A stretch of DNA of 64,000 nucleotides from Alphaproteobacteria bacterium (lineage in GTDB: Bacteria > Pseudomonadota > Alphaproteobacteria > UBA8366 > Aestuariispiraceae), in assembly GCA_024743195.1 (NCBI GenBank), contig JANSXE010000001.1:434001-498000 (forward strand), in the 5' to 3' direction. The position numbers and the translations under genes were made by a program. Under the pieces are notes generated by a model. The model did no database searches. It was not told the DNA's origin and worked only from the letters and a program-made list of their open reading frames with translations. The stretch's first letter is position 1. Every line of letters starts with the position of its first letter. This document shows positions 1-64,000 of the stretch, piece after piece.

Positions 1-792
1 CTTCAGGCACTGGTCGTAGGCCGGCAACGCGACCCCGCCCTCGACCAGGCGCGCGCATTCGGCCTCCGCGTCCTCGAAATGGCGCAGCACCATGGCGGTG
101 TCGGCGAGTTCGAAATTGTGCCGGGAATACTCGATTTCCGCCTGATGGTAGACCTCGCCATAGGTCATGGTCTCGTTGAAGGCGAGGTCGTAGACGTTCT
201 CGACCCCCTGGACGTACATCGCCAGCCGCTCCAGCCCGTAGGTCAGTTCGGTCGAGACCGGCCGGCAGTCGAAGCCGCCCACCTGCTGGAAATAGGTGAA
301 CTGGCTGACCTCCATGCCGTCGCACCAGACCTCCCAGCCGAGGCCCCAGGCGCCCAGCGTCGGGCTCTCCCAATCGTCCTCGACGAAGCGGATGTCGTGG
401 CGCATCGGGTCGATCCCGATCGCGGCCAGCGAACCGAGATACAGATCCTGGCTGTCCGCCGGCGAGGGCTTCAGAATCACCTGATACTGATAATAGTGCT
501 GCAGCCGGTTCGGGTTCTCGCCGTAGCGCCCGTCGGTCGGCCGGCGCGAGGGCTGGACATAGGCCGCGCTCCAGGGCTTCGAACCGAGCGAGCGCAGCGT
601 CGTCGCCCAGTGGAAGGTGCCGGCTCCGACCTCCATGTCGTAGGGCTGGAGGATGGCGCAGCCGCGCTCCGACCAATAGCGGTGCAGGGTCAGAATGATG
701 TTCTGCAGCGTCGCCTCGCGCGGGATGCCCAGGCGGGAAACAACACTGTCCGGCCGCGCGGCGGGCGCGGTGTTCTCTGTCGTCTCGGCCAT
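1..792 (-). CDS. glyQ: Glycyl-tRNA synthetase alpha subunit (3' end outside window)
   Basis: Catalytic alpha subunit of the bacterial alpha2beta2 glycyl-tRNA synthetase, a cytoplasmic class II enzyme that charges tRNA-Gly. The ATG at 792 opens a frame of 264 codons still open at base 1, so the C-terminus is missing (the family is usually about 290-310 residues). Typical alpha-subunit blocks are visible: [20 protein letters not shown] from about residue 49, then [19 protein letters not shown], and the FQQVGG / [16 protein letters not shown] region. Residues 1-25 are a family-variable leader. The beta subunit gene glyS would be expected beyond the left edge on the same strand. Family assignment is near certain; only completeness is unknown. 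Confidence 0.97.
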
Positions 793-980
793 GGGTGCGG
801 GCGTCGTCCTGCTAAGCGGGGCGGCGCGCCGCCCCTCGTCAGCCTGCCAAGGTGCGGCGCAACATAACGGTCACACCGGGGGGAATCAACCGCGTGAGCG
901 GGGCGCGGGCGCCCCGGCGGGGAAACGCGCACGGACGGGCGGCGGCGCCGCGCCACCCGCGCGAGCGCCGGCGGCGTGCG

Positions 981-1092
981 TCCTTCGAGACGCCGCCTGT
1001 CGGCGGCTCCTCAGGAGGAGGGTTAACCCGCTGTTTCCAAAAAACGAAACCCTCGCCCTGAGGAGGGCGCGCCAGCGCCCGTCCCGAAGGGC
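981..1092. repeat. Head-to-head pair of dispersed alphaproteobacterial hairpin repeats
   Basis: Two copies of a roughly 43-bp imperfect palindrome in opposite orientation, at 981-1022 (minus sense) and 1050-1092 (plus sense), separated by about 27 bp. Each runs CCTC-CCTGAGGAG, a GC-rich hairpin, then TCTCGAAGG (TCCCGAAGG in the second). The same family recurs at 23264-23413, again as an inverted pair. Such elements are common between genes in alphaproteobacteria. They fill most of the 346-bp gap between glyQ and the small gene at 1139; nothing coding was seen there. Each hairpin could act in RNA as a processing or termination structure, which is inference. Confidence 0.75.
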
Positions 1093-1138
1093 GCCGCCGC
1101 CCTGCGCGCGACCGCCGGCGGCGTGCGTCAACCGCGCT

Positions 1139-1420
1139 TCAATAGGGACAGCCCGGCCGGCCGCAATTCTCCACGCCCTCGACCGAGACATAGGCCTTGC
1201 AGACCGGGCACTGCTCGGTGTCCTCGACGCGGCCCGGCTCGCCCCCCTCGTCGGCGCGGGCCTTGGTCGCCTTGCGCAGACGCTCGCCGAAGGTGCGCTC
1301 GCCCACCTTGCGCTCGCCCTTCTGCACGCGGTCCAGCCGGCCGATATACTTGAAGCCGTACCAGACCGCCGCGACGACCGCGGCCAGGACGAGCAGCTTG
1401 GTGAAGGAAAATCCGAACAT
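1139..1420 (-). CDS. Small membrane-anchored protein with C-terminal zinc-ribbon-like cysteines
   Basis: A 93-residue protein of unknown function. Residues about 5-25 form one hydrophobic segment (FTKLLVLAAVVAAVWYGFKYI), followed by a basic stretch rich in K, R and E. The C-terminus has a CPVC pair and CGRPGC, four cysteines able to form a small zinc ribbon. This predicts an inner-membrane protein with a cytoplasmic metal-binding tail. It lies just downstream of the S49 peptidase gene on the same strand, 59 bp away, so co-transcription is plausible. I recognise no named family, but GC usage and the intact cysteine pattern support a real gene. Confidence 0.7.
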   Translation of the reverse strand: MFGFSFTKLLVLAAVVAAVWYGFKYIGRLDRVQKGERKVGERTFGERLRKATKARADEGGEPGRVEDTEQCPVCKAYVSVEGVENCGRPGCPY

Positions 1421-1479
1421 GGGGCGGATTTAGCGGGCGCGCTCCCGCCGGGTCAAGCGCGGCCTCGGACTTCCGGCCG

Positions 1480-2334
1480 CTAAAGGCCGAGCCGCGTCCA
1501 GAGGGCGCGCTCCTCAGCCGCCGCAAGCAGACCGTCGGCGAGGCCCGCGCCCAAACCACCCCAGGAGGCGGGCGCGGCGGGCGTCTGCGCCGCGCCGCCG
1601 AAGAAGCGGGCCAGCCGGCCCTTGGGCGGGTTCATCAGGCGGAAGCGGGTCTTGTCGCCGAACACCTGGCGCAGGGTCGAGCGCATATCGCCCAGCCCGT
1701 CGACCAGGCCAAGCTCCAGACCGCGGGCGCCGGTCCAGAACTCGCCGCTGAAAAGCGTCTCGTCCTCCGCCTTCAGGCGCGGTCCGCGCCGAGCCTTGAC
1801 CCACTCGATGAACTGGCGGTGCAGCTCGCCCTGGATGGCCTTGAGGCGTTCGACCTCGTCCTCCTTCTCCGGCCGGAAGGGGTCGAGCATCGCCTTTCGC
1901 TCGCCGGCCGTGTGAACCCGGCGCTCGACGCCCAGCTTGCCAATCGCGTCCTGGAAGCCGAAGGAGGCGGAGACGACCCCGATCGAGCCGACGATCGAGC
2001 CGGGCATGGCGTAGACATGATCGGCCGCACAGGCCAGCCAGTATCCGCCGGACGCCGCCGCATCCTCGCAGAAGGCGTAGACGGGCAGGTCCTTCTGCTC
2101 CGCCCACTGCTGGATGCGGTCCGCGATCAGCGCCGACTGCACCGGCGAGCCGCCCGGCGAATTGATCGAGAGCGCCACCGCCTTGACCCGCCGCCCGGTG
2201 AAGGCGTGCTGGATCGGCGCGGCGAGGGTCTCCAGGCTCAGGCCGCGCCGGCCGAGGCCCGCGCCCGCGGAAATCACGCCCGAGAGCCGAAGCACCGACA
2301 CCACCGGTTTGCGGCCTACGCCGAACATCGCCAT
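1480..2334 (-). CDS. S49-family signal peptide peptidase (SppA/SohB-like)
   Basis: Serine peptidase of family S49, whose members degrade cleaved signal peptides or membrane protein fragments using a Ser-Lys dyad. The 284-residue protein shows the family core: INSPGGSP near 58-64, the nucleophile in AAASGGYW (Ser95) and the general-base lysine in AGERKAMLDPF (Lys147). The VGSIGV segment that shapes the oxyanion region lies at about 115-120. Unlike SohB or full-length SppA there is no evident N-terminal membrane segment, so it is a short SppA36K-type protein of uncertain location. Two in-frame ATGs (2334, 2328) are possible; the first has a GGAGCGAG stretch upstream. The next gene upstream is separated by a repeat cluster. 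Confidence 0.9.
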   Translation of the reverse strand: MAMFGVGRKPVVSVLRLSGVISAGAGLGRRGLSLETLAAPIQHAFTGRRVKAVALSINSPGGSPVQSALIADRIQQWAEQKDLPVYAFCEDAAASGGYWLACAADHVYAMPGSIVGSIGVVSASFGFQDAIGKLGVERRVHTAGERKAMLDPFRPEKEDEVERLKAIQGELHRQFIEWVKARRGPRLKAEDETLFSGEFWTGARGLELGLVDGLGDMRSTLRQVFGDKTRFRLMNPPKGRLARFFGGAAQTPAAPASWGGLGAGLADGLLAAAEERALWTRLGL

Positions 2335-2442
2335 CGCTGCACTCGCTCCCGCGCTCGCCGATCAAAGGGTTGTGGGGAGATGGCGCTGCGCGGCCTCCGG
2401 GTCAAGCGACGAACGCGGGGCCTCCGCCCTTCCGCCAACTCC

Positions 2443-2690
2443 TTTATTCGGGGACACAATACTTTTTTCGTAGTTCGTATATTCGGGGACACAACACTTA
2501 TTCGGGGACACAATTCTTTTTTACTTATTCGCACTTATTCGTACTTATTCGGGGACACAATACTTTTTACTTATTCGGGGACACAATACTTTTTTCGAAG
2601 TTCGAGGGTCGAAGATCGGCGACAGCGAAAAAGTATTGTGTCCCCGAATAAAGATCGGCAACAGCGAAAAAGTATTGTGTCCCGGAATAA
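2443..2690. repeat. Cluster of seven TTCGGGGACACAAT repeats, direct and inverted
   Basis: Five plus-sense copies of TTATTCGGGGACACAATACT, or variants, start near 2444, 2480, 2498, 2545 and 2571. Two minus-sense copies lie at 2632-2651 and 2671-2690. Partial ACTTATTCG units occur at 2523 and 2533. The two inverted copies sit in tandem 39-bp units that also share AGATCGGC-ACAGCGAAAA. Copy 5 and copy 6 can pair into a stem of over 20 bp. The cluster is far more A/T-rich than its surroundings and lies between two same-strand genes, filling the 2335-2741 gap, which holds no gene. Similar GGGGACACAAT elements flank REP-associated tyrosine transposase (Y1) genes in other proteobacteria; no transposase is present here. 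Confidence 0.85.
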
Positions 2691-2741
2691 AAAGATGCTC
2701 TCGGGAGAACGGGCGCGCCGCATCGATGCGGCGGCGGCGCC

Positions 2742-3674
2742 TCACGCCGAGCCGGCTTCGACCGGCGGGCAGGCGCCGGAGTCGCAGTCGGCCTGGGCCT
2801 CGTCGATCAGCCATTGCCGGAACGCCTCCGCCGCCGGGCGCAGCGGCGTGCGCGCGCGATGGACGATGTAGTAGCTGGTCTGGCGCTTGTCCGCCGGCGG
2901 CTCGAAGGGGATGACGAGGCGGCCCGCATCGAGATCGTCGCGCACGAGCTGCTCCAATCCCAGCATCACGCCCTGGCCGTAGAGCGCGGCCTGATAGCTG
3001 AGCGTGGTCAGAGAGAAGATCAGGCCGCGCCGAGCGTCGACCTCCGGCGCGCCGGCCCCGGCGAGCCACAGTTCCCATTCCGCATATTCGCTGTCGTGCA
3101 GCAGGAAGTGGTTCGCCAGATCCTGCGGCGTCTCCAGCTTCGGCGCGCCCTCCAGATAGGCCGGGCTGCACAGCGGCACGAGGCGGCCGCCGACCAGCGC
3201 CTCCGCTTCCAGGCCGGGCCAGTTCCCCTCCCCGTGCCGGATGCCGAGATCGACCGCGTCGCGCTCGAAATCCAACAGCTCCCGCGACGGGTTGAGCAGC
3301 AGTTGGATGTTGGGCGCGCGGGCCTGGAAACGCGGCAGCCGCGGAACCAGCCAGCGCGAAGCGAAGGCCGAGGTGGTGGCGACATGCACCGGCCGGTTCT
3401 CGTCCGCCCGGCGCAGGCGCATCGTCTCCTCCTCCACCGCGTCGAAGGCGTCGCGCACCACGGCGAAATAGCGCTGCCCCGCCTCCGTCAGGACGATCGA
3501 GCGCCCGGCGCGGCGGATCACCGGAAAACCGAGCCAGTCCTCCAGGGCGCGCAGCTGCTGGCTGACCGCCGCATGGGTGACGTTCAGGTCGGCCGCCGCC
3601 TTGCTTACGGAGAGATGACGGGCCGTCGCCTCGAAGGCGCGCAATTGGGTGAGATTGGGCATGTCGCGTCGCAT
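2742..3674 (-). CDS. LysR-family transcriptional regulator (GcvA-like)
   Basis: A 310-residue LysR-type regulator. The N-terminal winged helix-turn-helix spans about residues 5-65 (LTQLRAFEATARHLSVSKAA, then THAAVSQQLRALEDWLG). The effector-binding domain from about 95 to 295 begins with the GcvA-like VHVATTSAFASRWLVPRLPRF. GcvA-type proteins bind small amino-acid-like ligands and often control a divergent gene. Here an 85-aa gene diverges, with a palindromic LysR-box candidate between. The ATG at 3674 is used; ATG 3662 is an alternative, and neither has a strong ribosome-binding site. The C-terminal tail carries CDSGACPP, an unusual cysteine pair. The target and ligand cannot be read from sequence. 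Confidence 0.93.
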   Translation of the reverse strand: MRRDMPNLTQLRAFEATARHLSVSKAAADLNVTHAAVSQQLRALEDWLGFPVIRRAGRSIVLTEAGQRYFAVVRDAFDAVEEETMRLRRADENRPVHVATTSAFASRWLVPRLPRFQARAPNIQLLLNPSRELLDFERDAVDLGIRHGEGNWPGLEAEALVGGRLVPLCSPAYLEGAPKLETPQDLANHFLLHDSEYAEWELWLAGAGAPEVDARRGLIFSLTTLSYQAALYGQGVMLGLEQLVRDDLDAGRLVIPFEPPADKRQTSYYIVHRARTPLRPAAEAFRQWLIDEAQADCDSGACPPVEAGSA

Positions 3675-3683
3675 GGATTCAAT

Positions 3684-3700
3684 TGTAATCTGAACTTACA
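3684..3700. promoter_or_regulatory. Palindromic LysR-box candidate
   Basis: TGTAA-TCTGAAC-TTACA is a perfect 5-bp inverted repeat with a 7-bp spacer, matching the T-N11-A layout bound by LysR regulators. It lies 10 bp upstream of the LysR start and about 110 bp upstream of the divergent small gene at 3811, inside an unusually A/T-rich intergenic stretch. Autoregulation plus control of the divergent gene is inferred. Confidence 0.5.
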
Positions 3701-3810
3701 TATTTGCAAGAATTGCTGGCTCGCGATTCGACCGGATCAAGCGTATCTATCTCCTCAGACGGGGACACGAAGCCCCAGCAGATACGACAAAAGCTGTAAG
3801 GAGAGATGCC

Positions 3811-4068
3811 ATGAACCCCCTGCATGACGCCATCATCAGCCTGAACCCGATCGATCTCTGGACCGTCGACGCCCGCCACGATCCGAAAGGCGCGCAGACC
3901 CTGCATGAGCGGATCGCGCTGCAGCGCGCGGAAGAGCGCACCCGCGCCCGTCAGCGCCGGCAACGCCTGGCGGAGGCCGTGGGCGGCGCGGTCGCCAGCG
4001 CCTATCGGCGCCTGACCGGGGCGCTGCAGCCTCAGGAGCCGTCGGGCCGCCCTGTCGGCTGCGGCTGA
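3811..4068 (+). CDS. Small basic protein of unknown function, divergent from LysR gene
   Basis: An 85-residue protein, not recognised. It starts at an ATG 8 bp after a good AAGGAGAG ribosome-binding site, which is the main support for it. Residues 28-60 are very rich in Arg, Glu, Gln and Ala (LHERIALQRAEERTRARQRR) and probably form a charged amphipathic helix or short coiled coil. The C-terminus is poorly ordered. It has no signal peptide or membrane segment. It diverges from a GcvA-like regulator with a shared palindrome, so it is the most likely local target of that regulator. Confidence 0.6.
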   Translation: MNPLHDAIISLNPIDLWTVDARHDPKGAQTLHERIALQRAEERTRARQRRQRLAEAVGGAVASAYRRLTGALQPQEPSGRPVGCG

Positions 4069-4135
4069 GCGAGGCGCAGAGTTCGGCCGGCGCCGCTTCC
4101 CCGCCCCCTAGCCCCCGATCCCGCCTGCCCCGGGA

Positions 4136-4948
4136 TCAACGGGAAGCGGCGTCGGCCGTCTGGAGGGGCAGCGCCTCGCCGCCGCGGAGCACCGCCTCCG
4201 CGTCCGGCGTGTAGCGCGGCCCCTCCTTCTCATTCCCATGCAGAACCAAGCCCGGCAGCAGAACGTCCGGCCCGCGCACGCCCTTGCGCGCCTGCACGAC
4301 GACCCGTTTGGCGGCCTGCCCCTGGCGCGGCCAGAGCGGCAGGATGCGGATCGCGCCGGCGCGCCCGCGCAACAGCGCCAGGATCTCGCTCAACCGGTCA
4401 GCCCGGTGGATCAGCGTCAGGCCGCCCTTCGCCGCCGCCGCCCGCAGCATCGCCTCGATCCAGTCGGAGAGCCGCGCCTCGCCTTCGCGATTGGCGGCGT
4501 CGCGCATCGGGTCGGGCGACGCCTCGGCGCCCGCCGCCTCGTGATAGGGCGGATTGGCCATGACCTGGGCGAACCCCCCGGCGGCTGCGAGTTGCGGCGG
4601 GCGCAGGATGTCTCCGGCCAGCACCTCGACCCGGTCGGCCATTTTGTTCGCGGCCGCATTTCGGCGGGCCAGCGCGACGAGACCGGGATCGCGCTCCAGC
4701 CCGACGACCCGCGCGTGCGGAACGCGCGCCGCATAGCACAGCATCGCCGTCCCGACCCCGCAGCCGAGATCCAACACCGGCCCGCCGGCCATCCGGCCGC
4801 GGTCGTTCACCACCGGGACGGCGGCGGCCAGCAGCACCGGGTCCATGGCCGCGCGATAGCCGGCCGCCGGCTGCTCGATCGCGACGCGACCGCCGAGGAA
4901 GGCGTCGACCGCCGTCTTCGAGGGGGGCTGCAAAGGACGCTCCGTCAC
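4136..4948 (-). CDS. TrmN6-like tRNA1(Val) adenine-N6 methyltransferase
   Basis: SAM-dependent N6-adenine methyltransferase of the TrmN6/YfiC type, which in E. coli methylates A37 of tRNA1-Val. The 270-residue protein has the Rossmann motif I VLDLGCGVGT (about 58-67), an acidic strand-2 end GLERD, and the catalytic ANPPY (131-135) that marks amino-group methyltransferases. An N-terminal AFLGGRVAIEQPAAGYRAAM resembles the YfiC substrate-binding lead-in. Its start overlaps the stop of the DUF2007 gene by four bases (4945-4948), so the two are translationally coupled. The substrate is inferred from family resemblance; a related N6-methyltransferase of other RNA remains possible. Confidence 0.82.
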   Translation of the reverse strand: MTERPLQPPSKTAVDAFLGGRVAIEQPAAGYRAAMDPVLLAAAVPVVNDRGRMAGGPVLDLGCGVGTAMLCYAARVPHARVVGLERDPGLVALARRNAAANKMADRVEVLAGDILRPPQLAAAGGFAQVMANPPYHEAAGAEASPDPMRDAANREGEARLSDWIEAMLRAAAAKGGLTLIHRADRLSEILALLRGRAGAIRILPLWPRQGQAAKRVVVQARKGVRGPDVLLPGLVLHGNEKEGPRYTPDAEAVLRGGEALPLQTADAASR

Positions 4949-5154
4949 CAGTTCTCGCCCGCGTCCTCCAACAGCCGCCGCGCGCGGGAGTAGTCCTCGT
5001 CCGCGACCATCAGCCGCCGCTCCAGCGCGCCGATCGAGCCTTCGGCGATGCTGGCGTGCAGATCCATCATAAGCGCCTCGATCCCGCTTTCCGCCAGAAG
5101 CGCCGTCAGGAAGCTGAGGCGCACGGGATCGTTGCTGCGCACGACCTCCCTCAT
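4945..5154 (-). CDS. DUF2007 domain protein
   Basis: A 69-residue protein of the DUF2007 family, small soluble proteins thought to bind signalling ligands or act as regulatory modules; no reaction is established. The family pattern is complete: an N-terminal strand (MREVVRSNDPVRLSFLTALL), a central AESGIEALMMDLH, then LERRLMVADEDYSRARRLLEDAG. It sits between a class III cyclase and the TrmN6-like gene, overlapping each by 4 bases (ATGA arrangement at 5151-5154 and 4945-4948). That indicates one polycistronic message with coupled translation. Confidence 0.85.
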   Translation of the reverse strand: MREVVRSNDPVRLSFLTALLAESGIEALMMDLHASIAEGSIGALERRLMVADEDYSRARRLLEDAGENW

Positions 5155-6986
5155 GGCGCGATCTGCATGTCGACCGCCTCGTGACGGGCGGCCTCCGCGG
5201 CGCCGTCCTCCACCTCGTCGGCCACGGTGTACAGTTTGACCGGCGCGGCGCGGCCCGGCAGGTGATGCTCGCCCAGATCGACCAGCGGCGCGCCCTCGAC
5301 CGCCGCGGCCGTCGTCGCAGAGATCAGGATGTCGCCGCCCAATTGCTTGTTGAAGGCCTCGAGCCGCGCGGCGAGGTTCACCGCGTCCCCGTGCACCGTG
5401 TAGCTGAGACGGTCGGAGGCCCCGACGTTCCCGGCGACCAGCGGTCCGGTATTGACGCCGAAGCGCACCGAAAGCCGCCGGCCGTCATAGCGCCGGGTGC
5501 GCAGCGCTTGGCGCATTTCAAGCGCCGCCGCGACCGCCTCGCGGGCGTGGTTCGGGTCGGCCGCCGGCACGTTGAAAACGGCCAGAATGGCGTCGCCCTG
5601 GAACTGGGTGATGACGCCGCCATGGCGCTCGATGATCGCCGTCATGTCGCTGAAATAGGCGTTCAGCATCGCGACCACCGCGTCCGGCTCCATCCGTTCG
5701 GCCAGGTTCGTGAATCCGGCTATGTCGCTGAACAGAACCGTCGCCGTCGCCGTCTGCGGCGCGAGCGCGCCGTCGGCGCTCAGAATCCGGTCCGCGACGC
5801 TGGCCGGGACCATGCGGCCGAAGATGGCGCGGATGCGCTCCCGGTCGCGCAGGCCCGCGACCATGCGCTCGAAGGCCCGCGCGGCCTCGTCCAACTCCCG
5901 AATTCGCGACCGGGGCACCGGCGGCACATGGTGCAGTTCGCCCTCCGCCACCTGATGCGAGGCGCGGGCGAGCGCGCCGATCGAGCGGGTCGTATAGCGC
6001 GCCGCCGCGATCGCCGCCGCCATCGCCAGCAACAACACCACCACGCCGACGATCATCGGGGCCTGCAACCGGCGCTGCACGCCCGCGATCTGCTCGCGGT
6101 CGAAATAGGCGCCGACCTGCAGCAGGGCGCCGGGCGTCCAATCGAGGCTCCGCGCCACATAGACCAGGCGCGCCTCGCCGACCTCGGCCACCCCGACATC
6201 GAGACCGCCATTTGGCTGCAACCCCGGAATACGCGCTTGGCGGCGGGACGCGAAGGCGGCCATCGCGGGATCGCGGAAGTCCGCGAGGGTCGGCAGCGGC
6301 TTCTCGTCCGATCCGGCGATCGGCCCGTCGGCGAGCGCGGGATGCGCCAGCACGAAGCGGCCCTCATAGATCAGAAACGGCGTGATCGCCTCCCCGGCGG
6401 TCAAGGCGGCGAGGTCGCGCGATAGGTCCGCGACGGTCTGAATCTGAATGAGCGCGCCGAGAAAGACGCCGCGCGACGACCGCAAGGGCGTGCGCAGATT
6501 GACGGCCGGCTGACCCAGCGGCTCGACCCAGATCGGCTCGGCCCAGGCCGGTCCGGCCTGCGCGGCCACTTGAGCCAGCACGCGTTGGGTTTCCGGATCG
6601 TCCGACCAATCGACGCGCGACGCGCCCGCGCCGCCGCGGCGCACCCGAAGCCCGCGGCCGTCCGGCCCCAGCACCGCGAGGCCCACCACGCCCGGCGTCG
6701 AGGCCAAAGCGCCGTGCAGATAGGCCTCCAGCCAAGACGAGTCGAGGTTGGCGAATTGATCCGCTGCGATCGCCGCGGCGATCGCGCGGGCCTGACGTTC
6801 GATCGGCTCGAACTCGCCGGCGAAATGCAGCTCCAGCAGATCCATCGCGATCTGCGAGCGCTCCGCGCCAAGCTCCAACGTGTTGCGCGCGGTCGAGTAC
6901 ACCCCCGTCCCGCCGACCGCGATCAGCGACAAAGCGAGCAGTCCGCAGAAGCCGTATAGCAGAACAGAGCGTATCGACAGCGGCAT
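5151..6986 (-). CDS. Membrane-bound class III adenylate/guanylate cyclase with extracytoplasmic sensor and HAMP
   Basis: A 611-residue receptor cyclase that would make cAMP or cGMP in response to an external cue. Residues about 8-30 form the first membrane helix (VLLYGFCGLLALSLIAVGG). A periplasmic Cache-like sensor follows to about 305, then a second helix (PMIVGVVVLLLAMAAAIAAA) and a HAMP linker ending at RERIRAIFGRMVPASVADRI. The catalytic domain contains ATVLFSDIAGFTNLAERM with the first metal-binding Asp, FQGDAILAVFN with the second, and VRFGVNTGPLVAGNVG. The ATG at 6986 is chosen because GGGAGGAAAGG precedes it; the open frame extends 38 codons further without support. It is the first gene of the cyclase-DUF2007-methyltransferase operon. 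Confidence 0.92.
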   Translation of the reverse strand: MPLSIRSVLLYGFCGLLALSLIAVGGTGVYSTARNTLELGAERSQIAMDLLELHFAGEFEPIERQARAIAAAIAADQFANLDSSWLEAYLHGALASTPGVVGLAVLGPDGRGLRVRRGGAGASRVDWSDDPETQRVLAQVAAQAGPAWAEPIWVEPLGQPAVNLRTPLRSSRGVFLGALIQIQTVADLSRDLAALTAGEAITPFLIYEGRFVLAHPALADGPIAGSDEKPLPTLADFRDPAMAAFASRRQARIPGLQPNGGLDVGVAEVGEARLVYVARSLDWTPGALLQVGAYFDREQIAGVQRRLQAPMIVGVVVLLLAMAAAIAAARYTTRSIGALARASHQVAEGELHHVPPVPRSRIRELDEAARAFERMVAGLRDRERIRAIFGRMVPASVADRILSADGALAPQTATATVLFSDIAGFTNLAERMEPDAVVAMLNAYFSDMTAIIERHGGVITQFQGDAILAVFNVPAADPNHAREAVAAALEMRQALRTRRYDGRRLSVRFGVNTGPLVAGNVGASDRLSYTVHGDAVNLAARLEAFNKQLGGDILISATTAAAVEGAPLVDLGEHHLPGRAAPVKLYTVADEVEDGAAEAARHEAVDMQIAP

Positions 6987-7156
6987 GAACGAGCCCTTTC
7001 CTCCCGGTGAGTGTCGCACAGCGCTTGCGGGCGCGACAGCCCCCCTTCCCCTTGACCGGCCTCCGCCGCGGGCTATGGTTCGCGCAACGGCTGAACGCAC
7101 CCTGCGCGCATCGCAGAGGCGTTCGGGCGAGGGGCGACGGTCGAGGGGAAACGCCG

Positions 7157-8200
7157 GTGTCGAAGGTCGTTAAACTGCATGGCGAGGGAGCGAATGTCGC
7201 GGACGCCGGCGCCGGCGTTCGCAAGCCGTCCTTCGACAAGTTGGCCCGCCTGGTCGACGCCGACATGGCGCGCGTCAACCAGCACATCCTCGACCAGATG
7301 CAGAGCCCGGTGTCCCTGATCCCGCAACTGGCGGGCCATCTGATCGCGGCGGGCGGCAAGCGGCTGCGACCCATGCTGGTCTGCGCGGCCGCCCAGCTTT
7401 GCGGCTACACCGGCAGCCGGCATGTGGGCCTGGCCGCCTGCGTTGAGTTCATCCACACCGCCACCCTTCTGCATGACGACGTGGTCGACGAGAGCGGCCT
7501 GCGCCGCGGCCAGGAGAGCGCCAACGCGGTCTGGGGCAATCAGGCCAGCGTGCTGGTCGGCGATTTCCTGTTCAGCCGCGCCTTTCAGCTCATGACCGCG
7601 GACGGCCAGTTGAAGGTGCTGAAGATCCTGTCCGACGCATCCGCCGTCATCGCCGAAGGCGAGGTGCTGCAATTGATGACCGCCAACGCGCCGGAGACGT
7701 CGGAAGAAGACTATCTCCAGGTCATCCGCTCCAAGACGGCGCGGCTGTTCGCCGCGGCCACCCAGATCGGCGCCGTGGTCGCCGACCGGCCGCTCCGGGA
7801 GGAGGAGGCGCTTTACAGCTACGGCATGAACCTGGGGGTCGCCTTCCAGCTCGTGGACGACGTCCTCGACTACTCCGCCGATCAGGCGGCGCTGGGCAAG
7901 ACGGTCGGCGACGACTTCCGGGAAGGCAAGGTCACCCTGCCCGTGGTCCTGGCCTGGCGGCGCGGCGACGAGAGCGAGCGCGATTTCTGGCGTCGCACGA
8001 TCGAGCGGCTGGAGCAGGAGCCCGGCGATCTCGAGCAGGCGATGGCGCTGATGACCAAGCACGGCGCGCTGGCAGACTCGCTCGAACGGGCGCGGCACTA
8101 TGGCGCGATCGCCCGCGACGCGCTGGGCGTCTTCCCGGAGAGCGACGTCAAGGCGGCGATGCTGGAGTCGGTCGCTTTCGTGATAGACCGCGCCTATTGA
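7157..8200 (+). CDS. ispB: Polyprenyl diphosphate synthase (octa-/decaprenyl type)
   Basis: Trans-polyprenyl diphosphate synthase that extends farnesyl-type diphosphates with isopentenyl diphosphate to make the ubiquinone side chain; a C50 product is usual in alphaproteobacteria. The 347-residue protein carries both aspartate-rich motifs, LLHDDVVDE (107-111) and LVDDVLDYS (234-238), and the GGKRLRP diphosphate-binding segment at 67. The start is GTG 7157, placed 6 bp after GAGGGGAA; the frame runs upstream without a better site. It diverges from the cyclase operon. Chain length cannot be read reliably from sequence. Confidence 0.92.
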   Translation: MSKVVKLHGEGANVADAGAGVRKPSFDKLARLVDADMARVNQHILDQMQSPVSLIPQLAGHLIAAGGKRLRPMLVCAAAQLCGYTGSRHVGLAACVEFIHTATLLHDDVVDESGLRRGQESANAVWGNQASVLVGDFLFSRAFQLMTADGQLKVLKILSDASAVIAEGEVLQLMTANAPETSEEDYLQVIRSKTARLFAAATQIGAVVADRPLREEEALYSYGMNLGVAFQLVDDVLDYSADQAALGKTVGDDFREGKVTLPVVLAWRRGDESERDFWRRTIERLEQEPGDLEQAMALMTKHGALADSLERARHYGAIARDALGVFPESDVKAAMLESVAFVIDRAY

Positions 8201-8237
8201 GGCCGCGGCTGCGCGAATCGCCCCGCCGCCGGCAACG

Positions 8238-8275
8238 CATCACGTCGTCAACACATCACGCCGTCAACTCATCAC
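8238..8275 (+). repeat. 16-bp tandem repeat over the 3' end of the CBS gene
   Basis: CATCACGTCGTCAACA (8238-8253) is followed by CATCACGCCGTCAACT (8254-8269) and a partial CATCAC. The second unit contains the stop codon of the CBS-domain gene. It is probably a replication-slippage duplication that left the protein end intact. Confidence 0.6.
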
Positions 8276-8692
8276 ATAGCCGCGCAGGGTCTCGGCCTCA
8301 TGCTGCAGATCGGCGATCCGGTGCTTCACCACGTCGCCGATCGAGATCACGCCGACGAGCTTGCCGCTCTCCATCACCGGCATGTGGCGGAAGCGGCCGT
8401 CGGTCATCTTGCGCATCACATTGTCGATGGTCTCGGAGCGGGTGCAGCTCTCCACCTTCTCCGTCATCAGGGCGCGCACCGGCTGGGTCAGCACCGACGC
8501 GCCGCATTGGGACAGGCCGCGCACGATGTCGCGCTCCGACAGGATGCCGACGACCGCGCCCCCGTCCGTCACGACGAGAGAGCCGACCCGGCGCTCCGAC
8601 AGCGTCTTCGCGGCTTCCGAAACGGGCGCATCCGGCCCGATGGTGAGAACTTCGTCGGAGCCCTTGCTCATCAGGATCGACGCAACGCTCAT
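8264..8692 (-). CDS. CBS-domain pair protein
   Basis: A 142-residue stand-alone protein made of two CBS motifs, a Bateman module that binds adenosine nucleotides and usually senses energy state. CBS1 covers about 12-60 (VLTIGPDAPVSEAAKTLSER, then GSLVVTD, VGILSERDIVRGL). CBS2 covers about 75-128 (ALMTEKVESCTRSETIDNVM, HMPVMESGKLVGVISIGDVV). The C-terminal HRIADLQHEAETLRGYV tail is typical of this alphaproteobacterial subfamily. The ATG at 8692 follows GGAGGCGAATGCGTC. It is convergent with the polyprenyl synthase gene. No catalytic domain is attached, so its role is regulatory and its partner unknown. Confidence 0.93.
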   Translation of the reverse strand: MSVASILMSKGSDEVLTIGPDAPVSEAAKTLSERRVGSLVVTDGGAVVGILSERDIVRGLSQCGASVLTQPVRALMTEKVESCTRSETIDNVMRKMTDGRFRHMPVMESGKLVGVISIGDVVKHRIADLQHEAETLRGYVMS

Positions 8693-8894
8693 GACGCATT
8701 CGCCTCCTCTATCGCCTTTTTCGGCGGGGCGGCCGACAGGGAGCCTTGCGCACAGCCCCGCAGGATCGGGGCGAAGGGCCCGAGCCCATCGCCCGGCGCA
8801 TGGGCCAGTATAGACCAGCAGCGACGCGCTGCGAACCGATTGCGCGGGTCCGCGGCGAGGCGCGGCCCGGAGGTCATGAGAAACTCGGGCGTCC

Positions 8895-9551
8895 TCAGAA
8901 ACTGCTGTCGGGCTCCTCGAGGAAGGCCGCTTCCTCCGGCGTCGTCTCGCGGTCCAGCACCGCGTTGCGGTGCGGGAAGCGGCCGAAGCGGTCGATGATC
9001 TGCTTGTGGCGGCGCGCGAAATGGAGCGCGGTCTCGTCGCCCAACCCTTCGAAGAGCTCGACGCAGCGCGCCTGATCCTCCGTGTCCTCGGAATGCATGA
9101 AGGGCATGTAGAGGAACTGGCGGGCCGGCGCGCCCAGCCCTTCGTCCATCCCGCGGCGCAGCGCAAGATCGGCGAGACCGACCGCCTGCGCGTCGTTGGC
9201 GTAGGCGCGCGGGTCGTCGCGGTAGAGATTGCGCGGGAACTGGTCGAGCGCGATCACGGCCGCCAGCAGCCCGCCCGGCGAGTCGGCCCAATGCGGCGTC
9301 CCGCCCGTCGCGACGCGGGCCGCGAGCGCGCCGAAGCGCTCCGCCACCATGGCGTCGACGGCGTCGTCGCGCGCGAACCACTGGCTCGGCGTCAATTCGC
9401 CGAACCAGAAATCGAGAATCGCCTGGGCCTCGTCGTCCGGCCCCTCGGCGCCCAGCGTCTGCGCGTCCGCGCCCACCGGCCGCTCGGCCGGCGCCCCGGT
9501 CGACGCCTCCGCCGGCCCGGACGCCTGGTCGCTCTCGCCCTCTTCGGCCAT
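8895..9551 (-). CDS. DUF924 family protein
   Basis: A cytoplasmic protein of the DUF924 family, all-helical with a TPR-like fold and no established function. The 218-residue product shows the family core: ILDFWFGELTPSQWFARDDAVD near the start, ALDQFPRNLYRDDPRAYAND in the middle, LYMPFMHSEDTEDQ, and HKQIIDRFGRFPHRNAVLDR near the end. The first 35 residues are low-complexity and acidic. The ATG at 9551 follows GGGGACGAG; an upstream in-frame start within MRGDEM is possible. The 202-bp gap between this gene and the CBS gene has no visible coding content. Confidence 0.93.
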   Translation of the reverse strand: MAEEGESDQASGPAEASTGAPAERPVGADAQTLGAEGPDDEAQAILDFWFGELTPSQWFARDDAVDAMVAERFGALAARVATGGTPHWADSPGGLLAAVIALDQFPRNLYRDDPRAYANDAQAVGLADLALRRGMDEGLGAPARQFLYMPFMHSEDTEDQARCVELFEGLGDETALHFARRHKQIIDRFGRFPHRNAVLDRETTPEEAAFLEEPDSSF

Positions 9552-9739
9552 CTCGTCCCCTCGCATTGGCGGCCTCGGCGGGCGCCCCACGGTCCCGCCG
9601 ACGGGCCAAACCCTAGGGCCTGAGACCGCGCCTGGCAATCGGCCCGCAGGCGGTCTTGCGCGGGCTTCGGGGAGGCGTTATAAGCCCATCCGCCGCGCAG
9701 GGGAGAGGGCGAGCGCCCCGCCCCCGCCGGCCGCTTGAT

Positions 9740-9816
9740 CGGAGCGTAGCTCAGCCTGGTAGAGCACTGTCTTCGGGAGGCAGGGGTCGTTGGTTCAAAT
9801 CCAGCCGCTCCGACCA
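9740..9816 (+). tRNA. tRNA-Pro (anticodon CGG)
   Basis: A full cloverleaf of 77 nt. The acceptor CGGAGCG (9740-9746) pairs with CGCTCCG (9806-9812). The anticodon stem CTGTC/GGCAG encloses loop TTCGGGA with anticodon CGG at 9774-9776. The T-arm is GTTGG-TTCAAAT-CCAGC. CCA is encoded (9814-9816). It reads the proline codon CCG, frequent in this genome. A terminator follows 19 bp later. Confidence 0.97.
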
Positions 9817-9834
9817 TAGCCGACAGGCGCGTTG

Positions 9835-9863
9835 AAAGCCCCGGGGTCCTCCCGGGGCTTTTC
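9835..9863 (+). terminator. Rho-independent terminator after tRNA-Pro
   Basis: AAAGCCCCGGGG-TCCT-CCCGGGGCTTTT forms a near-perfect GC-rich stem ending in a T run, 19 bp past the tRNA. It is placed to end the tRNA-Pro transcript. Confidence 0.88.
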
Positions 9864-10007
9864 TCGTTCACCATCCGCGGCGAACCGCCGCCCCGGTTGC
9901 GAAGCCCGCCTGGATGGCCGATATAGTCGGGCGAGCGCGCGGCCGCCGACGCGGATCGGCCGGCCGCGCCCGACAGTCCCGCCTTCTCCCATCCATGAGG
10001 AGCCATC

Positions 10008-11444
10008 ATGCTGCGCAAGACGGATTTCTACATCGACGGCGCCTGGGTCGCGCCCGGCGCGCCGAACGACTGCGAGGTGATCAACCCGGCCGACGAGCAG
10101 GCCTTCGCCACCATTTCGCTGGGCGCTGAGGCCGACGTCGACCGCGCCGTCGCGGCCGCACGCCGCGCCTTCCCCGCCTGGGCCGAGACGCCGCACGGCG
10201 AGCGCATCGCCCTGATCGAGAAGCTGGCCGAGATCTACAAGCGCCGCATGGGCGAGATGGCCGAGACGATCTCGAAGGAGATGGGCGCGCCGATCAAGCT
10301 CGCGACCCAGGCCCAGGCGGCGGCCGGCTACGGCCACATCAAGGCCTTCCTGCGCGACCTGAAGAGCTTCGAGTTCGAGCATCCGCTCTATCCCGACCAG
10401 CCGGAAGAGCACATCGCGCACGAGCCGATCGGCGTCTGCGGCCTGATCACGCCGTGGAACTGGCCGATGAACCAGGTGACGCTCAAGGTCATCCCGGCGC
10501 TCGGCGTCGGCTGCACGGTGGTGCTTAAGCCGTCCGAGATCGCGCCGCTGAACGCCATGCTGTTCGCGGAGATGATCGACGAGGCGGGCTTCCCCGCCGG
10601 CGTCTTCAACCTGGTCAACGGCGACGGCCCCACCGTCGGCGCCGCGCTGTCGAGCCACCCGGAGGTGGACATGATGTCCTTCACCGGCTCGACCCGCGCG
10701 GGCGTGGCGGTGCAGAAGGCGGCGGCCGACACGGTCAAGCGCGTGACGCTGGAGCTCGGCGGCAAGGGCCCGAACCTGATCTTCGCCGACACCGACGTCG
10801 CCAAGGCGGTCAAGCGCGGCGCGCTGCACTGCTTCAACAACTCGGGCCAGAGCTGCAACGCGCCGACGCGCATGCTGGTGGAGCGCAGCGTCTATGACGA
10901 CGCCGTCGGCGTCGCCATCGAAACCGCGACCGCCTGCAAGGTCGGCGACCCGGCGGAGGACGGCAACCATATCGGCCCGCTCTCCTCGGCCGCGCAGTTC
11001 GAGAAGGTGCAGAACCTGATCCAGGTCGGGATCGACGAGGGCGCGCGCCTGGGCGCCGGCGGCATCGGCCGGCCGGAGGGCTTCAACCGCGGCTATTTCG
11101 TGCGCCCGACGGTCTTCGCCGACGTCAACAACGACATGACCATCATGCGCGAGGAGATCTTCGGCCCCGTGCTGTCGATCATGCCCTTCGACAGCGAGGA
11201 GCAGGCGGTCGAGATCGCCAACGACACGCCCTACGGGCTCACCTCCTATCTTCAGACCGACGATGTGGAGCGCATGCGCCGCGTCTCGAAGAAGCTGCGC
11301 GCGGGCATGGTGCAGATGAACGGCGCCCAGCGCGCGGGCGGCAGCCCCTTCGGCGGCTACAAGATGTCCGGCAACGGCCGCGAGGGCGGCCGCTGGGGCA
11401 TCGAGGACTATCTGGAGGTGAAGGCGATCAGCGGCTGGAAGTAA
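10008..11444 (+). CDS. NAD(P)-dependent aldehyde dehydrogenase
   Basis: Aldehyde dehydrogenase superfamily enzyme of 478 residues that oxidises an aldehyde to a carboxylate using NAD(P)+. The cofactor-binding ITPWNWPMNQ (147-156) and SFTGSTRAG (224-232) are clear. The general base is Glu249 in LELGGK and the nucleophile is Cys283 in NSGQSCNAP. The C-terminal EEIFGPV and PFGGYKMSGNGREGG are also present. The ATG at 10008 follows ATGAGGAGCC. It is a single-gene unit between two terminators. The closest style is the betaine/medium-chain aldehyde group, but the substrate is not assignable. Confidence 0.95.
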   Translation: MLRKTDFYIDGAWVAPGAPNDCEVINPADEQAFATISLGAEADVDRAVAAARRAFPAWAETPHGERIALIEKLAEIYKRRMGEMAETISKEMGAPIKLATQAQAAAGYGHIKAFLRDLKSFEFEHPLYPDQPEEHIAHEPIGVCGLITPWNWPMNQVTLKVIPALGVGCTVVLKPSEIAPLNAMLFAEMIDEAGFPAGVFNLVNGDGPTVGAALSSHPEVDMMSFTGSTRAGVAVQKAAADTVKRVTLELGGKGPNLIFADTDVAKAVKRGALHCFNNSGQSCNAPTRMLVERSVYDDAVGVAIETATACKVGDPAEDGNHIGPLSSAAQFEKVQNLIQVGIDEGARLGAGGIGRPEGFNRGYFVRPTVFADVNNDMTIMREEIFGPVLSIMPFDSEEQAVEIANDTPYGLTSYLQTDDVERMRRVSKKLRAGMVQMNGAQRAGGSPFGGYKMSGNGREGGRWGIEDYLEVKAISGWK

Positions 11445-11480
11445 GCCGCCGACGTCGGCCTCGCGAGCCTGCTTCAGCGA

Positions 11481-11510
11481 GCGCGCCGGACCGCCGGGTC
11501 CGGCGCGCTT
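11481..11510 (+). terminator. Terminator after the aldehyde dehydrogenase gene
   Basis: GCGCGCCGGACC-GCCG-GGTCCGGCGCGC is a perfect 12-bp stem with a 4-nt loop, followed by TTCGCGTTT, 36 bp past the stop codon. The T tract is weak but the stem is very stable. Confidence 0.7.
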
Positions 11511-11633
11511 CGCGTTTCCGGGCCGGACGTTCGCGCGACAGGGCGCACGCCCCGCGAGCGGCGGGCGGCTGCTCCCTCGTCCCGGCCGAAGCGGAGAGCC
11601 GGGATCCAGCGCCCAATCAGCGGCGCATGAGGA

Positions 11634-12125
11634 CTATGCGGTCTCAAGACGGTATTTGAGGAACGTCGCCCCGCCGTACGCGGTTTCGCCGACCTCCCGC
11701 GCTCCCAGTCTTGCGAGTGCGCCGAGGTTCCGTCGAGAGGGCGGCAACAGGAATGTCACGAACGGGATGCGCGTGTCGGCAAACGCGAAATTGAGCGCCT
11801 TTTCCGTGACGCGCCGCCCAAGCCCAAACGCGTCGGGCCTAAGGACCAGGCCGAAATCCCACTCGTCCCCTTCTTTCTGAAAGCCGCCCCATCCGACATA
11901 TCGGCCGTTGAACAGAATCGCCCAGTGCCCAAGGCCGTCGCGGGACCAGCACTGCTCCTTCTGGGCAATGAACGCCGCTGCAGTCTCGACGTCCCATTCA
12001 GATGTCATAAGCGGCATATGCGCCGCAACCCGAGGATCGGACAGATGAGACGCGATCTCAATCGGCTCAATGTCCGACAGCCGAGCAAAGGCGATTTCGC
12101 CCTTCGAGGCAGCGTCCTTCGACAT
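11634..12125 (-). CDS. GNAT-family N-acetyltransferase
   Basis: A 163-residue GCN5-related acetyltransferase, using acetyl-CoA to acylate an unknown amine. The pattern fits the RimJ/RimL-like branch: LSDIEPIEIASHLSDPRVAA at the start, WAILFNGRYVGWGGFQ strand pair, WDFGLVLRPDAFGLGRRVTEKAL containing the pyrophosphate-binding loop, and LGALARLGAREVGE near the C-terminus. The ATG at 12125 is preferred; an in-frame GTG at 12203 would add 26 residues. Base composition is visibly less GC-rich than the aldehyde dehydrogenase gene, matching the accessory module that starts here. Confidence 0.85.
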   Translation of the reverse strand: MSKDAASKGEIAFARLSDIEPIEIASHLSDPRVAAHMPLMTSEWDVETAAAFIAQKEQCWSRDGLGHWAILFNGRYVGWGGFQKEGDEWDFGLVLRPDAFGLGRRVTEKALNFAFADTRIPFVTFLLPPSRRNLGALARLGAREVGETAYGGATFLKYRLETA

Positions 12126-12523
12126 GTCGTCTCGGCCTTCATTGCCCTGTGAAAGCACCGCGAAGGCGGCTGTCGCTTTCGAGCGAAACGCGCTCGTCGT
12201 CACGGGGACTTGAGAGTGGGGTTATGCCTAGCGCGGTCCCGGCGGGTCAATGCGCATGCACGCAATGGGCATGACCCGGAGTACCGACATTCGCCGCCGG
12301 CCGGAGGTTGCGCCTCGTGAGTTTGAAGGCGCCATGCGCCGCATGGCGGGTTACCGGCCGCGAAGGGTCAGGCGCGGCTGGCTCGGCGCCCGCCAGCGGA
12401 CGGGACGAGGGCCGGCGGGCGATCTGCGATCGAGCGTTGAGGGCCATCGGGACCCGGCTTGTGCGTCCGGAGTTCCAACGGCGGCCGTCAGAAACGCGGC
12501 GTTAGCCGACCCGCCGCCCTTCA
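12126..12523. other. Intergenic stretch with a diverged copy of the XRE upstream region
   Basis: No convincing gene is seen. From about 12425 the sequence (GATCGAGCGTTGAGGGCC...) aligns loosely with 17812 onward upstream of the XRE-cupin gene, with many substitutions. It appears to be the promoter side of a duplicated 5' segment. Confidence 0.4.
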
Positions 12524-12630
12524 GGCTTGCCGAGGCGTCGGGCTCGGGAGAAATTCCCGGATATGGACGAGACCGACGGCCCCACCATCGACGCGCGGCT
12601 GGCGGAGCGGTTGCGGGCGCTGCGCACGCG
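12524..12630 (+). repeat. Left copy of a 107-bp direct repeat (5' end of XRE gene)
   Basis: Bases 12524-12630 match 17907-18013 at 104 of 107 positions by hand alignment, in the same orientation, 5,383 bp apart. The mismatches are at 12533, 12552 and 12611. The repeat includes 39 bp of leader and the first 23 codons of the XRE-cupin gene. Identity falls off quickly on both sides. Confidence 0.88.
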
Positions 12631-12832
12631 CCGGGGCTGGATGGACCATTTGGAGCCAATCACGGACATCGCTGCAGGGATGCGTGCAGCGAGATCGACA
12701 GTCGATCACGCGCCCCAAGATGGGGGACGCGACGGGCCGTACCCGAAGAAAACACGGGAGCGCGCCGTTGTTCAGCCGTCACGCAAAGCCGCCAAGTCGA
12801 TCGGCGCCTCTCGCGTCTGCAGGCGTGAGTAA
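12563..12832 (+). pseudogene. Truncated duplicate of the XRE-cupin regulator gene
   Basis: The first 25 codons (MDETDGPTIDARLAERLRAL, then RTRRG) are identical in protein sequence to the intact regulator at 17946. The helix-turn-helix and cupin domains are missing and replaced by about 64 unrelated codons ending at 12832. The ribosome-binding region GGGAGAAATTCCCGG is retained, so it might still be translated, but it has no recognisable DNA-binding core. It is best read as a remnant left when the neighbouring module was inserted or duplicated. The 12833-12935 remainder shows nothing. Confidence 0.7.
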
Positions 12833-12935
12833 CCGCCGTAGATCCGCGTGCCGATCCACTCGCCCTAAGGCCCCCAGGACATGCTAACGGAATTCTAGAG
12901 CACCGGCCTTGCCTATGTTCGACGCTCGTGAGGTT

Positions 12936-13577
12936 TCAAGGGGCGCTCGGGGGCTCCGCAACGCTCGGCGCTGCGCGCTTGAAGGCCGCTCTCCCCGTCA
13001 GCCGATCGAGCCAAGCGTTGATGGCTGGGAACCCCTCCACCAAGTTCTTCTCCCGCGCCGCCAACATTATGGAGCCGTTCATCACATCACTCGCGGTGAA
13101 CCCCTCGCCCATAAGAAAGCGTCGAGAGGACAGCACCCGTTCAAACTCCGCTGCAACGGTGTCCCATGGCGTCAAAGCTGGGCTGAATGGCGGAAGACGG
13201 TTGCCGTTCAACCGCGCTTCGGCGTGTCGAGCCTCCTCGTCGAGTGCAGGCTCTAAGGTCCCGACGGATCGACACATCCATGTCAGGTACACGGCGCGGC
13301 GCGAATACTCCTCATGAACCGGCGCCAAGTCTTTCTCCCAGAAACGGTCGGCCAAGTAGAAACATATCGCCAAGCTCTCGGTCATCACTTCGCCGTCGAT
13401 CTCTAGTGCGGGCACTTTGCCGAAGGGATGCACAGAACGGTAGGTAGAGGTGCGATGATCGCCGCTGCGGAGCTGGAGCGTCCGCAGCTCGTACGGCTGC
13501 TCAAGCTCTTCCAAAAGCCATCTCACCCTTCTCGCCCGTGTGCCCGGCGCATAGTAAAGGCGTAACCGCGTTTCCAT
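12936..13577 (-). CDS. Glutathione S-transferase family protein
   Basis: A 213-residue cytosolic GST, expected to conjugate glutathione to electrophiles. The N-terminal thioredoxin-like domain (1-80) has LRLYYAPGTRARRVRWLLEE at the glutathione site, FGKVPALEIDGEVMTESLAI with the cis-proline and the Glu-Ser that bind the gamma-glutamyl group. The helical C-terminal domain (90-200) includes FLMGEGFTASDVM, the conserved N-capping box. The start ATG follows AAAGGACC. It is the last gene of the five-gene operon running down from 16983. Confidence 0.92.
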   Translation of the reverse strand: METRLRLYYAPGTRARRVRWLLEELEQPYELRTLQLRSGDHRTSTYRSVHPFGKVPALEIDGEVMTESLAICFYLADRFWEKDLAPVHEEYSRRAVYLTWMCRSVGTLEPALDEEARHAEARLNGNRLPPFSPALTPWDTVAAEFERVLSSRRFLMGEGFTASDVMNGSIMLAAREKNLVEGFPAINAWLDRLTGRAAFKRAAPSVAEPPSAP

Positions 13578-13592
13578 CCGGAGGGTCCTTTC

Positions 13593-14342
13593 TTATCGCG
13601 CGTGAAGCGAGCCGGCCGCGGCGTTGCGTCCCGGCCGCCGCAGCGCGTGCAACGAGAACAAATGAAACGCGATGAACAGGGGCACGAAGAAGCTGGGGAA
13701 AAGCGCCAAGGGATAGAGGTTGATGATGTTTGGCGTTTCGCGCGCAGCCAGATGCAGAAACCCTTCGGAGGTGATCAAGCCTAGGCCGACCGCAACCGTG
13801 AAGTCCGCAAGACCGATGACGTTCGCCCGCACCACGAGGGTGCGCGCAGTGTGAGCGCCGCGGTTGAGCGCGACCAACGCCTGGACCGCCGCGACACCGG
13901 CCCAGACATCCCCCAATCCTGCTGGAAGGGCGAACTGCCAAGGGATATCGCCCATGGCCCAGCCGACGAGAAAAAGCACCCCCATCATCCTGAAGACCTG
14001 AAACCCGATCAAGTGCCGCTGATCCAATGCGCCCAAGAGGTCCTGACCCTTGCCGGTGAAGCGGCCGCCCCCCCACAGCAAAGCCGCGCCGCCGATCAGC
14101 GGGATTAGCACGAAGGGCGGGTCGGCGAGCGTCGATGGCGGCATAAGACAACCGGCCATCGCAAGCGGCCCCATCGCCGCGAACCAGACGGAAAGCGTTG
14201 CGCCCGCGGCGCCGACCGTCCAGGCCAGCTGGACCGGTTTCAGTCCGGCGCGCACCCCTCCCAGCGTCAGCAGCCCCACAGCCGCGGCGCTCAGGAAAAC
14301 GCCGAAAGCGTTGACGTAGACAGTCGCTATATCGATGAACAT
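13593..14342 (-). CDS. Polytopic membrane protein of unknown function
   Basis: A 249-residue inner-membrane protein with about seven hydrophobic segments, for example YVNAFGVFLSAAAVGLLTLG, VFRMMGVLFLVGWAMG and YPLALFPSFFVPLFIAFHLF. The first 12 residues look exterior and the tail is basic, ending RRPGRNAAAGSLHAR. No transporter signature or catalytic motif is visible. AGGAGA lies 5 bp before the ATG. It sits 27 bp downstream of the alpha/beta hydrolase and 15 bp upstream of the GST gene in the TetR-controlled operon, suggesting a role in the same stress or detoxification response. Confidence 0.8.
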   Translation of the reverse strand: MFIDIATVYVNAFGVFLSAAAVGLLTLGGVRAGLKPVQLAWTVGAAGATLSVWFAAMGPLAMAGCLMPPSTLADPPFVLIPLIGGAALLWGGGRFTGKGQDLLGALDQRHLIGFQVFRMMGVLFLVGWAMGDIPWQFALPAGLGDVWAGVAAVQALVALNRGAHTARTLVVRANVIGLADFTVAVGLGLITSEGFLHLAARETPNIINLYPLALFPSFFVPLFIAFHLFSLHALRRPGRNAAAGSLHAR

Positions 14343-14369
14343 CTCGGTCTCCTGGTCGCTCGGCGCGGT

Positions 14370-15245
14370 TTAGGCGCGTGCCGTGGCGCTCATGACGGGA
14401 ATCCAGGACGCAATGGCGTCGCAAATTGCGTCGGGCGCGTCCTCTTGAATGAAATGACCGGCGCCTTGCAGGGTTATGTCCCGGTGATTGGGGAAACACG
14501 CGCGGAACCGGGTGCGTTCGTGCTCCCCGAAGGCGAAGTCTTGATCGCCCCAAAGGATCAACGCGGGTTTTTTGCGCAAGATCGGCAGACCTAGCTCAAC
14601 CTCGCGCAGAAACGATCCAGCGGACGTCAGTTGGTCTGGGAAGATGTGTGTCGGGCGACGCGTGGACCGGTCTTCGAACGGGCCTAAGTACATCCGCAGG
14701 ATTTCAGGCGGCAACCGGTTGACGACACCGGCGGCAAAGAAGAAACGCACGATCGCATTACACGCGACGGCGCCGAATCGGCCGGGCCATCCGCCCATGA
14801 GCGCCGAAAAGAGGCGCGGCCCCCACCTATCAAATGGCCAACCCCATGTATTGCCCAGGATCAACCGGTCGATCTTGTCCAGCCGACGCTGCGCGGCCCA
14901 GAGCCCGATCGGCCCGCCCCAATCCTGCATCATCACGGCCGCGCCGCGCAGGTCGAGACGATCGAACAATTCAATGATCGCCCCGGCTTGCTCACGCGCC
15001 GTGAAGCCGAATCCGGGGCCGGCTGCGGAAAGACCGAACCCCGGCAAGTCCGGCGCGACGCAGCGGAACGCCCCGCGCAATCCGGCGATGATTTTGCGGT
15101 AGAGGAAAGACCAGGACGGATTGCCGTGCAGAAGTAGGAGGACCGGCCCGTCTCCCTCATCGACGTAGTGAAGCCGAGCGCCGTCGGACAGCGTCAACCA
15201 GCGCGATCGAAAAGGAAAGAGACGCGGGTCCGGCTTGAAGGTCAT
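14370..15245 (-). CDS. Alpha/beta hydrolase, haloalkane-dehalogenase-like
   Basis: A 291-residue alpha/beta-fold hydrolase with an aspartate nucleophile, as in haloalkane dehalogenases. The oxyanion/halide motif LLHGNPSWSFLYR gives Asn42. The nucleophile elbow MQDWGGPIG gives Asp108 with Trp109 next to it, the usual second halide-stabilising residue. The catalytic acid candidate lies in WGDQDFAFGE and the histidine in GAGHFIQED near the end. These features favour a dehalogenase over an esterase or epoxide hydrolase, but substrate remains inferred. Its ATG overlaps the stop of the carbonic anhydrase gene by 4 bases. Confidence 0.85.
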   Translation of the reverse strand: MTFKPDPRLFPFRSRWLTLSDGARLHYVDEGDGPVLLLLHGNPSWSFLYRKIIAGLRGAFRCVAPDLPGFGLSAAGPGFGFTAREQAGAIIELFDRLDLRGAAVMMQDWGGPIGLWAAQRRLDKIDRLILGNTWGWPFDRWGPRLFSALMGGWPGRFGAVACNAIVRFFFAAGVVNRLPPEILRMYLGPFEDRSTRRPTHIFPDQLTSAGSFLREVELGLPILRKKPALILWGDQDFAFGEHERTRFRACFPNHRDITLQGAGHFIQEDAPDAICDAIASWIPVMSATARA

Positions 15246-15820
15246 GACTGCGCTAGACCCAAGGTAGAGATATCGGCGCCTTCAGCGCGAAGTTGGCCGA
15301 CCGATTTCTCCGCCGCGACCTCCTGTACGGATCCATTGCCGACGTCGTACAGCATCGCGGAGACGACGAGGGCGTCAGGAATTTCCGGGGCTCTCGCAAG
15401 TTTTTCGATGTCGCCGTGAAGATCTCTGACGTGATCGGTTATCACGTATTCCGAGACATCGAGCCCAAGCTTGTTCTTCACCAGCCCCCGCATTTCAGGA
15501 CTCGCCAAGCGTTGGACCCCACATTGGGTGTGCTGGACCAGGACAATGTTGAACTCCGCTTCCTGGCCGCCCGTAGCGGCGCTCACGAGGAGGGCGAGTA
15601 TCGCGATCTCCTCGATCACGGTACGCGTTACACGACCGCCGTTGTTGCGGATTACGACCGCCTCGCCGAGGTCGAGCCCGAAGACATGCGCGGGATCCAC
15701 TCGGGCGTCGATGCAGGTAACGAGCAGCGTGCGAAGTTTTGGCAAGTTCGGTAGGTCCGCACGCGCGAAGGTCGCTGCAAAATCTCGGTTCCGGTCGATC
15801 AGGTCTGCTTGGACGCCCAT
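15242..15820 (-). CDS. Beta-class carbonic anhydrase family protein
   Basis: A 192-residue beta-carbonic anhydrase, a zinc enzyme interconverting CO2 and bicarbonate. Zinc ligands are complete: Cys36 with Asp38 and Arg40 in TCIDARVD, and His97/Cys100 in VQHTQCG. The DLGEAVVIRNNGGRVT strand-turn is typical. It belongs to the short group found beside hydrolases and stress genes, whose physiological substrate is sometimes questioned. The ATG at 15820 follows AAAGGAG. It is translationally coupled to the dehalogenase-like gene. Confidence 0.9.
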   Translation of the reverse strand: MGVQADLIDRNRDFAATFARADLPNLPKLRTLLVTCIDARVDPAHVFGLDLGEAVVIRNNGGRVTRTVIEEIAILALLVSAATGGQEAEFNIVLVQHTQCGVQRLASPEMRGLVKNKLGLDVSEYVITDHVRDLHGDIEKLARAPEIPDALVVSAMLYDVGNGSVQEVAAEKSVGQLRAEGADISTLGLAQS

Positions 15821-15867
15821 AGGGCGGCTCCTTTCCTATTGGTGATGTTCAGGAGTAGGCGGCTGAC

Positions 15868-16983
15868 TCAAGCGGCCTGTTCGCGCGCGTCGACCCGCGA
15901 TTCCAGGGCGTGCGTCTCGCACCAGGCGGGGGCGTCCTGGCTGAAGGCCGGGGCCGCCAGTTGCACATAGTCACGCTGCCGCTCGGCTCGGCCGAGGTCG
16001 AACGCGGGCGTAACGAGGATCTTCATAAAACCCGCCAGCGCGCCAAGACGGCGGACAGACGTTGACTTTAACTCCGGTCGGGCCTCCGCCGTCCGACGTA
16101 CGATGCTCTCAAGGTCTTCAGGGGGGCGTCCCGCGACCCGGGCGACATCGTCGGTGGGGGCGTTCACGGCGAAAGCGCCGCGACGATACTCTTCCGCGTA
16201 GATCGCAAGTTGCGTGACAGCGGCGACGGAATAGTTGGGTGGGGGCAGGGCCTTTAGGGCCTTTAGGGCCTTCACCATCATGCGCTCCGAAATACTTCTG
16301 TACCGGATACGCCGTCCCAAGGCGCGTCCCATAGCTTCGGCGATCCCGTCGGGTGACAGGAGTTCAGGGCCGGTGGGGCGATAGACTTCACCGGCATGCC
16401 GGGACGGATCGATCAGGCACGGGACGACGACGGCCGCGATATCCTCATTCGACGGGGGCGCGTTCTTGGCGACGTCCCCCGCTCCGAGCGGCATCGTGAA
16501 CACGCCGAGCTGTGCCGCCATGTCGAGCACCATGAGGTAATTGTCGGCGAACCAGCCCGGATTGACCGTCGTCACCGACATCTCGGAGCGCATCCCGATC
16601 AGGATGTCGCTCAAATAGACCTCCCGCGTGAAGAGCGATGGGTGATCGGCGCTGGCAAGCCACTGGCTGAGCGTCACGACATGCTCCAGCCGCGCCTCGT
16701 ACGCCGCCGCCGTGAACACCGCATTGAAGTGCAGGCCGTTCGGCGCGGTGGGGGCGCAATGATAAGCGCGCTGCACGCCCCGCATAGCCAGGCGCATATC
16801 CTTCAGGGCGTATTGATTCCCAATGAACACCTCGGCGCCGGCCCGCTCCAGGGCGTGCGACCGGTGATCGCGTCTGCGCAAGAACGCGCGGACGGGAAAG
16901 CCCCGCTTCCTCAGGTCTAAAGCGACAGGAAGGCCGGTCTTACCGCCGGCGCTGGTTACCAGAATTTTCGGTTTGGTCGTCAC
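15868..16983 (-). CDS. NmrA-like NAD(P)-binding protein
   Basis: A 371-residue atypical short-chain dehydrogenase of the NmrA/YtfG group, whose members bind NAD(P) and act as redox sensors or reductases. The nucleotide site is ILVTSAGGKTGLPVALDLRK at residues 7-26. AYHCAPTAPNGLHFNAVF and TVNPGWFADNYL are family-style core segments, with no classical YxxxK pair. A 100-residue C-terminal extension is of unknown role. The start is a GTG with GGAGCGAG upstream. It heads the operon and diverges from the TetR gene across an A/T-rich operator. A 9-bp unit repeats nearly three times at 16247-16272, encoding KALKALKAL. Confidence 0.85.
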   Translation of the reverse strand: MTTKPKILVTSAGGKTGLPVALDLRKRGFPVRAFLRRRDHRSHALERAGAEVFIGNQYALKDMRLAMRGVQRAYHCAPTAPNGLHFNAVFTAAAYEARLEHVVTLSQWLASADHPSLFTREVYLSDILIGMRSEMSVTTVNPGWFADNYLMVLDMAAQLGVFTMPLGAGDVAKNAPPSNEDIAAVVVPCLIDPSRHAGEVYRPTGPELLSPDGIAEAMGRALGRRIRYRSISERMMVKALKALKALPPPNYSVAAVTQLAIYAEEYRRGAFAVNAPTDDVARVAGRPPEDLESIVRRTAEARPELKSTSVRRLGALAGFMKILVTPAFDLGRAERQRDYVQLAAPAFSQDAPAWCETHALESRVDAREQAA

Positions 16984-17002
16984 GGGCTCGCTCCATTTAG
17001 AT

Positions 17003-17015
17003 GATTATTGTAATC
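17003..17015. promoter_or_regulatory. Palindromic operator candidate between NmrA-like and TetR genes
   Basis: GATTA-TTG-TAATC is a perfect 5-bp inverted repeat in the 87-bp divergent gap, within a strongly A/T-rich stretch. It lies 20 bp from the GTG start and 56 bp from the TetR start, a suitable site for the regulator to repress both promoters. Confidence 0.5.
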
Positions 17016-17070
17016 TATAATTTAAGATGATACGTAAAATTTTAAACGTCAAGCACGGAAAGCACCTTGA

Positions 17071-17658
17071 ATGCCGAGAATGTCAGCGGACGAAAAACGC
17101 AAGAGCCACGAGCGGATTCTAAGAGAGGCTGCGCGGCTCATGCGCGAGCGCGGTGTCGCCGCCACGAGTGTCGCCGACGTCATGCAGGCGGCCGATCTCA
17201 CCCATGGCGGCTTCTACCGCCATTTCGACTCAAAGGAGGCCCTCGTCGCGAAGGCATTTCGCGAAGCCGTCGACATCGCCGTGAGTGACTTGGAAAACGC
17301 CGATACGCCGTCTGAGTTGTGCGAAGCCCGGCGGAGCTACATCGACCGTTACCTGTCGCTAGATCATGTGAAGGACCGGGGAAACGGCTGTCCCTTTCCA
17401 ACCATGGCCTCGGAACTCGCCACCCTCGAGGGACCGGCGACGACAGAGATGGCGTCGGCGTTACAGCGCGTCGGAGAACTTCTCGCAGCCGGTGATCGTC
17501 ACAAGACGACGGGGAGCTTCGCGGTACTCGCGCTGCTCGTGGGGACCATTACGCTTGCCCGGGCCGCCGGCAGCGACGCCGAGGCACGGCATATGCTTGA
17601 GGCCGGGCAGGCCGGTGTCTCAGTGCTGATGCGCGAGGGCGCCTCGCGCGATTGGTAG
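17071..17658 (+). CDS. TetR/AcrR-family transcriptional regulator
   Basis: A 195-residue TetR-type repressor. The N-terminal helix-turn-helix covers about 12-58 (RILREAARLMRERGVAATSV, then THGGFYRHFDSKEALVAKAF). The ligand domain follows, with a GNGCPFPTMASEL motif typical of the group controlling oxidoreductase and detoxification genes. It diverges from the operon starting at 16983, with a palindrome between, so it very likely represses that operon until a toxic or electrophilic ligand binds. The start ATG follows GGAAAG at about 10 bp. Confidence 0.93.
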   Translation: MPRMSADEKRKSHERILREAARLMRERGVAATSVADVMQAADLTHGGFYRHFDSKEALVAKAFREAVDIAVSDLENADTPSELCEARRSYIDRYLSLDHVKDRGNGCPFPTMASELATLEGPATTEMASALQRVGELLAAGDRHKTTGSFAVLALLVGTITLARAAGSDAEARHMLEAGQAGVSVLMREGASRDW

Positions 17659-17906
17659 GCGGGAGATGCGAAATGACGCGCGACCCCGGAAGTAAGATCG
17701 CGCCGATTCGCACGGGGGGCTCCAAGCTCCCGGGACCGACGTGGGACAGGTACGGGCGCTAGCGGACGCGCGGCGAATCGTCCGGAAGCGCGCAAACATC
17801 GGGCGGGCCGCAATCGAGCGCTGGGGGCCGTCCGGGCCCGCTTTGTGCGTCTGGTTTTTCGCGGGGGCCGCCAGACCTCCAGGGTTGGGCGCCCCGTCGC
17901 ACTTCG

Positions 17907-18013
17907 GGCTTGCCGACGCGTCGGGCTCGGGAGAAGTTCCCGGATATGGACGAGACCGACGGCCCCACCATCGACGCGCGGCTGGCGGAGCGGCTGCGGG
18001 CGCTGCGCACGCG
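17907..18013 (+). repeat. Right copy of the 107-bp direct repeat
   Basis: Partner of 12524-12630. It covers the leader and the first 23 codons of the intact XRE-cupin gene. The 5.4 kb between the copies contains the whole TetR module. Confidence 0.88.
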
Positions 18014-18512
18014 GCGCGGTTTGACGCTCGACCGATTGGCGGCGGAGAGCGGGATCAGCCGGGCGACGCTGTCGCGGCTGGAGAACGGCGCGGTCAGCCC
18101 GACGGCGAATACGCTCGGCCGGCTCTGCGCCGTCTACGGCCTGCCCATGTCGCGGCTGATGCACCTGGTCGAGGAAGGCTTCGCCCCCGTCGTCCGCCGC
18201 GCGGAGCAGCGCGTCTGGCGCGACGCGAAAAGCGGTTTCGTGCGCCGCTTCGTCTCGCCGCCTGCGCAGGCGTTGGCCGGCGAGGTGGTGGAGGTCGCCC
18301 TCGACCCCGGCGCCTGCGTCGCCTATGACCGGCCGGCGCGTCCGGGTCAGGAGCATCATGTGGCGGTGCTGGAGGGGCGGCTGATCTTCACCCAGGGCGA
18401 CGAACGCCACGAGGTCGGGGTCGGCGACTGCCTGCGCTACCTGTCCGCCGGCGCGAGCCGCTTCGAGACGCCGCGCGATGCGGGCGTGCGCTATCTGCTG
18501 TTCACCCTGTAA
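17946..18512 (+). CDS. XRE-family regulator with C-terminal cupin domain
   Basis: A 188-residue DNA-binding regulator. Residues 12-66 form a Cro/C1 helix-turn-helix (LAERLRALRTRRGLTLDRLA, then SRATLSRLENGAVSPTANTL). Residues about 115-185 form a cupin beta-barrel (GQEHHVAVLEGRLIFTQGD, then GDCLRYLSAG), which binds a small molecule. This architecture often controls amino-acid, polyamine or antibiotic-like compound genes. The ATG at 17946 lies 9 bp after GGGAGAAG. The likely local target is the SulP gene downstream, though 193 bp separate them. A truncated second copy of its 5' end lies at 12563. Confidence 0.93.
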   Translation: MDETDGPTIDARLAERLRALRTRRGLTLDRLAAESGISRATLSRLENGAVSPTANTLGRLCAVYGLPMSRLMHLVEEGFAPVVRRAEQRVWRDAKSGFVRRFVSPPAQALAGEVVEVALDPGACVAYDRPARPGQEHHVAVLEGRLIFTQGDERHEVGVGDCLRYLSAGASRFETPRDAGVRYLLFTL

Positions 18513-18705
18513 CGGCGCCCGCAACGGAATTGTTGCACTGCAGCAAGCCGCGGTGTAGGAAACGCCTTCGTTTCGGATCGCGCGCCCGAGCGCGCGGTTC
18601 GCCGGGGCGCCCGTGCGGCTCCCTTCACGCTCCGCAGGCCGTTCCAACGACGCGACTCCGCGCGATCCGCCGGACGCCGGCGCCTTTCCGCTTCGAGGGT
18701 CCGCG

Positions 18706-20190
18706 ATGATCTCGCTCTCCGCCTATCGCGCGCAATGGGTCGGCAGCCTGCGCGGCGACGTGCTGGCCGGTCTGGTCGTGGCGCTGGCGCTGACTCCGGA
18801 GGCCATCGCCTTCTCCATCATCGCCGGGGTCGACCCGAAGGTGGGGCTCTACGCCTCCTTCTCGATCGCGGTGATCACAGCGATCGCGGGCGGGCGGCCG
18901 GGCATGATCTCGGCCGCCACCGCGGCGACGGCGGTTCTCATGGTCACCCTGGTGAAGGAGCACGGGCTCCAGTATCTGCTGGCCGCGACGGTGCTGGCGG
19001 GTCTGCTGCAGATCGGCGCCGGGCTTCTGAAGCTGGGCGATCTGATGCGTTTCGTTTCGCGCTCCGTCGTCACGGGCTTCGTCAACGCGCTGGCGATCCT
19101 GATCCTGATGGCCCAGTTGCCGGAGTTGATCGGCGTGCCCTGGCTGACCTATGTCATGGTCGCGGCGGGCCTCGCGATCATCTACCTGTTTCCGCGGATC
19201 ACCCGGCAGATTCCCTCGCCGCTGGTCTGTATCCTCGTGCTGACGGCGGCCGCGATCGCCTTCGGGCTCGACGTGCGCACGGTCGGCGACATGGGGGAAC
19301 TGCCGGACGCCTTGCCGATCTTCCTGATCCCCGACATCCCGCTGACGCTGGAGACGCTGGCGATCATCCTGCCCTATTCGGCGGCGGTGGCGGCGGTGGG
19401 GCTGCTGGAATCGCTGATGACCGCGACCATCGTCGACGAGCTGACCGACACGCCCAGCGACAAGAACCAGGAATGCGTCGGCCAGGGGATCGCCAACACG
19501 GCGACCGGCTTCATCGGCGGCATGGCGGGCTGCGCCATGATCGGCCAGTCGATCATCAATGTGAAATCCGGCGGGCGCGGGCGGCTCTCGACCTTCTGCG
19601 CCGGGATCTTCCTGCTGTTCATGATCGTGGCGCTGGGCGACTGGGTGAAGCAGATCCCGATGCCGGCGCTGGTGGCGATCATGATCATGGTCTCGATCGG
19701 CACCTTCAGCTGGTCCTCGATCAAGGATCTGCGCCGCCATCCGCGCAGTTCCTCCATCGTCATGCTGGCGACGGTGGCGACGGTGGTCGCGACGCACAAT
19801 CTGGCGATCGGGGTGCTGACGGGCGTGCTGCTGTCGGGGATCTTCTTCGCCTGGAAGATCGCGCAACTGCTGCGCGTCTCCTCGACGCTCTCCGATGACG
19901 GAACCGAGCGCACCTATATCATCGAGGGCCAGATCTTCTTCGCCTCCGCCGACGCCTTCGCCGCCGCCTTCGACTACAGGGAGGCGTTGGAGCGCGTGAT
20001 GATCGACGTCAGCCGCGCGCATATCTGGGACGTCTCCAGCGTCGCCGCGCTCGACATGGCGGTCTTGAAGTTCCGGCGCGAGGGGGCTTCGGTGGAGATC
20101 GTCGGCCTGAATGAGGCGAGCGAGACGATCGTCGACAAGCTCGCCGTCCACGACAAGCCGGACGCGCTCGACCGGCTCATGGGCCATTGA
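18706..20190 (+). CDS. SulP-family anion transporter with STAS domain
   Basis: A 494-residue inner-membrane transporter of the SulP/SLC26 family, moving sulfate, bicarbonate or other anions with H+ or Na+. The membrane part (about 10-390) starts [20 protein letters not shown], the helix-1 signature of the family, and includes [20 protein letters not shown]. The C-terminal STAS domain (about 400-490) ends in [20 protein letters not shown]. The ATG at 18706 follows CGAGGGTCC. The universal stress gene follows 14 bp later and is probably co-transcribed. The exact anion cannot be told from the sequence. Confidence 0.93.
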
Positions 20191-20204
20191 GAGAAGAGAG
20201 ACGG

Positions 20205-21062
20205 ATGCCGAAACTGATCGCCCTCCTCGACGGCTCGATCTACGCCGAAAGCGTGTGCGCGCACGCCGCCTGGGTCGCCGGCCGCACCGGGGCCGCCGTC
20301 GAGCTGCTGCACGTCATCGGCCGGCGCGAGGCCGAGGGCGCCGCGCCGGCCGATCTCAGCGGCGCGATCAAGCTCGGCGCCCGCTCGGCTCTGCTGGCGG
20401 AGTTGAGCGCGCTCGACGAACAGCGCGCGAAGCTTCTGCAACAGCGCGGCCGCGCCATCCTGGACGACGGCAAGGCCGCGCTGGAGCGCGCCGGCGTCGC
20501 CGCGGTCGCGCCGCGGCTGCGCATCGGCGACCTGATCGACGCGGTCTGCGAGAGCGAAACCGACGCCGAGATGCTGATCGTCGGCAAGCGCGGCGAGGCG
20601 GCCGATTTCGCGACCGGCCATCTCGGCTCGAACCTTGAGCGCATCGCGCGCTCGGTCCACAAGCCGCTCCTGGTCGCCGCCCGCGCCTTCCGGCCGATCG
20701 AGACCGTGCTGGTCGCCTATGACGGGGGCCCGAGCAGCCGCAAGGCCGTCGCCTTCATGGCCGAGAGCCCGCTGTTCGCCGGCCTGACCCACCGGATCGT
20801 CACCGTCGGGGCCGAGGGGCCCCAAACGCACGCCCGCCTGGAGGAGGCCGCCGGACCGCTGCGCGCCGCCGGCCGCGCGGTCGAGACCGAACGCTTGGAC
20901 GGTCAGCCCGAGGCCGCGATCGCCCGGCGGGTCGAAGCCGGCGGCGGCGAGCTCCTGGTGATGGGCGCCTACGGCCACTCGCGCATCCGCAATCTGATCA
21001 TCGGTTCGACCACGGCGGCGATGCTGCAGTCCTGCCGCATTCCGGTGCTGCTGTTCCGCTGA
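20205..21062 (+). CDS. Tandem universal stress protein
   Basis: A 285-residue protein of two UspA-like domains (about 1-150 and 160-285). The second has the full ATP-binding loop GAYGHSRIRNLIIGST near the C-terminus. The first has a less canonical GKRGEAADFATGHLGSN. These proteins bind ATP and modulate stress survival. The ATG at 20205 follows GAGAGAG. It is paired with the SulP transporter, a recurrent arrangement that suggests regulation of transport. Confidence 0.92.
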   Translation: MPKLIALLDGSIYAESVCAHAAWVAGRTGAAVELLHVIGRREAEGAAPADLSGAIKLGARSALLAELSALDEQRAKLLQQRGRAILDDGKAALERAGVAAVAPRLRIGDLIDAVCESETDAEMLIVGKRGEAADFATGHLGSNLERIARSVHKPLLVAARAFRPIETVLVAYDGGPSSRKAVAFMAESPLFAGLTHRIVTVGAEGPQTHARLEEAAGPLRAAGRAVETERLDGQPEAAIARRVEAGGGELLVMGAYGHSRIRNLIIGSTTAAMLQSCRIPVLLFR

Positions 21063-21084
21063 CGCGCGCGTCGCCGCCTTACAG

Positions 21085-21783
21085 CTATTGGATTGTGACG
21101 CGAACGTCGGGATCGAGCGGGATCAGCGTACAGCCGCCGATATCCTGAAGCGCCCCATTGGTGTTGAATGTCACGTCGATCGCCGGCGGTTCCGCCTGGG
21201 CGGTGAACGGGGCGGACAGGGCGTAGATCAATCGCGCGCTCGCAGCCGTGTTCTGGTTGCCGCCCACCCAGGCGAGGCTTTGCGCGAAGGTCAACGTGCC
21301 CGGGCTGTTCTCGAGATCGACGCCAATTACGGCCGCGCTCGGTATCACCAACCGGGCGGAGCCGCGCGTCGCCGCCGCCCCGCCGGCCGCCGCGGCGCCG
21401 ATTGCCCCGTTCGACCCGGCCTGGGTGGCGCAAGTCGGATTGTTATTGGCTATTCCGTTGGCCTGGATCGTGCGCGAGACCGTCACGGCCATGTGCGAGA
21501 ATGTGTCGCCGACCGTGGGCCGCACAACGTCTCCGAAACTCCCGACGGCTCCGCCCGGAGGCGCCGAGCCGGCAATGTCGAAACTATCGGCGCCCGCGCC
21601 CAACAGAATCGTATCGGTGCAGGTCGCATCGCGGCAGAGTTCGATCCGCTCGATCTGGACCCGGTACTCGGAGAGATTCTGCGCCGTCACCGGTTCCGCA
21701 AGGAATGCAGCCAGTGCGAGGCCGAGGACAAGCTTGACGAGCGGGCGATGACGCGTCCGCATAGAGGGCTGACGATGCGACAT
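21085..21783 (-). CDS. Exported protein of unknown function, partner of the barrel gene
   Basis: A 232-residue protein, not recognised. A signal peptide is clear (RPLVKLVLGLALAAFLAEPVTAQ, cleavage near residue 35). The mature part has two cysteines close together (ELCRDATCTDT), a later CAT and a GGCTLIP motif, and many short beta-like segments with small residues, consistent with a secreted beta-rich domain. The start follows GGGGGAG and lies 4 bp after the stop of the inverse-autotransporter-type gene, so both are made from one message. A surface or periplasmic role with the barrel is inferred. Confidence 0.75.
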   Translation of the reverse strand: MSHRQPSMRTRHRPLVKLVLGLALAAFLAEPVTAQNLSEYRVQIERIELCRDATCTDTILLGAGADSFDIAGSAPPGGAVGSFGDVVRPTVGDTFSHMAVTVSRTIQANGIANNNPTCATQAGSNGAIGAAAAGGAAATRGSARLVIPSAAVIGVDLENSPGTLTFAQSLAWVGGNQNTAASARLIYALSAPFTAQAEPPAIDVTFNTNGALQDIGGCTLIPLDPDVRVTIQ

Positions 21784-21787
21784 GACG

Positions 21788-22873
21788 TTAGCTCCCCCGG
21801 CTGATGGTCACGCCGGCGGCGGCGCGTTCGACAATGATGCTGTCTTCCCGCATCACCTTGTCCAGCGTGTAGACGCGCATGTCGCGCATATCGAAGGGCG
21901 TGTCGTCGACGATCCGGTCGCTGAAAGCGACGGGCCGATCGTTCCCACCCCATTCGGCGAGACGGAACCGCAGTTCCAGAAACGCCTCGCGGTCGATGCT
22001 GTTGTCATCGACCACGCCGGCCTCCAACTGCAGCGATTGATGAAGGTCCGCCTCCATGCTGCCGGCCCAACCATTGATGTCGTCGGCGGCGTCGAGCGCG
22101 TCCCACTGATAGCGACGCAGCTTGGCGCGCAGCCACGGCAGATAGGGCGCCTGAACGGCCGCGATTAAGTCCCGGCCATCGAGCGCCGCCTCCGTCACGC
22201 CGTCCCCAGCGGAGTGCTTGCCCGACAGCGCCCAGTACTGATTGGCGAACAGATCGACCGGCCCCCATCGGGCTTCCAGGCCGACGCTTGCCCGCGAGTG
22301 ATCGTAATCCCACTCATAATCGTGGAAGGCGTTAACGCCCAGCATCGCGCTGTTCTCCATCAACAGCCGCCGATAGCCGAGGCCCAAATTATGGGCGATG
22401 CGACGTTCGCCGAATCGATGTTCGGCCGCCGCACGCCCTTGCAGAAACACCGTATTGGTGAGGCCCTCATCCTGATAAAGCGGCTGCACCGTGAGGATCG
22501 AGAACTCCGGCTTGTTGTGGCGCTGGACGTCGAGCTCGACCTCAATGCGCTTGGCCCAATCCGGCGCACCCGCGCCGAGGCCGTCGAACCAATAATCGAC
22601 GCCGTCGCGCGCCAGCGTCGCCGCGGCCATTTGCAGCGCCAACTCCACGTCGCCACGGTCCGCAACCTGCAGGAACTCAAGCGCCGCGCGGTCCATCGGC
22701 GTCGCGGGTCGCGGCGCCTCGGCGGCCGCATACTCTGGAGTGGCGGGCTTGGGAACCGGATCGGCCGCGGGCGCCGCCGCAGGCCGTGCCATCAGGCACC
22801 CCATGACCGCGGCCGCAAGCGCTGCGCGGATGCGCGCGCGCGGTGAGGCTCCCCCCAGCCGCAAGAATTGCAT
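21788..22873 (-). CDS. Inverse autotransporter-type outer-membrane beta-barrel
   Basis: A 361-residue exported protein. Residues 1-37 are a signal peptide, followed by a short helical linker to about 110. Residues 110-310 match the intimin/invasin beta domain (inverse autotransporter): RIAHNLGLGYRRLLMENSAM, LGVNAFHDYEWDYDHSRASV, GLEARWGPVDLFANQYWALS and VQAPYLPWLRAKLRRYQWDA. In intimins this barrel secretes a large C-terminal passenger of Ig-like domains. Here only about 40 residues follow the barrel, so there is no passenger. The co-transcribed exported protein may substitute for it. This barrel type is well known in enterics and unusual in this kind of genome. Confidence 0.85.
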   Translation of the reverse strand: MQFLRLGGASPRARIRAALAAAVMGCLMARPAAAPAADPVPKPATPEYAAAEAPRPATPMDRAALEFLQVADRGDVELALQMAAATLARDGVDYWFDGLGAGAPDWAKRIEVELDVQRHNKPEFSILTVQPLYQDEGLTNTVFLQGRAAAEHRFGERRIAHNLGLGYRRLLMENSAMLGVNAFHDYEWDYDHSRASVGLEARWGPVDLFANQYWALSGKHSAGDGVTEAALDGRDLIAAVQAPYLPWLRAKLRRYQWDALDAADDINGWAGSMEADLHQSLQLEAGVVDDNSIDREAFLELRFRLAEWGGNDRPVAFSDRIVDDTPFDMRDMRVYTLDKVMREDSIIVERAAAGVTISRGS

Positions 22874-22995
22874 ATCCCCCTCCCCGACGTCGCGGGATGA
22901 CGCCCCAAGATCGCGAACGTCGCCCGAAGAAAACGCTGATAGGGCACCACATCGCCCGGCCGCCGGTCAACCCCCTACGGGGCTTAGGGCTTCTC

Positions 22996-23241
22996 TCACC
23001 CGCCCTGCATCTTCGGCAGGATGAAGACTTCCGAGTCCGGCTTGACGCTCTGCATCAGGTTCTGGCGGTAGATCTGGCCGTCGAGCGAGATGGTGACGCC
23101 CTTTTCCAGCAGCGGCTTCAACTTGGGATGGTCACGGCCCAGATTCTGCAGGATCTGGAACAGCGTTTCCCCTTCCACCTGCAGCATGTTCTCGCCGCCG
23201 GTGTAGTCGCGCAGACTGCCCCATAGAGTGACCTGGACCAT
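22996..23241 (-). CDS. MoaD/ThiS-like ubiquitin-fold protein
   Basis: An 81-residue beta-grasp protein ending in the diglycine PKMQGG that MoaD and ThiS use to carry activated sulfur. Core strands are VQVTLWGSLRDYTGG and ISLDGQIYR, with PDSEVFILPKMQGG as the tail. MoaD proteins supply sulfur to molybdopterin. It lies 192 bp downstream of the large molybdenum-hydroxylase subunit on the same strand, separated only by a hairpin repeat pair. A dedicated role for that enzyme's cofactor, or sulfur delivery to another acceptor, is inferred. Its ThiF/MoeB activator is not in the window. Confidence 0.85.
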   Translation of the reverse strand: MVQVTLWGSLRDYTGGENMLQVEGETLFQILQNLGRDHPKLKPLLEKGVTISLDGQIYRQNLMQSVKPDSEVFILPKMQGG

Positions 23242-23263
23242 AGCTCGCGCCTCCTTGCCCGCA

Positions 23264-23413
23264 CCCTTCGAGACGGGCGCTTGCGCGCCCTCCTCAGGCT
23301 GAGGCCCTCCGCTGACCGGCCGGCGCTTCGACGTCTCCCTCCTGAGAAGACGACCGCCGCCGGCGCCCTCACCCTGAGGAGCCGGCGACAGCCGGCGTCT
23401 CGAAGGGCGAGGG
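23264..23413. repeat. Second inverted pair of dispersed hairpin repeats
   Basis: Copies at 23264-23307 (minus sense) and 23366-23413 (plus sense), about 58 bp apart, share the CCCTCACCCTGAGGAG, hairpin and TCTCGAAGGGCGAGGG layout with the pair at 981-1092. They lie between the MoaD-like gene and the hydroxylase large subunit and could adjust the ratio of the two products. Confidence 0.75.
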
Positions 23414-23433
23414 CGTCTCGCTTCAAGCGCCCG

Positions 23434-25722
23434 CTATTCCGCCGCTTGCGCCGCCTGCTCGCTGTCGCGCAGCAGCTTCAGCATGCGCGGCGGCGACATC
23501 GGGATTTCGGTGGCGCGCACCCGGGCCGCGGCCGAGACCGCATTGGCGATCGCGCCCATCGGCGGGACGATCGAGGTCTCGCCGACCCCGCGCACGCCGT
23601 AGGGGTGACCGGGGTTGGGTTTCTCGACGATCACGGTCTCGATCATCGGCAGGTCGGAGGCGACCGGCACCCGATAGTCCAGGAACCCCGGATTCTCGAG
23701 CTGGCCCTTGTCGTTGTAGATGTACTCCTCGTTCAGAGCCCAGCCGATGCCCTGCGCCGCGCCGCCCTGGAACTGACCTTCGACATAGGCGGGGTTCACC
23801 GCCTTGCCGGCGTCCTGGACGACGGTGTAGCGGACTACGTCGATGCGGCCGGTCTCGCGGTCGATCTGGGCGTCGACGATGTGGGTGGCGAAGCTCGGGC
23901 CCGCCCCCTCGGCGCTGATCTCGTGATGGCCGGCGATCGGGCCGCCCGTCTCGCCCGCCATGGCCGCGATGTCCTTCAGCGTCATCGGCTTGTGGTCGCC
24001 GGCGTTCGGGCCGGAGGGGTGGGCCGCGCCGCCCTCCCACTTCACCGCGTCCGCCGGGATGCCCCAGATCTTGGCCGCACGCTCGCACATGCGCTGCTTC
24101 GCCTGGCGGGCCGCCTGGATGGTGGCGAGGCCGCTGGCGAAGGTGACGCGGCTGCCGTCGGTCACGTCGTTGAAGCCGAGCGAGGCCGTGTCCGCGATCA
24201 CCGCATAGACGTCCTCATAGGCGACGCCCAGCTCCTCCGCCGCCATCGCGCACATCGACGCGCGGCTGCCGCCGATGTCCGGCGTGCCCAGCGACAAGGC
24301 GATGGTGCCGTCGACATTGACGTTGAGCGACACCGCCGTCTGGCCGCCGAAATTGAACCAGAAGCCGCTGGCCACGCCGCGCCCCTGATCGGGGCCGAGC
24401 GGGCTGTTGTAATGCTCCGTCGCCTTGGCCGCCTCCAGCGTCTCCACCAGACCGATCTCGGTGTAGGTCGGGCCGTAGGAGCTCTTGGAGCCGTCGCGCG
24501 CCGCGTTCTTCAGCCGGAAGTCGATCGGGTCCATGCCGATCTCGTCCGCGACCTCGGTGACCACGCTTTCCACCGCGAAGGCCGCCATCGGCGCGCCCGG
24601 CGCGCGATAGGCGGCCTGCTTCGGCCGGTTGGTGACGACGTCGTAGCCGACGGCGCGCACATTCTCCAGTTCGTAGCAGGCGAAAGCCGCCATCGCGCCC
24701 ATATCGACGGGAGAGCCCGGAAAGGCGCCGCCCTGATACTTCAGGACCGCGTCGGCCGCGGTGATGGTCCCGTCCTTCTTGGCGCCGATCTTGACCGTCA
24801 GGCTGGCCGACGCGGTCGGGCCCGTCGCGCGGAACACCTCGTCCCGGCTCATCACGATCTTCACCGGCTTGCCCGCCTTGCGCGACAGCGCGACCGCCAC
24901 CGGCTCGATGAAGACCGTGGTCTTGCCGCCGAAGCCGCCGCCGATCTCGCTCGGCGTGACGCGCAGATTGGAGACCTCCATGCCGAGGAGTTGGGTCACC
25001 GTGTCGCGCACCATGAAGTGGCCTTGCGTGCAACACCACAACTCGCCGCGCCCGTCGGCCCCGATATTGGCGAGGCAGGCGTGCGGCTCGATATAGCCCT
25101 GATGCGCGGCGCCGGTCTTGAACGATCGTTCCACAATCACGTCCGCCGCGGCGAAGCCGGCCTCCACGTCGCCATGGCCGATCTCGACCGTGCCGGCGAC
25201 GTTGGACGGCTTGCCGCCGCCGTACTCATGGCCCAGATCGTCGTGCAGCACCGGCGCGTCCGGCGCCATGGCCAGATCCTCGTCGACGACGTGCGGCAGC
25301 ACCTCGTACTCGACCTCGATCAGCTTCAGGGCCCTGGCGGCGACGCGCGGATCGGTCGCCGCGACGGCGGCGACGGCGTGCCCGTCATAGAGCGCCTTCT
25401 CCCGGGCCATGACGTTGACCAGGATGTCGCGCAGGAAGCGATCCTCCGCGGCGGGCTCGTGGATCGGGAAGTCGTCGCGGGTGACGACCGCCTTGACGCC
25501 GTCCAGCGCCTCGGCCTTGCTGGCGTCGATCTTGACGATCTTCGCATGTGCGTGCGGGCTGCGCAGGATCTTGCCGTGCAGCATGCCCGGCGCGACCGCG
25601 TCGGCCCCGAAGCGGGCCCGGCCCGTCACCTTGTCGACGCCGTCCGGGCGCACGGCCCGGCTGCCGACGACATCGAAGTCGCGCTTCTCGTAATCCTGCG
25701 GAAACTCGGTCTCAAGCGGCAT
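23434..25722 (-). CDS. Molybdenum hydroxylase large subunit (xanthine dehydrogenase family)
   Basis: A 762-residue molybdopterin-binding subunit of the xanthine oxidase/CO dehydrogenase family, hydroxylating a carbon with water as oxygen source. The N-terminal domain a/b-like part runs KVTGRARFGADAVAPGMLHG (31-50). Cofactor motifs include GGGFGGKTTVFIEPVA (261-276), YRAPGAP (372-378) and the catalytic glutamate in GVRGVGETS near residue 710. Form I CO dehydrogenase needs AYxCSFR and form II AYRGAGR; neither is present, so this is another hydroxylase, such as one for an aromatic or N-heterocyclic substrate. It overlaps the 2Fe-2S subunit by 11 bp. No signal peptide is seen. Confidence 0.93.
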   Translation of the reverse strand: MPLETEFPQDYEKRDFDVVGSRAVRPDGVDKVTGRARFGADAVAPGMLHGKILRSPHAHAKIVKIDASKAEALDGVKAVVTRDDFPIHEPAAEDRFLRDILVNVMAREKALYDGHAVAAVAATDPRVAARALKLIEVEYEVLPHVVDEDLAMAPDAPVLHDDLGHEYGGGKPSNVAGTVEIGHGDVEAGFAAADVIVERSFKTGAAHQGYIEPHACLANIGADGRGELWCCTQGHFMVRDTVTQLLGMEVSNLRVTPSEIGGGFGGKTTVFIEPVAVALSRKAGKPVKIVMSRDEVFRATGPTASASLTVKIGAKKDGTITAADAVLKYQGGAFPGSPVDMGAMAAFACYELENVRAVGYDVVTNRPKQAAYRAPGAPMAAFAVESVVTEVADEIGMDPIDFRLKNAARDGSKSSYGPTYTEIGLVETLEAAKATEHYNSPLGPDQGRGVASGFWFNFGGQTAVSLNVNVDGTIALSLGTPDIGGSRASMCAMAAEELGVAYEDVYAVIADTASLGFNDVTDGSRVTFASGLATIQAARQAKQRMCERAAKIWGIPADAVKWEGGAAHPSGPNAGDHKPMTLKDIAAMAGETGGPIAGHHEISAEGAGPSFATHIVDAQIDRETGRIDVVRYTVVQDAGKAVNPAYVEGQFQGGAAQGIGWALNEEYIYNDKGQLENPGFLDYRVPVASDLPMIETVIVEKPNPGHPYGVRGVGETSIVPPMGAIANAVSAAARVRATEIPMSPPRMLKLLRDSEQAAQAAE

Positions 25723-26200
25723 AGTTGCGCCCTCTCATCTCCGCGGCCGCATCCATGACGGCGCGCACGATCTTGTCGTAGCCGGTGCAGCGGCACAGGT
25801 TGCCGGCGAGCCAGTACCGCACCTCGGTCTCGCTCGGATCGGGGTTTTCGGCCAGGAGCGCCTTGGCGGCCACCAGGATGCCCGGCGTGCAGACGCCGCA
25901 TTGCAGCGCCGCATGCTCCAGGAACTTGCGCTGCAGCGGGTGCAGCATCTCGCCCTGGGCCATCCCCTCGATGGTCTCGATCGAGCGGCCCTCGGCCTCC
26001 GCGCCCAGCATCAGGCAGGAGCAGACGATTTTGCCGTCCACACTGACGGTGCAGGCGCCGCAGTCGCCGGTGCCGCAGCCCTCCTTCGAGCCGGTCATGC
26101 CGAGCCGGTCGCGCAGCACGTCGAGCAGCGTCTCCTCGCCGTCGCACAGGAACTCGACCGGATCGCCGTTGATTTCGGTGGTGACGTGGATCTTGGACAT
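25712..26200 (-). CDS. Molybdenum hydroxylase 2Fe-2S subunit
   Basis: A 162-residue small subunit carrying two [2Fe-2S] clusters that pass electrons from the molybdenum centre to FAD. The plant-ferredoxin-type N-terminal cluster has GCGTGDCGACTV with a later CSCL. The C-terminal helical cluster has CGVCTPG and CRCTGY. The ATG at 26200 is favoured, with GGATGAGG upstream; ATG 26209 is possible. The order FAD subunit, 2Fe-2S subunit, Mo subunit matches the coxMSL arrangement. Confidence 0.95.
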   Translation of the reverse strand: MSKIHVTTEINGDPVEFLCDGEETLLDVLRDRLGMTGSKEGCGTGDCGACTVSVDGKIVCSCLMLGAEAEGRSIETIEGMAQGEMLHPLQRKFLEHAALQCGVCTPGILVAAKALLAENPDPSETEVRYWLAGNLCRCTGYDKIVRAVMDAAAEMRGRNYAA

Positions 26201-26205
26201 GGACC

Positions 26206-27063
26206 TCATCCTTTCGCGCGGTCGAGCGCGATCTTGGCCGTACGTTTGGCGAGCGCCCCGGTCACCTGAATGCGGTACTCGCGGGTGCCGCGCTTGTCGT
26301 CGATCGGGGCGGCGGCGGCGGAGGCGGCCTCCGCGAGCGTCGCCAACGCGGCGTCGTCGCCGGTCGTTCCGACCAGCGCCGCGGCGCCCTCCTCGCACCG
26401 GATCACCCGAGGGCCGACGGCGCCCAGGACGACGCGGGCGTCCGCAACCGCCCCGTCCGCGCCCAACGTCAGATTGACGCCGACGCCCACGACGGCGATG
26501 TCCATCTCGGTGCGCGGGATGAAGCGCAGATAGGCGTCGCCGCCGCGATCCGCCTGCTTCGGCAGCAGGATGGAGGCGACGAACTCCCCCGCCTCCAGCG
26601 AGGTCTTGCCGGGCCCCGCCGGCACGTCCTCGACCGGGACGTCGCGCCGGCCGTTCGGGCCGACGATCGACGCGACCGCCCGCGCCGCGGCCAGCGCAGG
26701 CACGCTGTCGGCCGCCGGCGAGGCGTTGCACAGATTGCCCGCGATCGTCGCCCGGCTCTGGATCTGGGTGGAGCCGATCAGGGCCGCCGCCTCGACCACG
26801 CCCGGCCACATGGCCGACAACCCCTCATGCGCGCTCATCTCCGCGCTCGAGACGGCGGCGCCGATGCGGAACCCGCCGCCCTCCGGCTCGATCGTCCGCG
26901 TCTCTTCGATCCGCTTCAGGTCGACCACGAGATCCGGTTCGATCCGCCCGGAGCGGATCGCGACCAGCAGGTCCGTCCCGCCGGCCAGCACCTTCACAAG
27001 GCCCGGTTCGGCGGTCATCGCCTGGACCGCCTCTTCAACCGACGTCGGCGCTGCGTAGCGCAT
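26206..27063 (-). CDS. Molybdenum hydroxylase FAD-binding subunit
   Basis: A 285-residue medium subunit (CoxM-like) that receives electrons from the iron-sulfur clusters. The FAD-binding blocks LAGGTDLLVAIRSG (about 26-39) and IGSTQIQSRATIAGNLCNAS are clear, and the C-terminal CO_deh_flav_C-like domain includes RTEMDIAVVGVGVNL. The ATG at 27063 follows GGAGAGG. It is the promoter-proximal gene of the operon, with five bases between its stop and the next start. Confidence 0.94.
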   Translation of the reverse strand: MRYAAPTSVEEAVQAMTAEPGLVKVLAGGTDLLVAIRSGRIEPDLVVDLKRIEETRTIEPEGGGFRIGAAVSSAEMSAHEGLSAMWPGVVEAAALIGSTQIQSRATIAGNLCNASPAADSVPALAAARAVASIVGPNGRRDVPVEDVPAGPGKTSLEAGEFVASILLPKQADRGGDAYLRFIPRTEMDIAVVGVGVNLTLGADGAVADARVVLGAVGPRVIRCEEGAAALVGTTGDDAALATLAEAASAAAAPIDDKRGTREYRIQVTGALAKRTAKIALDRAKG

Positions 27064-27122
27064 TCGGCCCCTCTCCTCCGCTATCGGCGAGGCCGCGCGT
27101 CCCGCACCGCGCCTCGCCGGTT

Positions 27123-27149
27123 GGTTAATCGGACGTTCATTCAATAACC
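27123..27149. promoter_or_regulatory. Inverted repeat in the hydroxylase operon promoter region
   Basis: GGTTA (27123-27127) and TAACC (27145-27149) flank 17 bp, inside a locally A/T-rich patch 60-86 bp upstream of the first hydroxylase gene. A regulator site is possible, but arms of 5 bp are weak evidence. The rest of the 27064-27335 gap shows nothing. Confidence 0.3.
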
Positions 27150-27335
27150 CGTCCAACCCTGGTGGACGATCCCGTTCGCCCCGTCAAGGGAGAAACCGCC
27201 CGAAACGCCCGTCAGGCTAGGCGTTCAGGGGTGCAGCGCGCGTCCGATCCCGCCGTGGATCGGCCGGATCGCGGCGCCCGCGCCCCGCGCCATTTCTTCA
27301 CTCTAGAACGGCGCTTCGGGGTCGAAAAGGGCCGC

Positions 27336-27890
27336 TTAGGCGCCGCGCCGGCGGGCCGCCATGCGCCCGGCCATGGCCTCGCGATCCGCCGGGGTCAGCC
27401 GGCGCTCCGCCAGGGGGAGCACGGTTTCGTCCTCCCACCCCAGATGGCGGCGCTGGGTGACCACGAACTCGCGCAGATTGATCAGCAGGCGGGTCGGGTT
27501 GGCCAGCGTGTGGCCGCGCGCCAACACGGCCAGATCGTCGCGCAGGAAGTCAACCAGATCCTCATCCATCTCATGCTCGCGCTGCAACTGCTTGAGCAGC
27601 CCTTTCAGATTGTCCTCCGGCAGGCACCGGGCCGCGAGCAGCGGAAAGAGGTCCTTCTCCTCGTCCGCGATATGCAAAGCCAGTTCGTGCGTCAGGAAGG
27701 CGAGCAGAGTCTCGGCCTCGGGCTGCACGGCGGCGGCCTGCATCGGCTCGATCAGCCGCTCCAGCTCGTCGCAAATGACCCGCTGTCGGGCGTGCTCGGC
27801 CATAAGATGCTCGATCGGATCGCCGACCGCCGTCGCCGCGGGCGCATCGGCGCCGCCGGGCGCAGCCGCCTGCTCTGTGTTCTGGGACAT
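27336..27890 (-). CDS. Hemerythrin HHE-domain protein
   Basis: A 184-residue four-helix hemerythrin-like protein that would bind a di-iron centre and sense or store O2, NO or iron. Iron-ligand histidines and acids are visible in IEHLMAEHARQR, FLTHELALHIADEEKDLFP, REHEMDEDL and QRRHLGWEDETVLP. The first 24 residues are a low-complexity Ala/Gly leader. It is preceded on the same strand by a DUF6064 gene 96 bp away. Confidence 0.9.
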   Translation of the reverse strand: MSQNTEQAAAPGGADAPAATAVGDPIEHLMAEHARQRVICDELERLIEPMQAAAVQPEAETLLAFLTHELALHIADEEKDLFPLLAARCLPEDNLKGLLKQLQREHEMDEDLVDFLRDDLAVLARGHTLANPTRLLINLREFVVTQRRHLGWEDETVLPLAERRLTPADREAMAGRMAARRRGA

Positions 27891-27986
27891 CGCGCGTTTC
27901 CCTGTCCTCGCGCGCCCTCATTCCGGCGGGGCGCTGTCTCGCCTGCGATCCTGCCGTTCGGCCGCAGGGCCCCGCCATGATCCAGG

Positions 27987-28634
27987 TCAAACGCCGGTCC
28001 GCGGGCGGCCCCGCGTGGCGATCAGCGCCGCCCCGGCGGCGGCCGCGACGACAACCAGCCCCTGATCCTCCGCAACGCCCAGCAGCAGACCGGTCGCGCC
28101 CGCCGCCGCGCACCACAGCATCGGGATGACGGCGAGCGCGAGCGAGGCCCGACCGGACGACATGATCAGAAGCGCAAGCGTCAGCAGCGCCGTCGGGCCG
28201 GGCGCGACGCCCGCCAGCCGCACGCTTCCAATCGGTCCGCCCAGCAACAGTGCGACGATCGGCTGACCGACGAGCGCGAACAGCGCAAAAGCGACGCCGA
28301 TCCGCCGCGGCCATCCGCCCGTGCGCTCGAAGACGACGGCGCGGCGCACGGCCATCAGCCACAGCAGAAGCCCCGCCTGCGCCAGGAACATCAGCGCGTA
28401 GACCGGCGCCATGAAATTGATCACCGAGAAGACCTGCAGGTGGAAGACGCCGCCGACCCAGGCCCAGGCCGCCGCGAGCAGGAGGCCGATCAGCCGCGTC
28501 CCGCCGGGTTTCGGGTAGGCCGCCAGCCACAGCGCGCCGCCCAGAACAAGCGGGGCCAGCGCCGCCGCCAGCCAATAGTCCGCGTTGTAGCCGGCGACGG
28601 CGGCGGCCAGAACCTCTGCCGTATAGGGGAACAT
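27987..28634 (-). CDS. DUF6064-like integral membrane protein
   Basis: A 215-residue inner-membrane protein of about seven hydrophobic helices. The layout fits DUF6064: an amphipathic start FPYTAEVLAAAVAGYNADYW, then WAWVGGVFHLQVFSVINFMA and YALMFLAQAGLLLWLM. No function is known for the family. The last helix is followed by a short basic tail. It lies 18 bp downstream of the aldo/keto reductase gene on the same strand, so the two are probably co-transcribed. Confidence 0.8.
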   Translation of the reverse strand: MFPYTAEVLAAAVAGYNADYWLAAALAPLVLGGALWLAAYPKPGGTRLIGLLLAAAWAWVGGVFHLQVFSVINFMAPVYALMFLAQAGLLLWLMAVRRAVVFERTGGWPRRIGVAFALFALVGQPIVALLLGGPIGSVRLAGVAPGPTALLTLALLIMSSGRASLALAVIPMLWCAAAGATGLLLGVAEDQGLVVVAAAAGAALIATRGRPRTGV

Positions 28635-28652
28635 GGCGCGGGCCCTCCGGGG

Positions 28653-29582
28653 TCAGAGCCCCTCGACATAGGCGATCATGCGCCGGCGCATCGCCTCGTC
28701 CGGAACGGGCCCTGCGAGCGCGCCCATATTCTCGCGCAGGTGCTCGGCGCGCGTCGTCGCCGGGATCGCGCAGGTGACGGCCGGGTGGCCGAGGATGAAT
28801 TTGAGCAGGAACTGCGGCCAGTTGGCGGCCCCGACCTCGCCCGCCCAGTCCGGCAGCGGCTTGCCCTCGAACCGCCGGATCAGCGCCTTGCGGCGGAACG
28901 GCCGGTTGACGATGACCGCGATCCCGCGCTCGGCGGCGAGCGGCAGCAGGCGGCGCTCCGCCGCGCGATCCAGGATGTTGTAGGTGAATTGGGCGAAATC
29001 CAGCGGCTCGCGCGCCATCACCGTCTCCAACTCGCCATGCCGGCGGCCGTGGGAGGTGGTCGCGCCGATATAGCGCGCGCGGCCGGCCGCCTTGTCGGCC
29101 TTCAGGGTCTCCAGATGCTCCTCCCAATCGACGAGGTTGTGCACCTGCATCAGATCGAAGCGATCGAGACCCCAGAGCCGCCGGCTTTCCGCCATCTGCT
29201 CCGGTCCGGATTCGAAGACCGGCGTCCAGACCTTGGTGGCGGAGAACAGCGTCCCCGTCCCCGAAACCTGCGGCAGAAGGGCGCCCAGAACCTCCTCCGC
29301 GCTGCCGTACATGGGCGAGGAGTCGATCATGCCGCCGCCCGCGTCGAAGAAGGCCTGCAGCACGGCCCGGCGCTCCGCGCGCAGGGCCGCGTCGTCGCCG
29401 ACATTGAAGGTGATCCAGGTGCCCATCCCGATCGCCGGAATGCGCTCCCCGCTCGACGGGATCGCGCGCAGGTCGCGGCCCGCCGCCGCGGCGTGCACGG
29501 CGCCGGCGGGGGCCAGCGCCGCGGCGGCGGCAAGCCCGGCGAGCACGCTGCGGCGGGTCGGCGCGAAACGGTCGGACCTCAT
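28653..29582 (-). CDS. Exported (Tat) aldo/keto reductase
   Basis: A 309-residue aldo/keto reductase with an N-terminal twin-arginine signal (RFAPTRRSVLAGLAAAAALA, then AHA near residue 33), so it is predicted to fold in the cytoplasm and be exported to the periplasm. Aldo/keto reductases use NADPH, which makes periplasmic export unusual; a tightly bound cofactor is possible. The barrel shows GMGTWITFNVG, FDAGGGMIDSSPMYGSAEEV with the Asp and Tyr of the tetrad, and DLMQVHNLVDWEEHL with its histidine. The ATG at 29582 follows AGGAGA. Confidence 0.88.
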   Translation of the reverse strand: MRSDRFAPTRRSVLAGLAAAAALAPAGAVHAAAAGRDLRAIPSSGERIPAIGMGTWITFNVGDDAALRAERRAVLQAFFDAGGGMIDSSPMYGSAEEVLGALLPQVSGTGTLFSATKVWTPVFESGPEQMAESRRLWGLDRFDLMQVHNLVDWEEHLETLKADKAAGRARYIGATTSHGRRHGELETVMAREPLDFAQFTYNILDRAAERRLLPLAAERGIAVIVNRPFRRKALIRRFEGKPLPDWAGEVGAANWPQFLLKFILGHPAVTCAIPATTRAEHLRENMGALAGPVPDEAMRRRMIAYVEGL

Positions 29583-29756
29583 GGCGGCGTCTCCTTGCCG
29601 ATTCCGGTTGCATTGCTGAGATAGGACGTCCGACGTCGCGCGCAATCGCCGGCTTTGACCGGGCGGCGCCGAGACCCCATCCTAGGCGGACGTCCTGCGC
29701 GCCGGAGACGACCGCGCGGACGATCGGGGGCCGATAGCAAGGGGCGCACCGCGCCG

Positions 29757-30557
29757 ATGACGTTGATCCGCTGGAGCGAGTTGAAGACGACGGATTTTCC
29801 CGTCGCCGAGCCGGAGCGCACGATTGCGCTCCTGCCGGTCGGCGCGGTGGAGCAGCACGGCCCCCACCTGCCGCTCGGGACAGACAGCCTGATCCTCGAC
29901 GCGGCGCTCGACCGGCTGGCCGACGCGCCGCCGGAGGGCGTGCGCCTTTTGCGCCTGCCGACCCAGGCGATCGGCGACAGCCTGGAGCATCGCGACTTCC
30001 TCGGCACGCTGACCCAGCGCGCGGAGACGCTGATCGCCGCCTGGACGGAGATCGGCCGGGACGTAGCCGCAGCGGGGGTGCGAAAGATCGCGCTGATCAA
30101 CAGCCATGGCGGCCAGCCGCAGATCGTCGACGTCGTCGCGCAACGACTGCGCGCGGAGGCCGGGATGCTGGCGGCGCGCATCAATCTCTACCGCTTCGGC
30201 GCGCCGGAGGGGCTGTTTACCGCCGACGAACTCGCCTTCGGCTATCACGGGGGGGAAGTCGAAACCTCGCTGATGCTGGCGATCGCGCCCGACCTCGTCG
30301 CGATGGATCGCGCGGCCGATTTCGACAACGCGGGGCGCGGCTTGGCCGCGGAGAATGAGGCCTTCCAGGCCGAGGGCGCGGCCGGTTTCGCCTGGCAGGC
30401 GCAGGATTTGAACCCGGCGGGCGCGATGGGGAACGCCGCGGCGGCGGACGCCGAGCGCGGCGCCGCGACCTTGGCTCATCTGAGCGCCCGCCTCGCCCAG
30501 GCGCTGGCGGAGATCGCCGACTTCCCGCTCGACCGGCTGCAGGCGGCCCGCCCGTGA
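29757..30557 (+). CDS. Creatininase-family hydrolase (ArfB/MftE-like)
   Basis: A 266-residue metal-dependent amidohydrolase of the creatininase family, whose members include creatininase, the mycofactocin peptidase MftE and the archaeal FAPy deformylase ArfB. Metal-binding residues are complete: Glu32 and His34 in VEQHGPHLPLGTD, Asp43, His117 in NSHGGQ, and Glu167/Glu169 in GYHGGEVETSLM. The ATG at 29757 follows AAGGGGC. It overlaps the RibD-type gene by 4 bp. In archaea, ArfB and a RibD-like reductase are consecutive steps to flavin and F420, so a deformylase of a pyrimidine formamide is a reasonable guess; the substrate is unproven. Confidence 0.9.
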   Translation: MTLIRWSELKTTDFPVAEPERTIALLPVGAVEQHGPHLPLGTDSLILDAALDRLADAPPEGVRLLRLPTQAIGDSLEHRDFLGTLTQRAETLIAAWTEIGRDVAAAGVRKIALINSHGGQPQIVDVVAQRLRAEAGMLAARINLYRFGAPEGLFTADELAFGYHGGEVETSLMLAIAPDLVAMDRAADFDNAGRGLAAENEAFQAEGAAGFAWQAQDLNPAGAMGNAAAADAERGAATLAHLSARLAQALAEIADFPLDRLQAARP

Positions 30558-31351
30558 CGGCGGGCGCCGGCTTGTTCGATCCCCGCGATCCGGCGGTCGC
30601 CGCCGCCTGGCGCGCGCTGCTGGCGGAGGCTCGGGGCGGACCGCCGGCCATCGGCGAGGGCGTCGCCGCCGCGCTGATCCAGCTCTATCACCCGCTGCTG
30701 GCGCCGCGTCTCGTCCTCGGGCAACTCGGCCAGAGCCTGGACGGCCAGATCGCCACCGCGGCCGGCGCCTCGCACTACGTGACCGGGCCGGAAAGCTTGG
30801 TGCATCTGCATCGCCTGCGCGCGCTGGTCGATGCGGTGGTGGTCGGTTGGCGCACGGTCGCCGCCGACGACCCGCAACTCACCGTCCGGCATGTGGAGGG
30901 GCCGAGCCCGCTGCGCGTCGTCATCGATCGGGCGGGGCGGCTCCCGGCGGACCGGCGGATCTTCGCCGCCGCGCCGCCCGGGTCGGTTCGGGTGACGGCG
31001 CCTGGGACGCCGCCGCTCCCGGGCGTCGAGAGCCTCGCCGCCCCGTTCGACGCCGACGGCCGCGTCGATCCGAAAGCGCTGTGCGCGCTGCTGGCGGCGC
31101 GCGGCTGCGCGCGCGTCCTGATCGAGGGCGGCGGCCGGCTGGTGAGCGGCTTCCTTCAGGCGGGAGCGCTGGACCGGCTGCATGTGAGCGTCGCGCCGCT
31201 GATCGTCGGGGCCGGACGGCCGGGCTTATCGCTGCCCGGCGTCGCGGACCTCGCCGACGCGTTGCGCCCGCCGGCGACGCACTGGGCCATGGGCGCGGAC
31301 GCGCTGTTCGACCTCGACCTCGCCGGAGAGCGGCGCGGGGGCGGGTCATGA
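30554..31351 (+). CDS. Stand-alone RibD-type reductase
   Basis: A 265-residue protein of the RibD C-terminal (dihydrofolate-reductase-like) family, reducing the ribosyl group of an aminopyrimidine to ribityl with NADPH. The core starts PRLVLGQLGQSLDGQIATAA (about 51-70), followed by LRALVDAVVVGWRTVAADDP (about 88-107), LIEGGGRLVSGFL, and a C-terminal PLIVGAGRPG. There is no N-terminal deaminase domain, unlike bifunctional RibD, but about 45 extra residues precede the core. It begins at a GTG that overlaps the stop of the creatininase-family gene (GTGA), and its stop overlaps the next ATG. Coupling with that hydrolase mirrors the archaeal ArfB-ArfC order. Confidence 0.9.
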   Translation: MTAGAGLFDPRDPAVAAAWRALLAEARGGPPAIGEGVAAALIQLYHPLLAPRLVLGQLGQSLDGQIATAAGASHYVTGPESLVHLHRLRALVDAVVVGWRTVAADDPQLTVRHVEGPSPLRVVIDRAGRLPADRRIFAAAPPGSVRVTAPGTPPLPGVESLAAPFDADGRVDPKALCALLAARGCARVLIEGGGRLVSGFLQAGALDRLHVSVAPLIVGAGRPGLSLPGVADLADALRPPATHWAMGADALFDLDLAGERRGGGS

Positions 31352-32049
31352 CGGTCCCGCTGCGCCTCGCCACCTACAACATCCACAAGTTCGTCGGCGC
31401 CGACATGAAGGCGAGCGTCGAGCGCATCCTGCGCGTCGTCGCGGCGCTCGACGCCGACATCCTGGCGATCCAGGAGTTCATGACCGACCGCAAGGGGCTG
31501 GGGATCGCGGACGCGGAGAGCTTCGCGCGCCGCGCCGGCTATCACGTGGTGCAACAGCCGGTGCGCCGGGTCTTCGGGAATTATCAGGAGAACCTGCTGC
31601 TGACGCGGCTGCCGGTGCGGCATGCGCATCTGCTCGATCTGCGCCACCGCCGGGCGGAGCCGCGCGGCGCCATCTGCGCCGAGATCGAGGCGCACGGCAA
31701 GCTCCTGCACGTGGCGGCCACCCATCTGGGTCTCACCCCGGGCGCCCGGCGCCGGCAGTTGGCCCGCATTCTCGACCATTGCGGCGGCCATGAGGGGCAG
31801 ATTTTCGCGCTCTTGGGCGATCTCAACGCCTATCTGCCCTGGGGGCCGGTCGACCGGCGGCTGCGCCGCGAGTTCCGAGGACACGCCCGCCCGGCCAGCT
31901 TTCCGGCGGGACGGCCGGTGCTGCCGCTCGACCGGATCGTGGTCCGGCCGGCGCGGCTCGTCGCGCGGGTCTTCACCCATCAGCACGACCCGGCGCCGCT
32001 GGCGTCCGACCACCTGCCGGTGGTGGCGGAACTCGACCTCAGTCGGTGA
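31348..32049 (+). CDS. Endonuclease/exonuclease/phosphatase (EEP) family protein
   Basis: A 233-residue EEP-fold phosphodiesterase or phosphatase. Family residues are in place: LATYNIHKFVG at the start with the Asn, ILAIQEF with the metal-binding Glu (about 42-44), LLGDLNAYL with Asp and Asn, and LASDHLPVVAEL with the terminal Asp-His. Members cleave DNA, phospholipid headgroups or sugar phosphates, so the substrate is open; in this neighbourhood a phosphorylated intermediate is plausible. The ATG lies inside the stop of the RibD-type gene (ATGA). Its 3' end overlaps the convergent methyltransferase by 11 bp. Confidence 0.88.
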   Translation: MTVPLRLATYNIHKFVGADMKASVERILRVVAALDADILAIQEFMTDRKGLGIADAESFARRAGYHVVQQPVRRVFGNYQENLLLTRLPVRHAHLLDLRHRRAEPRGAICAEIEAHGKLLHVAATHLGLTPGARRRQLARILDHCGGHEGQIFALLGDLNAYLPWGPVDRRLRREFRGHARPASFPAGRPVLPLDRIVVRPARLVARVFTHQHDPAPLASDHLPVVAELDLSR

Positions 32050-32875
32050 GCCGCACCAGCAGATCGGCGTGGCCGACCGTCAGCCGGCCGGCGCCGCGCG
32101 CCGCATGGGCCGCGCGGCGCGCCGCCCAATCGTCGATCGCCGCAGCCCGCGCCGGCGCCGCCTCGCGCGCGGCCGCCGCATAGCCTTCGATCAGCGCGGT
32201 CTGCATCGCCGCATCCGCCGCCCCAAGCCGCCAGGCGCTGTCGCCGCGCTCCACCGCATAGCCGGCGCGTTCGAACGCCGCCGCGAGCGCATCGGGGGCG
32301 TCGGGTCCGAGCGCCTCTCCGAACCCCTTGTCGCGTCGCATATGGCCGTGGAACAGATCTGCGACCTCCGCATCCTCCGGCTCCCGCGGCGTCCAGTCGA
32401 GCCGTCCGTCGACGCTCAGCGCGAAGAGGCCGAGCGGAACCGCCGCGGCGGCGCAGGCGGTCGCGAAATCCTCGACCCAGTCGGCGGAGACCAGATCGAA
32501 CAGCGCGCTGGCGGTGACGAGGTCGCAGCCGGCCAGCGGCAGGCCCGGCGAACCCTTCGCCAGATCCCAACGCATCGTCGCGATCCGGATCGGCGCCGGC
32601 AGGTCGGGCGCCGCGGCCGCGGCCAGCAGGCCGCCGTCGGAATCGACCAGCGTCCAATGCTGCGGCCGGCGCAACCCCGCCGCCAGCCTTGACGCCAGAT
32701 AGCGCAGATTGTTCCCGTGACCCGCCCCCAGGTCCAGCACGTCGACCGCCCGGTCGTCCGCCCCCAACCGCTCCGCCAGCGCTTGCAGAAGCGCGGGCTC
32801 AAGGCCCGCCTCGTCGCGGGCGCGGGCGTCAGCCGCCGCCCGCAGATCGAGCCAATCCGCCTCGAACCCGCTCAT
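32039..32875 (-). CDS. Class I SAM-dependent methyltransferase
   Basis: A 278-residue Rossmann-fold methyltransferase with motif I DVLDLGAGHGNNLRYLA (about 45-61), acidic end of strand 2 WTLVDSDGG, and post-motif DLVTASALFDLVSADWVEDF. The C-terminal half has an Ala-rich helical part and ends GRLTVGHADLLVRLTD. The acceptor is unknown. Its start overlaps the glycosyltransferase stop by 4 bases, and its last 11 bases overlap the convergent EEP gene. It belongs with the glycosyltransferase, PTPS-like and dehydrogenase genes in one operon. Confidence 0.88.
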   Translation of the reverse strand: MSGFEADWLDLRAAADARARDEAGLEPALLQALAERLGADDRAVDVLDLGAGHGNNLRYLASRLAAGLRRPQHWTLVDSDGGLLAAAAAPDLPAPIRIATMRWDLAKGSPGLPLAGCDLVTASALFDLVSADWVEDFATACAAAAVPLGLFALSVDGRLDWTPREPEDAEVADLFHGHMRRDKGFGEALGPDAPDALAAAFERAGYAVERGDSAWRLGAADAAMQTALIEGYAAAAREAAPARAAAIDDWAARRAAHAARGAGRLTVGHADLLVRLTD

Positions 32876-33942
32876 CGCCTCGCCTCCTCAATCGCGCGCA
32901 GCACCCCGGCGAAGCGCGCCGCCTGCGCCGGCCAGGGGCTCAAGGCGTCGCGCGCCCAGCGCGCGCCGGCCGCCAGTTCCGCCCGCAGCGCCCGGTCGCC
33001 CACGGCGCGCCGAAGCGCGTCGGCGAGCGCGGCGACGTCGCCGGGCGGAACCGCCAATCCCGCCTCGGGCGGCAGGGTGTCGGCGAGCGCCCCGCCGGTC
33101 GTCGTCACCACCGGCAGGCCCCGGGCCAGCGCCTCCGTCACCACCATGCCGTAGCCCTCATAGCGCGACGGCAGGACGAAGAGATCGGCGGCGTCATAGG
33201 CGGCGGCGAGTCCGGCCTCGTCCACTTCGCCGCGCCAGGCGACGCGCTCGCTCAGACCCAGCTCCTCCGTCAGACGCCGCACCGCCTCGGCGGTCGGTGG
33301 ATGCAGATCGGCGGCGCCGACGCAGTCCAGGCGCCAGTCAAGATCGGCAAGACGGGCCAAGGCCCGCAAGAGGTCCGCATGCCCCTTGCGCGGAATCAGC
33401 GTGGCCGCGCAGAGAAGCCGGACCCCCGACCCGCGGCCGCCTGACGCCAAGGGCGCGGGATCGACCCCGGGCGCTGCGACCCAAACGGCCGCGGGCTCGA
33501 GCCCGAACGCGCCGAGCCGCCGGGCCGTGAAGGGACTGGTGGCGATCACCGCCGCCGCCTCCGCCAGCGCCGCCCGTTCGCTCTCGAACAGACGTTCGGC
33601 GGCGTCGGGCGACACCCCTTCCTCATCGCACAGCGGATGGTGCACCAGCGCGATCAGGGTCAGGCGCTCCGCATGCCGCGCCGCGATGTCGGGCGCCGCG
33701 CCGAACACCAACCCGTCGACCACGACGAGCGCCCCGTCCGGCGCCGCCGCCAACGCGGCCTCGTAGGCGGCCTGCGCCGCGTCGTCCGGGGCGGGCCAGT
33801 CGCCGGGCAATTCGCGCACCGTCACCGACCGGCCGGCGGCGCGCAGCCCCTCCACCATGCGCCGGTCGTAGATCGAGCCCCCGGTGCGGCGGTCCAGCCG
33901 GCCGGGAACCAGGACATGCAGGCCGCCGTCGCCCCCGCTCAC
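32872..33942 (-). CDS. GT4-family glycosyltransferase
   Basis: A 356-residue GT-B fold retaining glycosyltransferase. The N-terminal half binds the acceptor ([31 protein letters not shown]). The C-terminal half binds the nucleotide sugar and has [40 protein letters not shown] with the E-x7-E pattern, and [12 protein letters not shown]. There is no membrane segment. It starts at a GTG overlapping the PTPS-like stop and ends overlapping the methyltransferase start. In cyanobacteria, glycosyltransferases of this kind modify pterins, which fits the neighbouring PTPS-like gene, but the acceptor is inferred only. Confidence 0.9.
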
Positions 33943-34370
33943 GCCCCCACGCCGGGCAGCGCCCCCTCGCCGGGCAGCGCCCCCTCATAGGAGGCCCAGG
34001 CGACATGACTTTCGCCCAGCGTCACGGTGAGGCCCGTGAGCCCCGCTGCGCCGGGGCCCAGCGCGCCCGCCGCGACGCGCTCCGCCAGCCGGTCGAAGAC
34101 GACCTTGGCCATGAACTCCGTCGTCGTGTTGCAGCCGGCGAACTCGGGCAGATCGTCGAGATTCTTATAGCTGTAGGCGGCCAGGACCTCTTTCAGCGCG
34201 GCGGCGGCGAGACCGATGTCGACCACCAGCCCGTCGCCGTCCAATTCGGGTCGGCGGAAGGCGGCGTCGACCACATAGGTGGCGCCGTGCAGCGCCTGGG
34301 CGGGGCCGAACACCTCGCCCCGGAAGCTGTGGGCGATCATCATGTGGTCGCGGACGGTCAGGCTGAACAT
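33939..34370 (-). CDS. 6-pyruvoyl-tetrahydropterin/6-carboxytetrahydropterin synthase-like protein
   Basis: A 143-residue PTPS/QueD-family protein; family members act on dihydroneopterin triphosphate with a three-histidine zinc site. The fold pattern is clear: HMMIAHSF at 9-16, [12 protein letters not shown] at 27-38, [34 protein letters not shown] with the pterin loop, and [13 protein letters not shown] with the pterin-binding Glu. The canonical HGH zinc motif reads HGA (His28, Ala30), and the usual catalytic Cys four residues before it is Ala. His9 and His14 may replace the missing ligand. An 18-bp perfect tandem repeat (33951-33986) duplicates the C-terminal EGALPG. Chemistry different from QueD is likely. 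Confidence 0.88.
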
Positions 34371-34385
34371 GGGGCTCCTCTCGTT

Positions 34386-35405
34386 CTAGCTCTCCGGCGG
34401 CGCCGCGTAGCGCAGCCTGTGGCACAGGGTCGACGGGTCGTCCGCCAGGCGGGCCATCGCGGCGGGCAGGTCTTCGAAAGCGTCCTCGCCCGTGATCAGC
34501 GCGTCGTAAACCGGATCGCACAGCAGATCGAGCGCCAGCGCCATCCGTCGGCGATGGTCCCAGCGCGCGCGCCGATGCGCCGGCAGCCGACCGACCTGGG
34601 AGGAGATTAGGGTCAGACGGCCGGAATGGAACGCCTCCCCCAGCGGCAGGGCCACGCGCCGGTCGCCGTACCAGGACAGCTCGACGATCCGCGCCTCCAG
34701 CCCGGCGAGCGCCAGCGCGGTCTCGAGCCCCGCCGGATCGCCGCTGGCGTGCACCACGAGATCGCACCCGTCGACAGCCGCTTCAGGCGCGGAGAAATCG
34801 AGACCGAGCGCATCGGCGATCGCGCGCTTGTCCGGATTCACGTCGATCAGTTGGACCGCTGTCCCCGGAACCTGCGCCATCAGGCGCCCCGTCAGGCAGC
34901 CGACCACGCCGGCGCCGATCACCGCGATGCGCTCCCCCGCCAGCGGGGCTGCGTCCCAGCAGGCGTTGAGCGCCGTCTCCATATTGGCCGCCAGCACGGC
35001 GCGGCCGGGCGGCAGCCCGTCGGGCAGCGGATGGGCCGCGTCGGCCGGGACGTCGAACAGATCCTGATGCGGGTGGAGGCAGAAAACGGGGCGGCCGATC
35101 AGGCCCGCCGGCCCCTGCTGCACGGTTCCGACGGCGCTGTAGCCGTATTTCACGGGATAGGGGAAATCGCCCTCCTGGAAAGGCGCGCGCATCGCCTCAT
35201 ATTGAGAGGCCGGGACGAGGCCGCGCCAGACCAGCGTCTCCGTGCCGCGGCTCACGCCGCTGAAAAGCGTGCGGACGCGCACGGCGCCGGGCGCCGGCGC
35301 AGCGAGGGGGCCGCGCCGCAATTCGCCGGTTTCGCGTGCGGCGATCCAGAAGGAGGCGGCCCGGTTTGGGAAGGTCCGGTTTGGGAAGGCGGCGTCTTGG
35401 GTCAT
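34386..35405 (-). CDS. Zinc-type alcohol dehydrogenase-like oxidoreductase
   Basis: A 339-residue medium-chain dehydrogenase/reductase. The N-terminal GroES-like half has GVSRGTETLVWRG and KYGYSAVGTVQQG. The Rossmann half has IAVIGAGVVGCLTGRLMAQ (about 165) and LIDVNPDKRAIADALG. The usual catalytic zinc cysteine and GHE motif of alcohol dehydrogenases are not obvious (GTE occurs where GHE-type residues would be), as in sorbitol-dehydrogenase-like or bacteriochlorophyllide-a-dehydrogenase-like variants. A 15-bp tandem repeat at 35361-35390 gives FPNRTFPNRA near the start. The ATG at 35405 is chosen over an upstream open frame. It is first in the operon, diverging from the CDP-alcohol transferase. 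Confidence 0.85.
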   Translation of the reverse strand: MTQDAAFPNRTFPNRAASFWIAARETGELRRGPLAAPAPGAVRVRTLFSGVSRGTETLVWRGLVPASQYEAMRAPFQEGDFPYPVKYGYSAVGTVQQGPAGLIGRPVFCLHPHQDLFDVPADAAHPLPDGLPPGRAVLAANMETALNACWDAAPLAGERIAVIGAGVVGCLTGRLMAQVPGTAVQLIDVNPDKRAIADALGLDFSAPEAAVDGCDLVVHASGDPAGLETALALAGLEARIVELSWYGDRRVALPLGEAFHSGRLTLISSQVGRLPAHRRARWDHRRRMALALDLLCDPVYDALITGEDAFEDLPAAMARLADDPSTLCHRLRYAAPPES

Positions 35406-35473
35406 GGCGCTCGGCCCCGACGGTCGAGGGAACTGAAACGGACTTAGCCGGCGACAGGAGAGGCCTACCGGGC

Positions 35474-36256
35474 ATGCCGCATGCAAGCGACCATAGCCCG
35501 CCCTTCGCGCTTTTGAAACGCGACGGGCGCCTGACGGCGTCGATCGGGCTGGCCGGCGCGCTGGCGCTCGGAATCGCCTTGATTCCGCTCTTCGGGCTCG
35601 GCTGGACGCAGCCGGCGGCGGCGGCGCTGCTGTTCGCCGCTTTCATGGGGGCGGCGGCGCGCTGGTTGCCGGAACACCTGCCGCATGCCGCGCTCGGCGC
35701 CGCCAATCGGGTCACGGTGCTGCGCGCGGCGCTGGTCGCCAATCTGGGCGCGCTGGCGCTGGCGCCGGAGGCGCTGGCGGCGCACGGCTGGGGCGCGGCG
35801 GCGTTGGCGCTGGGCGCGCTGGCGCTCGACGGCGTGGACGGCTGGACCGCGCGGCGCTTCGGCCTGGCCAGCCCGTTCGGCGCCCGCTTCGATCAGGAGT
35901 TGGACGCGCTGACCATCCTGATCCTGGCCGCGCTCGCCTGGCGGGTGGGCGACGCCGGCGCCTGGGCGTTGCTGGCCGGGCTGCTGCGCTATCTGTTCGT
36001 CGCGGCGCAAGCGGGGCTGCCGAAGTTGCGCGGCGTCCTGCCGCCCTCGCAGCGGCGGCGATGGATCTGCGTCTTCGCCGTATCCGCCCTGATCGCGATC
36101 CTGACGCCGGCCGTGGCGCCGCCGCTCTCGACGGGGCTGGCGGCGGCGACGGTGGCGCTGCTCTCGATTTCCTTCGCGCGCGACATCACATGGTTGCTGA
36201 AACGCCGCCCGAGCGAGGCGGCGAAACGGCATGGGACAAGAGGAGGCTTCGCATGA
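35474..36256 (+). CDS. CDP-alcohol phosphatidyltransferase family protein
   Basis: A 260-residue integral membrane enzyme of the CDP-alcohol phosphotransferase family, transferring a phosphoalcohol between CDP-linked donor and an alcohol acceptor. The catalytic signature D-x2-DG-x2-AR-x8-G-x3-D-x3-D is complete: Asp119, Asp122, Gly123, Ala126, Arg127, Gly136, Asp140, Asp144. About six hydrophobic segments surround it. The length exceeds minimal family members by a long N-terminal membrane portion. The ATG at 35474 follows GGAGAGG. It shares a 68-bp promoter gap with the dehydrogenase operon and overlaps the YceI gene by 4 bp. It could attach the cluster product to lipid; inference. Confidence 0.9.
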   Translation: MPHASDHSPPFALLKRDGRLTASIGLAGALALGIALIPLFGLGWTQPAAAALLFAAFMGAAARWLPEHLPHAALGAANRVTVLRAALVANLGALALAPEALAAHGWGAAALALGALALDGVDGWTARRFGLASPFGARFDQELDALTILILAALAWRVGDAGAWALLAGLLRYLFVAAQAGLPKLRGVLPPSQRRRWICVFAVSALIAILTPAVAPPLSTGLAAATVALLSISFARDITWLLKRRPSEAAKRHGTRGGFA

Positions 36257-36870
36257 CCACCCGGATGACCACCCGATTGACCGCGCTCCTGGCCGCCGGC
36301 GCGATCGCGCTCGCCGGCGCCTTGACCGTGGGCCCGGCCAAGGCCGAGCCGCGCACCTTCACCCTCGACCCCGAGCACCTGCATGTGGCCTTTCTGGTGA
36401 AGCATATCGGCTTCGCCAAGACCTTGGGGATCTTCGAGGATATCGAAGGGACCGTCGTCTTCGACGAAGAGGCCCCGGCGCTGCAGTCGATCGACGTCGT
36501 GATCCAGGCCGACAGCGTCAACACCGGCCACAGGCGGCGCGACAACCATGTGCGCAGCGACGATTTCCTGGCCGCCGACGACCATCCGGAGATCGCCTTC
36601 GCCCTCACCGGCGCGACCCAGACCGGCGAGCGCAACGGAACCGTCACCGGCGATCTGACGATCCGCGGCGAGACCAACCCGGTGACCCTCGACGTCGTCT
36701 GGAACAAGTCCGGGCGCTATCCGTTCGGCGACAAGCAGTACGTCGTCGGGATTTCGGCGCGCGGCGAGATCCTGCGCAGCGACTGGGGCATGACCTACGC
36801 GCTGGACGGCGATCTGGTCGGCGACCGCGTCGAAATCATCATCGAGGCGGAATTGATCCGCGAAGAGTGA
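36253..36870 (+). CDS. YceI-family periplasmic protein
   Basis: A 205-residue YceI protein, a lipocalin-like beta-barrel that binds polyisoprenoid or other amphipathic lipids. A signal peptide covers about 1-32 (LTALLAAGAIALAGALTVGPAKA). The mature protein shows the family strands: FTLDPEHLHVAFLVKHIGFA, ADSVNTGHRRRDNHVRSDDF, GDLTIRGETNPVTLDVVWN. Its ATG lies inside the stop of the membrane transferase (ATGA) with AGGAGG upstream, so the two are coupled. A lipid-binding role beside a phosphotransferase suggests carriage of a lipid product through the periplasm. Confidence 0.93.
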   Translation: MTTRMTTRLTALLAAGAIALAGALTVGPAKAEPRTFTLDPEHLHVAFLVKHIGFAKTLGIFEDIEGTVVFDEEAPALQSIDVVIQADSVNTGHRRRDNHVRSDDFLAADDHPEIAFALTGATQTGERNGTVTGDLTIRGETNPVTLDVVWNKSGRYPFGDKQYVVGISARGEILRSDWGMTYALDGDLVGDRVEIIIEAELIREE

Positions 36871-37010
36871 CGCCGGCGCGCTGCGCCTATGAGTAATGGT
36901 CAAGACAAGGCGGCACTATTCGGGAGGTCGAACTTTTCGACTGCGCAAATAGTTTGAATGCCATCTAAAAGATGATGGCGCGCGCTCGGCGATCCCCTAT
37001 AGTTTTCGCC

Positions 37011-37835
37011 ATGAGAAGGGGTCCGCGGATTTCGAACGTCTCGGCGCTGGCGCTCGCCGGCGCGCTGCTGCTGGCCGGCTGCGCGCAGGATCGGCTCGGC
37101 GCCTACGGCGCCGGCGGGCGAGACGAAGCCACGGTTGAGGCGCTGATGCGCGCCGCCGACGCGAAGCGCGCGGAGGGCGATCATCGCGCCGCCGCCACGC
37201 TCTACCGCAGCGCCCATGAGGCGGATCCGGAGGAGCGGCCGGAGCCGCTGGTCGGCCTCGGCTGGAGCCTCGCCGCGCTGGGCGCGCCGCAGGACGCGGC
37301 GGAGGCCTTCCGCGCCGCGCTCGCGATCGACGACGACGCCGGCGAGGCCCTGCGCGGCATGGGGGCGGCGCTGACGGCGATGGGTCAGCCGGGCCTCGCC
37401 GCACCTTACTACGAACAGGCGCGCGCCGTGTCGCCCGAGGATTGGCGCATCGATCTGGGTCAGGGCGTCGCGCTCGACCTGCTGGGCGAGCACGCGAGCG
37501 CGCAGACGGTCTACCGCGCCGGGCTGGCCAAGGCGCCGGGAGAGCCGGATCTCGCGAGCAACCTGGCGCTCTCGCTTGCGCTGTCGGGCGATCCGGCGGC
37601 GGCCATCGACCAGCTTGCGCCCATCGTGCGCGGCCCGGCGGCCGACGCGCGGCACCGCCAGACGCTCGCCATGATCCACGGCCTCGCCGGCGACCGGGAG
37701 GCGGCGCGCCGGCTGGCGCAGATCGACCTCAGCCCGCGCGAGGTGGAGCAGAACCTCGCCTTCTACGAGACGCTGCGCCGGCTCGAAGACCCCGCCCAAC
37801 GCCTACGCGCCATCCGCGCCCGCGCGGCGGAGTGA
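37011..37835 (+). CDS. tadD: TadD-like tetratricopeptide lipoprotein
   Basis: A 274-residue lipoprotein of TPR repeats, the Flp-pilus assembly protein TadD type, thought to act as a pilotin for the outer-membrane secretin. The lipobox LLLAGC gives Cys24. From about 45 to 230 there are at least five TPR-like helix pairs, e.g. GDHRAAATLYRSAHEADPEE and GAPQDAAEAFRAALAIDDDA. The ATG at 37011 gives a good signal peptide; an in-frame ATG at 36972 would lengthen it. No strong ribosome-binding site is seen. It lies on the opposite strand to the rest of the pilus locus, tail-to-tail with tadC. Confidence 0.88.
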   Translation: MRRGPRISNVSALALAGALLLAGCAQDRLGAYGAGGRDEATVEALMRAADAKRAEGDHRAAATLYRSAHEADPEERPEPLVGLGWSLAALGAPQDAAEAFRAALAIDDDAGEALRGMGAALTAMGQPGLAAPYYEQARAVSPEDWRIDLGQGVALDLLGEHASAQTVYRAGLAKAPGEPDLASNLALSLALSGDPAAAIDQLAPIVRGPAADARHRQTLAMIHGLAGDREAARRLAQIDLSPREVEQNLAFYETLRRLEDPAQRLRAIRARAAE

Positions 37836-37856
37836 GCGCCGGCGCACGCGTCTTCT

Positions 37857-38822
37857 TCAAAGATTGCTGAGCGCATCGAGGGTGCGCAGGATCGCGGGGC
37901 CGATCAGCACGATGAAGAGGCTGGGCAGGATGAAGGTGACCATCGGCACGGTCAGGGTGGCCGGCAGGCGGGCGGCCTTCTCCTCCGCCTTCATCAGCCG
38001 CTCGTCGCGCATCTCGCGGGCCAGCACGCGCAGGGACTGCGCGAGCGGCGTGCCGTAGCGCTCCGCCTGGGCCAGCGTGGAGACCAGCGCGCCGACCGCC
38101 GGAATGCCGGTGCGCGCCTCCAGATTCTCGAGCGCCTGGCGCCGGTCGGAGAGGAAGCCGAGTTCGACCGCGGTCAGCTCCAGCTCCTCGGCCAGATCGG
38201 AGCTGTTGGCGCCGATCTCGCGCGCGACGCGGACCAGCGCCGAATCGAGATTCAGCCCCGCCTCCGTGCAGATCACCATCAGGTCGAGCGCGTCGGGCAG
38301 GGCGCGGCTCATCCTCTGCCGGCGCTTGTCGGCCGCGTTCTTGAGATAGAGATCCGGCGCGAAGAAGCCGAACAGCACGCCGCCGACCGAGGCGATCAGC
38401 TTGCCGTTCGAGGACAGGCTCCACAGGTCCAGCCCGTAGGTCAGAAGCGCCGCGACGCCGCCCAGCGCCAAGGGGGCCGCGAGCTTGACCGTCAGGAACA
38501 CCGGCACCGCATCGCGCGAGCGCACGCCGGCGCGGTTGAGCTTGAGCTGCGCCTGTTTCGCCGTCTCGCCGCTCAAGAGCTTGAGCCGCCGCGCCACCTG
38601 CTTCGACAGGCTGACGCCGCCGTCCATCAGGCCGCGACGCTTGGGCTGGCGCAGCTTCCGGCGCAGGTCGTCGCGCCGGTCGATGATCGCGCGGGCGCGC
38701 CGGGCGGACGGCCCGCGCTCGGTCAGGCCGAGCCATACGGCGGCCGTCCCCGCCGCCGCCGACACGCCGGCGGCGAGCGTGGCCATCGCATCCGCGCCGA
38801 GGCTCGTCAGGAGGTCGAGCAT
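37857..38822 (-). CDS. tadC: Tad pilus inner-membrane platform protein TadC
   Basis: A 321-residue GspF-type membrane protein, one of two platform subunits that turn the ATPase motion into Flp pilus assembly. A T2SSF domain covers about 160-290 (ALPDALDLMVICTEAGLNLD, GTPLAQSLRVLAREMRDER). Hydrophobic segments lie near 10-30, 110-155 and at the C-terminus (VPMVTFILPSLFIVLIGPAI). The ATG at 38822 follows AGGAGAG. It is 102 bp downstream of tadB, the only long gap in the pilus operon. Confidence 0.92.
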   Translation of the reverse strand: MLDLLTSLGADAMATLAAGVSAAAGTAAVWLGLTERGPSARRARAIIDRRDDLRRKLRQPKRRGLMDGGVSLSKQVARRLKLLSGETAKQAQLKLNRAGVRSRDAVPVFLTVKLAAPLALGGVAALLTYGLDLWSLSSNGKLIASVGGVLFGFFAPDLYLKNAADKRRQRMSRALPDALDLMVICTEAGLNLDSALVRVAREIGANSSDLAEELELTAVELGFLSDRRQALENLEARTGIPAVGALVSTLAQAERYGTPLAQSLRVLAREMRDERLMKAEEKAARLPATLTVPMVTFILPSLFIVLIGPAILRTLDALSNL

Positions 38823-38924
38823 GGCGGCTCTCCTATCGGACCGCACCGGGGGAAGCGCGGATGCGCAGCAGCGCGCACCCCCGATCGTTGAGCGTAGAGG
38901 CGCATCATCCTGTTCGCCCCTCCC

Positions 38925-39935
38925 TCAAATGTCGAACCGCACCATCTTGGCCATGACCATGACCCCGACGGCGATCGAGCCGAGCCCGATCCCGATCATC
39001 ACGTGGCCGCGCGGGTCGGTGAACAGCTCCATCACATAGGGCTGGTTCACCAGATAGATGATCGAGAACATCACGAAGGGCAGCGAGCCCAGGATGTAGG
39101 CGCTGGCCCGCGCCTCGGAGGAGACGGCGCGAATCTTGAGCTTCATCTGCCGGCGCTTGCGCAGGATCTCGGAGAGGTTCTCCAGCGTCTCGGTCAGGTT
39201 GCCGCCGGTCTCTTTCTGGACCGACAGCGTGATGGCGAGGAAGCGCAGCTCCGGCACCGCCATGCGCTTTGCCGTACGCTCGATCGCCGCCTCCAGCGGG
39301 TGGCCGATGCGCACCAGGTCCGCGATCTCGCGGAACAGGCCGGCGACGGGCTCGTTCGCCTCGCGCCCGACGGCGGCCATGGATTCGGAGACCGGCAGGC
39401 CCGCCTTCAGCCCGCGTACGATGATGTCGATCCCCTCCGGCAGGTTTTTCAGGAAGGCGGCCTCGCGCCGTTTCGCCTTCCAGCCGAGGAAAGCGTGCGG
39501 CAGCGAAACGCCGGTTCCGAGCCCGAGCAAGAGCGCCGCCGCAGGCGGCGCGCTTTGCGTCAGGAGGAGCGCCATCGTCGCAACCAGCGCCAGCCCGGCG
39601 CTGATCGCGAAATAGACGCCCAGCCCGCCGGGATAGCCCGCGCGCTGCAGCCGGGTGCGCAGCAGGTCGCGACGCGGCAGCAGGCGCACCCATCCGGCCG
39701 CCGGCCGATGGTCGGCCGCGCGCAAGCTGGGCCGCTTGCCGGCGTCGGTCGCCGCCGGCCGCGCCGTCTGGGCGACCCGGGCGATGCGCGCGCTGCGCCG
39801 GCGGCGCGCGCGGGCCAGCGCGCCTTGCAGGCTGGCCGCCGCGATCAGCACGGCGATCGCGGCCAGCAGCACGATCAGCGTCTCCAGGAACTGCGGCGGC
39901 AGGTCGTCGATCAGCCGGTCGAGGAGCGTCGTCAT
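38925..39935 (-). CDS. tadB: Tad pilus inner-membrane platform protein TadB
   Basis: A 336-residue GspF-type membrane protein, the partner of TadC. It starts with a hydrophobic helix (LIVLLAAIAVLIAAASLQG), then a basic linker. The T2SSF core spans about 170-290 (LPEGIDIIVRGLKAGLPVSE, KETGGNLTETLENLSEILRK, the usual GGN loop). It ends with two helices (FVMFSIIYLVNQPYVM, VMIGIGLGSIAVGVMVMAKM). It is 18 bp downstream of the ATPase gene. Confidence 0.94.
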   Translation of the reverse strand: MTTLLDRLIDDLPPQFLETLIVLLAAIAVLIAAASLQGALARARRRRSARIARVAQTARPAATDAGKRPSLRAADHRPAAGWVRLLPRRDLLRTRLQRAGYPGGLGVYFAISAGLALVATMALLLTQSAPPAAALLLGLGTGVSLPHAFLGWKAKRREAAFLKNLPEGIDIIVRGLKAGLPVSESMAAVGREANEPVAGLFREIADLVRIGHPLEAAIERTAKRMAVPELRFLAITLSVQKETGGNLTETLENLSEILRKRRQMKLKIRAVSSEARASAYILGSLPFVMFSIIYLVNQPYVMELFTDPRGHVMIGIGLGSIAVGVMVMAKMVRFDI

Positions 39936-39953
39936 CGCGCGTCCTCCCGCCCC

Positions 39954-41612
39954 TCAGCTCACCGCGTCGAGCAGCGGCCGCTCCAGCCCGAAATAGGCCG
40001 CTTTCTCCGCGAAATGGGGCCGCACGCCGGCCGGCTCGAAGGTTCCGATCAGGCGACCGTGGCGATCCTCCCCCTCATAGCGGTAACGGAACAGCTCCTG
40101 TGTGGTGACGATGTCGCCTTCCATGCCGACGACCTCGGTGACGGAGATGATCCGGCGCACGCCGTCGCGCATCCGGCTGACCTGGACGATCAGGTCGAGG
40201 GCCGAGGCGATCTGGGTGCGCACCGCCTTCGCCGGCAGATTGATGCCGGCCATGCCGACCATGTTCTCCAGCCGGGTCAGCGCCTCGCGCGGGTTGTTGG
40301 CGTGCACCGTGCACATCGAGCCGTCATGGCCCGTATTCATGGCCTGCAGCATGTCGACGGCCTCGGAGCCGCGCACCTCGCCCAGGATGATCCGGTCGGG
40401 CCGCATGCGCAGCGCGTTCTTCACCAACCCGCGCATGGTGACCTCCCCCTGCCCTTCCAGGTTCGGCGGGCGCGTCTCCAGGCGCACGACATGGGGCTGC
40501 TGGAGTTGCAGTTCGGCGGCGTCTTCGATGGTGACGATGCGTTCGGTCGTGTCGATCATGCGGCTCAAGGCGTTCAGGAGCGTGGTCTTGCCGGAGCCGG
40601 TGCCGCCGGAGATCAGGATGTTGAGACGCGCGCGCGCCGCGATCTGCAGGACCCGCTCCATCGGGGCGGAGATGTTGCCCTGGCGGCTCATCACCTCGAG
40701 CGTGATCTTCTTCTCCGAGAACTTGCGGATCGAGATCGCCGCGCCGTCGATGGCGAGCGGCGGGATGATGATGTTGACGCGGCTGCCGTCCTCCAGGCGC
40801 GCGTCGCACATCGGCGAACTTTCGTCGACGCGGCGGCCGATGCGGGTGACGATGCGGGTCGCGATCGCCATCAGATGCTTCGCGTCGCGGAAGGCGACGT
40901 CGGTCAGCTCCAGCTTGCCGCCGCGCTCGACATAGACCTGTTGCGGGCCGTTCACCAGGATGTCGGTGACGCCCTCGTCGGCCAACAGCGATTCGAGCGG
41001 CCCCAACCCCAGCATGTCGTTGACGAGCAGGGTTACGAGGTCGCGCTGCTCCAGCGAATTGAGGCGCAGCCCCAGATCGCGCATCAGCTCCGGCAGCAGC
41101 GCCTCGACCTCGCCGACGAGCTCCGCGCGGCTCAGCTTCGCGGCGGCGGTCGCGTCGATCTGATCCATCAGGACGGCGCGAAGCTGCTCGGCGGCCGCTT
41201 CGACGCTGGCCCGGCTGGCGCCCCGGCCGTCGCGCCGCTCGCCGCCGGCAAGCTCGGCGATCGTGCGGGCGGGCCGGCCGCGCGCCGCGGACGACGCCGC
41301 CGCATCCTGCGACGCCGCCGACGGTTCGGGATGCGCCTCGGCGGCGCGGTTTCGCGCCAGATGCCCGTTCAGCAACTCCGTCACCAGGTCGCGCTGCTGC
41401 AGCGGGTTGAGGGTCAGCGCCTCGGCCGCCACGACCTCCGCGACCAGCGCGCGCACGCGCTCGGCCTGCTCGCCGCGCGGCGCGTCGGGGCGCTCGGCCA
41501 AGAGCGCGTCCGCGCGCTCCTGCAGGGCGCGGCGCAGCGCGGTCGGATCGCGCCCCGCCTCGCCCCGCTCCTTGCGGTTCACGCGGTTGGCGATGTCGCT
41601 CACCAGAGCCAT
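39954..41612 (-). CDS. cpaF: Tad pilus assembly/secretion ATPase CpaF (TadA)
   Basis: A 552-residue cytoplasmic secretion ATPase that powers Flp pilus assembly and retraction. Walker A is GGTGSGKTT (336-344); Asp boxes and Walker B lie in RIILGEVRGSEAVDMLQAM, with GHDGSMCTVHAN after it. GPLESLLADEGVTDILVNGP opens the second N-terminal domain. Two similar helical segments occur, LNPLQQRDLVTELLNGHL (68-85) and LNSLEQRDLVTLLVNDML (184-201), an internal duplication that explains part of the extra length over usual homologues (about 450-500). The ATG at 41612 follows GGAGGCG and overlaps the cpaE end by 13 bp. Confidence 0.95.
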   Translation of the reverse strand: MALVSDIANRVNRKERGEAGRDPTALRRALQERADALLAERPDAPRGEQAERVRALVAEVVAAEALTLNPLQQRDLVTELLNGHLARNRAAEAHPEPSAASQDAAASSAARGRPARTIAELAGGERRDGRGASRASVEAAAEQLRAVLMDQIDATAAAKLSRAELVGEVEALLPELMRDLGLRLNSLEQRDLVTLLVNDMLGLGPLESLLADEGVTDILVNGPQQVYVERGGKLELTDVAFRDAKHLMAIATRIVTRIGRRVDESSPMCDARLEDGSRVNIIIPPLAIDGAAISIRKFSEKKITLEVMSRQGNISAPMERVLQIAARARLNILISGGTGSGKTTLLNALSRMIDTTERIVTIEDAAELQLQQPHVVRLETRPPNLEGQGEVTMRGLVKNALRMRPDRIILGEVRGSEAVDMLQAMNTGHDGSMCTVHANNPREALTRLENMVGMAGINLPAKAVRTQIASALDLIVQVSRMRDGVRRIISVTEVVGMEGDIVTTQELFRYRYEGEDRHGRLIGTFEPAGVRPHFAEKAAYFGLERPLLDAVS

Positions 41613-42823
41613 TTGCGCCTCCGCTTCGGCGGCAATCCGGCAGGATCGACGCATCGTTCCGCCAGCGCCGCCACGCTCTTGGCGTAGGGATGGCCCGTGC
41701 GCAGCAGCGAGACGAGCGGCCGGCCCGCCGCGGCCGCCTCCGCCGCCTGTTTGGGCAGCGACGGGATCGTCCAGTCGATCCCGGCGCCGTAGCCCTTCTC
41801 GAACTCCTTGCGGCTGACCGCGGGTTTGCCGCCCGTCGGCTCGCGCACGGCGAGCGCGATCGAGGCGTCCGGCGCGCGCTTCTGGCAGAGCTGTTTGAGG
41901 CGCAGCGCGTCGCGCAGCCCGCCGAGCGTCTGGTCGGAGACCAGCGTCACCGCATCCGCCCGCGCCAGGACGGCCGGATAGGCGCCGGCGACAGCGCGCG
42001 GCAGGTCGACCACGAGGCACCCGAAGCTCTCGCACAAGGCGTCGACCAGCCGGCTCGGCCCGTCCTCGGCCGGGAAGACCGGCTCCTCCGGGTCCTCCTC
42101 GGCGGCGAGGACGAACAGCCGCTCCCCGGCGTTCATCATGGCGCTGCCGACGAACAGGCTGTCGATCCGCTCCGGGCTCTCCAGCGCGTCGCGCAGGCCC
42201 CGGCCCGGCATCAGGTCGAGCGCCAAGGCGCAGGCGCCGTAATGCACGTCCAGGTCGACGAGCCCGGTTTCGACGCCAAGCCGCTCCGCCGCCCACCAGG
42301 CCGTATCGACGGCGAGCGCGCTGGCCCCCGACCCGCCGCGCGCGCCGATCGTCAGGTTGAGGCGGGGACGCAAGGTCTGGGCGCTTTCGACCGCGCGCGG
42401 CGCGCTGGGCGCGGCGCGGGGGCTGAGCGCCTGGGCCAGCGCCGCCTCGTCCAGCGGCACGGTCAGATAGTCCCGCGCGCCCGCCGCGAGCAGCGCGCGG
42501 TAGAGCCCCACATCGTTCTGTCGGCCGATCGCGACGAGGGCGCGGTCGCTGCGCGCGGCGAGCGCCCGGATTCCATCCACCGCCTCGCGTTCCGCCAGAT
42601 CGGTGACGTCCAGCAGCACGGCGTCGGCGTCGAAGGCGGGTTCGTCCAGCGCGGCGCGCAGACCGCCGGGCTGGACCTCGACCCAGGGGATCGCCTCCCC
42701 GTCGGCGAGACGCCCCAAACCGTCGGCGACGGCCGCATCGTCGGTGAAGGCGAGAACGCTGAGCGCGCTCGCGCGCCGGGACGTCGCGGCCAGATCGTCC
42801 GAGCTTTGCAGCAGACCGTCCAT
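41600..42823 (-). CDS. cpaE: CpaE/TadZ-like pilus localisation ATPase
   Basis: A 407-residue ParA/MinD-like protein that places the Tad machinery in the cell. The N-terminal 120 residues form a receiver-like domain without a clear phosphorylation site (LSVLAFTDDAAVADGLGRLA, RALVAIGRQNDVGLYRALLA). The ATPase half starts with a degenerate Walker A, IGARGGSGASALAVDTAW, lacking the signature lysine as is common in CpaE. VVDLPRAVAGAYPAVL is the Walker B region. The ATG at 42823 follows GAGG; ATG 42850 would overlap cpaD by 20 bp. Confidence 0.9.
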   Translation of the reverse strand: MDGLLQSSDDLAATSRRASALSVLAFTDDAAVADGLGRLADGEAIPWVEVQPGGLRAALDEPAFDADAVLLDVTDLAEREAVDGIRALAARSDRALVAIGRQNDVGLYRALLAAGARDYLTVPLDEAALAQALSPRAAPSAPRAVESAQTLRPRLNLTIGARGGSGASALAVDTAWWAAERLGVETGLVDLDVHYGACALALDLMPGRGLRDALESPERIDSLFVGSAMMNAGERLFVLAAEEDPEEPVFPAEDGPSRLVDALCESFGCLVVDLPRAVAGAYPAVLARADAVTLVSDQTLGGLRDALRLKQLCQKRAPDASIALAVREPTGGKPAVSRKEFEKGYGAGIDWTIPSLPKQAAEAAAAGRPLVSLLRTGHPYAKSVAALAERCVDPAGLPPKRRRKWLW

Positions 42824-42830
42824 CGCCGCC

Positions 42831-43433
42831 TCACTGCCCCCCGGTCGCATTGTTCGTCACCGTGTAGTCGGTGATGACGACGGCGTCGCGTTTGTGGGCG
42901 TCGATCAGCACGGTGAAGTGCTGCGAGTCCAGCCGGCCGCCGTTCCGGCCGGCCGCCAGATCGTTCGGATCGGCGACCATCCGCGCGAGGTTCGAGAGCG
43001 TCGCACAGCCGACATTGCGCCGCGGCAGGTTGGAAAAATCCCCTGTCGGCGGGTCCGACCAGTCCTCGCAGGTGGGCGGGGTCGCGACCGTGCGCTCGAG
43101 CGTCAGCCGCAGACCCCGCCCATCCGGCGGTCCGGCCAGGGCCGTCACCGACCGGCCCGGCGCGGCCAGCGCCTCGGCGAGGCGCCGGCGCGCGGGCTCT
43201 TCCCCACCCTGGACGATCAGTCGGTCGCCATAGCCGAAATCAATGGACGTCAGAAACCGCTCCGCCGCCTCCGCGGCCTGCGCGACAGTAAGGTCGCCGA
43301 CCAGCCGCTCGGAGCGGACCGTGTCGAGACGGATCTCCGACCCGCCCTCCGACGCCCCGCGGTCGAGCTTCGTCGCCCCGCAGCCGGCGAGCAGCAGCAG
43401 CGCGGCCCCCGCCAGGATCGTTCGCCGTCGCAT
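42831..43433 (-). CDS. cpaD: CpaD-like pilus biogenesis lipoprotein
   Basis: A 200-residue lipoprotein of the CpaD family, associated with the Tad outer-membrane secretin. The signal and lipobox read RTILAGAALLLLAGC with Cys18. The family motif CEDWSDPPTGDFSNLPRRNVG followed by GCATLSNLARMVADPNDL is clear in the second half. The ATG at 43433 follows GGGGAGGCGG; an upstream ATG at 43451 is less likely. It sits 14 bp downstream of the secretin gene. Confidence 0.92.
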   Translation of the reverse strand: MRRRTILAGAALLLLAGCGATKLDRGASEGGSEIRLDTVRSERLVGDLTVAQAAEAAERFLTSIDFGYGDRLIVQGGEEPARRRLAEALAAPGRSVTALAGPPDGRGLRLTLERTVATPPTCEDWSDPPTGDFSNLPRRNVGCATLSNLARMVADPNDLAAGRNGGRLDSQHFTVLIDAHKRDAVVITDYTVTNNATGGQ

Positions 43434-43447
43434 CGCGCCGCCTCCCC

Positions 43448-44842
43448 TCATCGCAGGATGAACCCGGCCGGGCCGACGCCGCCTTCGCGCCCGTCTGGGC
43501 TGAGCGGGCCGGCGGGCGCGGCCGGCAGGCGCGGCTCGTAGGCGGCGCCGGTCAGGTTGCGCACCCCGTCGCTGGCCGGCTGGAAACCGTCGGTCGGCAA
43601 GGCGAGACGCCCGTTCACCGGCCGCACGACATAGGGGGTGACGATGACGACGAGCTCGCTTTCCTCGCGCTGGAACTCGCTCGAGCGGAACAGCGCGCCG
43701 AGCACCGGGATGTCCCCCAGCCCCGGAATCCGGTCGACGCTCTGGTTGGTCGTGTTCTGCAACAGCCCGGCGATCGCGAAGCTCTGGCCGGACCCGAGAT
43801 TGACCGTGGTCTCCGCCCGTCGTGTGGTCAGCGCCGGGACGTTGAAGCCGGCGAACTGGACCGCCCCGGCGGCGGAAAGCTGGCTGACCTCGCTGCGCAC
43901 GGTGATCTGAAGCTGCCCGTCTTCCAGCACCACGGGCAGGAATCCGAGACTGACCCCGAACTCCCGATAGTCGACGGTCAGCGTGTCGCCGTCCTGCGGC
44001 ACGGGGATCGGGAACTCGCCGCCGGCCAGGAACTGCGCCGTCTCGCCCGACAGCGCGGTCAGATTGGGTTCGGCCAGCACGGTGATCAGCCCCTGCTCGT
44101 CCAGCGCGTCGACCAGCGCGTTCACGTCGAGCGAGGTTCCGTCATAGGAGAAGCTCCCGACCGTCGAGCCTGAGAACGCCCCCTCGATGAAGGCGCCGGA
44201 GCCGAGACCGAGCGTGAAGTCCCCCGCCGTGCGCAACACGTCCCAACTGAAGCCGAGCTGCTTCGCCACGTCGCGGCTGACCTCCGCGATGCGCACGCGC
44301 AGATTGACCTGAAGCGGGCTGGCGATCTTCAGGCGGTTCAGCACCCGGCCGTCCTCCCCGACGATCTGCCGCGCCAGTTCCTGGATATCGTCGGCCGCGC
44401 TCGCGCTCTCGACCAGACCGGTCAGCACCAGCGAGCGATTGAGGGAGGCGACCTCGACCCGCGAGTCGGGCCGCACCGCCTGGATCAGTTCGCGCAGACG
44501 GGTCAGCCCGTGCTGCACCACGACGCGCCGGTCGATCAGCGTCTCCTCGCCGCCGTCCAGGGCGTAGAGCGTGGTCTCCCCCGGCTGCTTGGCGAAGACG
44601 TAGATCAGCGTCGGCGACTTCAGCTCGACGTCCGCGATGTCCGGGTTCGCGACATAGACGGCGCTGGCCGCGCGGGCGAGCTTCACCATCCGGCCCGCGC
44701 CGGCCTCTAGGAACAGCGCCTGACCCGCCGGCGCGGCGGGCGAGGCGGCCTGCGCCAGCGCGCCGGCCAGCAGTCCGACCGCCGCCAGCGTCAGCGCCAA
44801 GAGCCGCACCGGTGCGGCGCGACGGGTGCGGCGCGCGCTCAT
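43448..44842 (-). CDS. cpaC: Tad pilus outer-membrane secretin CpaC (RcpA)
   Basis: A 464-residue secretin that forms the outer-membrane channel for the Flp pilus. Residues 1-33 are a signal peptide. Then comes a pilus/BON-type N-domain (about 45-170: MVKLARAASAVYVANPDIAD, SLVLTGLVESASAADDIQEL). The secretin domain lies from about 250 to 420, with SQLSAAGAVQF, GQSFAIAGLLQN and IPGLGDIPVLGALFRSSEF. The C-terminal 40 residues are Pro/Gly rich. Its ATG overlaps the cpaB stop by 4 bp. Confidence 0.95.
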   Translation of the reverse strand: MSARRTRRAAPVRLLALTLAAVGLLAGALAQAASPAAPAGQALFLEAGAGRMVKLARAASAVYVANPDIADVELKSPTLIYVFAKQPGETTLYALDGGEETLIDRRVVVQHGLTRLRELIQAVRPDSRVEVASLNRSLVLTGLVESASAADDIQELARQIVGEDGRVLNRLKIASPLQVNLRVRIAEVSRDVAKQLGFSWDVLRTAGDFTLGLGSGAFIEGAFSGSTVGSFSYDGTSLDVNALVDALDEQGLITVLAEPNLTALSGETAQFLAGGEFPIPVPQDGDTLTVDYREFGVSLGFLPVVLEDGQLQITVRSEVSQLSAAGAVQFAGFNVPALTTRRAETTVNLGSGQSFAIAGLLQNTTNQSVDRIPGLGDIPVLGALFRSSEFQREESELVVIVTPYVVRPVNGRLALPTDGFQPASDGVRNLTGAAYEPRLPAAPAGPLSPDGREGGVGPAGFILR

Positions 44843-45849
44843 CCGTCCGTCCCCGACGCCGTCTTCGGGACGGTCTTCTTGAAGGACTGGGTCTCCGCCT
44901 CGCCGCGGCGCACGATGCGCACGGTCACCGGCGGCGGCGGGGCCGGAGCGGCGCCGGCCTGCGGCGCGCGGCGGCGCAGGAAGCTCGTCGCGTCGTCGTC
45001 CCAGGTGTAGCTGGGCTCGCCCTCCGCCGCGGGGTCTGTCGCCGCGGCGGCGTCCCTGCGCAGGCGCTGCAGATCGGCCGGTGTCAGATCGGCGGCGGCG
45101 AGCGCTACGCCCGCGTCCGGCTGCTCCTCGCTCGCAAGCGAGCGCAGGGCGAGCGAGAGCCGCCCCATCTCCATCGCGACGGCGATCACCTCGGCCTGTT
45201 TGGGGTCGACCTCGAGCGTCGCGGTCTTGGCCAGCGCCGGCTCCCCCTCCTGATCGTTGGTGCGCTGATCGACGGCGAGCACCCGAATGTCGCTCAGCAC
45301 GGTTTCCGTCACCCGTCGCTCGCGGCCGTTCAAGATGAGGGTCATGGTCAGCAGCAGGTCGACCGCATCGCCCGGAAAGACGAAGCCCGAAACGCCGGCG
45401 GTCGCATTGATCGGCACCGAGACCGCCCGCGCCCCGGGCCGCAACACGGCGGCGAGGAAGCCGCGCTCCCCGGGCCGAACGATCTTGGCGCGCGTGATCG
45501 GCTCCCCCGCCGCCAGGGAGCGCCGCGCCACCGCGCCCTCCAGCAACCCGGCCGCGCCCCCCTCCGCCTCGAGCGTCTCGCGCAGGAAATAGCTGTCTAG
45601 CACCGCCTCTTCGGGGAAGGCGACCCACTTCAGATGGCTTTCGCGCAGGAAGGCCCCGGTGGGGAGCGTCTTGGCGGCGATCAGCACCTCGGCGACCGGC
45701 GCCTCCTCGGGCTCGGGCGCGGAGCGCGCGGCCAGCGCCGCCTCGAAATGGGCGCGCTGGGTCGTCAACCAGTTCTGGGCCAGGAGCCCCGACCCGACCG
45801 CCGCGCCCAGCGCCAGAAGCCCCAGAAGGATCGTCTTTCCGCGCAGCAT
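44839..45849 (-). CDS. cpaB: CpaB-like (RcpC) pilus assembly protein with SAF domain
   Basis: A 336-residue periplasmic protein of the CpaB/RcpC family that supports the secretin. An N-terminal membrane anchor (TILLGLLALGAAVGSGLLAQ) is followed by an SAF domain (about 50-120: EVLIAAKTLPTGAFLRESHL, VARRSLAAGEPITRAKIV) and the family's RcpC core (ARAVSVPINATAGVSGFVFP, GDAVDLLLTM). The C-terminal part, about 235-336, is rich in Asp, Ala and Pro and looks disordered. It lies 18 bp downstream of cpaA. Confidence 0.93.
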   Translation of the reverse strand: MLRGKTILLGLLALGAAVGSGLLAQNWLTTQRAHFEAALAARSAPEPEEAPVAEVLIAAKTLPTGAFLRESHLKWVAFPEEAVLDSYFLRETLEAEGGAAGLLEGAVARRSLAAGEPITRAKIVRPGERGFLAAVLRPGARAVSVPINATAGVSGFVFPGDAVDLLLTMTLILNGRERRVTETVLSDIRVLAVDQRTNDQEGEPALAKTATLEVDPKQAEVIAVAMEMGRLSLALRSLASEEQPDAGVALAAADLTPADLQRLRRDAAAATDPAAEGEPSYTWDDDATSFLRRRAPQAGAAPAPPPPVTVRIVRRGEAETQSFKKTVPKTASGTDG

Positions 45850-45867
45850 CGCTCGTCCCTCCCTCCC

Positions 45868-46386
45868 CTAGAGCCCGGGCCATAGGCGGGCGATCAGCAG
45901 CAACCCGCCGCCCGCGATGGCGACGCCGTAGGGCAACTGCCGCGCCGGCTCCGCCGCCACATGGAAGCCGGCGAGCACGAGGCCGTGCCGCAGCGGACGC
46001 GCCGCCAGCCACAAGAGCGCCAGACCGCCGCCGATCAGCAGCGTCTGCGTCAGGAAGGGCAGGATCTCGCTCGGACCGGCGAGCAGCGCGACGGCCGCCA
46101 GCAGCTTCGCGTCGCCGGCCCCGAACAGCCGAATCGCGAAGCCCAGGAAACCGACCGCCAGCACGGTCGCGGCGATCAGCAGGGCGGAGCCCGCGGGACC
46201 GCCGACCTGAACCTGGTAGACGAGGCCGAGCGCCGCGGCCAGCCCGACCGCCGCGTTAGGTATCAGATAGCGGCGCAGATCGCTGAGCCCGGCCCAGACC
46301 AGCAGACCGGCGACCAACGCGAGCGTCGGGACGGGCCCCAAAAGCAGCGCGGCCGTCTTGTCGGATGCCCAAGTGACCCAGTCCAT
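45868..46386 (-). CDS. cpaA: Prepilin peptidase CpaA (TadV)
   Basis: A 172-residue inner-membrane aspartic peptidase that cleaves the Flp prepilin leader. The two catalytic aspartates are Asp36 in LSDLRR and Asp92 in GAGDAKLL. About six hydrophobic segments are seen. The length is typical of short A24 peptidases without an N-methylation domain. It is 169 bp downstream of flp; that gap contains a GC-rich palindrome near 46501-46530 but no coding sequence. Confidence 0.93.
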   Translation of the reverse strand: MDWVTWASDKTAALLLGPVPTLALVAGLLVWAGLSDLRRYLIPNAAVGLAAALGLVYQVQVGGPAGSALLIAATVLAVGFLGFAIRLFGAGDAKLLAAVALLAGPSEILPFLTQTLLIGGGLALLWLAARPLRHGLVLAGFHVAAEPARQLPYGVAIAGGGLLLIARLWPGL

Positions 46387-46555
46387 TGTCCGCGTCCTCC
46401 GCCGAGGCGGCGCCTGCGGCGCCGCATATCGGCTTCCTTCTGGAACGGAACGCCCCTCCGCTTCGACCGTCCGGCGCCGCAGCGCGCCGGGCGGACGCAG
46501 CGGCCGGCGGCGGGGCCGCCGCTTCTGGCGCCCCGCCTGCCGACCGAGCGCCGGA

Positions 46556-46783
46556 TCAGTTCGTGGTGGTGGTGCCGCCGGTGCCGCCCGTGCCGCTGGC
46601 CGAGGTGGCGGCGTTCTGCAACTCGCTGTCGACGACGCCGAAGATGCTGACGAGCGATGTGCCCATCGCTTCGAGCGCCGCGATGGCGGCCACGGAGACG
46701 AGCGCGGCGATCAGACCGTATTCGATCGCCGTCGCGCCCTCCTCCTCGCGCAGGAAGCGCTTCAGGGTGTGGATGAAGGTCAT
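46556..46783 (-). CDS. flp: Flp-type pilin
   Basis: A 75-residue major pilin of the Flp/Fap family. The leader ends RFLREEEG; cleavage after Gly16 would leave ATAIEYGLIAALVSVAAIAA, with the required Glu and Tyr at positions 5 and 6 of the mature pilin. A hydrophobic helix follows, then a Gly/Thr-rich tail ending GGTGGTTTTN. The ATG at 46783 follows AGGGAGA. It is the first gene of the pilus operon, downstream of an A/T-rich control region. Confidence 0.96.
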   Translation of the reverse strand: MTFIHTLKRFLREEEGATAIEYGLIAALVSVAAIAALEAMGTSLVSIFGVVDSELQNAATSASGTGGTGGTTTTN

Positions 46784-46886
46784 ACCAAGTCTCCCTCTAT
46801 CAAGCAGGACACGCACGCTCCTTCACCGAACCGCGCGTGGAGTGGCCGTCTGGCCTGGCGGAACCCTGGCGCGGAATGCTGAACGC

Positions 46887-47090
46887 CTACAACAAGTTTC
46901 GTCCGGGAAATTAATTAGTTTTACCTATACCATACATGAAAACTATATAGAAATTGAGTATAAAGTCTGGATATACAAGTTGATGACTGAAAGATATCCT
47001 TACATCACAATATCTTGAGAAAGAACATTCCATTCGATGAGAATTGAATGCTCAATTTTACTGAAAATTACAGAGAATCCATCACGATAG
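46887..47090. promoter_or_regulatory. A/T-rich control region upstream of flp
   Basis: About 200 bp that is roughly two-thirds A+T by eye, in an otherwise GC-rich window. It contains AAGATAT-12-ATATCTT (46991-47016), a perfect 7-bp inverted repeat, and AATTGA-ATGC-TCAATT (47042-47057), a perfect 6-bp inverted repeat. It lies 100-300 bp upstream of the flp start on the minus strand. No ORF is supported. It is probably the pilus operon promoter with binding sites for a regulator or silencer, which is inferred. The remaining 46784-46886 and 47091-47161 hold nothing clear. Confidence 0.6.
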
Positions 47091-47161
47091 GCGTCGCTGG
47101 CTGGCGGATCAGCCAGTTGCACCGCCGGCGGAACCGCGCGGCGCCTAGAAAGGGCGGCGCC

Positions 47162-47959
47162 TCAGCCCTGGGTCCGGCGCAGTTTGCGCATGCCGCCGAT
47201 CCAGCGGTCGAGATCGGCCGCACGCCGTTGGGCGTAGTCCGCGACCTCCGGATGGGGCAACAGCAGGAAGCGACCCGCCGCCACGCCGTCCAGCGCGGCG
47301 TCGGCGGTCTCCTCCACGCTGAGCGCGGCCTCCGCCATCGCCGCCTCGGGGCGCGGGGTGGCGTTCAACATGTCGGTCCGAACCGCCTGCGGGCACAGGA
47401 CGGAGACCGCGATCCCCTCATCCCCGTGGGTGATCGCCAGATTCTGGGCGAAGGCCAACGCCGCCGCCTTGGTCGCGGCATAGGGCGCATGGCCGATCAT
47501 GGTCAGCAGCCCGGCGGCCGAGACGGTCAGCATGAAGCGCCCGCCGTCGGCGGCGCGCAGCGCCGGCAACGCCGCGCGCGCGAGCCGCACATGCGCCATC
47601 ACATTGACCCGCCAGGAGAGATCCCAGGCCGCATCGTCGGCGCTGGTCGCATCGGCCGGGTCCGGATCGGCGCAGAGCACGCCCGCGTTGGAACAGACGA
47701 GGTCGAGACCGCCCAGCCGCTCGACCGCCTCGGCGACCAACCGCGCGGGCGCGTCCGCCTCCCCCAGATCGCAGACCGCCGGCTCGGCGCCGAGAGCGTC
47801 GGCCGCCTCGCGGACCGCGGCGGCGTCCCGGTCGGCGACCAGCACGCCGGCCGCGCCGCGCGCGATCAGCCCCGCCGCCAGCGCCCGGCCGATCCCGCGC
47901 GCGCCGCCCGTCACCAAACAGCGCGCACCCGTGAAGGCTTCTTGCGAAGGGTCGGTCAT
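47162..47959 (-). CDS. Short-chain dehydrogenase/reductase
   Basis: A 265-residue classical SDR using NAD(P). The cofactor loop is CLVTGGARGIGRALAAGL (about 14-31), with ADRDAAAV after it, a SNAGV strand, and the catalytic Ser in LTVSAAG and Tyr-x3-Lys in YAATKAAALAFAQ. LLLPHPEVADYAQRRAADLD near the end is typical of SDRs acting on hydrophobic alcohols. The ATG at 47959 is used over an in-frame start 17 codons upstream. It is 7 bp downstream of the nitronate-monooxygenase-like gene. Confidence 0.93.
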   Translation of the reverse strand: MTDPSQEAFTGARCLVTGGARGIGRALAAGLIARGAAGVLVADRDAAAVREAADALGAEPAVCDLGEADAPARLVAEAVERLGGLDLVCSNAGVLCADPDPADATSADDAAWDLSWRVNVMAHVRLARAALPALRAADGGRFMLTVSAAGLLTMIGHAPYAATKAAALAFAQNLAITHGDEGIAVSVLCPQAVRTDMLNATPRPEAAMAEAALSVEETADAALDGVAAGRFLLLPHPEVADYAQRRAADLDRWIGGMRKLRRTQG

Positions 47960-47966
47960 CGCGCCC

Positions 47967-48914
47967 TCACGCCGCCGCTCGGAAGCCGAGGCGTTCCGCG
48001 GCGCCCGCATACTCCGCCGCCAGCCGCGCGCAAAGCGCCGCCGTGGTCGGGACGTCCCGCACGCCGGCGACGCCGTGGCCTGCAGACCAGACGTCGCGCC
48101 AGGCCTTGGCCTCGCGCTCGCCGAAATCGAGCGTCTCCGGCGGCGCGCCCGACCCGTCGAGGCCGTTGCGGGCGAGGCTCTCTTTCAGGAAGTTGGCGGC
48201 GACGCCGCTGATCTCGGGCGTGTAGACGATGTCCGCCGCGCCCGCCTCAAGGATCATCTGCTTGTAGGCGGGGTCCGCTAGGCTCTCTTCGGTGGCGATG
48301 AATCGGGTCCCCATATAGGCGAGATCCGCGCCCATAAGGCGCGCCGCCGCGACGTGGCGCCCGTCCGAGATCGCGCCCGCCAGGATGATCAGCCCCTCAT
48401 AGAAACTTCGGATCTCATCGACGAAGGCGAAGGGGTTCAACAGGCCCGCATGCCCGCCCGCCCCGGCGCAGACCGCGATCAGCCCATCGACCCCGGCCGC
48501 CGCCGCCTTGCGGGCATGGCGCGTCTGGATCACGTCGTGGAAGACGAGGCCGCCATAGCCCTGGACCGTCTCGATCACGTCCGGCCGGATGCCGAGCGAG
48601 GTGATGACCACCAGAACCTTGTGAGCGGCGACGATCTCCAGGTCGCGGTCGATCCGTTGGTTCGAGCCGTGGACGATCAGATTGACGGCGTAGGGGGCCG
48701 GCGCCTCGCCCGCCCGTCGCGCCGCCTCCAGTCGCTCCTCGATTTCGGAAAGCCACGCGTCGACCCCTTCCGAGGTGCGCTGATTGAGCGCCGGGAACGC
48801 GCCGAGCACGCCGCCGCGGCACGCCTCCACCACCAGATCGGGGCCGGAGACCAGGAACATCGGCGAGGCGACGGCGGGGACCGTCAGGCGGCTCAACAGC
48901 TCGGCGGGGGTCAT
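47967..48914 (-). CDS. Nitronate monooxygenase family (2-nitropropane dioxygenase-like)
   Basis: A 315-residue FMN-dependent TIM-barrel enzyme of the nitronate monooxygenase family. Features include VASPMFLVSGPDLVVEACRG at the start, FPALNQRT, HDVIQTRHARKAAAAGVDGL, CAGAGGHAGLLNPFAFVDEI with the active-site histidine, and LAGAISDGRHVAAARLMGAD with the phosphate-binding part. MGTRFIATEES is also present. Members oxidise nitronates or act as enoyl reductases, so the true substrate may differ. It is probably first in an operon with the SDR gene. Confidence 0.9.
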   Translation of the reverse strand: MTPAELLSRLTVPAVASPMFLVSGPDLVVEACRGGVLGAFPALNQRTSEGVDAWLSEIEERLEAARRAGEAPAPYAVNLIVHGSNQRIDRDLEIVAAHKVLVVITSLGIRPDVIETVQGYGGLVFHDVIQTRHARKAAAAGVDGLIAVCAGAGGHAGLLNPFAFVDEIRSFYEGLIILAGAISDGRHVAAARLMGADLAYMGTRFIATEESLADPAYKQMILEAGAADIVYTPEISGVAANFLKESLARNGLDGSGAPPETLDFGEREAKAWRDVWSAGHGVAGVRDVPTTAALCARLAAEYAGAAERLGFRAAA

Positions 48915-49016
48915 GGGCGGGGTCCTTCGTTTAAGTCTGATTGTCGGACAGCCGCACTATGCGCGATGGCGCCCCGCCGCGTCCAGCCGGGCGGCGGCGG
49001 GCGAAGGCGGCGGCGG

Positions 49017-50663
49017 TTAGCCCCTCGCGGGCGCCGTCGCACCGAGCGCGAGGTCCGCCGCCTTTTCGGCCAGCATGAAGGCGGCGGCGTTGATGTTGGC
49101 GCTGGGGACGGCCGGCATCGCCGAGGCGTCGACCACGCGCAGCCCGTCGACGCCCTTGAGACGCAGGTCGGGCGTCAGCGGCGCCAGCGGGTCGTCCGCC
49201 GCGCCCATGCGCACGGTTCCGCAGGGATGATAGGCGCTCGAGGCGTCGCGCCGGATGAAGGCGTCGAGCGCGGCGGGATCGCGCACCGCCGGCCCCGGCA
49301 GATGCTCGCGCCCGCGGAATCCGTCGAAGGCGGGCTGGGTCAGGATCTGGCGCCCCAGGTCGAGGCCGCGGCGCATGGCGCGGCGATCCGCCTCGGTCGC
49401 CAAATAATTGGGGTCGATCACCGGCGCGTCCGCGGGATCGGCCGAGGCCAGCGTGACGCGCCCTCGGCTCTCCGGCCGCATCGGGCCGCAGCCCAGCCGA
49501 TAGCCGTTGACCGACGGATCGGGAATCCAGTTCTCCCCGAAAAAGATCGGGAAAAAATGCATCTGGAGGTCCGGCCAATCGTCGAAGCGCGCCTCGCTCG
49601 CCAGGAAGGCGCCGACATGGCACTGGTTGACCGCCGCCGGCCCGCGCTTGAAGAGCAGCCATTGCGCCCCGGCCCAGGCCATCAGATGCGGCTTCAGATA
49701 GCGGTTGAGGGAGACGGGCCGGTGCGTCTCGACCTGGATATGCGCCTCCAGGTGGTCCTGCAGGTTCTCCCCCACGCCGGGCGCGGCGAGGCGCACCGCC
49801 AGTCCGTGGCGGCGCAGTTCGGCCTCCGGTCCGACGCCGGAGAGCATCAGGAGCTGAGGCGAACCGAACACCCCGGCGGACAGGATCACCTCGCGTCCGG
49901 CGCGCAGCGTCTCGATCCCGTCCGGCCCGGCGGCTTCGACCCCGACGGCCCGGTCGCCCTCGAAGAGAAGGCGGAGCGCGCGGCGGTTGGGGAGGACGGT
50001 CAGCCCCGCCGGCCTCGGCCGGCGGTGCAGATGCGCCCGCGCCGCGCTGGAGCGAACCCCGTCCGCGACGCTCATGTCGAAGCGCCCGACGCCGGCCCCG
50101 CCTCCGGATGCAGCGCCTGAACAACCAGCGCCGTTGAAGTCGGAGACCCGGGCGAAGCCCGCCTCTTCCCCCGCCTGCAGGAACGCCGCGTTCAGAGGCG
50201 ACAGCGCCTCGACCCGCGAGACCGCGACCGGGCCGTTTCTGCCGCGTCCCGCCCCGGCGGGGCCGCGATAACCTTCCAGCTTTTCGAAGTAGGGTCGGCA
50301 TTCCGCGAAGGACCAGCCGGCGCAGCCATGCGTCTCGGCCCAGGCGTCGTAGTCGCGCGGGTGACCGCGCAGGAAGGTCATGCCGTTGATCGAGCTGGAG
50401 CCGCCCAGCACCCGCCCGCGCGGCTGATCGATGGACCGACCGTCCAGATGCGGCTGCGGCGTCGTCTTGAACCAGTAATTATAGGCGCTGGACGGCTTGA
50501 AGACGCTGCGCAGGCCCGCCGGCATTCGCAGGATCAGCCGCCGGTCGTCGCCGCCGGCCTCCAGCAACAACACGCTGGCCCCCGCCTCGGCGAGCCGCCG
50601 CGCGAGCGTGCAGCCGGCCGTCCCGGCGCCGATCACCAGATAGTCGGCGCCGCGCGGCGTCAC
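49017..50663 (-). CDS. GMC-family FAD oxidoreductase (choline-dehydrogenase-like)
   Basis: A 548-residue FAD-dependent alcohol oxidase or dehydrogenase. The dinucleotide fold is [20 protein letters not shown] (about 8-27), with LLEAGG, the GMC signature [18 protein letters not shown] (82-99), and the second signature [13 protein letters not shown]. The catalytic histidine sits in [13 protein letters not shown] near residue 475. It starts with GTG, overlapping the dioxygenase stop by 4 bases (GTGA). Pairing with a gamma-butyrobetaine dioxygenase suggests oxidation of a carnitine- or choline-like alcohol; no data fix this. Confidence 0.93.
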
Positions 50664-51901
50664 CCGAAGAACGCCCCCGCCGGCAGCGGCGCGTCGGCCC
50701 CAGGCCGGCCGAGCCGCGCGCGCAACAGGCGCAGGCGGCTGTGGAACTGGTCGCGGTCGGTCTGGGTGATGCGCATCCAGCGCCGGCCGGGCGCGCCTTC
50801 GAAGCCGGTGCGCCCGTGCATCACCCGCTGATTGTCGAACACCAAGGCCTGACCGGGCGCGAGTTGACGGCGCTTGGCGAAGGCCGGGTCGGTCACAAGT
50901 TTGGTCAGTGCGATCAGCGCGCGGTAAAGGGCGTCCATGCGGTCCGGATCGACCGCAAGGCAGCCGATCGAGCGTTCGTGGAAGCGGAAGCCGATTTGCC
51001 GACCGTCCGAATCGAGCGCGATCACCGGGGCGCGGGCGACGAGGTGAACGTCCGCGCCCTGCGGAACCGGGTCGAGGCGCCGCCGGACGAATTCGACGGG
51101 CGTCTCCGCGAGCAGTTGGAAGGCCGCGGGATCCGCCTGCTTGAGCGCCGCGCAGACCTTGAAGCCGTCGACCAGGATCGAGGCCCCGCCGCCTTCGCCG
51201 CTCGCCTCCAGGCAGTGCAGGAAACTGATCCCCGGCGGGTTGTAGCGATAGGGATCGTCGGTGTGCGGGTCGAGCGCGCTGTCGGACTGGGAGAGATCCC
51301 AGACATCGGGTTCGGAGACGATGTCGAAGACCCGGCCGAAATCGTTCTCGCGGATGTAGCCGACCTTGGCCGCCAGCCGCTCCGTCCCCTCGGGCGCAGC
51401 GGGAACGCCCTCGACAAGCGCGAAGCCATAGCGCGCCACCGCCTCCAGCAGGTCCGCATGGCCCGTCATCCCGGCCTCGACGGCGGCGAAGTCGACCGCG
51501 GGCCACTCGGCCCACGACCCGTCCCACAGCGTGCAGTCCGCCTCGAAGGTCCGGGCGCGCCGGCGAGCCGGGCTCATCGCTTTCAACCAGGCGGGCTCGT
51601 AGTGCGAGACGGCGCCGCCGGTCGACCATTCGACGGCCAACCGGCCCGCCGCGTCGACGGACAGGCGCCGCGCCGACAGGGTCTCGTCGATCTGCGCGAG
51701 CGAGAAACGCCGCACCGCGGTCCATTTGTCGCCGGTCTCCGGCCCCGGGCAATTGTCGCGCAGCCAGAAGAGATTGAACCGGTCCGTCCCGCCGAAGCGC
51801 CAGTCGATCGTCAGCTCCCGCCCGTCGAGCGCGAGACCGGCGATCTCCGGATTGTCCGCAAGTGTGACCTCCGGGGCGGCGCAGACAGGGTCGATCAGCA
51901 T
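50660..51901 (-). CDS. Gamma-butyrobetaine dioxygenase-like TauD family enzyme
   Basis: A 413-residue Fe(II)/2-oxoglutarate dioxygenase with the N-terminal DUF971-type domain of gamma-butyrobetaine hydroxylases ([20 protein letters not shown], with NCPGPETG after it). The catalytic domain has the iron-binding HxD in [20 protein letters not shown], the distal His in [11 protein letters not shown] and the arginine in [12 protein letters not shown]. Members hydroxylate gamma-butyrobetaine to carnitine or trimethyllysine. The ATG at 51901 follows AGGAGG. It is translationally coupled to the GMC oxidoreductase and diverges from a LysR gene. Confidence 0.92.
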
Positions 51902-51990
51902 GGGCGGGGCCTCCTCGCGACGTCGGATCTCTACGCGCGAGCTAAATCCGTTGCGCGCGAACCGACAAACGATCATTTTCCGAGACTGAT

Positions 51991-52005
51991 ATTAGATGAA
52001 CTAAT
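51991..52005. promoter_or_regulatory. Palindromic LysR-box candidate
   Basis: ATTAG-ATGAA-CTAAT is a perfect 5-bp inverted repeat with 5-bp spacer, 13 bp upstream of the LysR start and 90 bp upstream of the divergent dioxygenase gene. It fits a LysR-type site controlling both genes. Confidence 0.5.
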
Positions 52006-52017
52006 GGCGAGAGTCGG

Positions 52018-52926
52018 ATGGCGCGCGGCCTGCCTCCCCTGAGCTGGATTCGGACCTTCGACGCCGCCGCCCGGAACGGCAGTTTCACGGCGGCGGCCGA
52101 GGCGCTGGGCGTGACCCAGAGCGCGGTCAGCCAGCAGATCCGCCTGCTGGAATCCTGGCTGGGCGAGCCGCTGTTCCAGCGCGGCGCCCGGCGCCTCAGC
52201 CTGACGCCGGCGGGCCACGCCCTGCGCCCGCACGTGCTGAGCGCGCTGGACACGCTGGAGGCCGGGACCCGCGCCCTGTCCGGCGGGGCGGCCCGCAGCC
52301 AGCGGGTCAGCCTGCGCTGCGCGGCCGCCGGCGCGATCTATCTTCTGGCGCCGATCTTCGCGGCGCACGCCGCCGAGACGCCGGCGGTGACGCTCAAGGT
52401 CTCGACCGCGATCTGGCCGGACGACACGGCCGATCCGGGCGCGGAGTTGGAGATCCGCGTGGGCGGCGACGCCTGGCCCGGCTTCGACGCGCTGCGGCTG
52501 ACGGAGGAGACGATCCTGCCGGTCGCAGCGCCGGAGACGGCGGCGGCGATCGGCGGCGATCCCGACGCGCTGGCCGGGGCGGTGTTGATCGACGTGGTCG
52601 GTTACGAGACGGGCTGGGAGACCTGGTTCGCGGCCCAGGAACGTCCCGCGCCGGACGCCGCCCGGCGGCTGGCCTTCGACAACGAAGCGCTGGCGATGGA
52701 GACGGCGCGCGCCGGCGGCGTCGTTACGCTGGGCCGCGGCTCGCTGGTCGCGGCCGATCTGGCGTCCGGGGCGCTCGCCCCGGCGGTCGACCGGCCGGTT
52801 GCGGTGTCGGAGGGCTATGTCCTCCTGAAACCGTCGGGGGAGCGGCTGGCGCCGCCCGCCGCCGCACTGGCGCGCCGCATCCTGGCCGCCTTCGACCGCC
52901 CGGAGCCGCCGGCCGGGTGGGTCTGA
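52018..52926 (+). CDS. LysR-family transcriptional regulator (GcvA-like)
   Basis: A 302-residue LysR-type regulator of the GcvA group. The helix-turn-helix (about 5-65) reads LSWIRTFDAAARNGSFTAAA, then TQSAVSQQIRLLESWLGEPL. The ligand domain starts after QRVSLRCAAAGAIYLLAPIF. It diverges from the gamma-butyrobetaine dioxygenase-GMC operon and probably activates it in response to a betaine-like ligand; inference. An in-frame-free ATG at 52004 precedes but does not fit the frame. It is convergent with the histidine kinase gene, 7 bp away. Confidence 0.93.
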   Translation: MARGLPPLSWIRTFDAAARNGSFTAAAEALGVTQSAVSQQIRLLESWLGEPLFQRGARRLSLTPAGHALRPHVLSALDTLEAGTRALSGGAARSQRVSLRCAAAGAIYLLAPIFAAHAAETPAVTLKVSTAIWPDDTADPGAELEIRVGGDAWPGFDALRLTEETILPVAAPETAAAIGGDPDALAGAVLIDVVGYETGWETWFAAQERPAPDAARRLAFDNEALAMETARAGGVVTLGRGSLVAADLASGALAPAVDRPVAVSEGYVLLKPSGERLAPPAAALARRILAAFDRPEPPAGWV

Positions 52927-52933
52927 CGCATCC

Positions 52934-54721
<1,788 letters not shown>

Positions 54722-54736
54722 AACGCCGTTCCCCCA

Positions 54737-55825
54737 CTATCCTCTGCCGGCCTCGCCGAGCAGCGCGTCCAGCCCCGCGTCGAGACCCGACCGCTCCAGA
54801 TAGGCGAGATCGAGCGTCGCCGCCCCGGCGCCTTCCGCCGCGATGCGCTCCGCCGTCAAGGCGGCGTGCGCCAACGCGAAGCGCTTGTCCGGCCGCAACG
54901 CCTCCGCACCGGGGGCGTCGCAGCACAGTAGGCCCTCGACCAGGAGGTCCGGCAAGCCCCAGCTCCCCACCAGCACCGCCCCGGCGAGACCGATCGACCC
55001 GTCTCCCGCGATCCGCCGCGCAACCGACCCGATCGGGGTCAGCAACAGGATGGCGGCCGCGCCTTCCAGCATCTCCGCCGGCGCGTTGACGTGGCGGGCC
55101 CAGGCCGCCACGCGGCGGTGCGCGGCGCGCGCCAGGCGCCGGGCCGCCCAGGTTTCGGGCGTCGCCCCAAGACCCCGCGGCGCGGCGCCCAGGACGGAGA
55201 TCCCCGCGCACAGAACGAAAAAGATCGTCGCGCCCGCCTCGCCGGCCAGCCGCTCCGGAGGCGTTCGCTCGCCATCCCGTGCGGTCGCCGCCTCCAGCGC
55301 CGCGCGCAATTCCGGAAACCGATCGACCAGCCCGCCGAGGTCGGACGGCTGAAAGCCCTTGCGCTGCAGGATCGCCGCCAGATCGGTGAAGGGTTGCGCA
55401 GGCTCCATCAGGCCCGCGTCGCGCAGCGCCGCGGCGACCGTCCCGGCCTGCGCGAGCCGCCGCCGCAGCGCCAGCGCCTGATCGACCTCCGCCTTCAGCG
55501 CGTCGTTCGAGCAGGGTTTGGCCGCCATACGGTGGGCGGCGCCCTGGGCGCGGATCATCGCCGCATCCTCCGCATGCCCGGAAAGCACAATGCGGATCGC
55601 GTCCGGCGCGCGCGTGCGGATCTCATGCAACAGGCTCGCGCCGTCCACCTCCGGCATGCGCAGGTCGGTGATCACGACGTCGGGCGGCTGATCGTCGATC
55701 ATCGCAAGCGCAGCGGCCGCGCCGGACGCGAAGCGCATCGACCAGACGTCGCGCTGGAACCAGAAACTGCGCTTCAGGCCGCGCAGGATATTCTCGTCGT
55801 CATCCACGAACAGGATGTCGAGCAC
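54737..55825 (-). CDS. Response regulator with HDOD output domain
   Basis: A 362-residue protein with an N-terminal receiver (1-120: ILFVDDDENILRGLKRSFW, phospho-acceptor Asp54 in VVITDLRMPEVDG, AKPCSN lysine) and a C-terminal HDOD-like helical domain (about 150-340). The HDOD part lacks the metal-binding His-Asp pair, as usual for HDOD proteins, which act in signalling and quorum or biofilm control. The start is GTG 55825, after GGGGAGAG; the frame could run further to an ATG at 55915. It is operonic with the histidine kinase. Confidence 0.88.
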   Translation of the reverse strand: MLDILFVDDDENILRGLKRSFWFQRDVWSMRFASGAAAALAMIDDQPPDVVITDLRMPEVDGASLLHEIRTRAPDAIRIVLSGHAEDAAMIRAQGAAHRMAAKPCSNDALKAEVDQALALRRRLAQAGTVAAALRDAGLMEPAQPFTDLAAILQRKGFQPSDLGGLVDRFPELRAALEAATARDGERTPPERLAGEAGATIFFVLCAGISVLGAAPRGLGATPETWAARRLARAAHRRVAAWARHVNAPAEMLEGAAAILLLTPIGSVARRIAGDGSIGLAGAVLVGSWGLPDLLVEGLLCCDAPGAEALRPDKRFALAHAALTAERIAAEGAGAATLDLAYLERSGLDAGLDALLGEAGRG

Positions 55826-56023
55826 GCCCCGGCTCTCCCCAAACCCCAGGCCCGTTGACGGACCGGCGCGCCTTACGCCGCCCCGCAGCCCCCACGGCGC
55901 CACACTAACACGCATCCGCCCCGTTTGTTCACTCGTAACACGGGCGTTTCTCTCAAGGAAACCTCCCTATAGAATGCAATTCAGGATGCGCTCCCGCATT
56001 CGTCAGGAGTCTTACCCTCGCGC

Positions 56024-57013
56024 ATGACCGACGACGCCCCGCCTCGCGAAACGGTCGTCTTCGTCGACGACGAACCGGCGATCCACGAAGCGCTGGCCCG
56101 CAATCTGCGCCGACGCAAAGCCGACTGGCGACCGGTCTTCTTCCAGGATCCGCAGGCCGCCTTGGCGGCGATGCGCGACGCCCCGCCGGACGCGGCGGTG
56201 CTCGACCTCAAAATGCCGGGCATGGACGGCTTGACCCTGGCGGAGCGCATGCGCGCGCACGGCCTCGACGCGGCGATCATCGTGCTGTCCGGCTGCAACG
56301 ACTTCCGCTCCGCGCAGGAGGCCATCAACCGCGCCAAGGCCTTTCGCTATTATGTGAAACCCTGCCCGACGGACGAGTTGGCCGTCGGGGTCGAAGAAGC
56401 GCTGACCCACCGCCGGCGCGAGCGGGAGGAGGCGGCCCGCTCGGCCCCGGACGCCCCGCCGATCGGAACCCAGGCGCTGGACCGGCTGGCCTACGGCGTG
56501 GTGGTCGCGGACGCTCACGGCCGCGTTCTCTACGCGAACCAGACGGGCGGGGAGGCGCTGGCGCACGGCGACGGGCTCACCCTAGACCCGTCCGGGGTCT
56601 GCCGCGCGCTCTATCGCCGCGATTCCGACCGCTTGTCGGCGGCCCGACGCAAAGCCGCCGAAACCGGCGAAAGCGTCGCCCTGTCGATCGAACGGGCGGA
56701 GAGCGACAGCCCGCTCAGGCTCGTCGTGATGCCGCTGGACGAGTCCGGGCGGACGCTCCTCTTCATCACGGACCCCGCCAGACGCTCGGAGCTGTCGCCC
56801 GCCTTGATCGGACAAATGTTCGGCCTGACCCCATCGGAAGCGCGGCTGACCGCGGAACTCTGCGGCGGCGCCGACCTGGGCGAGGCGGCCGAGGCCTGCG
56901 GCATCCGCAAGGCCACCGCGCGCAGCTATCTGAAGCAGATCTTCCTCAAGGTCGGCGTCAGCCGGCAGGCGGAGCTGGTGCAGATGGTGCTCGCCCCGCT
57001 GGCGGCCCGCTGA
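56024..57013 (+). CDS. Response regulator with LuxR-type DNA-binding domain
   Basis: A 329-residue transcription factor. The receiver (about 10-130) has VVFVDDEPAIHEALARNL, Asp61 in AVLDLKMPGMDGL and YYVKPCP. A PAS-like segment is seen at about 150-250 (LDRLAYGVVVADAHGRVLYA). The LuxR/GerE helix-turn-helix covers about 268-325 (LTPSEARLTAELCGG, RKATARSYLKQIFLKVGVSR). It diverges from the HDOD regulator and histidine kinase, and is probably phosphorylated by that kinase. AGGAGT lies about 15 bp before the ATG, a weak spacing. Confidence 0.92.
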   Translation: MTDDAPPRETVVFVDDEPAIHEALARNLRRRKADWRPVFFQDPQAALAAMRDAPPDAAVLDLKMPGMDGLTLAERMRAHGLDAAIIVLSGCNDFRSAQEAINRAKAFRYYVKPCPTDELAVGVEEALTHRRREREEAARSAPDAPPIGTQALDRLAYGVVVADAHGRVLYANQTGGEALAHGDGLTLDPSGVCRALYRRDSDRLSAARRKAAETGESVALSIERAESDSPLRLVVMPLDESGRTLLFITDPARRSELSPALIGQMFGLTPSEARLTAELCGGADLGEAAEACGIRKATARSYLKQIFLKVGVSRQAELVQMVLAPLAAR

Positions 57014-57027
57014 CCGCCGCTTAGGGA

Positions 57028-60000
57028 CTACTGCTCGCCGGGCAGGCTGCCCGCGCCGTCCTCCATCGACAGCAGCGACGCGTTCCCGCCGGACGCCGTC
57101 GTATCCACGCTCAGCGAGCGCTCATGCATGAAACGGTGCAGATAATGCGGCGAGCCCGCCAGCGGCTGCCCGAGCGCCGCCCCGTCGGCCGGCGGCTCGG
57201 ACGCGGACTCCCGGAACAGGATCAAGGGCCGGATTTCGCCGTCCGCCGCGGCCAAGGCCGCGTTGACGGCCGGCGCGGCCTCGACCGATCCCGCGAAGGC
57301 GGCCGCCGCGACATGCGGCGCCGTCAGGAGATCGGCCAACGGGCGGTCGTCTCCGCACGCGATCGCGGTCGCGGCGTCGGCGGGGACGCCCGCGCGATGC
57401 AGCAAGCGCACGACCGCCTCGGCGTCCCCCCGCGTCGGGCGCCAGAGCAGCGCCGCGTTGCCGGCGGCGAGCGCGGCCCCCGCCTGGGCGATCAGGGCGC
57501 GCGCCGCCCGCGGGCCGTCCGCGGCGAGGCAGGCGACCGGGCCGCGCGGGCTCAGGCTGAATTCGTTCCGCTCCCCGGTCGGACCGGGCAGCGCGGTGGG
57601 CGCGCCCCCCTCGGCGACCGCCTGAGCCGCGTAGACGCGCAGATACCGGGCCGCCGCACGCCGCTCCGTCGCCTCCAGGTCGCCGAGCGCGCCGTCGAGC
57701 CCGTCGCCCGCTTCCAGGATGTCGGCCGCCGTCTCCAAGGCCTCGGCGCGGGTCTCCGGATCGGCGTCCCAGACCCCGCGCGTGCGATCGAGCAGCGCGG
57801 TCGCGTCGGCCAGCGCTTGCGCGTCGAGCGCCTTCGCCGCGGGATCGAAGGCGCGCTCCCAATCTCCGACGCGCGCCGCGCCCTCGCCGTCCGTCTCGGC
57901 GACGAAGCGGTGCAGATAGTGCGGCCCGCCGGCCTTCGGCCCCGTGCCCGAGAGCCCCTGCCCGCCGAAAGGCTGCACGCCGACGATGGCGCCGATCTGG
58001 TTGCGGTTGACGTAGGTGTTGCCGACGCGGGCGCGGGCGAAGACGCGCCGCCAGGTCTCGTCGATCCGGGTGTGCACGCCGAGCGTCAGGCCGTAGCCGG
58101 TCGCATTCACCGCATCCACCACCTGATCCAGCCGGTCGCCCTTGTAGCGCACGATGTGGAGGATCGGCCCGAACACCTCGCGCTGAAGGGTCGACAGGCG
58201 CTCGATCTCGAAGGCGGCCGGCGCGACGAAGCTGCCGCGCGCGGTTCCGGCGCCCAGCTTGGCGCGCTTGATCTCGCCGCCTTCCCCGATCATTCGCTTG
58301 ACGTGCCCGGCGAGCATGGCCTGCGCCTCTTCGTCGATCACCGGGCCGACGTCGGTCTCGATCAGGGCGGGATCGCCGACGGTCAGTTCCTCCATGGCGC
58401 CGGCGATCATCTCGATCGTGCGATCGGCGATCTCCTCCTGCAGGAACAGCACGCGCAGGGCCGAGCAGCGCTGGCCCGCGCTCTGGAAAGCGGAAATCAC
58501 GACGTCGCGGGTCACCTGCTCCGTCAGCGCGGTGGAATCGACGATCATGGCGTTCTGCCCGCCCGTCTCCGCGATCAGCGGCGGAACCGCGCCGGCGCGG
58601 CCGGCGAGCGTCCGGCTGATGAGCTGCGCCACCTCGGTCGATCCGGTGAAGCAGACGCCGGAGACCCGGTCGTCCGCGACCAGCGCGCCGCCGACCCGCG
58701 CCCCGTCGCCCGGCAGCAGATGCAGCGCGTCCCCCGGAACGCCGGCGCGGTGCAACAGGCGCACGGCCTCCGCGGCGATCAGCGGCGTCTGTTCGGCCGG
58801 TTTGGCGATCACCGCATTGCCGGCGGCCAGCGCCGCCGTCACCTGCCCGCAGAAGATGGCGAAGGGGAAGTTCCAGGGGCTGATGCAGGTGAAGACGCCG
58901 CCGCCGCGCAGCGCGATCTCGCCGCCCGCGCCGTCCGGCGCGCGCAGCCGAACGCCGGCGGCGAGATCGCCGCGCGCGCGCTGCGCATAGTACCGGCAGA
59001 AATCGATCGCCTCGCGGATCTCCGCGACCGCGTCGGGAACCGTCTTGCCCGCTTCGAGGACGCAGAGCCCCATGAGGCGCGGCGTCTCCGCCTCCATCAG
59101 GTCGGCGGCCGTCTCCAAACAGGCCGCGCGCTCCGCGGCCGGGCGCGCCGCCCAATCCGCAGCCGCCTTCTGCGCGATGGAAAGCGCGCGGTCGATCTGA
59201 TCCGCGCCGGCCTCGCTCACCTCGCCGATCTCGCGGTCGTGGTTCTGCGGCGAGACGACGCGGCGCGCGGCCTCGCCCAACTCCTCCGCCCCGTCGATGA
59301 TCGGCGCGGCCCGCCAAGACTGATCCAGCACGGCCGCCATCTCCTCACGCAACCGCTCCAGCACGGTGCGGTCGCTCAGATCGACGCCTTTGGCGTTCGG
59401 CCGCTCGGAGCCGTAGATGGCGACGGGAAGCGGGATGCGCGGATGCGGCTTGCGCGGCAGGGCCGCGACCGTGCGGATCGGATCGGCGACGATCTCCTCC
59501 ACCGGAGCGGAGAGGTCCTGAACCCGGTTGACGAAGGAGCTGTTGGCGCCGTTCTCCAAGAGACGCCGCACAAGATAGGCCAGCAGATCCTCATGCTGGC
59601 CCACCGGCGCGTAAATCCGGCAGCCGGCGCCGACCTGATCGGTTTCCACCACCCGCTCATAGAGCTCCTCGCCCATGCCGTGCAGGCGCTGGAACTCGAA
59701 ATCGCGGGCGTTGCCGGCGAACTCCAGGACGGCGGCGATCGAATGGGCGTTGTGGGTCGCGAGTTGCGGATAGAAGGCGTCGCGATTCTCGAACAGTCTG
59801 CGCGCGCAGGCCAGGTAGCTGACGTCCGTGTTGGCCTTGCGCGTGAAGACGGGGTAGCCGGCGAGGCCCAACTCCTGCGCGCGCTTGATCTCCATGTCCC
59901 AATAGGCGCCCTTCACCAGACGCACCATCAGCCGCCGACCGTGCCCGCGCGCCATCTCGGCGAGGAAGTCGAGCGCATGGGGCGCGCGCTTCTGGTAGGC

Positions 60001-60987
60001 CTGCACGACCACCCCGAAGCCTTGCCAGCGCCGAAGCTCCGGATCGCCGGAGATCGCCTCGATGCAGTCGAGCGAGAGGTCGAGGCGGTCCGCCTCCTCC
60101 GCGTCGATGTTGAGGCCGATGTCGTACTTCGCCGCCTCGACGCAGAGCGCCCGCAGACGCGGGACCAGTTCGTCCATGACCCGTTGAGACTGGCCGACCT
60201 CGTAGCGCGGATGCAGCGCGGAAAGCTTCACCGACACGCCCGGCCCGTCGATCGGGCCGCGGCCGGCGGCGCTTTCCCCGATGCGCTGGATGGCGGTCTT
60301 GTAGGACTGGAAGTAGCGCTTGGCGTCCGCCATGGTGCGGGCCGCCTCGCCCAGCATGTCGTAGCTGTAGCGGTAGCCGCGCGCCTCGACGCCCTTGGCG
60401 CGCTCCAGCGCCTCCTCGATGGTGCGGCCCATGACGAACTGGCGGCCCATGATCTTCATGGCCTGATTGACGCTCTCGCGCACCACGGGCTCGCCGACGC
60501 GCGCGACCAGCCGGCGCATCACCGCGTCCGCCGACCGGCCCTTGTAGCCATGCATCCCGACCACCTTGCCGGTCATCATCAGCGCCCAGGTCGAGGCGTT
60601 GACGAACAGCGAGGACGAACGGCCGAGATGCTTCTTCCAGTCGGCCGAGCCGAGCTTGTCGCGAATCAGCCGCTCGCGCGTCTCGTCGTCGGGAATGCGC
60701 AACAGCGCCTCCGCGACGCACATCAGCAGAACGCCCTCCTGGGTGGAGAGCCCGTACTCATGCAGAAAGGCGTCGATGCCGCCCTGGTGCGCGGTCTCCG
60801 CCCGCACCGCCTCCACGAGGGAGCGGGCGTAGCCGTCGATCTTGGCGCGCGAGGCCTCGCCGATCTCCAGTTGGGACAGCAGCGCGTCGACGCAGCCCGC
60901 CTCATCCGCCCGATAGGTCCGGTCGATCGCCGCGCGCAGGCTGCTGCGCGTCCGCAACGGCTCTTTCAGCACCATGGCGTCGGCCAT
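57028..60987 (-). CDS. putA: Bifunctional proline dehydrogenase/glutamate-semialdehyde dehydrogenase
   Basis: A 1,319-residue PutA that oxidises proline to glutamate in two linked steps using FAD then NAD+, with substrate channelling. The PRODH barrel (about 170-470) has VSVKLSALHPRYEVGQ, MVRLVKGAYWDMEIKRAQ and EFQRLHGMGEELYE. The second enzyme (about 540-1,020) has TCISPWNFPFAIFCGQV, GGQNAMIVDSTA and the nucleophile Cys841 in SAGQRCSALR. The C-terminal 270 residues form the ALDH-like extra domain of type B PutA and end near TTASGGNASLL. No ribbon-helix-helix repressor domain is present at the N-terminus. The ATG at 60987 follows GGGGAGACG. Confidence 0.96.
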   Translation of the reverse strand: MADAMVLKEPLRTRSSLRAAIDRTYRADEAGCVDALLSQLEIGEASRAKIDGYARSLVEAVRAETAHQGGIDAFLHEYGLSTQEGVLLMCVAEALLRIPDDETRERLIRDKLGSADWKKHLGRSSSLFVNASTWALMMTGKVVGMHGYKGRSADAVMRRLVARVGEPVVRESVNQAMKIMGRQFVMGRTIEEALERAKGVEARGYRYSYDMLGEAARTMADAKRYFQSYKTAIQRIGESAAGRGPIDGPGVSVKLSALHPRYEVGQSQRVMDELVPRLRALCVEAAKYDIGLNIDAEEADRLDLSLDCIEAISGDPELRRWQGFGVVVQAYQKRAPHALDFLAEMARGHGRRLMVRLVKGAYWDMEIKRAQELGLAGYPVFTRKANTDVSYLACARRLFENRDAFYPQLATHNAHSIAAVLEFAGNARDFEFQRLHGMGEELYERVVETDQVGAGCRIYAPVGQHEDLLAYLVRRLLENGANSSFVNRVQDLSAPVEEIVADPIRTVAALPRKPHPRIPLPVAIYGSERPNAKGVDLSDRTVLERLREEMAAVLDQSWRAAPIIDGAEELGEAARRVVSPQNHDREIGEVSEAGADQIDRALSIAQKAAADWAARPAAERAACLETAADLMEAETPRLMGLCVLEAGKTVPDAVAEIREAIDFCRYYAQRARGDLAAGVRLRAPDGAGGEIALRGGGVFTCISPWNFPFAIFCGQVTAALAAGNAVIAKPAEQTPLIAAEAVRLLHRAGVPGDALHLLPGDGARVGGALVADDRVSGVCFTGSTEVAQLISRTLAGRAGAVPPLIAETGGQNAMIVDSTALTEQVTRDVVISAFQSAGQRCSALRVLFLQEEIADRTIEMIAGAMEELTVGDPALIETDVGPVIDEEAQAMLAGHVKRMIGEGGEIKRAKLGAGTARGSFVAPAAFEIERLSTLQREVFGPILHIVRYKGDRLDQVVDAVNATGYGLTLGVHTRIDETWRRVFARARVGNTYVNRNQIGAIVGVQPFGGQGLSGTGPKAGGPHYLHRFVAETDGEGAARVGDWERAFDPAAKALDAQALADATALLDRTRGVWDADPETRAEALETAADILEAGDGLDGALGDLEATERRAAARYLRVYAAQAVAEGGAPTALPGPTGERNEFSLSPRGPVACLAADGPRAARALIAQAGAALAAGNAALLWRPTRGDAEAVVRLLHRAGVPADAATAIACGDDRPLADLLTAPHVAAAAFAGSVEAAPAVNAALAAADGEIRPLILFRESASEPPADGAALGQPLAGSPHYLHRFMHERSLSVDTTASGGNASLLSMEDGAGSLPGEQ

Positions 60988-61199
60988 CGCATCGTCTCCC
61001 CTGGTTCCGGCCTCCTTGCGCCCCTGTCGGGGTCTCGCCCCCACACTTAACGCGGCGCGTCGGCCGTGGCCAGCCAAGCGGCCCGCCGCTGGCCGCAGCG
61101 AAAGCCGCGAACTGGCCCGCCCGGTTCTTGCCGGTTTTCCGCTAAGGATCGAGCGGGTACAGTCCGCCCCGACCCCGCCCGATCCGCAAGGGAGAGCCG

Positions 61200-64000
61200 A
61201 TGCGCCGCGCCCCGACCGCCGCCCCCTCCTCCACCCCGTCCTCCGCGCGGCCGAACGAGCCCCCGGTCGAGCTGTCGCGCGCCTATTCGGACGAGGTGCG
61301 CAAGACCACCTGCTACATGTGCGCCTGCCGCTGCGGCGTCCGGGTGCATATGAAGGACGGCCAGGTCCGCTATATCGACGGCAATCCGGACCATCCGGTG
61401 AACCGCGGGGTGCTGTGCGCCAAGGGCTCGGCCGGGCTGATGCAGCATCTCTCGCCGGCGCGGCTGACCAAGCCCCTGAAGCGCGTCGGTCCGCGCGGCT
61501 CGGGCGAGTTCGAGGAGATCGAGTGGGACGAGGCGCTGGCGCTGGCGAGCGCGTGGCTGGGCGAGGTCCGCGCGCGCGACCCGCGCCGCCTCGCCTTCTT
61601 CACCGGGCGCGATCAGAGCCAGTCGCTGACCGGCTGGTGGGCGGCCAAGTTCGGCACGCCCAACTTCGCGGCGCATGGCGGCTTCTGCTCGGTCAACATG
61701 GCGGCCGCCGGGCTCTACTCCATCGGCTCCAGCTTCTGGGAGTTCGGCGAGCCGGATTGGGACCATGCGCGCTATTTCCTGCTCTTCGGCGTGGCGGAGG
61801 ACCATGACAGCAACCCGATCAAGCTGGGCCTCGGCAAGCTGAAGACGCGCGGGGCCAAGGTGGTCTCCGTCAATCCGGTGCGCACCGGCTATTCGGCGAT
61901 CGCGGACGAATGGATCGGCATTCGCCCCGGCACGGACGGCCTCTTCGCCGGCGCGCTGATCCACGAACTCCTGCAGGCGGAGCGGGTCGATTTCGACTGG
62001 CTGGCCGCCATGACCGACGCCGCCTTCCTGGTCGTGCAAAACGAAGGCGAAGCGGACGACGGTCTCTACGCCCGCGACGCGGAGGGCCGCGAACTGGTCT
62101 GGGACGGCGCGCGCGACGCGGCGGTCGCGTGCGACGACCCGGACGCCAAACCCGTGCTGGCCGGCGCGCGGACCCTGCCCGACGGCCGGCGCGTCGTCCC
62201 CGCCTTCCAACTGATCGCGGAGCGCTTCCTCGACCCCGCCTATTCCGCGCCCGCCGCGGCGGAAAAGACGGGAATCCCGGTCGAGACGATCCGACGCATC
62301 GCGCGCGAATTGGCGGACGCCGCCTTCGACGACCCGGTCGCGCTGCCCATCGCCTGGACCGACTGGGCCGGGCGGCGGCGCGAGACGACGACCGGGCGGC
62401 CGGTCGCGATGCATGCGATGCGCGGGATTTCCGCGCACTCCAACGGCTTCCACACCTGCCGCATCCTGCATCTCTTGCAGATGCTGCTGGGCGCCATCGA
62501 CCGGCCGGGATCGTCGCGCCACAAGCCGCCCTTCCCGCGTCCCTGCCCGCCGGGCCCGAAGCCCGCGGGGCCGTCGGCCGGGCCGAACGCGCCGCTGGCC
62601 GGCATGCCGCTCGGCTTTCCGACGGGGCCGGAGGATCTGCTGGTCGAGGCGGACGGGACGCCGCAGCGCCTCGACAAGGCCTATAGCTGGGAGCACCCGA
62701 TCGCGGCGCACGGGCTGATGCACATGGTGCTGCACAACGCCTGGGCGGGCGACCCGCATCCGGTGGACGTGCTGTTCATGTACATGGCCAACATGGGCTG
62801 GAACAGCGCCATGAACGTGCCGGCCACGCTCAAATACCTGACGGATCAGCATGAGGACGGGACCTACAAGATCCCGAAGATCATCTATTCCGACGCGTAC
62901 TATTCGGAGACCGTGCCCTTCGCCGACCTGGTGCTGCCGGACACCACCTATCTGGAGCGGTGGGACTGCATCTCGCTGTTGGACCGCCCGATCAGCGGCG
63001 CGGACGGCCCCGGCGATTCGATCCGCTGGCCGGTGGTCGCGCCGGACCGCGACGTGCGGCCCTTCCAGGAGGTGCTGATCGACCTCGGCGCGCGGCTCAA
63101 GCTGCCGGGCTTCGTCGACGCGGCGGGCGATCCGCTCTATCCCGGCGGCTATCCCGACTACATCGTCAATCACGAGCGCGCGCCGGGGATCGGCCCGCTG
63201 GCCGGCTGGCGCGGCGAGGACGGGGAAAGCAGCGGACGCGGCGCGCCGAACCCGGATCAGCTCGAGCGCTACAAGGCGAACGGCGGCTTCTGGCATGAGC
63301 CCTTCCCGACGGAGCAGCTCTACAACAAGCACGCCAACAAGGCGTATTTGGAAAACGCGCACGCCAAGGGCTGGATTCCCTCGGCCGAGCGGATCGTGCT
63401 GCGGCTTTACAGCGAGCCGGTGCAGAAGTTCCGCCTCGCGGCGCAGGGCCACGGTTCGGTGCAACCGCCCGAGGCGCACCGCGAGCGCGTGAGGCGCTAC
63501 TTCGACCCCGTGCCCTTCTGGTACGCGCCGTTCGAGACGGTCGCCTTCGCGGACGATTATCCGATCGCCGCCATCACCCAGCGCCCGATGCACATGTACC
63601 ATAGCTGGGGCAGCCAGAACGCCTGGCTGCGCCAGATCACGGCGCGCAACAAGCTGTTCGTCCATCCAGAAACCGCCGAGGCCGCGGGCGTCGCGGAGGG
63701 CGGCTGGGTCTGGGTCGTCTCGCCCATCGCGCGGGTCAAGGCGCAGGTGAAGCTGATGCACGGGGTGGAGCCGGGCACGGTCTGGACCTGGAACGCCATC
63801 GGCAAGCGCCGCGGCGCCTGGGGGTTGAGGCCCGGCGCGCCGGAGACGGAGAAGGGGTTCCTCTTGAACCACGTCATCAACGACCTCGCCCCGGTGCGCG
63901 ACGGCGGCCTGAAATACGCCAACGCCGATCCGGTGACGGGTCAGGCGGCCTGGTACGATCTGCGCGTCCGGCTGGAGGCCTGCGCCCCGCACGAGGCGGG
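61200..64000 (+). CDS. SoeA-like molybdopterin oxidoreductase (3' end outside window)
   Basis: The large catalytic subunit of a DMSO-reductase-family enzyme, most like SoeA of the cytoplasmic sulfite:quinone dehydrogenase SoeABC. 933 codons are present and the frame is still open at the edge. The [4Fe-4S] site is TTCYMCACRCG with Cys38, Cys41, Cys45 and Cys73 in RGVLCAKG. Cofactor motifs include FTGRDQSQSLTGWW, AHGGFCSVN with the likely Mo ligand Cys163, GVAEDHDSNP, and ITQRPMHMYHSWGSQNAWLR near the end. There is no twin-arginine signal, which fits SoeA but not periplasmic relatives. SoeB and SoeC would lie downstream. The start ATG follows AAGGGAGAG. Confidence 0.9.
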   Translation, partial: MRRAPTAAPSSTPSSARPNEPPVELSRAYSDEVRKTTCYMCACRCGVRVHMKDGQVRYIDGNPDHPVNRGVLCAKGSAGLMQHLSPARLTKPLKRVGPRGSGEFEEIEWDEALALASAWLGEVRARDPRRLAFFTGRDQSQSLTGWWAAKFGTPNFAAHGGFCSVNMAAAGLYSIGSSFWEFGEPDWDHARYFLLFGVAEDHDSNPIKLGLGKLKTRGAKVVSVNPVRTGYSAIADEWIGIRPGTDGLFAGALIHELLQAERVDFDWLAAMTDAAFLVVQNEGEADDGLYARDAEGRELVWDGARDAAVACDDPDAKPVLAGARTLPDGRRVVPAFQLIAERFLDPAYSAPAAAEKTGIPVETIRRIARELADAAFDDPVALPIAWTDWAGRRRETTTGRPVAMHAMRGISAHSNGFHTCRILHLLQMLLGAIDRPGSSRHKPPFPRPCPPGPKPAGPSAGPNAPLAGMPLGFPTGPEDLLVEADGTPQRLDKAYSWEHPIAAHGLMHMVLHNAWAGDPHPVDVLFMYMANMGWNSAMNVPATLKYLTDQHEDGTYKIPKIIYSDAYYSETVPFADLVLPDTTYLERWDCISLLDRPISGADGPGDSIRWPVVAPDRDVRPFQEVLIDLGARLKLPGFVDAAGDPLYPGGYPDYIVNHERAPGIGPLAGWRGEDGESSGRGAPNPDQLERYKANGGFWHEPFPTEQLYNKHANKAYLENAHAKGWIPSAERIVLRLYSEPVQKFRLAAQGHGSVQPPEAHRERVRRYFDPVPFWYAPFETVAFADDYPIAAITQRPMHMYHSWGSQNAWLRQITARNKLFVHPETAEAAGVAEGGWVWVVSPIARVKAQVKLMHGVEPGTVWTWNAIGKRRGAWGLRPGAPETEKGFLLNHVINDLAPVRDGGLKYANADPVTGQAAWYDLRVRLEACAPHEA

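Follow-up and report, generated by a model that had tools for sequence, protein, structure and literature searches.

What compound would be made by a gene set in which a creatininase homologue, a RibD-type reductase, a PTPS-like protein, a GT4 glycosyltransferase and a CDP-alcohol phosphotransferase stand side by side? Such a set lies in the window, by which we mean the whole 64,000-nucleotide stretch of alphaproteobacterial DNA that was analysed. The eight genes that the original prediction placed at 29757-36256 are all present as intact open frames of the named families, with Pfam or model support (Table 1), and the YceI gene that it put at the end does adjoin the CDP-alcohol gene but lies outside the end it gave. 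Five gene pairs (creatininase/RibD, RibD/EEP, methyltransferase/GT4, GT4/PTPS and CDP-alcohol phosphotransferase/YceI) overlap by 4 bases, an arrangement that makes three co-expressed groups likely. Neither GTP cyclohydrolase II (RibA) nor a flippase is found in the window cluster, while both families are present elsewhere in the genome.

Table 1. Genes of the cluster in the window
Predicted product	Coordinates	Strand	Place in cluster	Support
Creatininase-family amidohydrolase (proposed formamide hydrolase)	29757..30557	+		Pfam Creatininase 223 bits
RibD-type reductase	30554..31351	+		Pfam RibD_C 126 bits (cut-off 24.1); GQSLDG, DDP-LTVR and EGGG motifs conserved
Endonuclease/exonuclease/phosphatase-family (EEP) hydrolase	31348..32049	+	accessory	Pfam Exo_endo_phos 58 bits
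Class I SAM methyltransferase	32039..32875	-	core	model and Foldseek; 108/111 loci
GT4 glycosyltransferase	32872..33942	-	core	Pfam Glyco_trans_1_4 106 bits; 108/111 loci
PTPS-like T-fold protein, SCO6650 type	33939..34370	-	core	Pfam PTPS 81 bits (cut-off 22.4); 3d7j match
MDR dehydrogenase lacking the usual zinc motifs	34386..35405	-	core	MDR fold; 110/111 loci
CDP-alcohol phosphotransferase	35474..36256	+		Pfam CDP-OH_P_transf 49.6 bits; 92/111 loci
YceI-family protein	36253..36870	+	accessory	Pfam YceI 147.6 bits

The locus is a member of a widespread conserved cluster. Its genes are not scattered in relatives: dehydrogenase, PTPS, GT4 and methyltransferase keep a fixed order at 101 of 111 loci, spanning Alpha-, Beta- and Gammaproteobacteria and Actinomycetota (L106, a Proteobacteria MAG of untold class, was grouped with the Gamma- and Betaproteobacteria), and the window shares this order, a defining feature of the SCO6650-type cluster. 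Because the loci were taken in descending order of similarity to PTPS or GT4, the PTPS and GT4 counts are in part a product of the selection, and there is an excess of Streptomyces; left out before counting were L033 (its genome is that of L049), L037 (GT4 alone) and L043 (an orphan PTPS). The core is accompanied by an MprF-type flippase in 78 of the loci, GTP cyclohydrolase II in 78, a RibD-type reductase in 63 and a creatininase in 54; RibA is absent from 33 and RibD matches from 48, some loci being contig ends. At 10 of the 111 the CDP-alcohol transferase has YceI as a neighbour, and an EEP gene occurs in L197 and L124 only. Among the 31 alphaproteobacterial loci a creatininase is found in 3 and EEP in 2, and a genome of the same genus (G142, locus L197) has the entire set in identical order. 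PTPS was sought at E<=1e-6 and the GT4 orthologue at E<=1e-50 in 142 alphaproteobacterial genomes: 13 had the two together and 127 had neither, with GT4 alone in one (G070) and PTPS alone, at a contig end, in another (G053). This co-occurrence argues that the neighbourhood exceeds chance (Fisher p 2e-16, for genomes that are related and not independent).

That the PTPS protein acts on pterins, as first proposed, is not simply transferable to this locus, because its subfamily lacks the PTPS signatures. In the excerpted text of PMC5041015, the signatures of PTPS and QueD (COG0720 subfamilies I-III) are CxxxHGH, CxxxxxHGH or ExxHGH. Among 112 relatives, L043 being retained for this count, HGH, CxxxHG and CxxxxxHG were found in none, and ExxHG was found in four, elsewhere in the sequence than at the signature site; the window protein lacks the signatures as well. 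The subfamily does keep the invariant Glu and two His, and GPAQ..HGA is present in 109 of the 112 (L043, without the exact motif, has GSAQ). The sole PDB sequence match of the window protein at E<=0.001 is 3d7j, SCO6650 of Streptomyces coelicolor (E 2.8e-58 over 132 residues, FGPAQ-LHGAT motif included), and the features of the SCO6650 type, namely the FGPAQxxHGAT motif, the invariant Glu120 and high similarity to 3d7j, are all found in it. SCO6650 thus shares the subfamily of the window protein, although it is a lone structure, named 'uncharacterized' in the PDB, from another phylum. It has reportedly been published as lacking both zinc and PTPS activity.

The best evidence for where the pathway begins is that RibA, RibD and creatininase, with separate origins, have joined one core, and a start from a GTP-derived ribosylaminopyrimidine is, on these comparisons, well supported. 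A tree with 29 non-cluster copies rejected a single clade of cluster RibA (AU p 2e-32; near-identical rows thinned to 48, cluster copy L301 omitted from the background), with no fewer than 6 changes, and E. coli RibA did not fall between the cluster RibA groups. The window genome has two RibA copies on contig C31, one degenerate and the intact one with Tyr at the switch position; its RibA (L129) groups with cluster RibA of Micromonosporaceae, and so does that of G028 (L300), whose cluster has no RibA (support 100/100). One clade of cluster RibD was likewise rejected (AU p 2e-4, two starred clades), and the reductase clade is separate from housekeeping RibD; 12 near-identical rows were thinned from the first RibD tree, and the repeat tree was made without the cluster copies L251 and L252 as background and without L233, L253 and L256. 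For the creatininases the rejection was weaker, a single cluster clade being rejected at AU p 0.017 and one of the proteobacterial members alone at 0.036. The window creatininase sits among homologues from other contexts, and the stretches around 14 non-cluster creatininases had no common neighbour family except an ABC-transporter ATPase-like gene (5).

The reductase domain was the only domain found in the RibD-type protein, which scores 132.4 with the NCBIfam domain model TIGR00227 against a cut-off of 150.15. Its best PDB match, 6p8c, is a 2,5-diamino-6-ribosylamino-pyrimidinone phosphate reductase, recalling the archaeal/fungal-type reductase that works alongside archaeal ArfB, and the frequent GTP cyclohydrolase II in the cluster links it to GTP-derived pyrimidines. 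The likeness to the archaeal route did not extend to the creatininase: the window protein reaches only 15.4 bits with the ArfB model NF033501 (cut-off 180; Streptomyces 37, Salinicola 19), it is below the cut-offs of the MftE and creatininase equivalogs as well, and riboflavin is not the end product expected for the cluster. A deformylase role is nevertheless plausible by analogy with BrbF, a creatininase homologue of S. meliloti and proven FAPy deformylase according to the excerpted text of PMC9478397. Both are alphaproteobacterial proteins of the creatininase family, whereas BrbF, in that same text (PMC9478397), belongs to riboflavin synthesis and has MarR and CobW genes as its neighbours in Rhizobiales, and the two are likened by family, not by sequence.

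In Actinomycetota, a creatininase is in the locus of 39 of 39 cluster RibA whose residue at the position of E. coli Tyr105 is Met or His, and of 0 of 13 with Tyr there; since the Met/His RibA form one clade, this 39-to-0 contrast amounts to a single evolutionary event. The simple rule that a creatininase goes with a formyl-producing RibA fails in Gamma- and Betaproteobacteria, where cluster RibA has Tyr in 12 of 12 and the creatininase is present nonetheless. Alphaproteobacterial cluster RibA has Tyr in 13 of 13, none with a creatininase, and none of the three alphaproteobacterial creatininase loci has RibA (these residues come from 77 sequences, the weak match of L032 being counted in the 78 loci and omitted here). 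Met is carried by 31 cluster RibA, from Streptomycetaceae and one Amycolatopsis, with the core alongside. They are of the type of SCO6655 from Streptomyces, a RibA whose switch residue is likewise Met and which is said, in work ascribed to Spoonamore et al. 2006, to give a formylated product; the window differs in having no RibA in the cluster and Tyr in the genome's intact copy.

The remaining enzymes are placed more broadly. The methyltransferase is just under its Pfam cut-off (26.4 vs 27), with a model of pLDDT 95.6 that matches class I methyltransferases in Foldseek; the dehydrogenase, for which no Pfam match was found at E<=0.001, is modelled as an MDR fold (pLDDT 88.6), and the structure searches gave broad classes only for both. 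Zinc-dependent MDR enzymes usually carry Cys-Gly-x-Asp and Gly-His-Glu motifs. In the alignment these were absent from 21 of 21 dehydrogenases (mean column identity 66%), with Ser51-Arg52-Gly53, Glu55 and Lys85-Tyr-Gly-Tyr88 invariant in their places, and the label 'zinc-type' originally given to this protein would appear to be wrong. The CDP-alcohol phosphotransferase motif, D-x2-DG-x2-AR-x8-G-x3-D-x3-D, is invariant in 19 of 19 sequences. The two cluster flippases examined match LPG_synthase_TM above the Pfam cut-off, and MprF/TIGR00374 models besides; the only protein of the window genome above that cut-off is 23-25% identical to them. Together with YceI in some loci, the transferase and flippase suggest a lipid-linked product.

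It can be hypothesized, with about as much to be said for as against, that the locus is a riboflavin/pterin branch making a methylated, glycosylated pyrimidine or pterin on a membrane lipid. Every chemical step of the order that follows is one we infer. GTP cyclohydrolase II, from the cluster in most relatives and here from the genome's separate copy, would open GTP to a ribosylaminopyrimidine phosphate; the creatininase homologue would strip formate from any formylated intermediate, and the RibD-type reductase would convert the ribosyl group to ribityl with no deamination, much as in the archaeal/fungal order, where deformylation and then ribosyl reduction precede deamination. The PTPS-like protein would bind the ring, and the head group, to which GT4 would add a sugar, would be built by this protein together with the dehydrogenase and the methyltransferase. 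The CDP-alcohol phosphotransferase would then form a phosphodiester to lipid, its donor and acceptor not being readable from sequence, after which the flippase, clustered in most relatives, would turn the product outward; in the periplasm it may be bound by YceI. The modified, glycosylated, perhaps lipid-anchored pterin- or flavin-precursor of the original prediction therefore stands in part: the convergence of RibA, RibD and creatininase lends good support to a GTP-derived precursor, and the compound is probably sugar-decorated, while its tie to a membrane lipid is something that may hold. More tentatively, we picture a novel class of natural molecule, a pterin- or ribityl-pyrimidine-headed glycophospholipid of Proteobacteria and Actinomycetota, which would be built from GTP and flipped into the outer leaflet, with YceI binding it there; it is perhaps a membrane redox carrier, a role hinted at by a cytochrome b561-type gene within the fetched stretch at 4 of 111 loci.

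The same upstream chemistry could yield a glycosylated pterin or ribityl-pyrimidine that stays soluble and serves to be exported, to signal or to absorb light, with the CDP-alcohol transferase and flippase serving another step. The core four do occur without transferase or flippase matches in some loci, among them L036 (cut near a contig end), L065 and L096, and the PDB matches of the GT4 include, weakly (E 2.7e-4), a tetrahydrobiopterin glucosyltransferase, which recalls the pterin-glucoside (BGluT) pathway. We nevertheless consider a soluble product rather unlikely, given the transferase in 92 and the flippase in 78 of the 111 loci, 74 of them with the flippase adjoining the methyltransferase on the same strand. 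Less probable again is that the core four make a glycolipid without a GTP-derived part, next to RibA, RibD and creatininase genes that boost flavin supply. RibD_C genes are indeed common (17 of 21 genomes of the class have them, and three actinobacterial genomes gave 10, 26 and 12 matches), and RibA and RibD are missing from some loci; but the PTPS fold belongs to the core, RibA and RibD were repeatedly recruited from different lineages, and no lumazine or riboflavin synthase was noticed among the annotated families common to at least 4 loci.

A mislabelled standard pathway, be it queuosine, tetrahydrobiopterin or mycofactocin, would fit the name 6-carboxytetrahydropterin synthase that the PTPS-like gene bears in most annotated plasmid records, as well as the pairing of a glycosyltransferase with a creatininase whose best NCBIfam match is MftE. 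It is contradicted by the scores with QueD (39.2 vs 89.25) and MftE (TIGR03964, 105.8 vs 172), by the lack of HGH in the 112 relatives and by the lack of further Mft model matches among the scanned window proteins, and can hardly be credited. The membrane-lipid reading is the one we prefer, and its biosynthetic pathway is apparently unsolved: no description of it or of a lipid-linked pterin was found among the papers listed from the open-licence literature, so the earlier claim that no characterised pathway has this set survives, with the amendment that two Streptomyces members had been studied before.

At least 585 stretches with a PTPS-like gene of this type were confirmed in one genome collection (neighbourhoods checked in the best 80 of these), which implies that a compound common among bacteria has apparently escaped description. 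With the pathway solved, the SCO6650 structure and the odd Streptomyces cyclohydrolase would each gain a function, and the synthase annotations would be mended. Within the window, a PADLOC search for defence systems gave only a weak methyltransferase match (mad2, E 9e-7), and a defence role was rejected; an Rfam scan at gathering score of the window and seven relatives gave tRNA matches alone, with no riboswitch. The G+C of the locus (0.73-0.74) is close to that of its immediate flanks (0.70-0.72) and shows no sign of recent transfer. Presence is patchy in the window's family, with PTPS in 5 of 14 genomes. A PTPS-like gene was also found in 20 plasmid records, and of eight plasmid neighbourhoods viewed, one held an orphan PTPS and seven the core or most of it.

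The genes that the original prediction took to form one pathway are not scattered in relatives: the core order of dehydrogenase, PTPS-like protein, GT4 glycosyltransferase and class I SAM methyltransferase is retained in 101 of 111 relatives (62 Actinomycetota, 31 Alphaproteobacteria and 18 Gamma- or Betaproteobacteria), while in the remaining ten a hit is split, the contig ends, or one gene has moved or was not found. The PTPS-like gene and the GT4 orthologue go together: of 142 alphaproteobacterial genomes, 13 have both, one has only the first, one only the second, and 127 neither. In the 13 genomes other than the window's that carry the GT4 orthologue, the PTPS-like gene and the methyltransferase lay near it in 12 and the dehydrogenase in 11. 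A named genome collection gave at least 585 confirmed matches, and the cluster hosts among the best 80 of these and annotated plasmids were actinobacterial (Streptomyces, Micromonospora, Actinoplanes, Actinomadura, Amycolatopsis) and proteobacterial (Halomonas, Salinicola, Marinobacter, Thauera, Methylosinus, Agrobacterium). The nine intact genes of the window cluster form three groups with 4-base overlaps at five junctions, gene starts being chosen start codons (the proteins first used in family searches were slightly longer or shorter at some starts), and neither a cyclohydrolase nor a flippase is in place. A same-genus genome repeats this gene set and order, EEP hydrolase and YceI included; beyond these two, EEP was found at a single locus (L124) among the 111. 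When predicted genes from 101 loci and the window were clustered, the nine top families (41 to 86 loci each) were the core four, CDP-alcohol transferase, GTP cyclohydrolase II, flippase, creatininase and RibD, and the tenth was found at 22 loci, all Streptomyces among those listed. Less common were YceI (16/111 loci) and a sulfatase-like gene (19/111), named after a plasmid-record annotation and matching nothing in Pfam or NCBIfam searches.

Location of the cluster groups and other features
Feature	Location	Strand
Group 1: creatininase-RibD-EEP	window	+
Group 2: dehydrogenase-PTPS-GT4-methyltransferase	window	-
Group 3: CDP-alcohol transferase-YceI	window	+
Molybdenum enzyme-like genes	window 23434-27156	-
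Tad/Flp-like genes	window 37857-42850	-
Cyclohydrolase L129	G000:C31:106117-106578	
Cyclohydrolase L130	G000:C31 ~177303-177779	
Cyclohydrolase L300	G028:C1:1621872-1622297	
Orphan PTPS-like gene	L043 10001-10426	

The core enzymes are alike in all lineages, whereas the three upstream enzymes, cyclohydrolase, RibD and creatininase, are not. Among the cluster cyclohydrolases, one clade has Met or His, another is that of Micromonosporaceae, and the proteobacterial rows are intermixed with non-cluster copies; a single clade was rejected (AU p 2e-32; 48 vs 29 rows). For the cluster RibD there are two starred clades, one of Micromonosporaceae type, and a single clade was again rejected (AU p 2e-4; 52 vs 18 rows), though the three changes in this tree could amount to a single gain with two losses. 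The cluster of S. tendae (L108) has no RibD match, but a second-type relative lies elsewhere in its genome. For the creatininases, where branches are long, the rejection was weak (p 0.017; 55 vs 28 rows). The same activities joined one core repeatedly, which is difficult to account for if the pathway does not use what they produce; the AU tests firm up this convergence argument without shifting the odds. The precursor would thus probably be a pyrimidine made from GTP. The window genome carries an intact cyclohydrolase, L129, with its zinc cysteines and with Tyr at the switch position (E. coli Tyr105), and a second, L130, without zinc cysteines and inside a longer protein that is probably RibBA. 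L129 groups with L300 and the RibA of Micromonosporaceae clusters (support 100/100), and the L300 genome (G028), also alphaproteobacterial, likewise lacks RibA in its cluster. This grouping offers a lead that L129 and L300 may be the pathway's own cyclohydrolase, placed at another genomic site.

Creatininase would be the candidate deformylase. Met at the switch position reportedly makes the Streptomyces cyclohydrolase halt at the formylated intermediate (Spoonamore, 2006). BrbF of S. meliloti is a creatininase homologue that can take this formyl group off (PMC9478397). Three Streptomyces GCHII isogenes are described as having changed in activity (PMC3509567), and SCO6655, a Streptomyces cyclohydrolase, is listed under riboflavin metabolism (PMC2853524). 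In Actinomycetota, creatininase accompanies Met (31) or His (8) in 39/39 loci and Tyr in 0/13. However, the non-Tyr cyclohydrolases are one clade, which weighs against reading this contrast as support. Also counting against the link are the Gamma/Betaproteobacterial loci, with Tyr plus creatininase in 12/12, the alphaproteobacterial cluster cyclohydrolases, with Tyr and no creatininase in 13/13, and the window, with creatininase and no cyclohydrolase in its cluster. Deformylation is therefore plausible in Streptomyces, and in the window it may or may not occur. Near two non-cluster creatininase homologues (L219, L223), a gene resembles adenine phosphoribosyltransferase by eye.

Family searches bore out the families originally named, with two reservations overall; the PTPS-like protein lacks the PTPS-I, II and III signatures. 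Its sole PDB sequence match is 3d7j (SCO6650 of Streptomyces coelicolor), which is said, in Acta Cryst. F 2008, to lack zinc, the catalytic triad and PTPS activity. The motif GPAQ-x-x-HGA is present in 109/112 relatives (GPAR in two, GSAQ in the orphan L043) and HGH in none of the 112, while His14, His28 and Glu120 are invariant in 20/20 sequences. The signatures defined in PMC5041015 rule out PTPS-I, II or III identity; the same paper calls PTPS-V function unclear. The orphan, an SCO6650-type gene on a Streptomyces anthocyanicus plasmid, adjoins MEKHLA and cupin genes, and no second cluster gene was found in that stretch.

The predicted dehydrogenase model has an MDR fold, its best matches including RspB and threonine, L-idonate and butanediol dehydrogenases; in structure searches the methyltransferase resembles numerous small-molecule methyltransferases, and the top PDB matches of GT4 are Tll1590, an inositol-phosphate glycosyltransferase and PimB-type enzymes. 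In the CDP-alcohol transferase the family motif is complete, and since choline phosphotransferases and PssA are its closest relatives of solved structure, lipid could be either donor or acceptor; a lipid-linked product has an even chance. The analysis shows how the genes are ordered and conserved, which families they belong to and which motifs are lost, whereas the chemistry is inferred throughout; the full model, a GTP-derived, methylated, glycosylated pyrimidine or pterin carried on membrane lipid, is at best a coin toss. Next to the cluster, three genes resemble by eye the large, 2Fe-2S and FAD subunits of a xanthine/CO dehydrogenase-type molybdenum enzyme, and another set in the window resembles, also by eye, Tad/Flp pilus assembly proteins.
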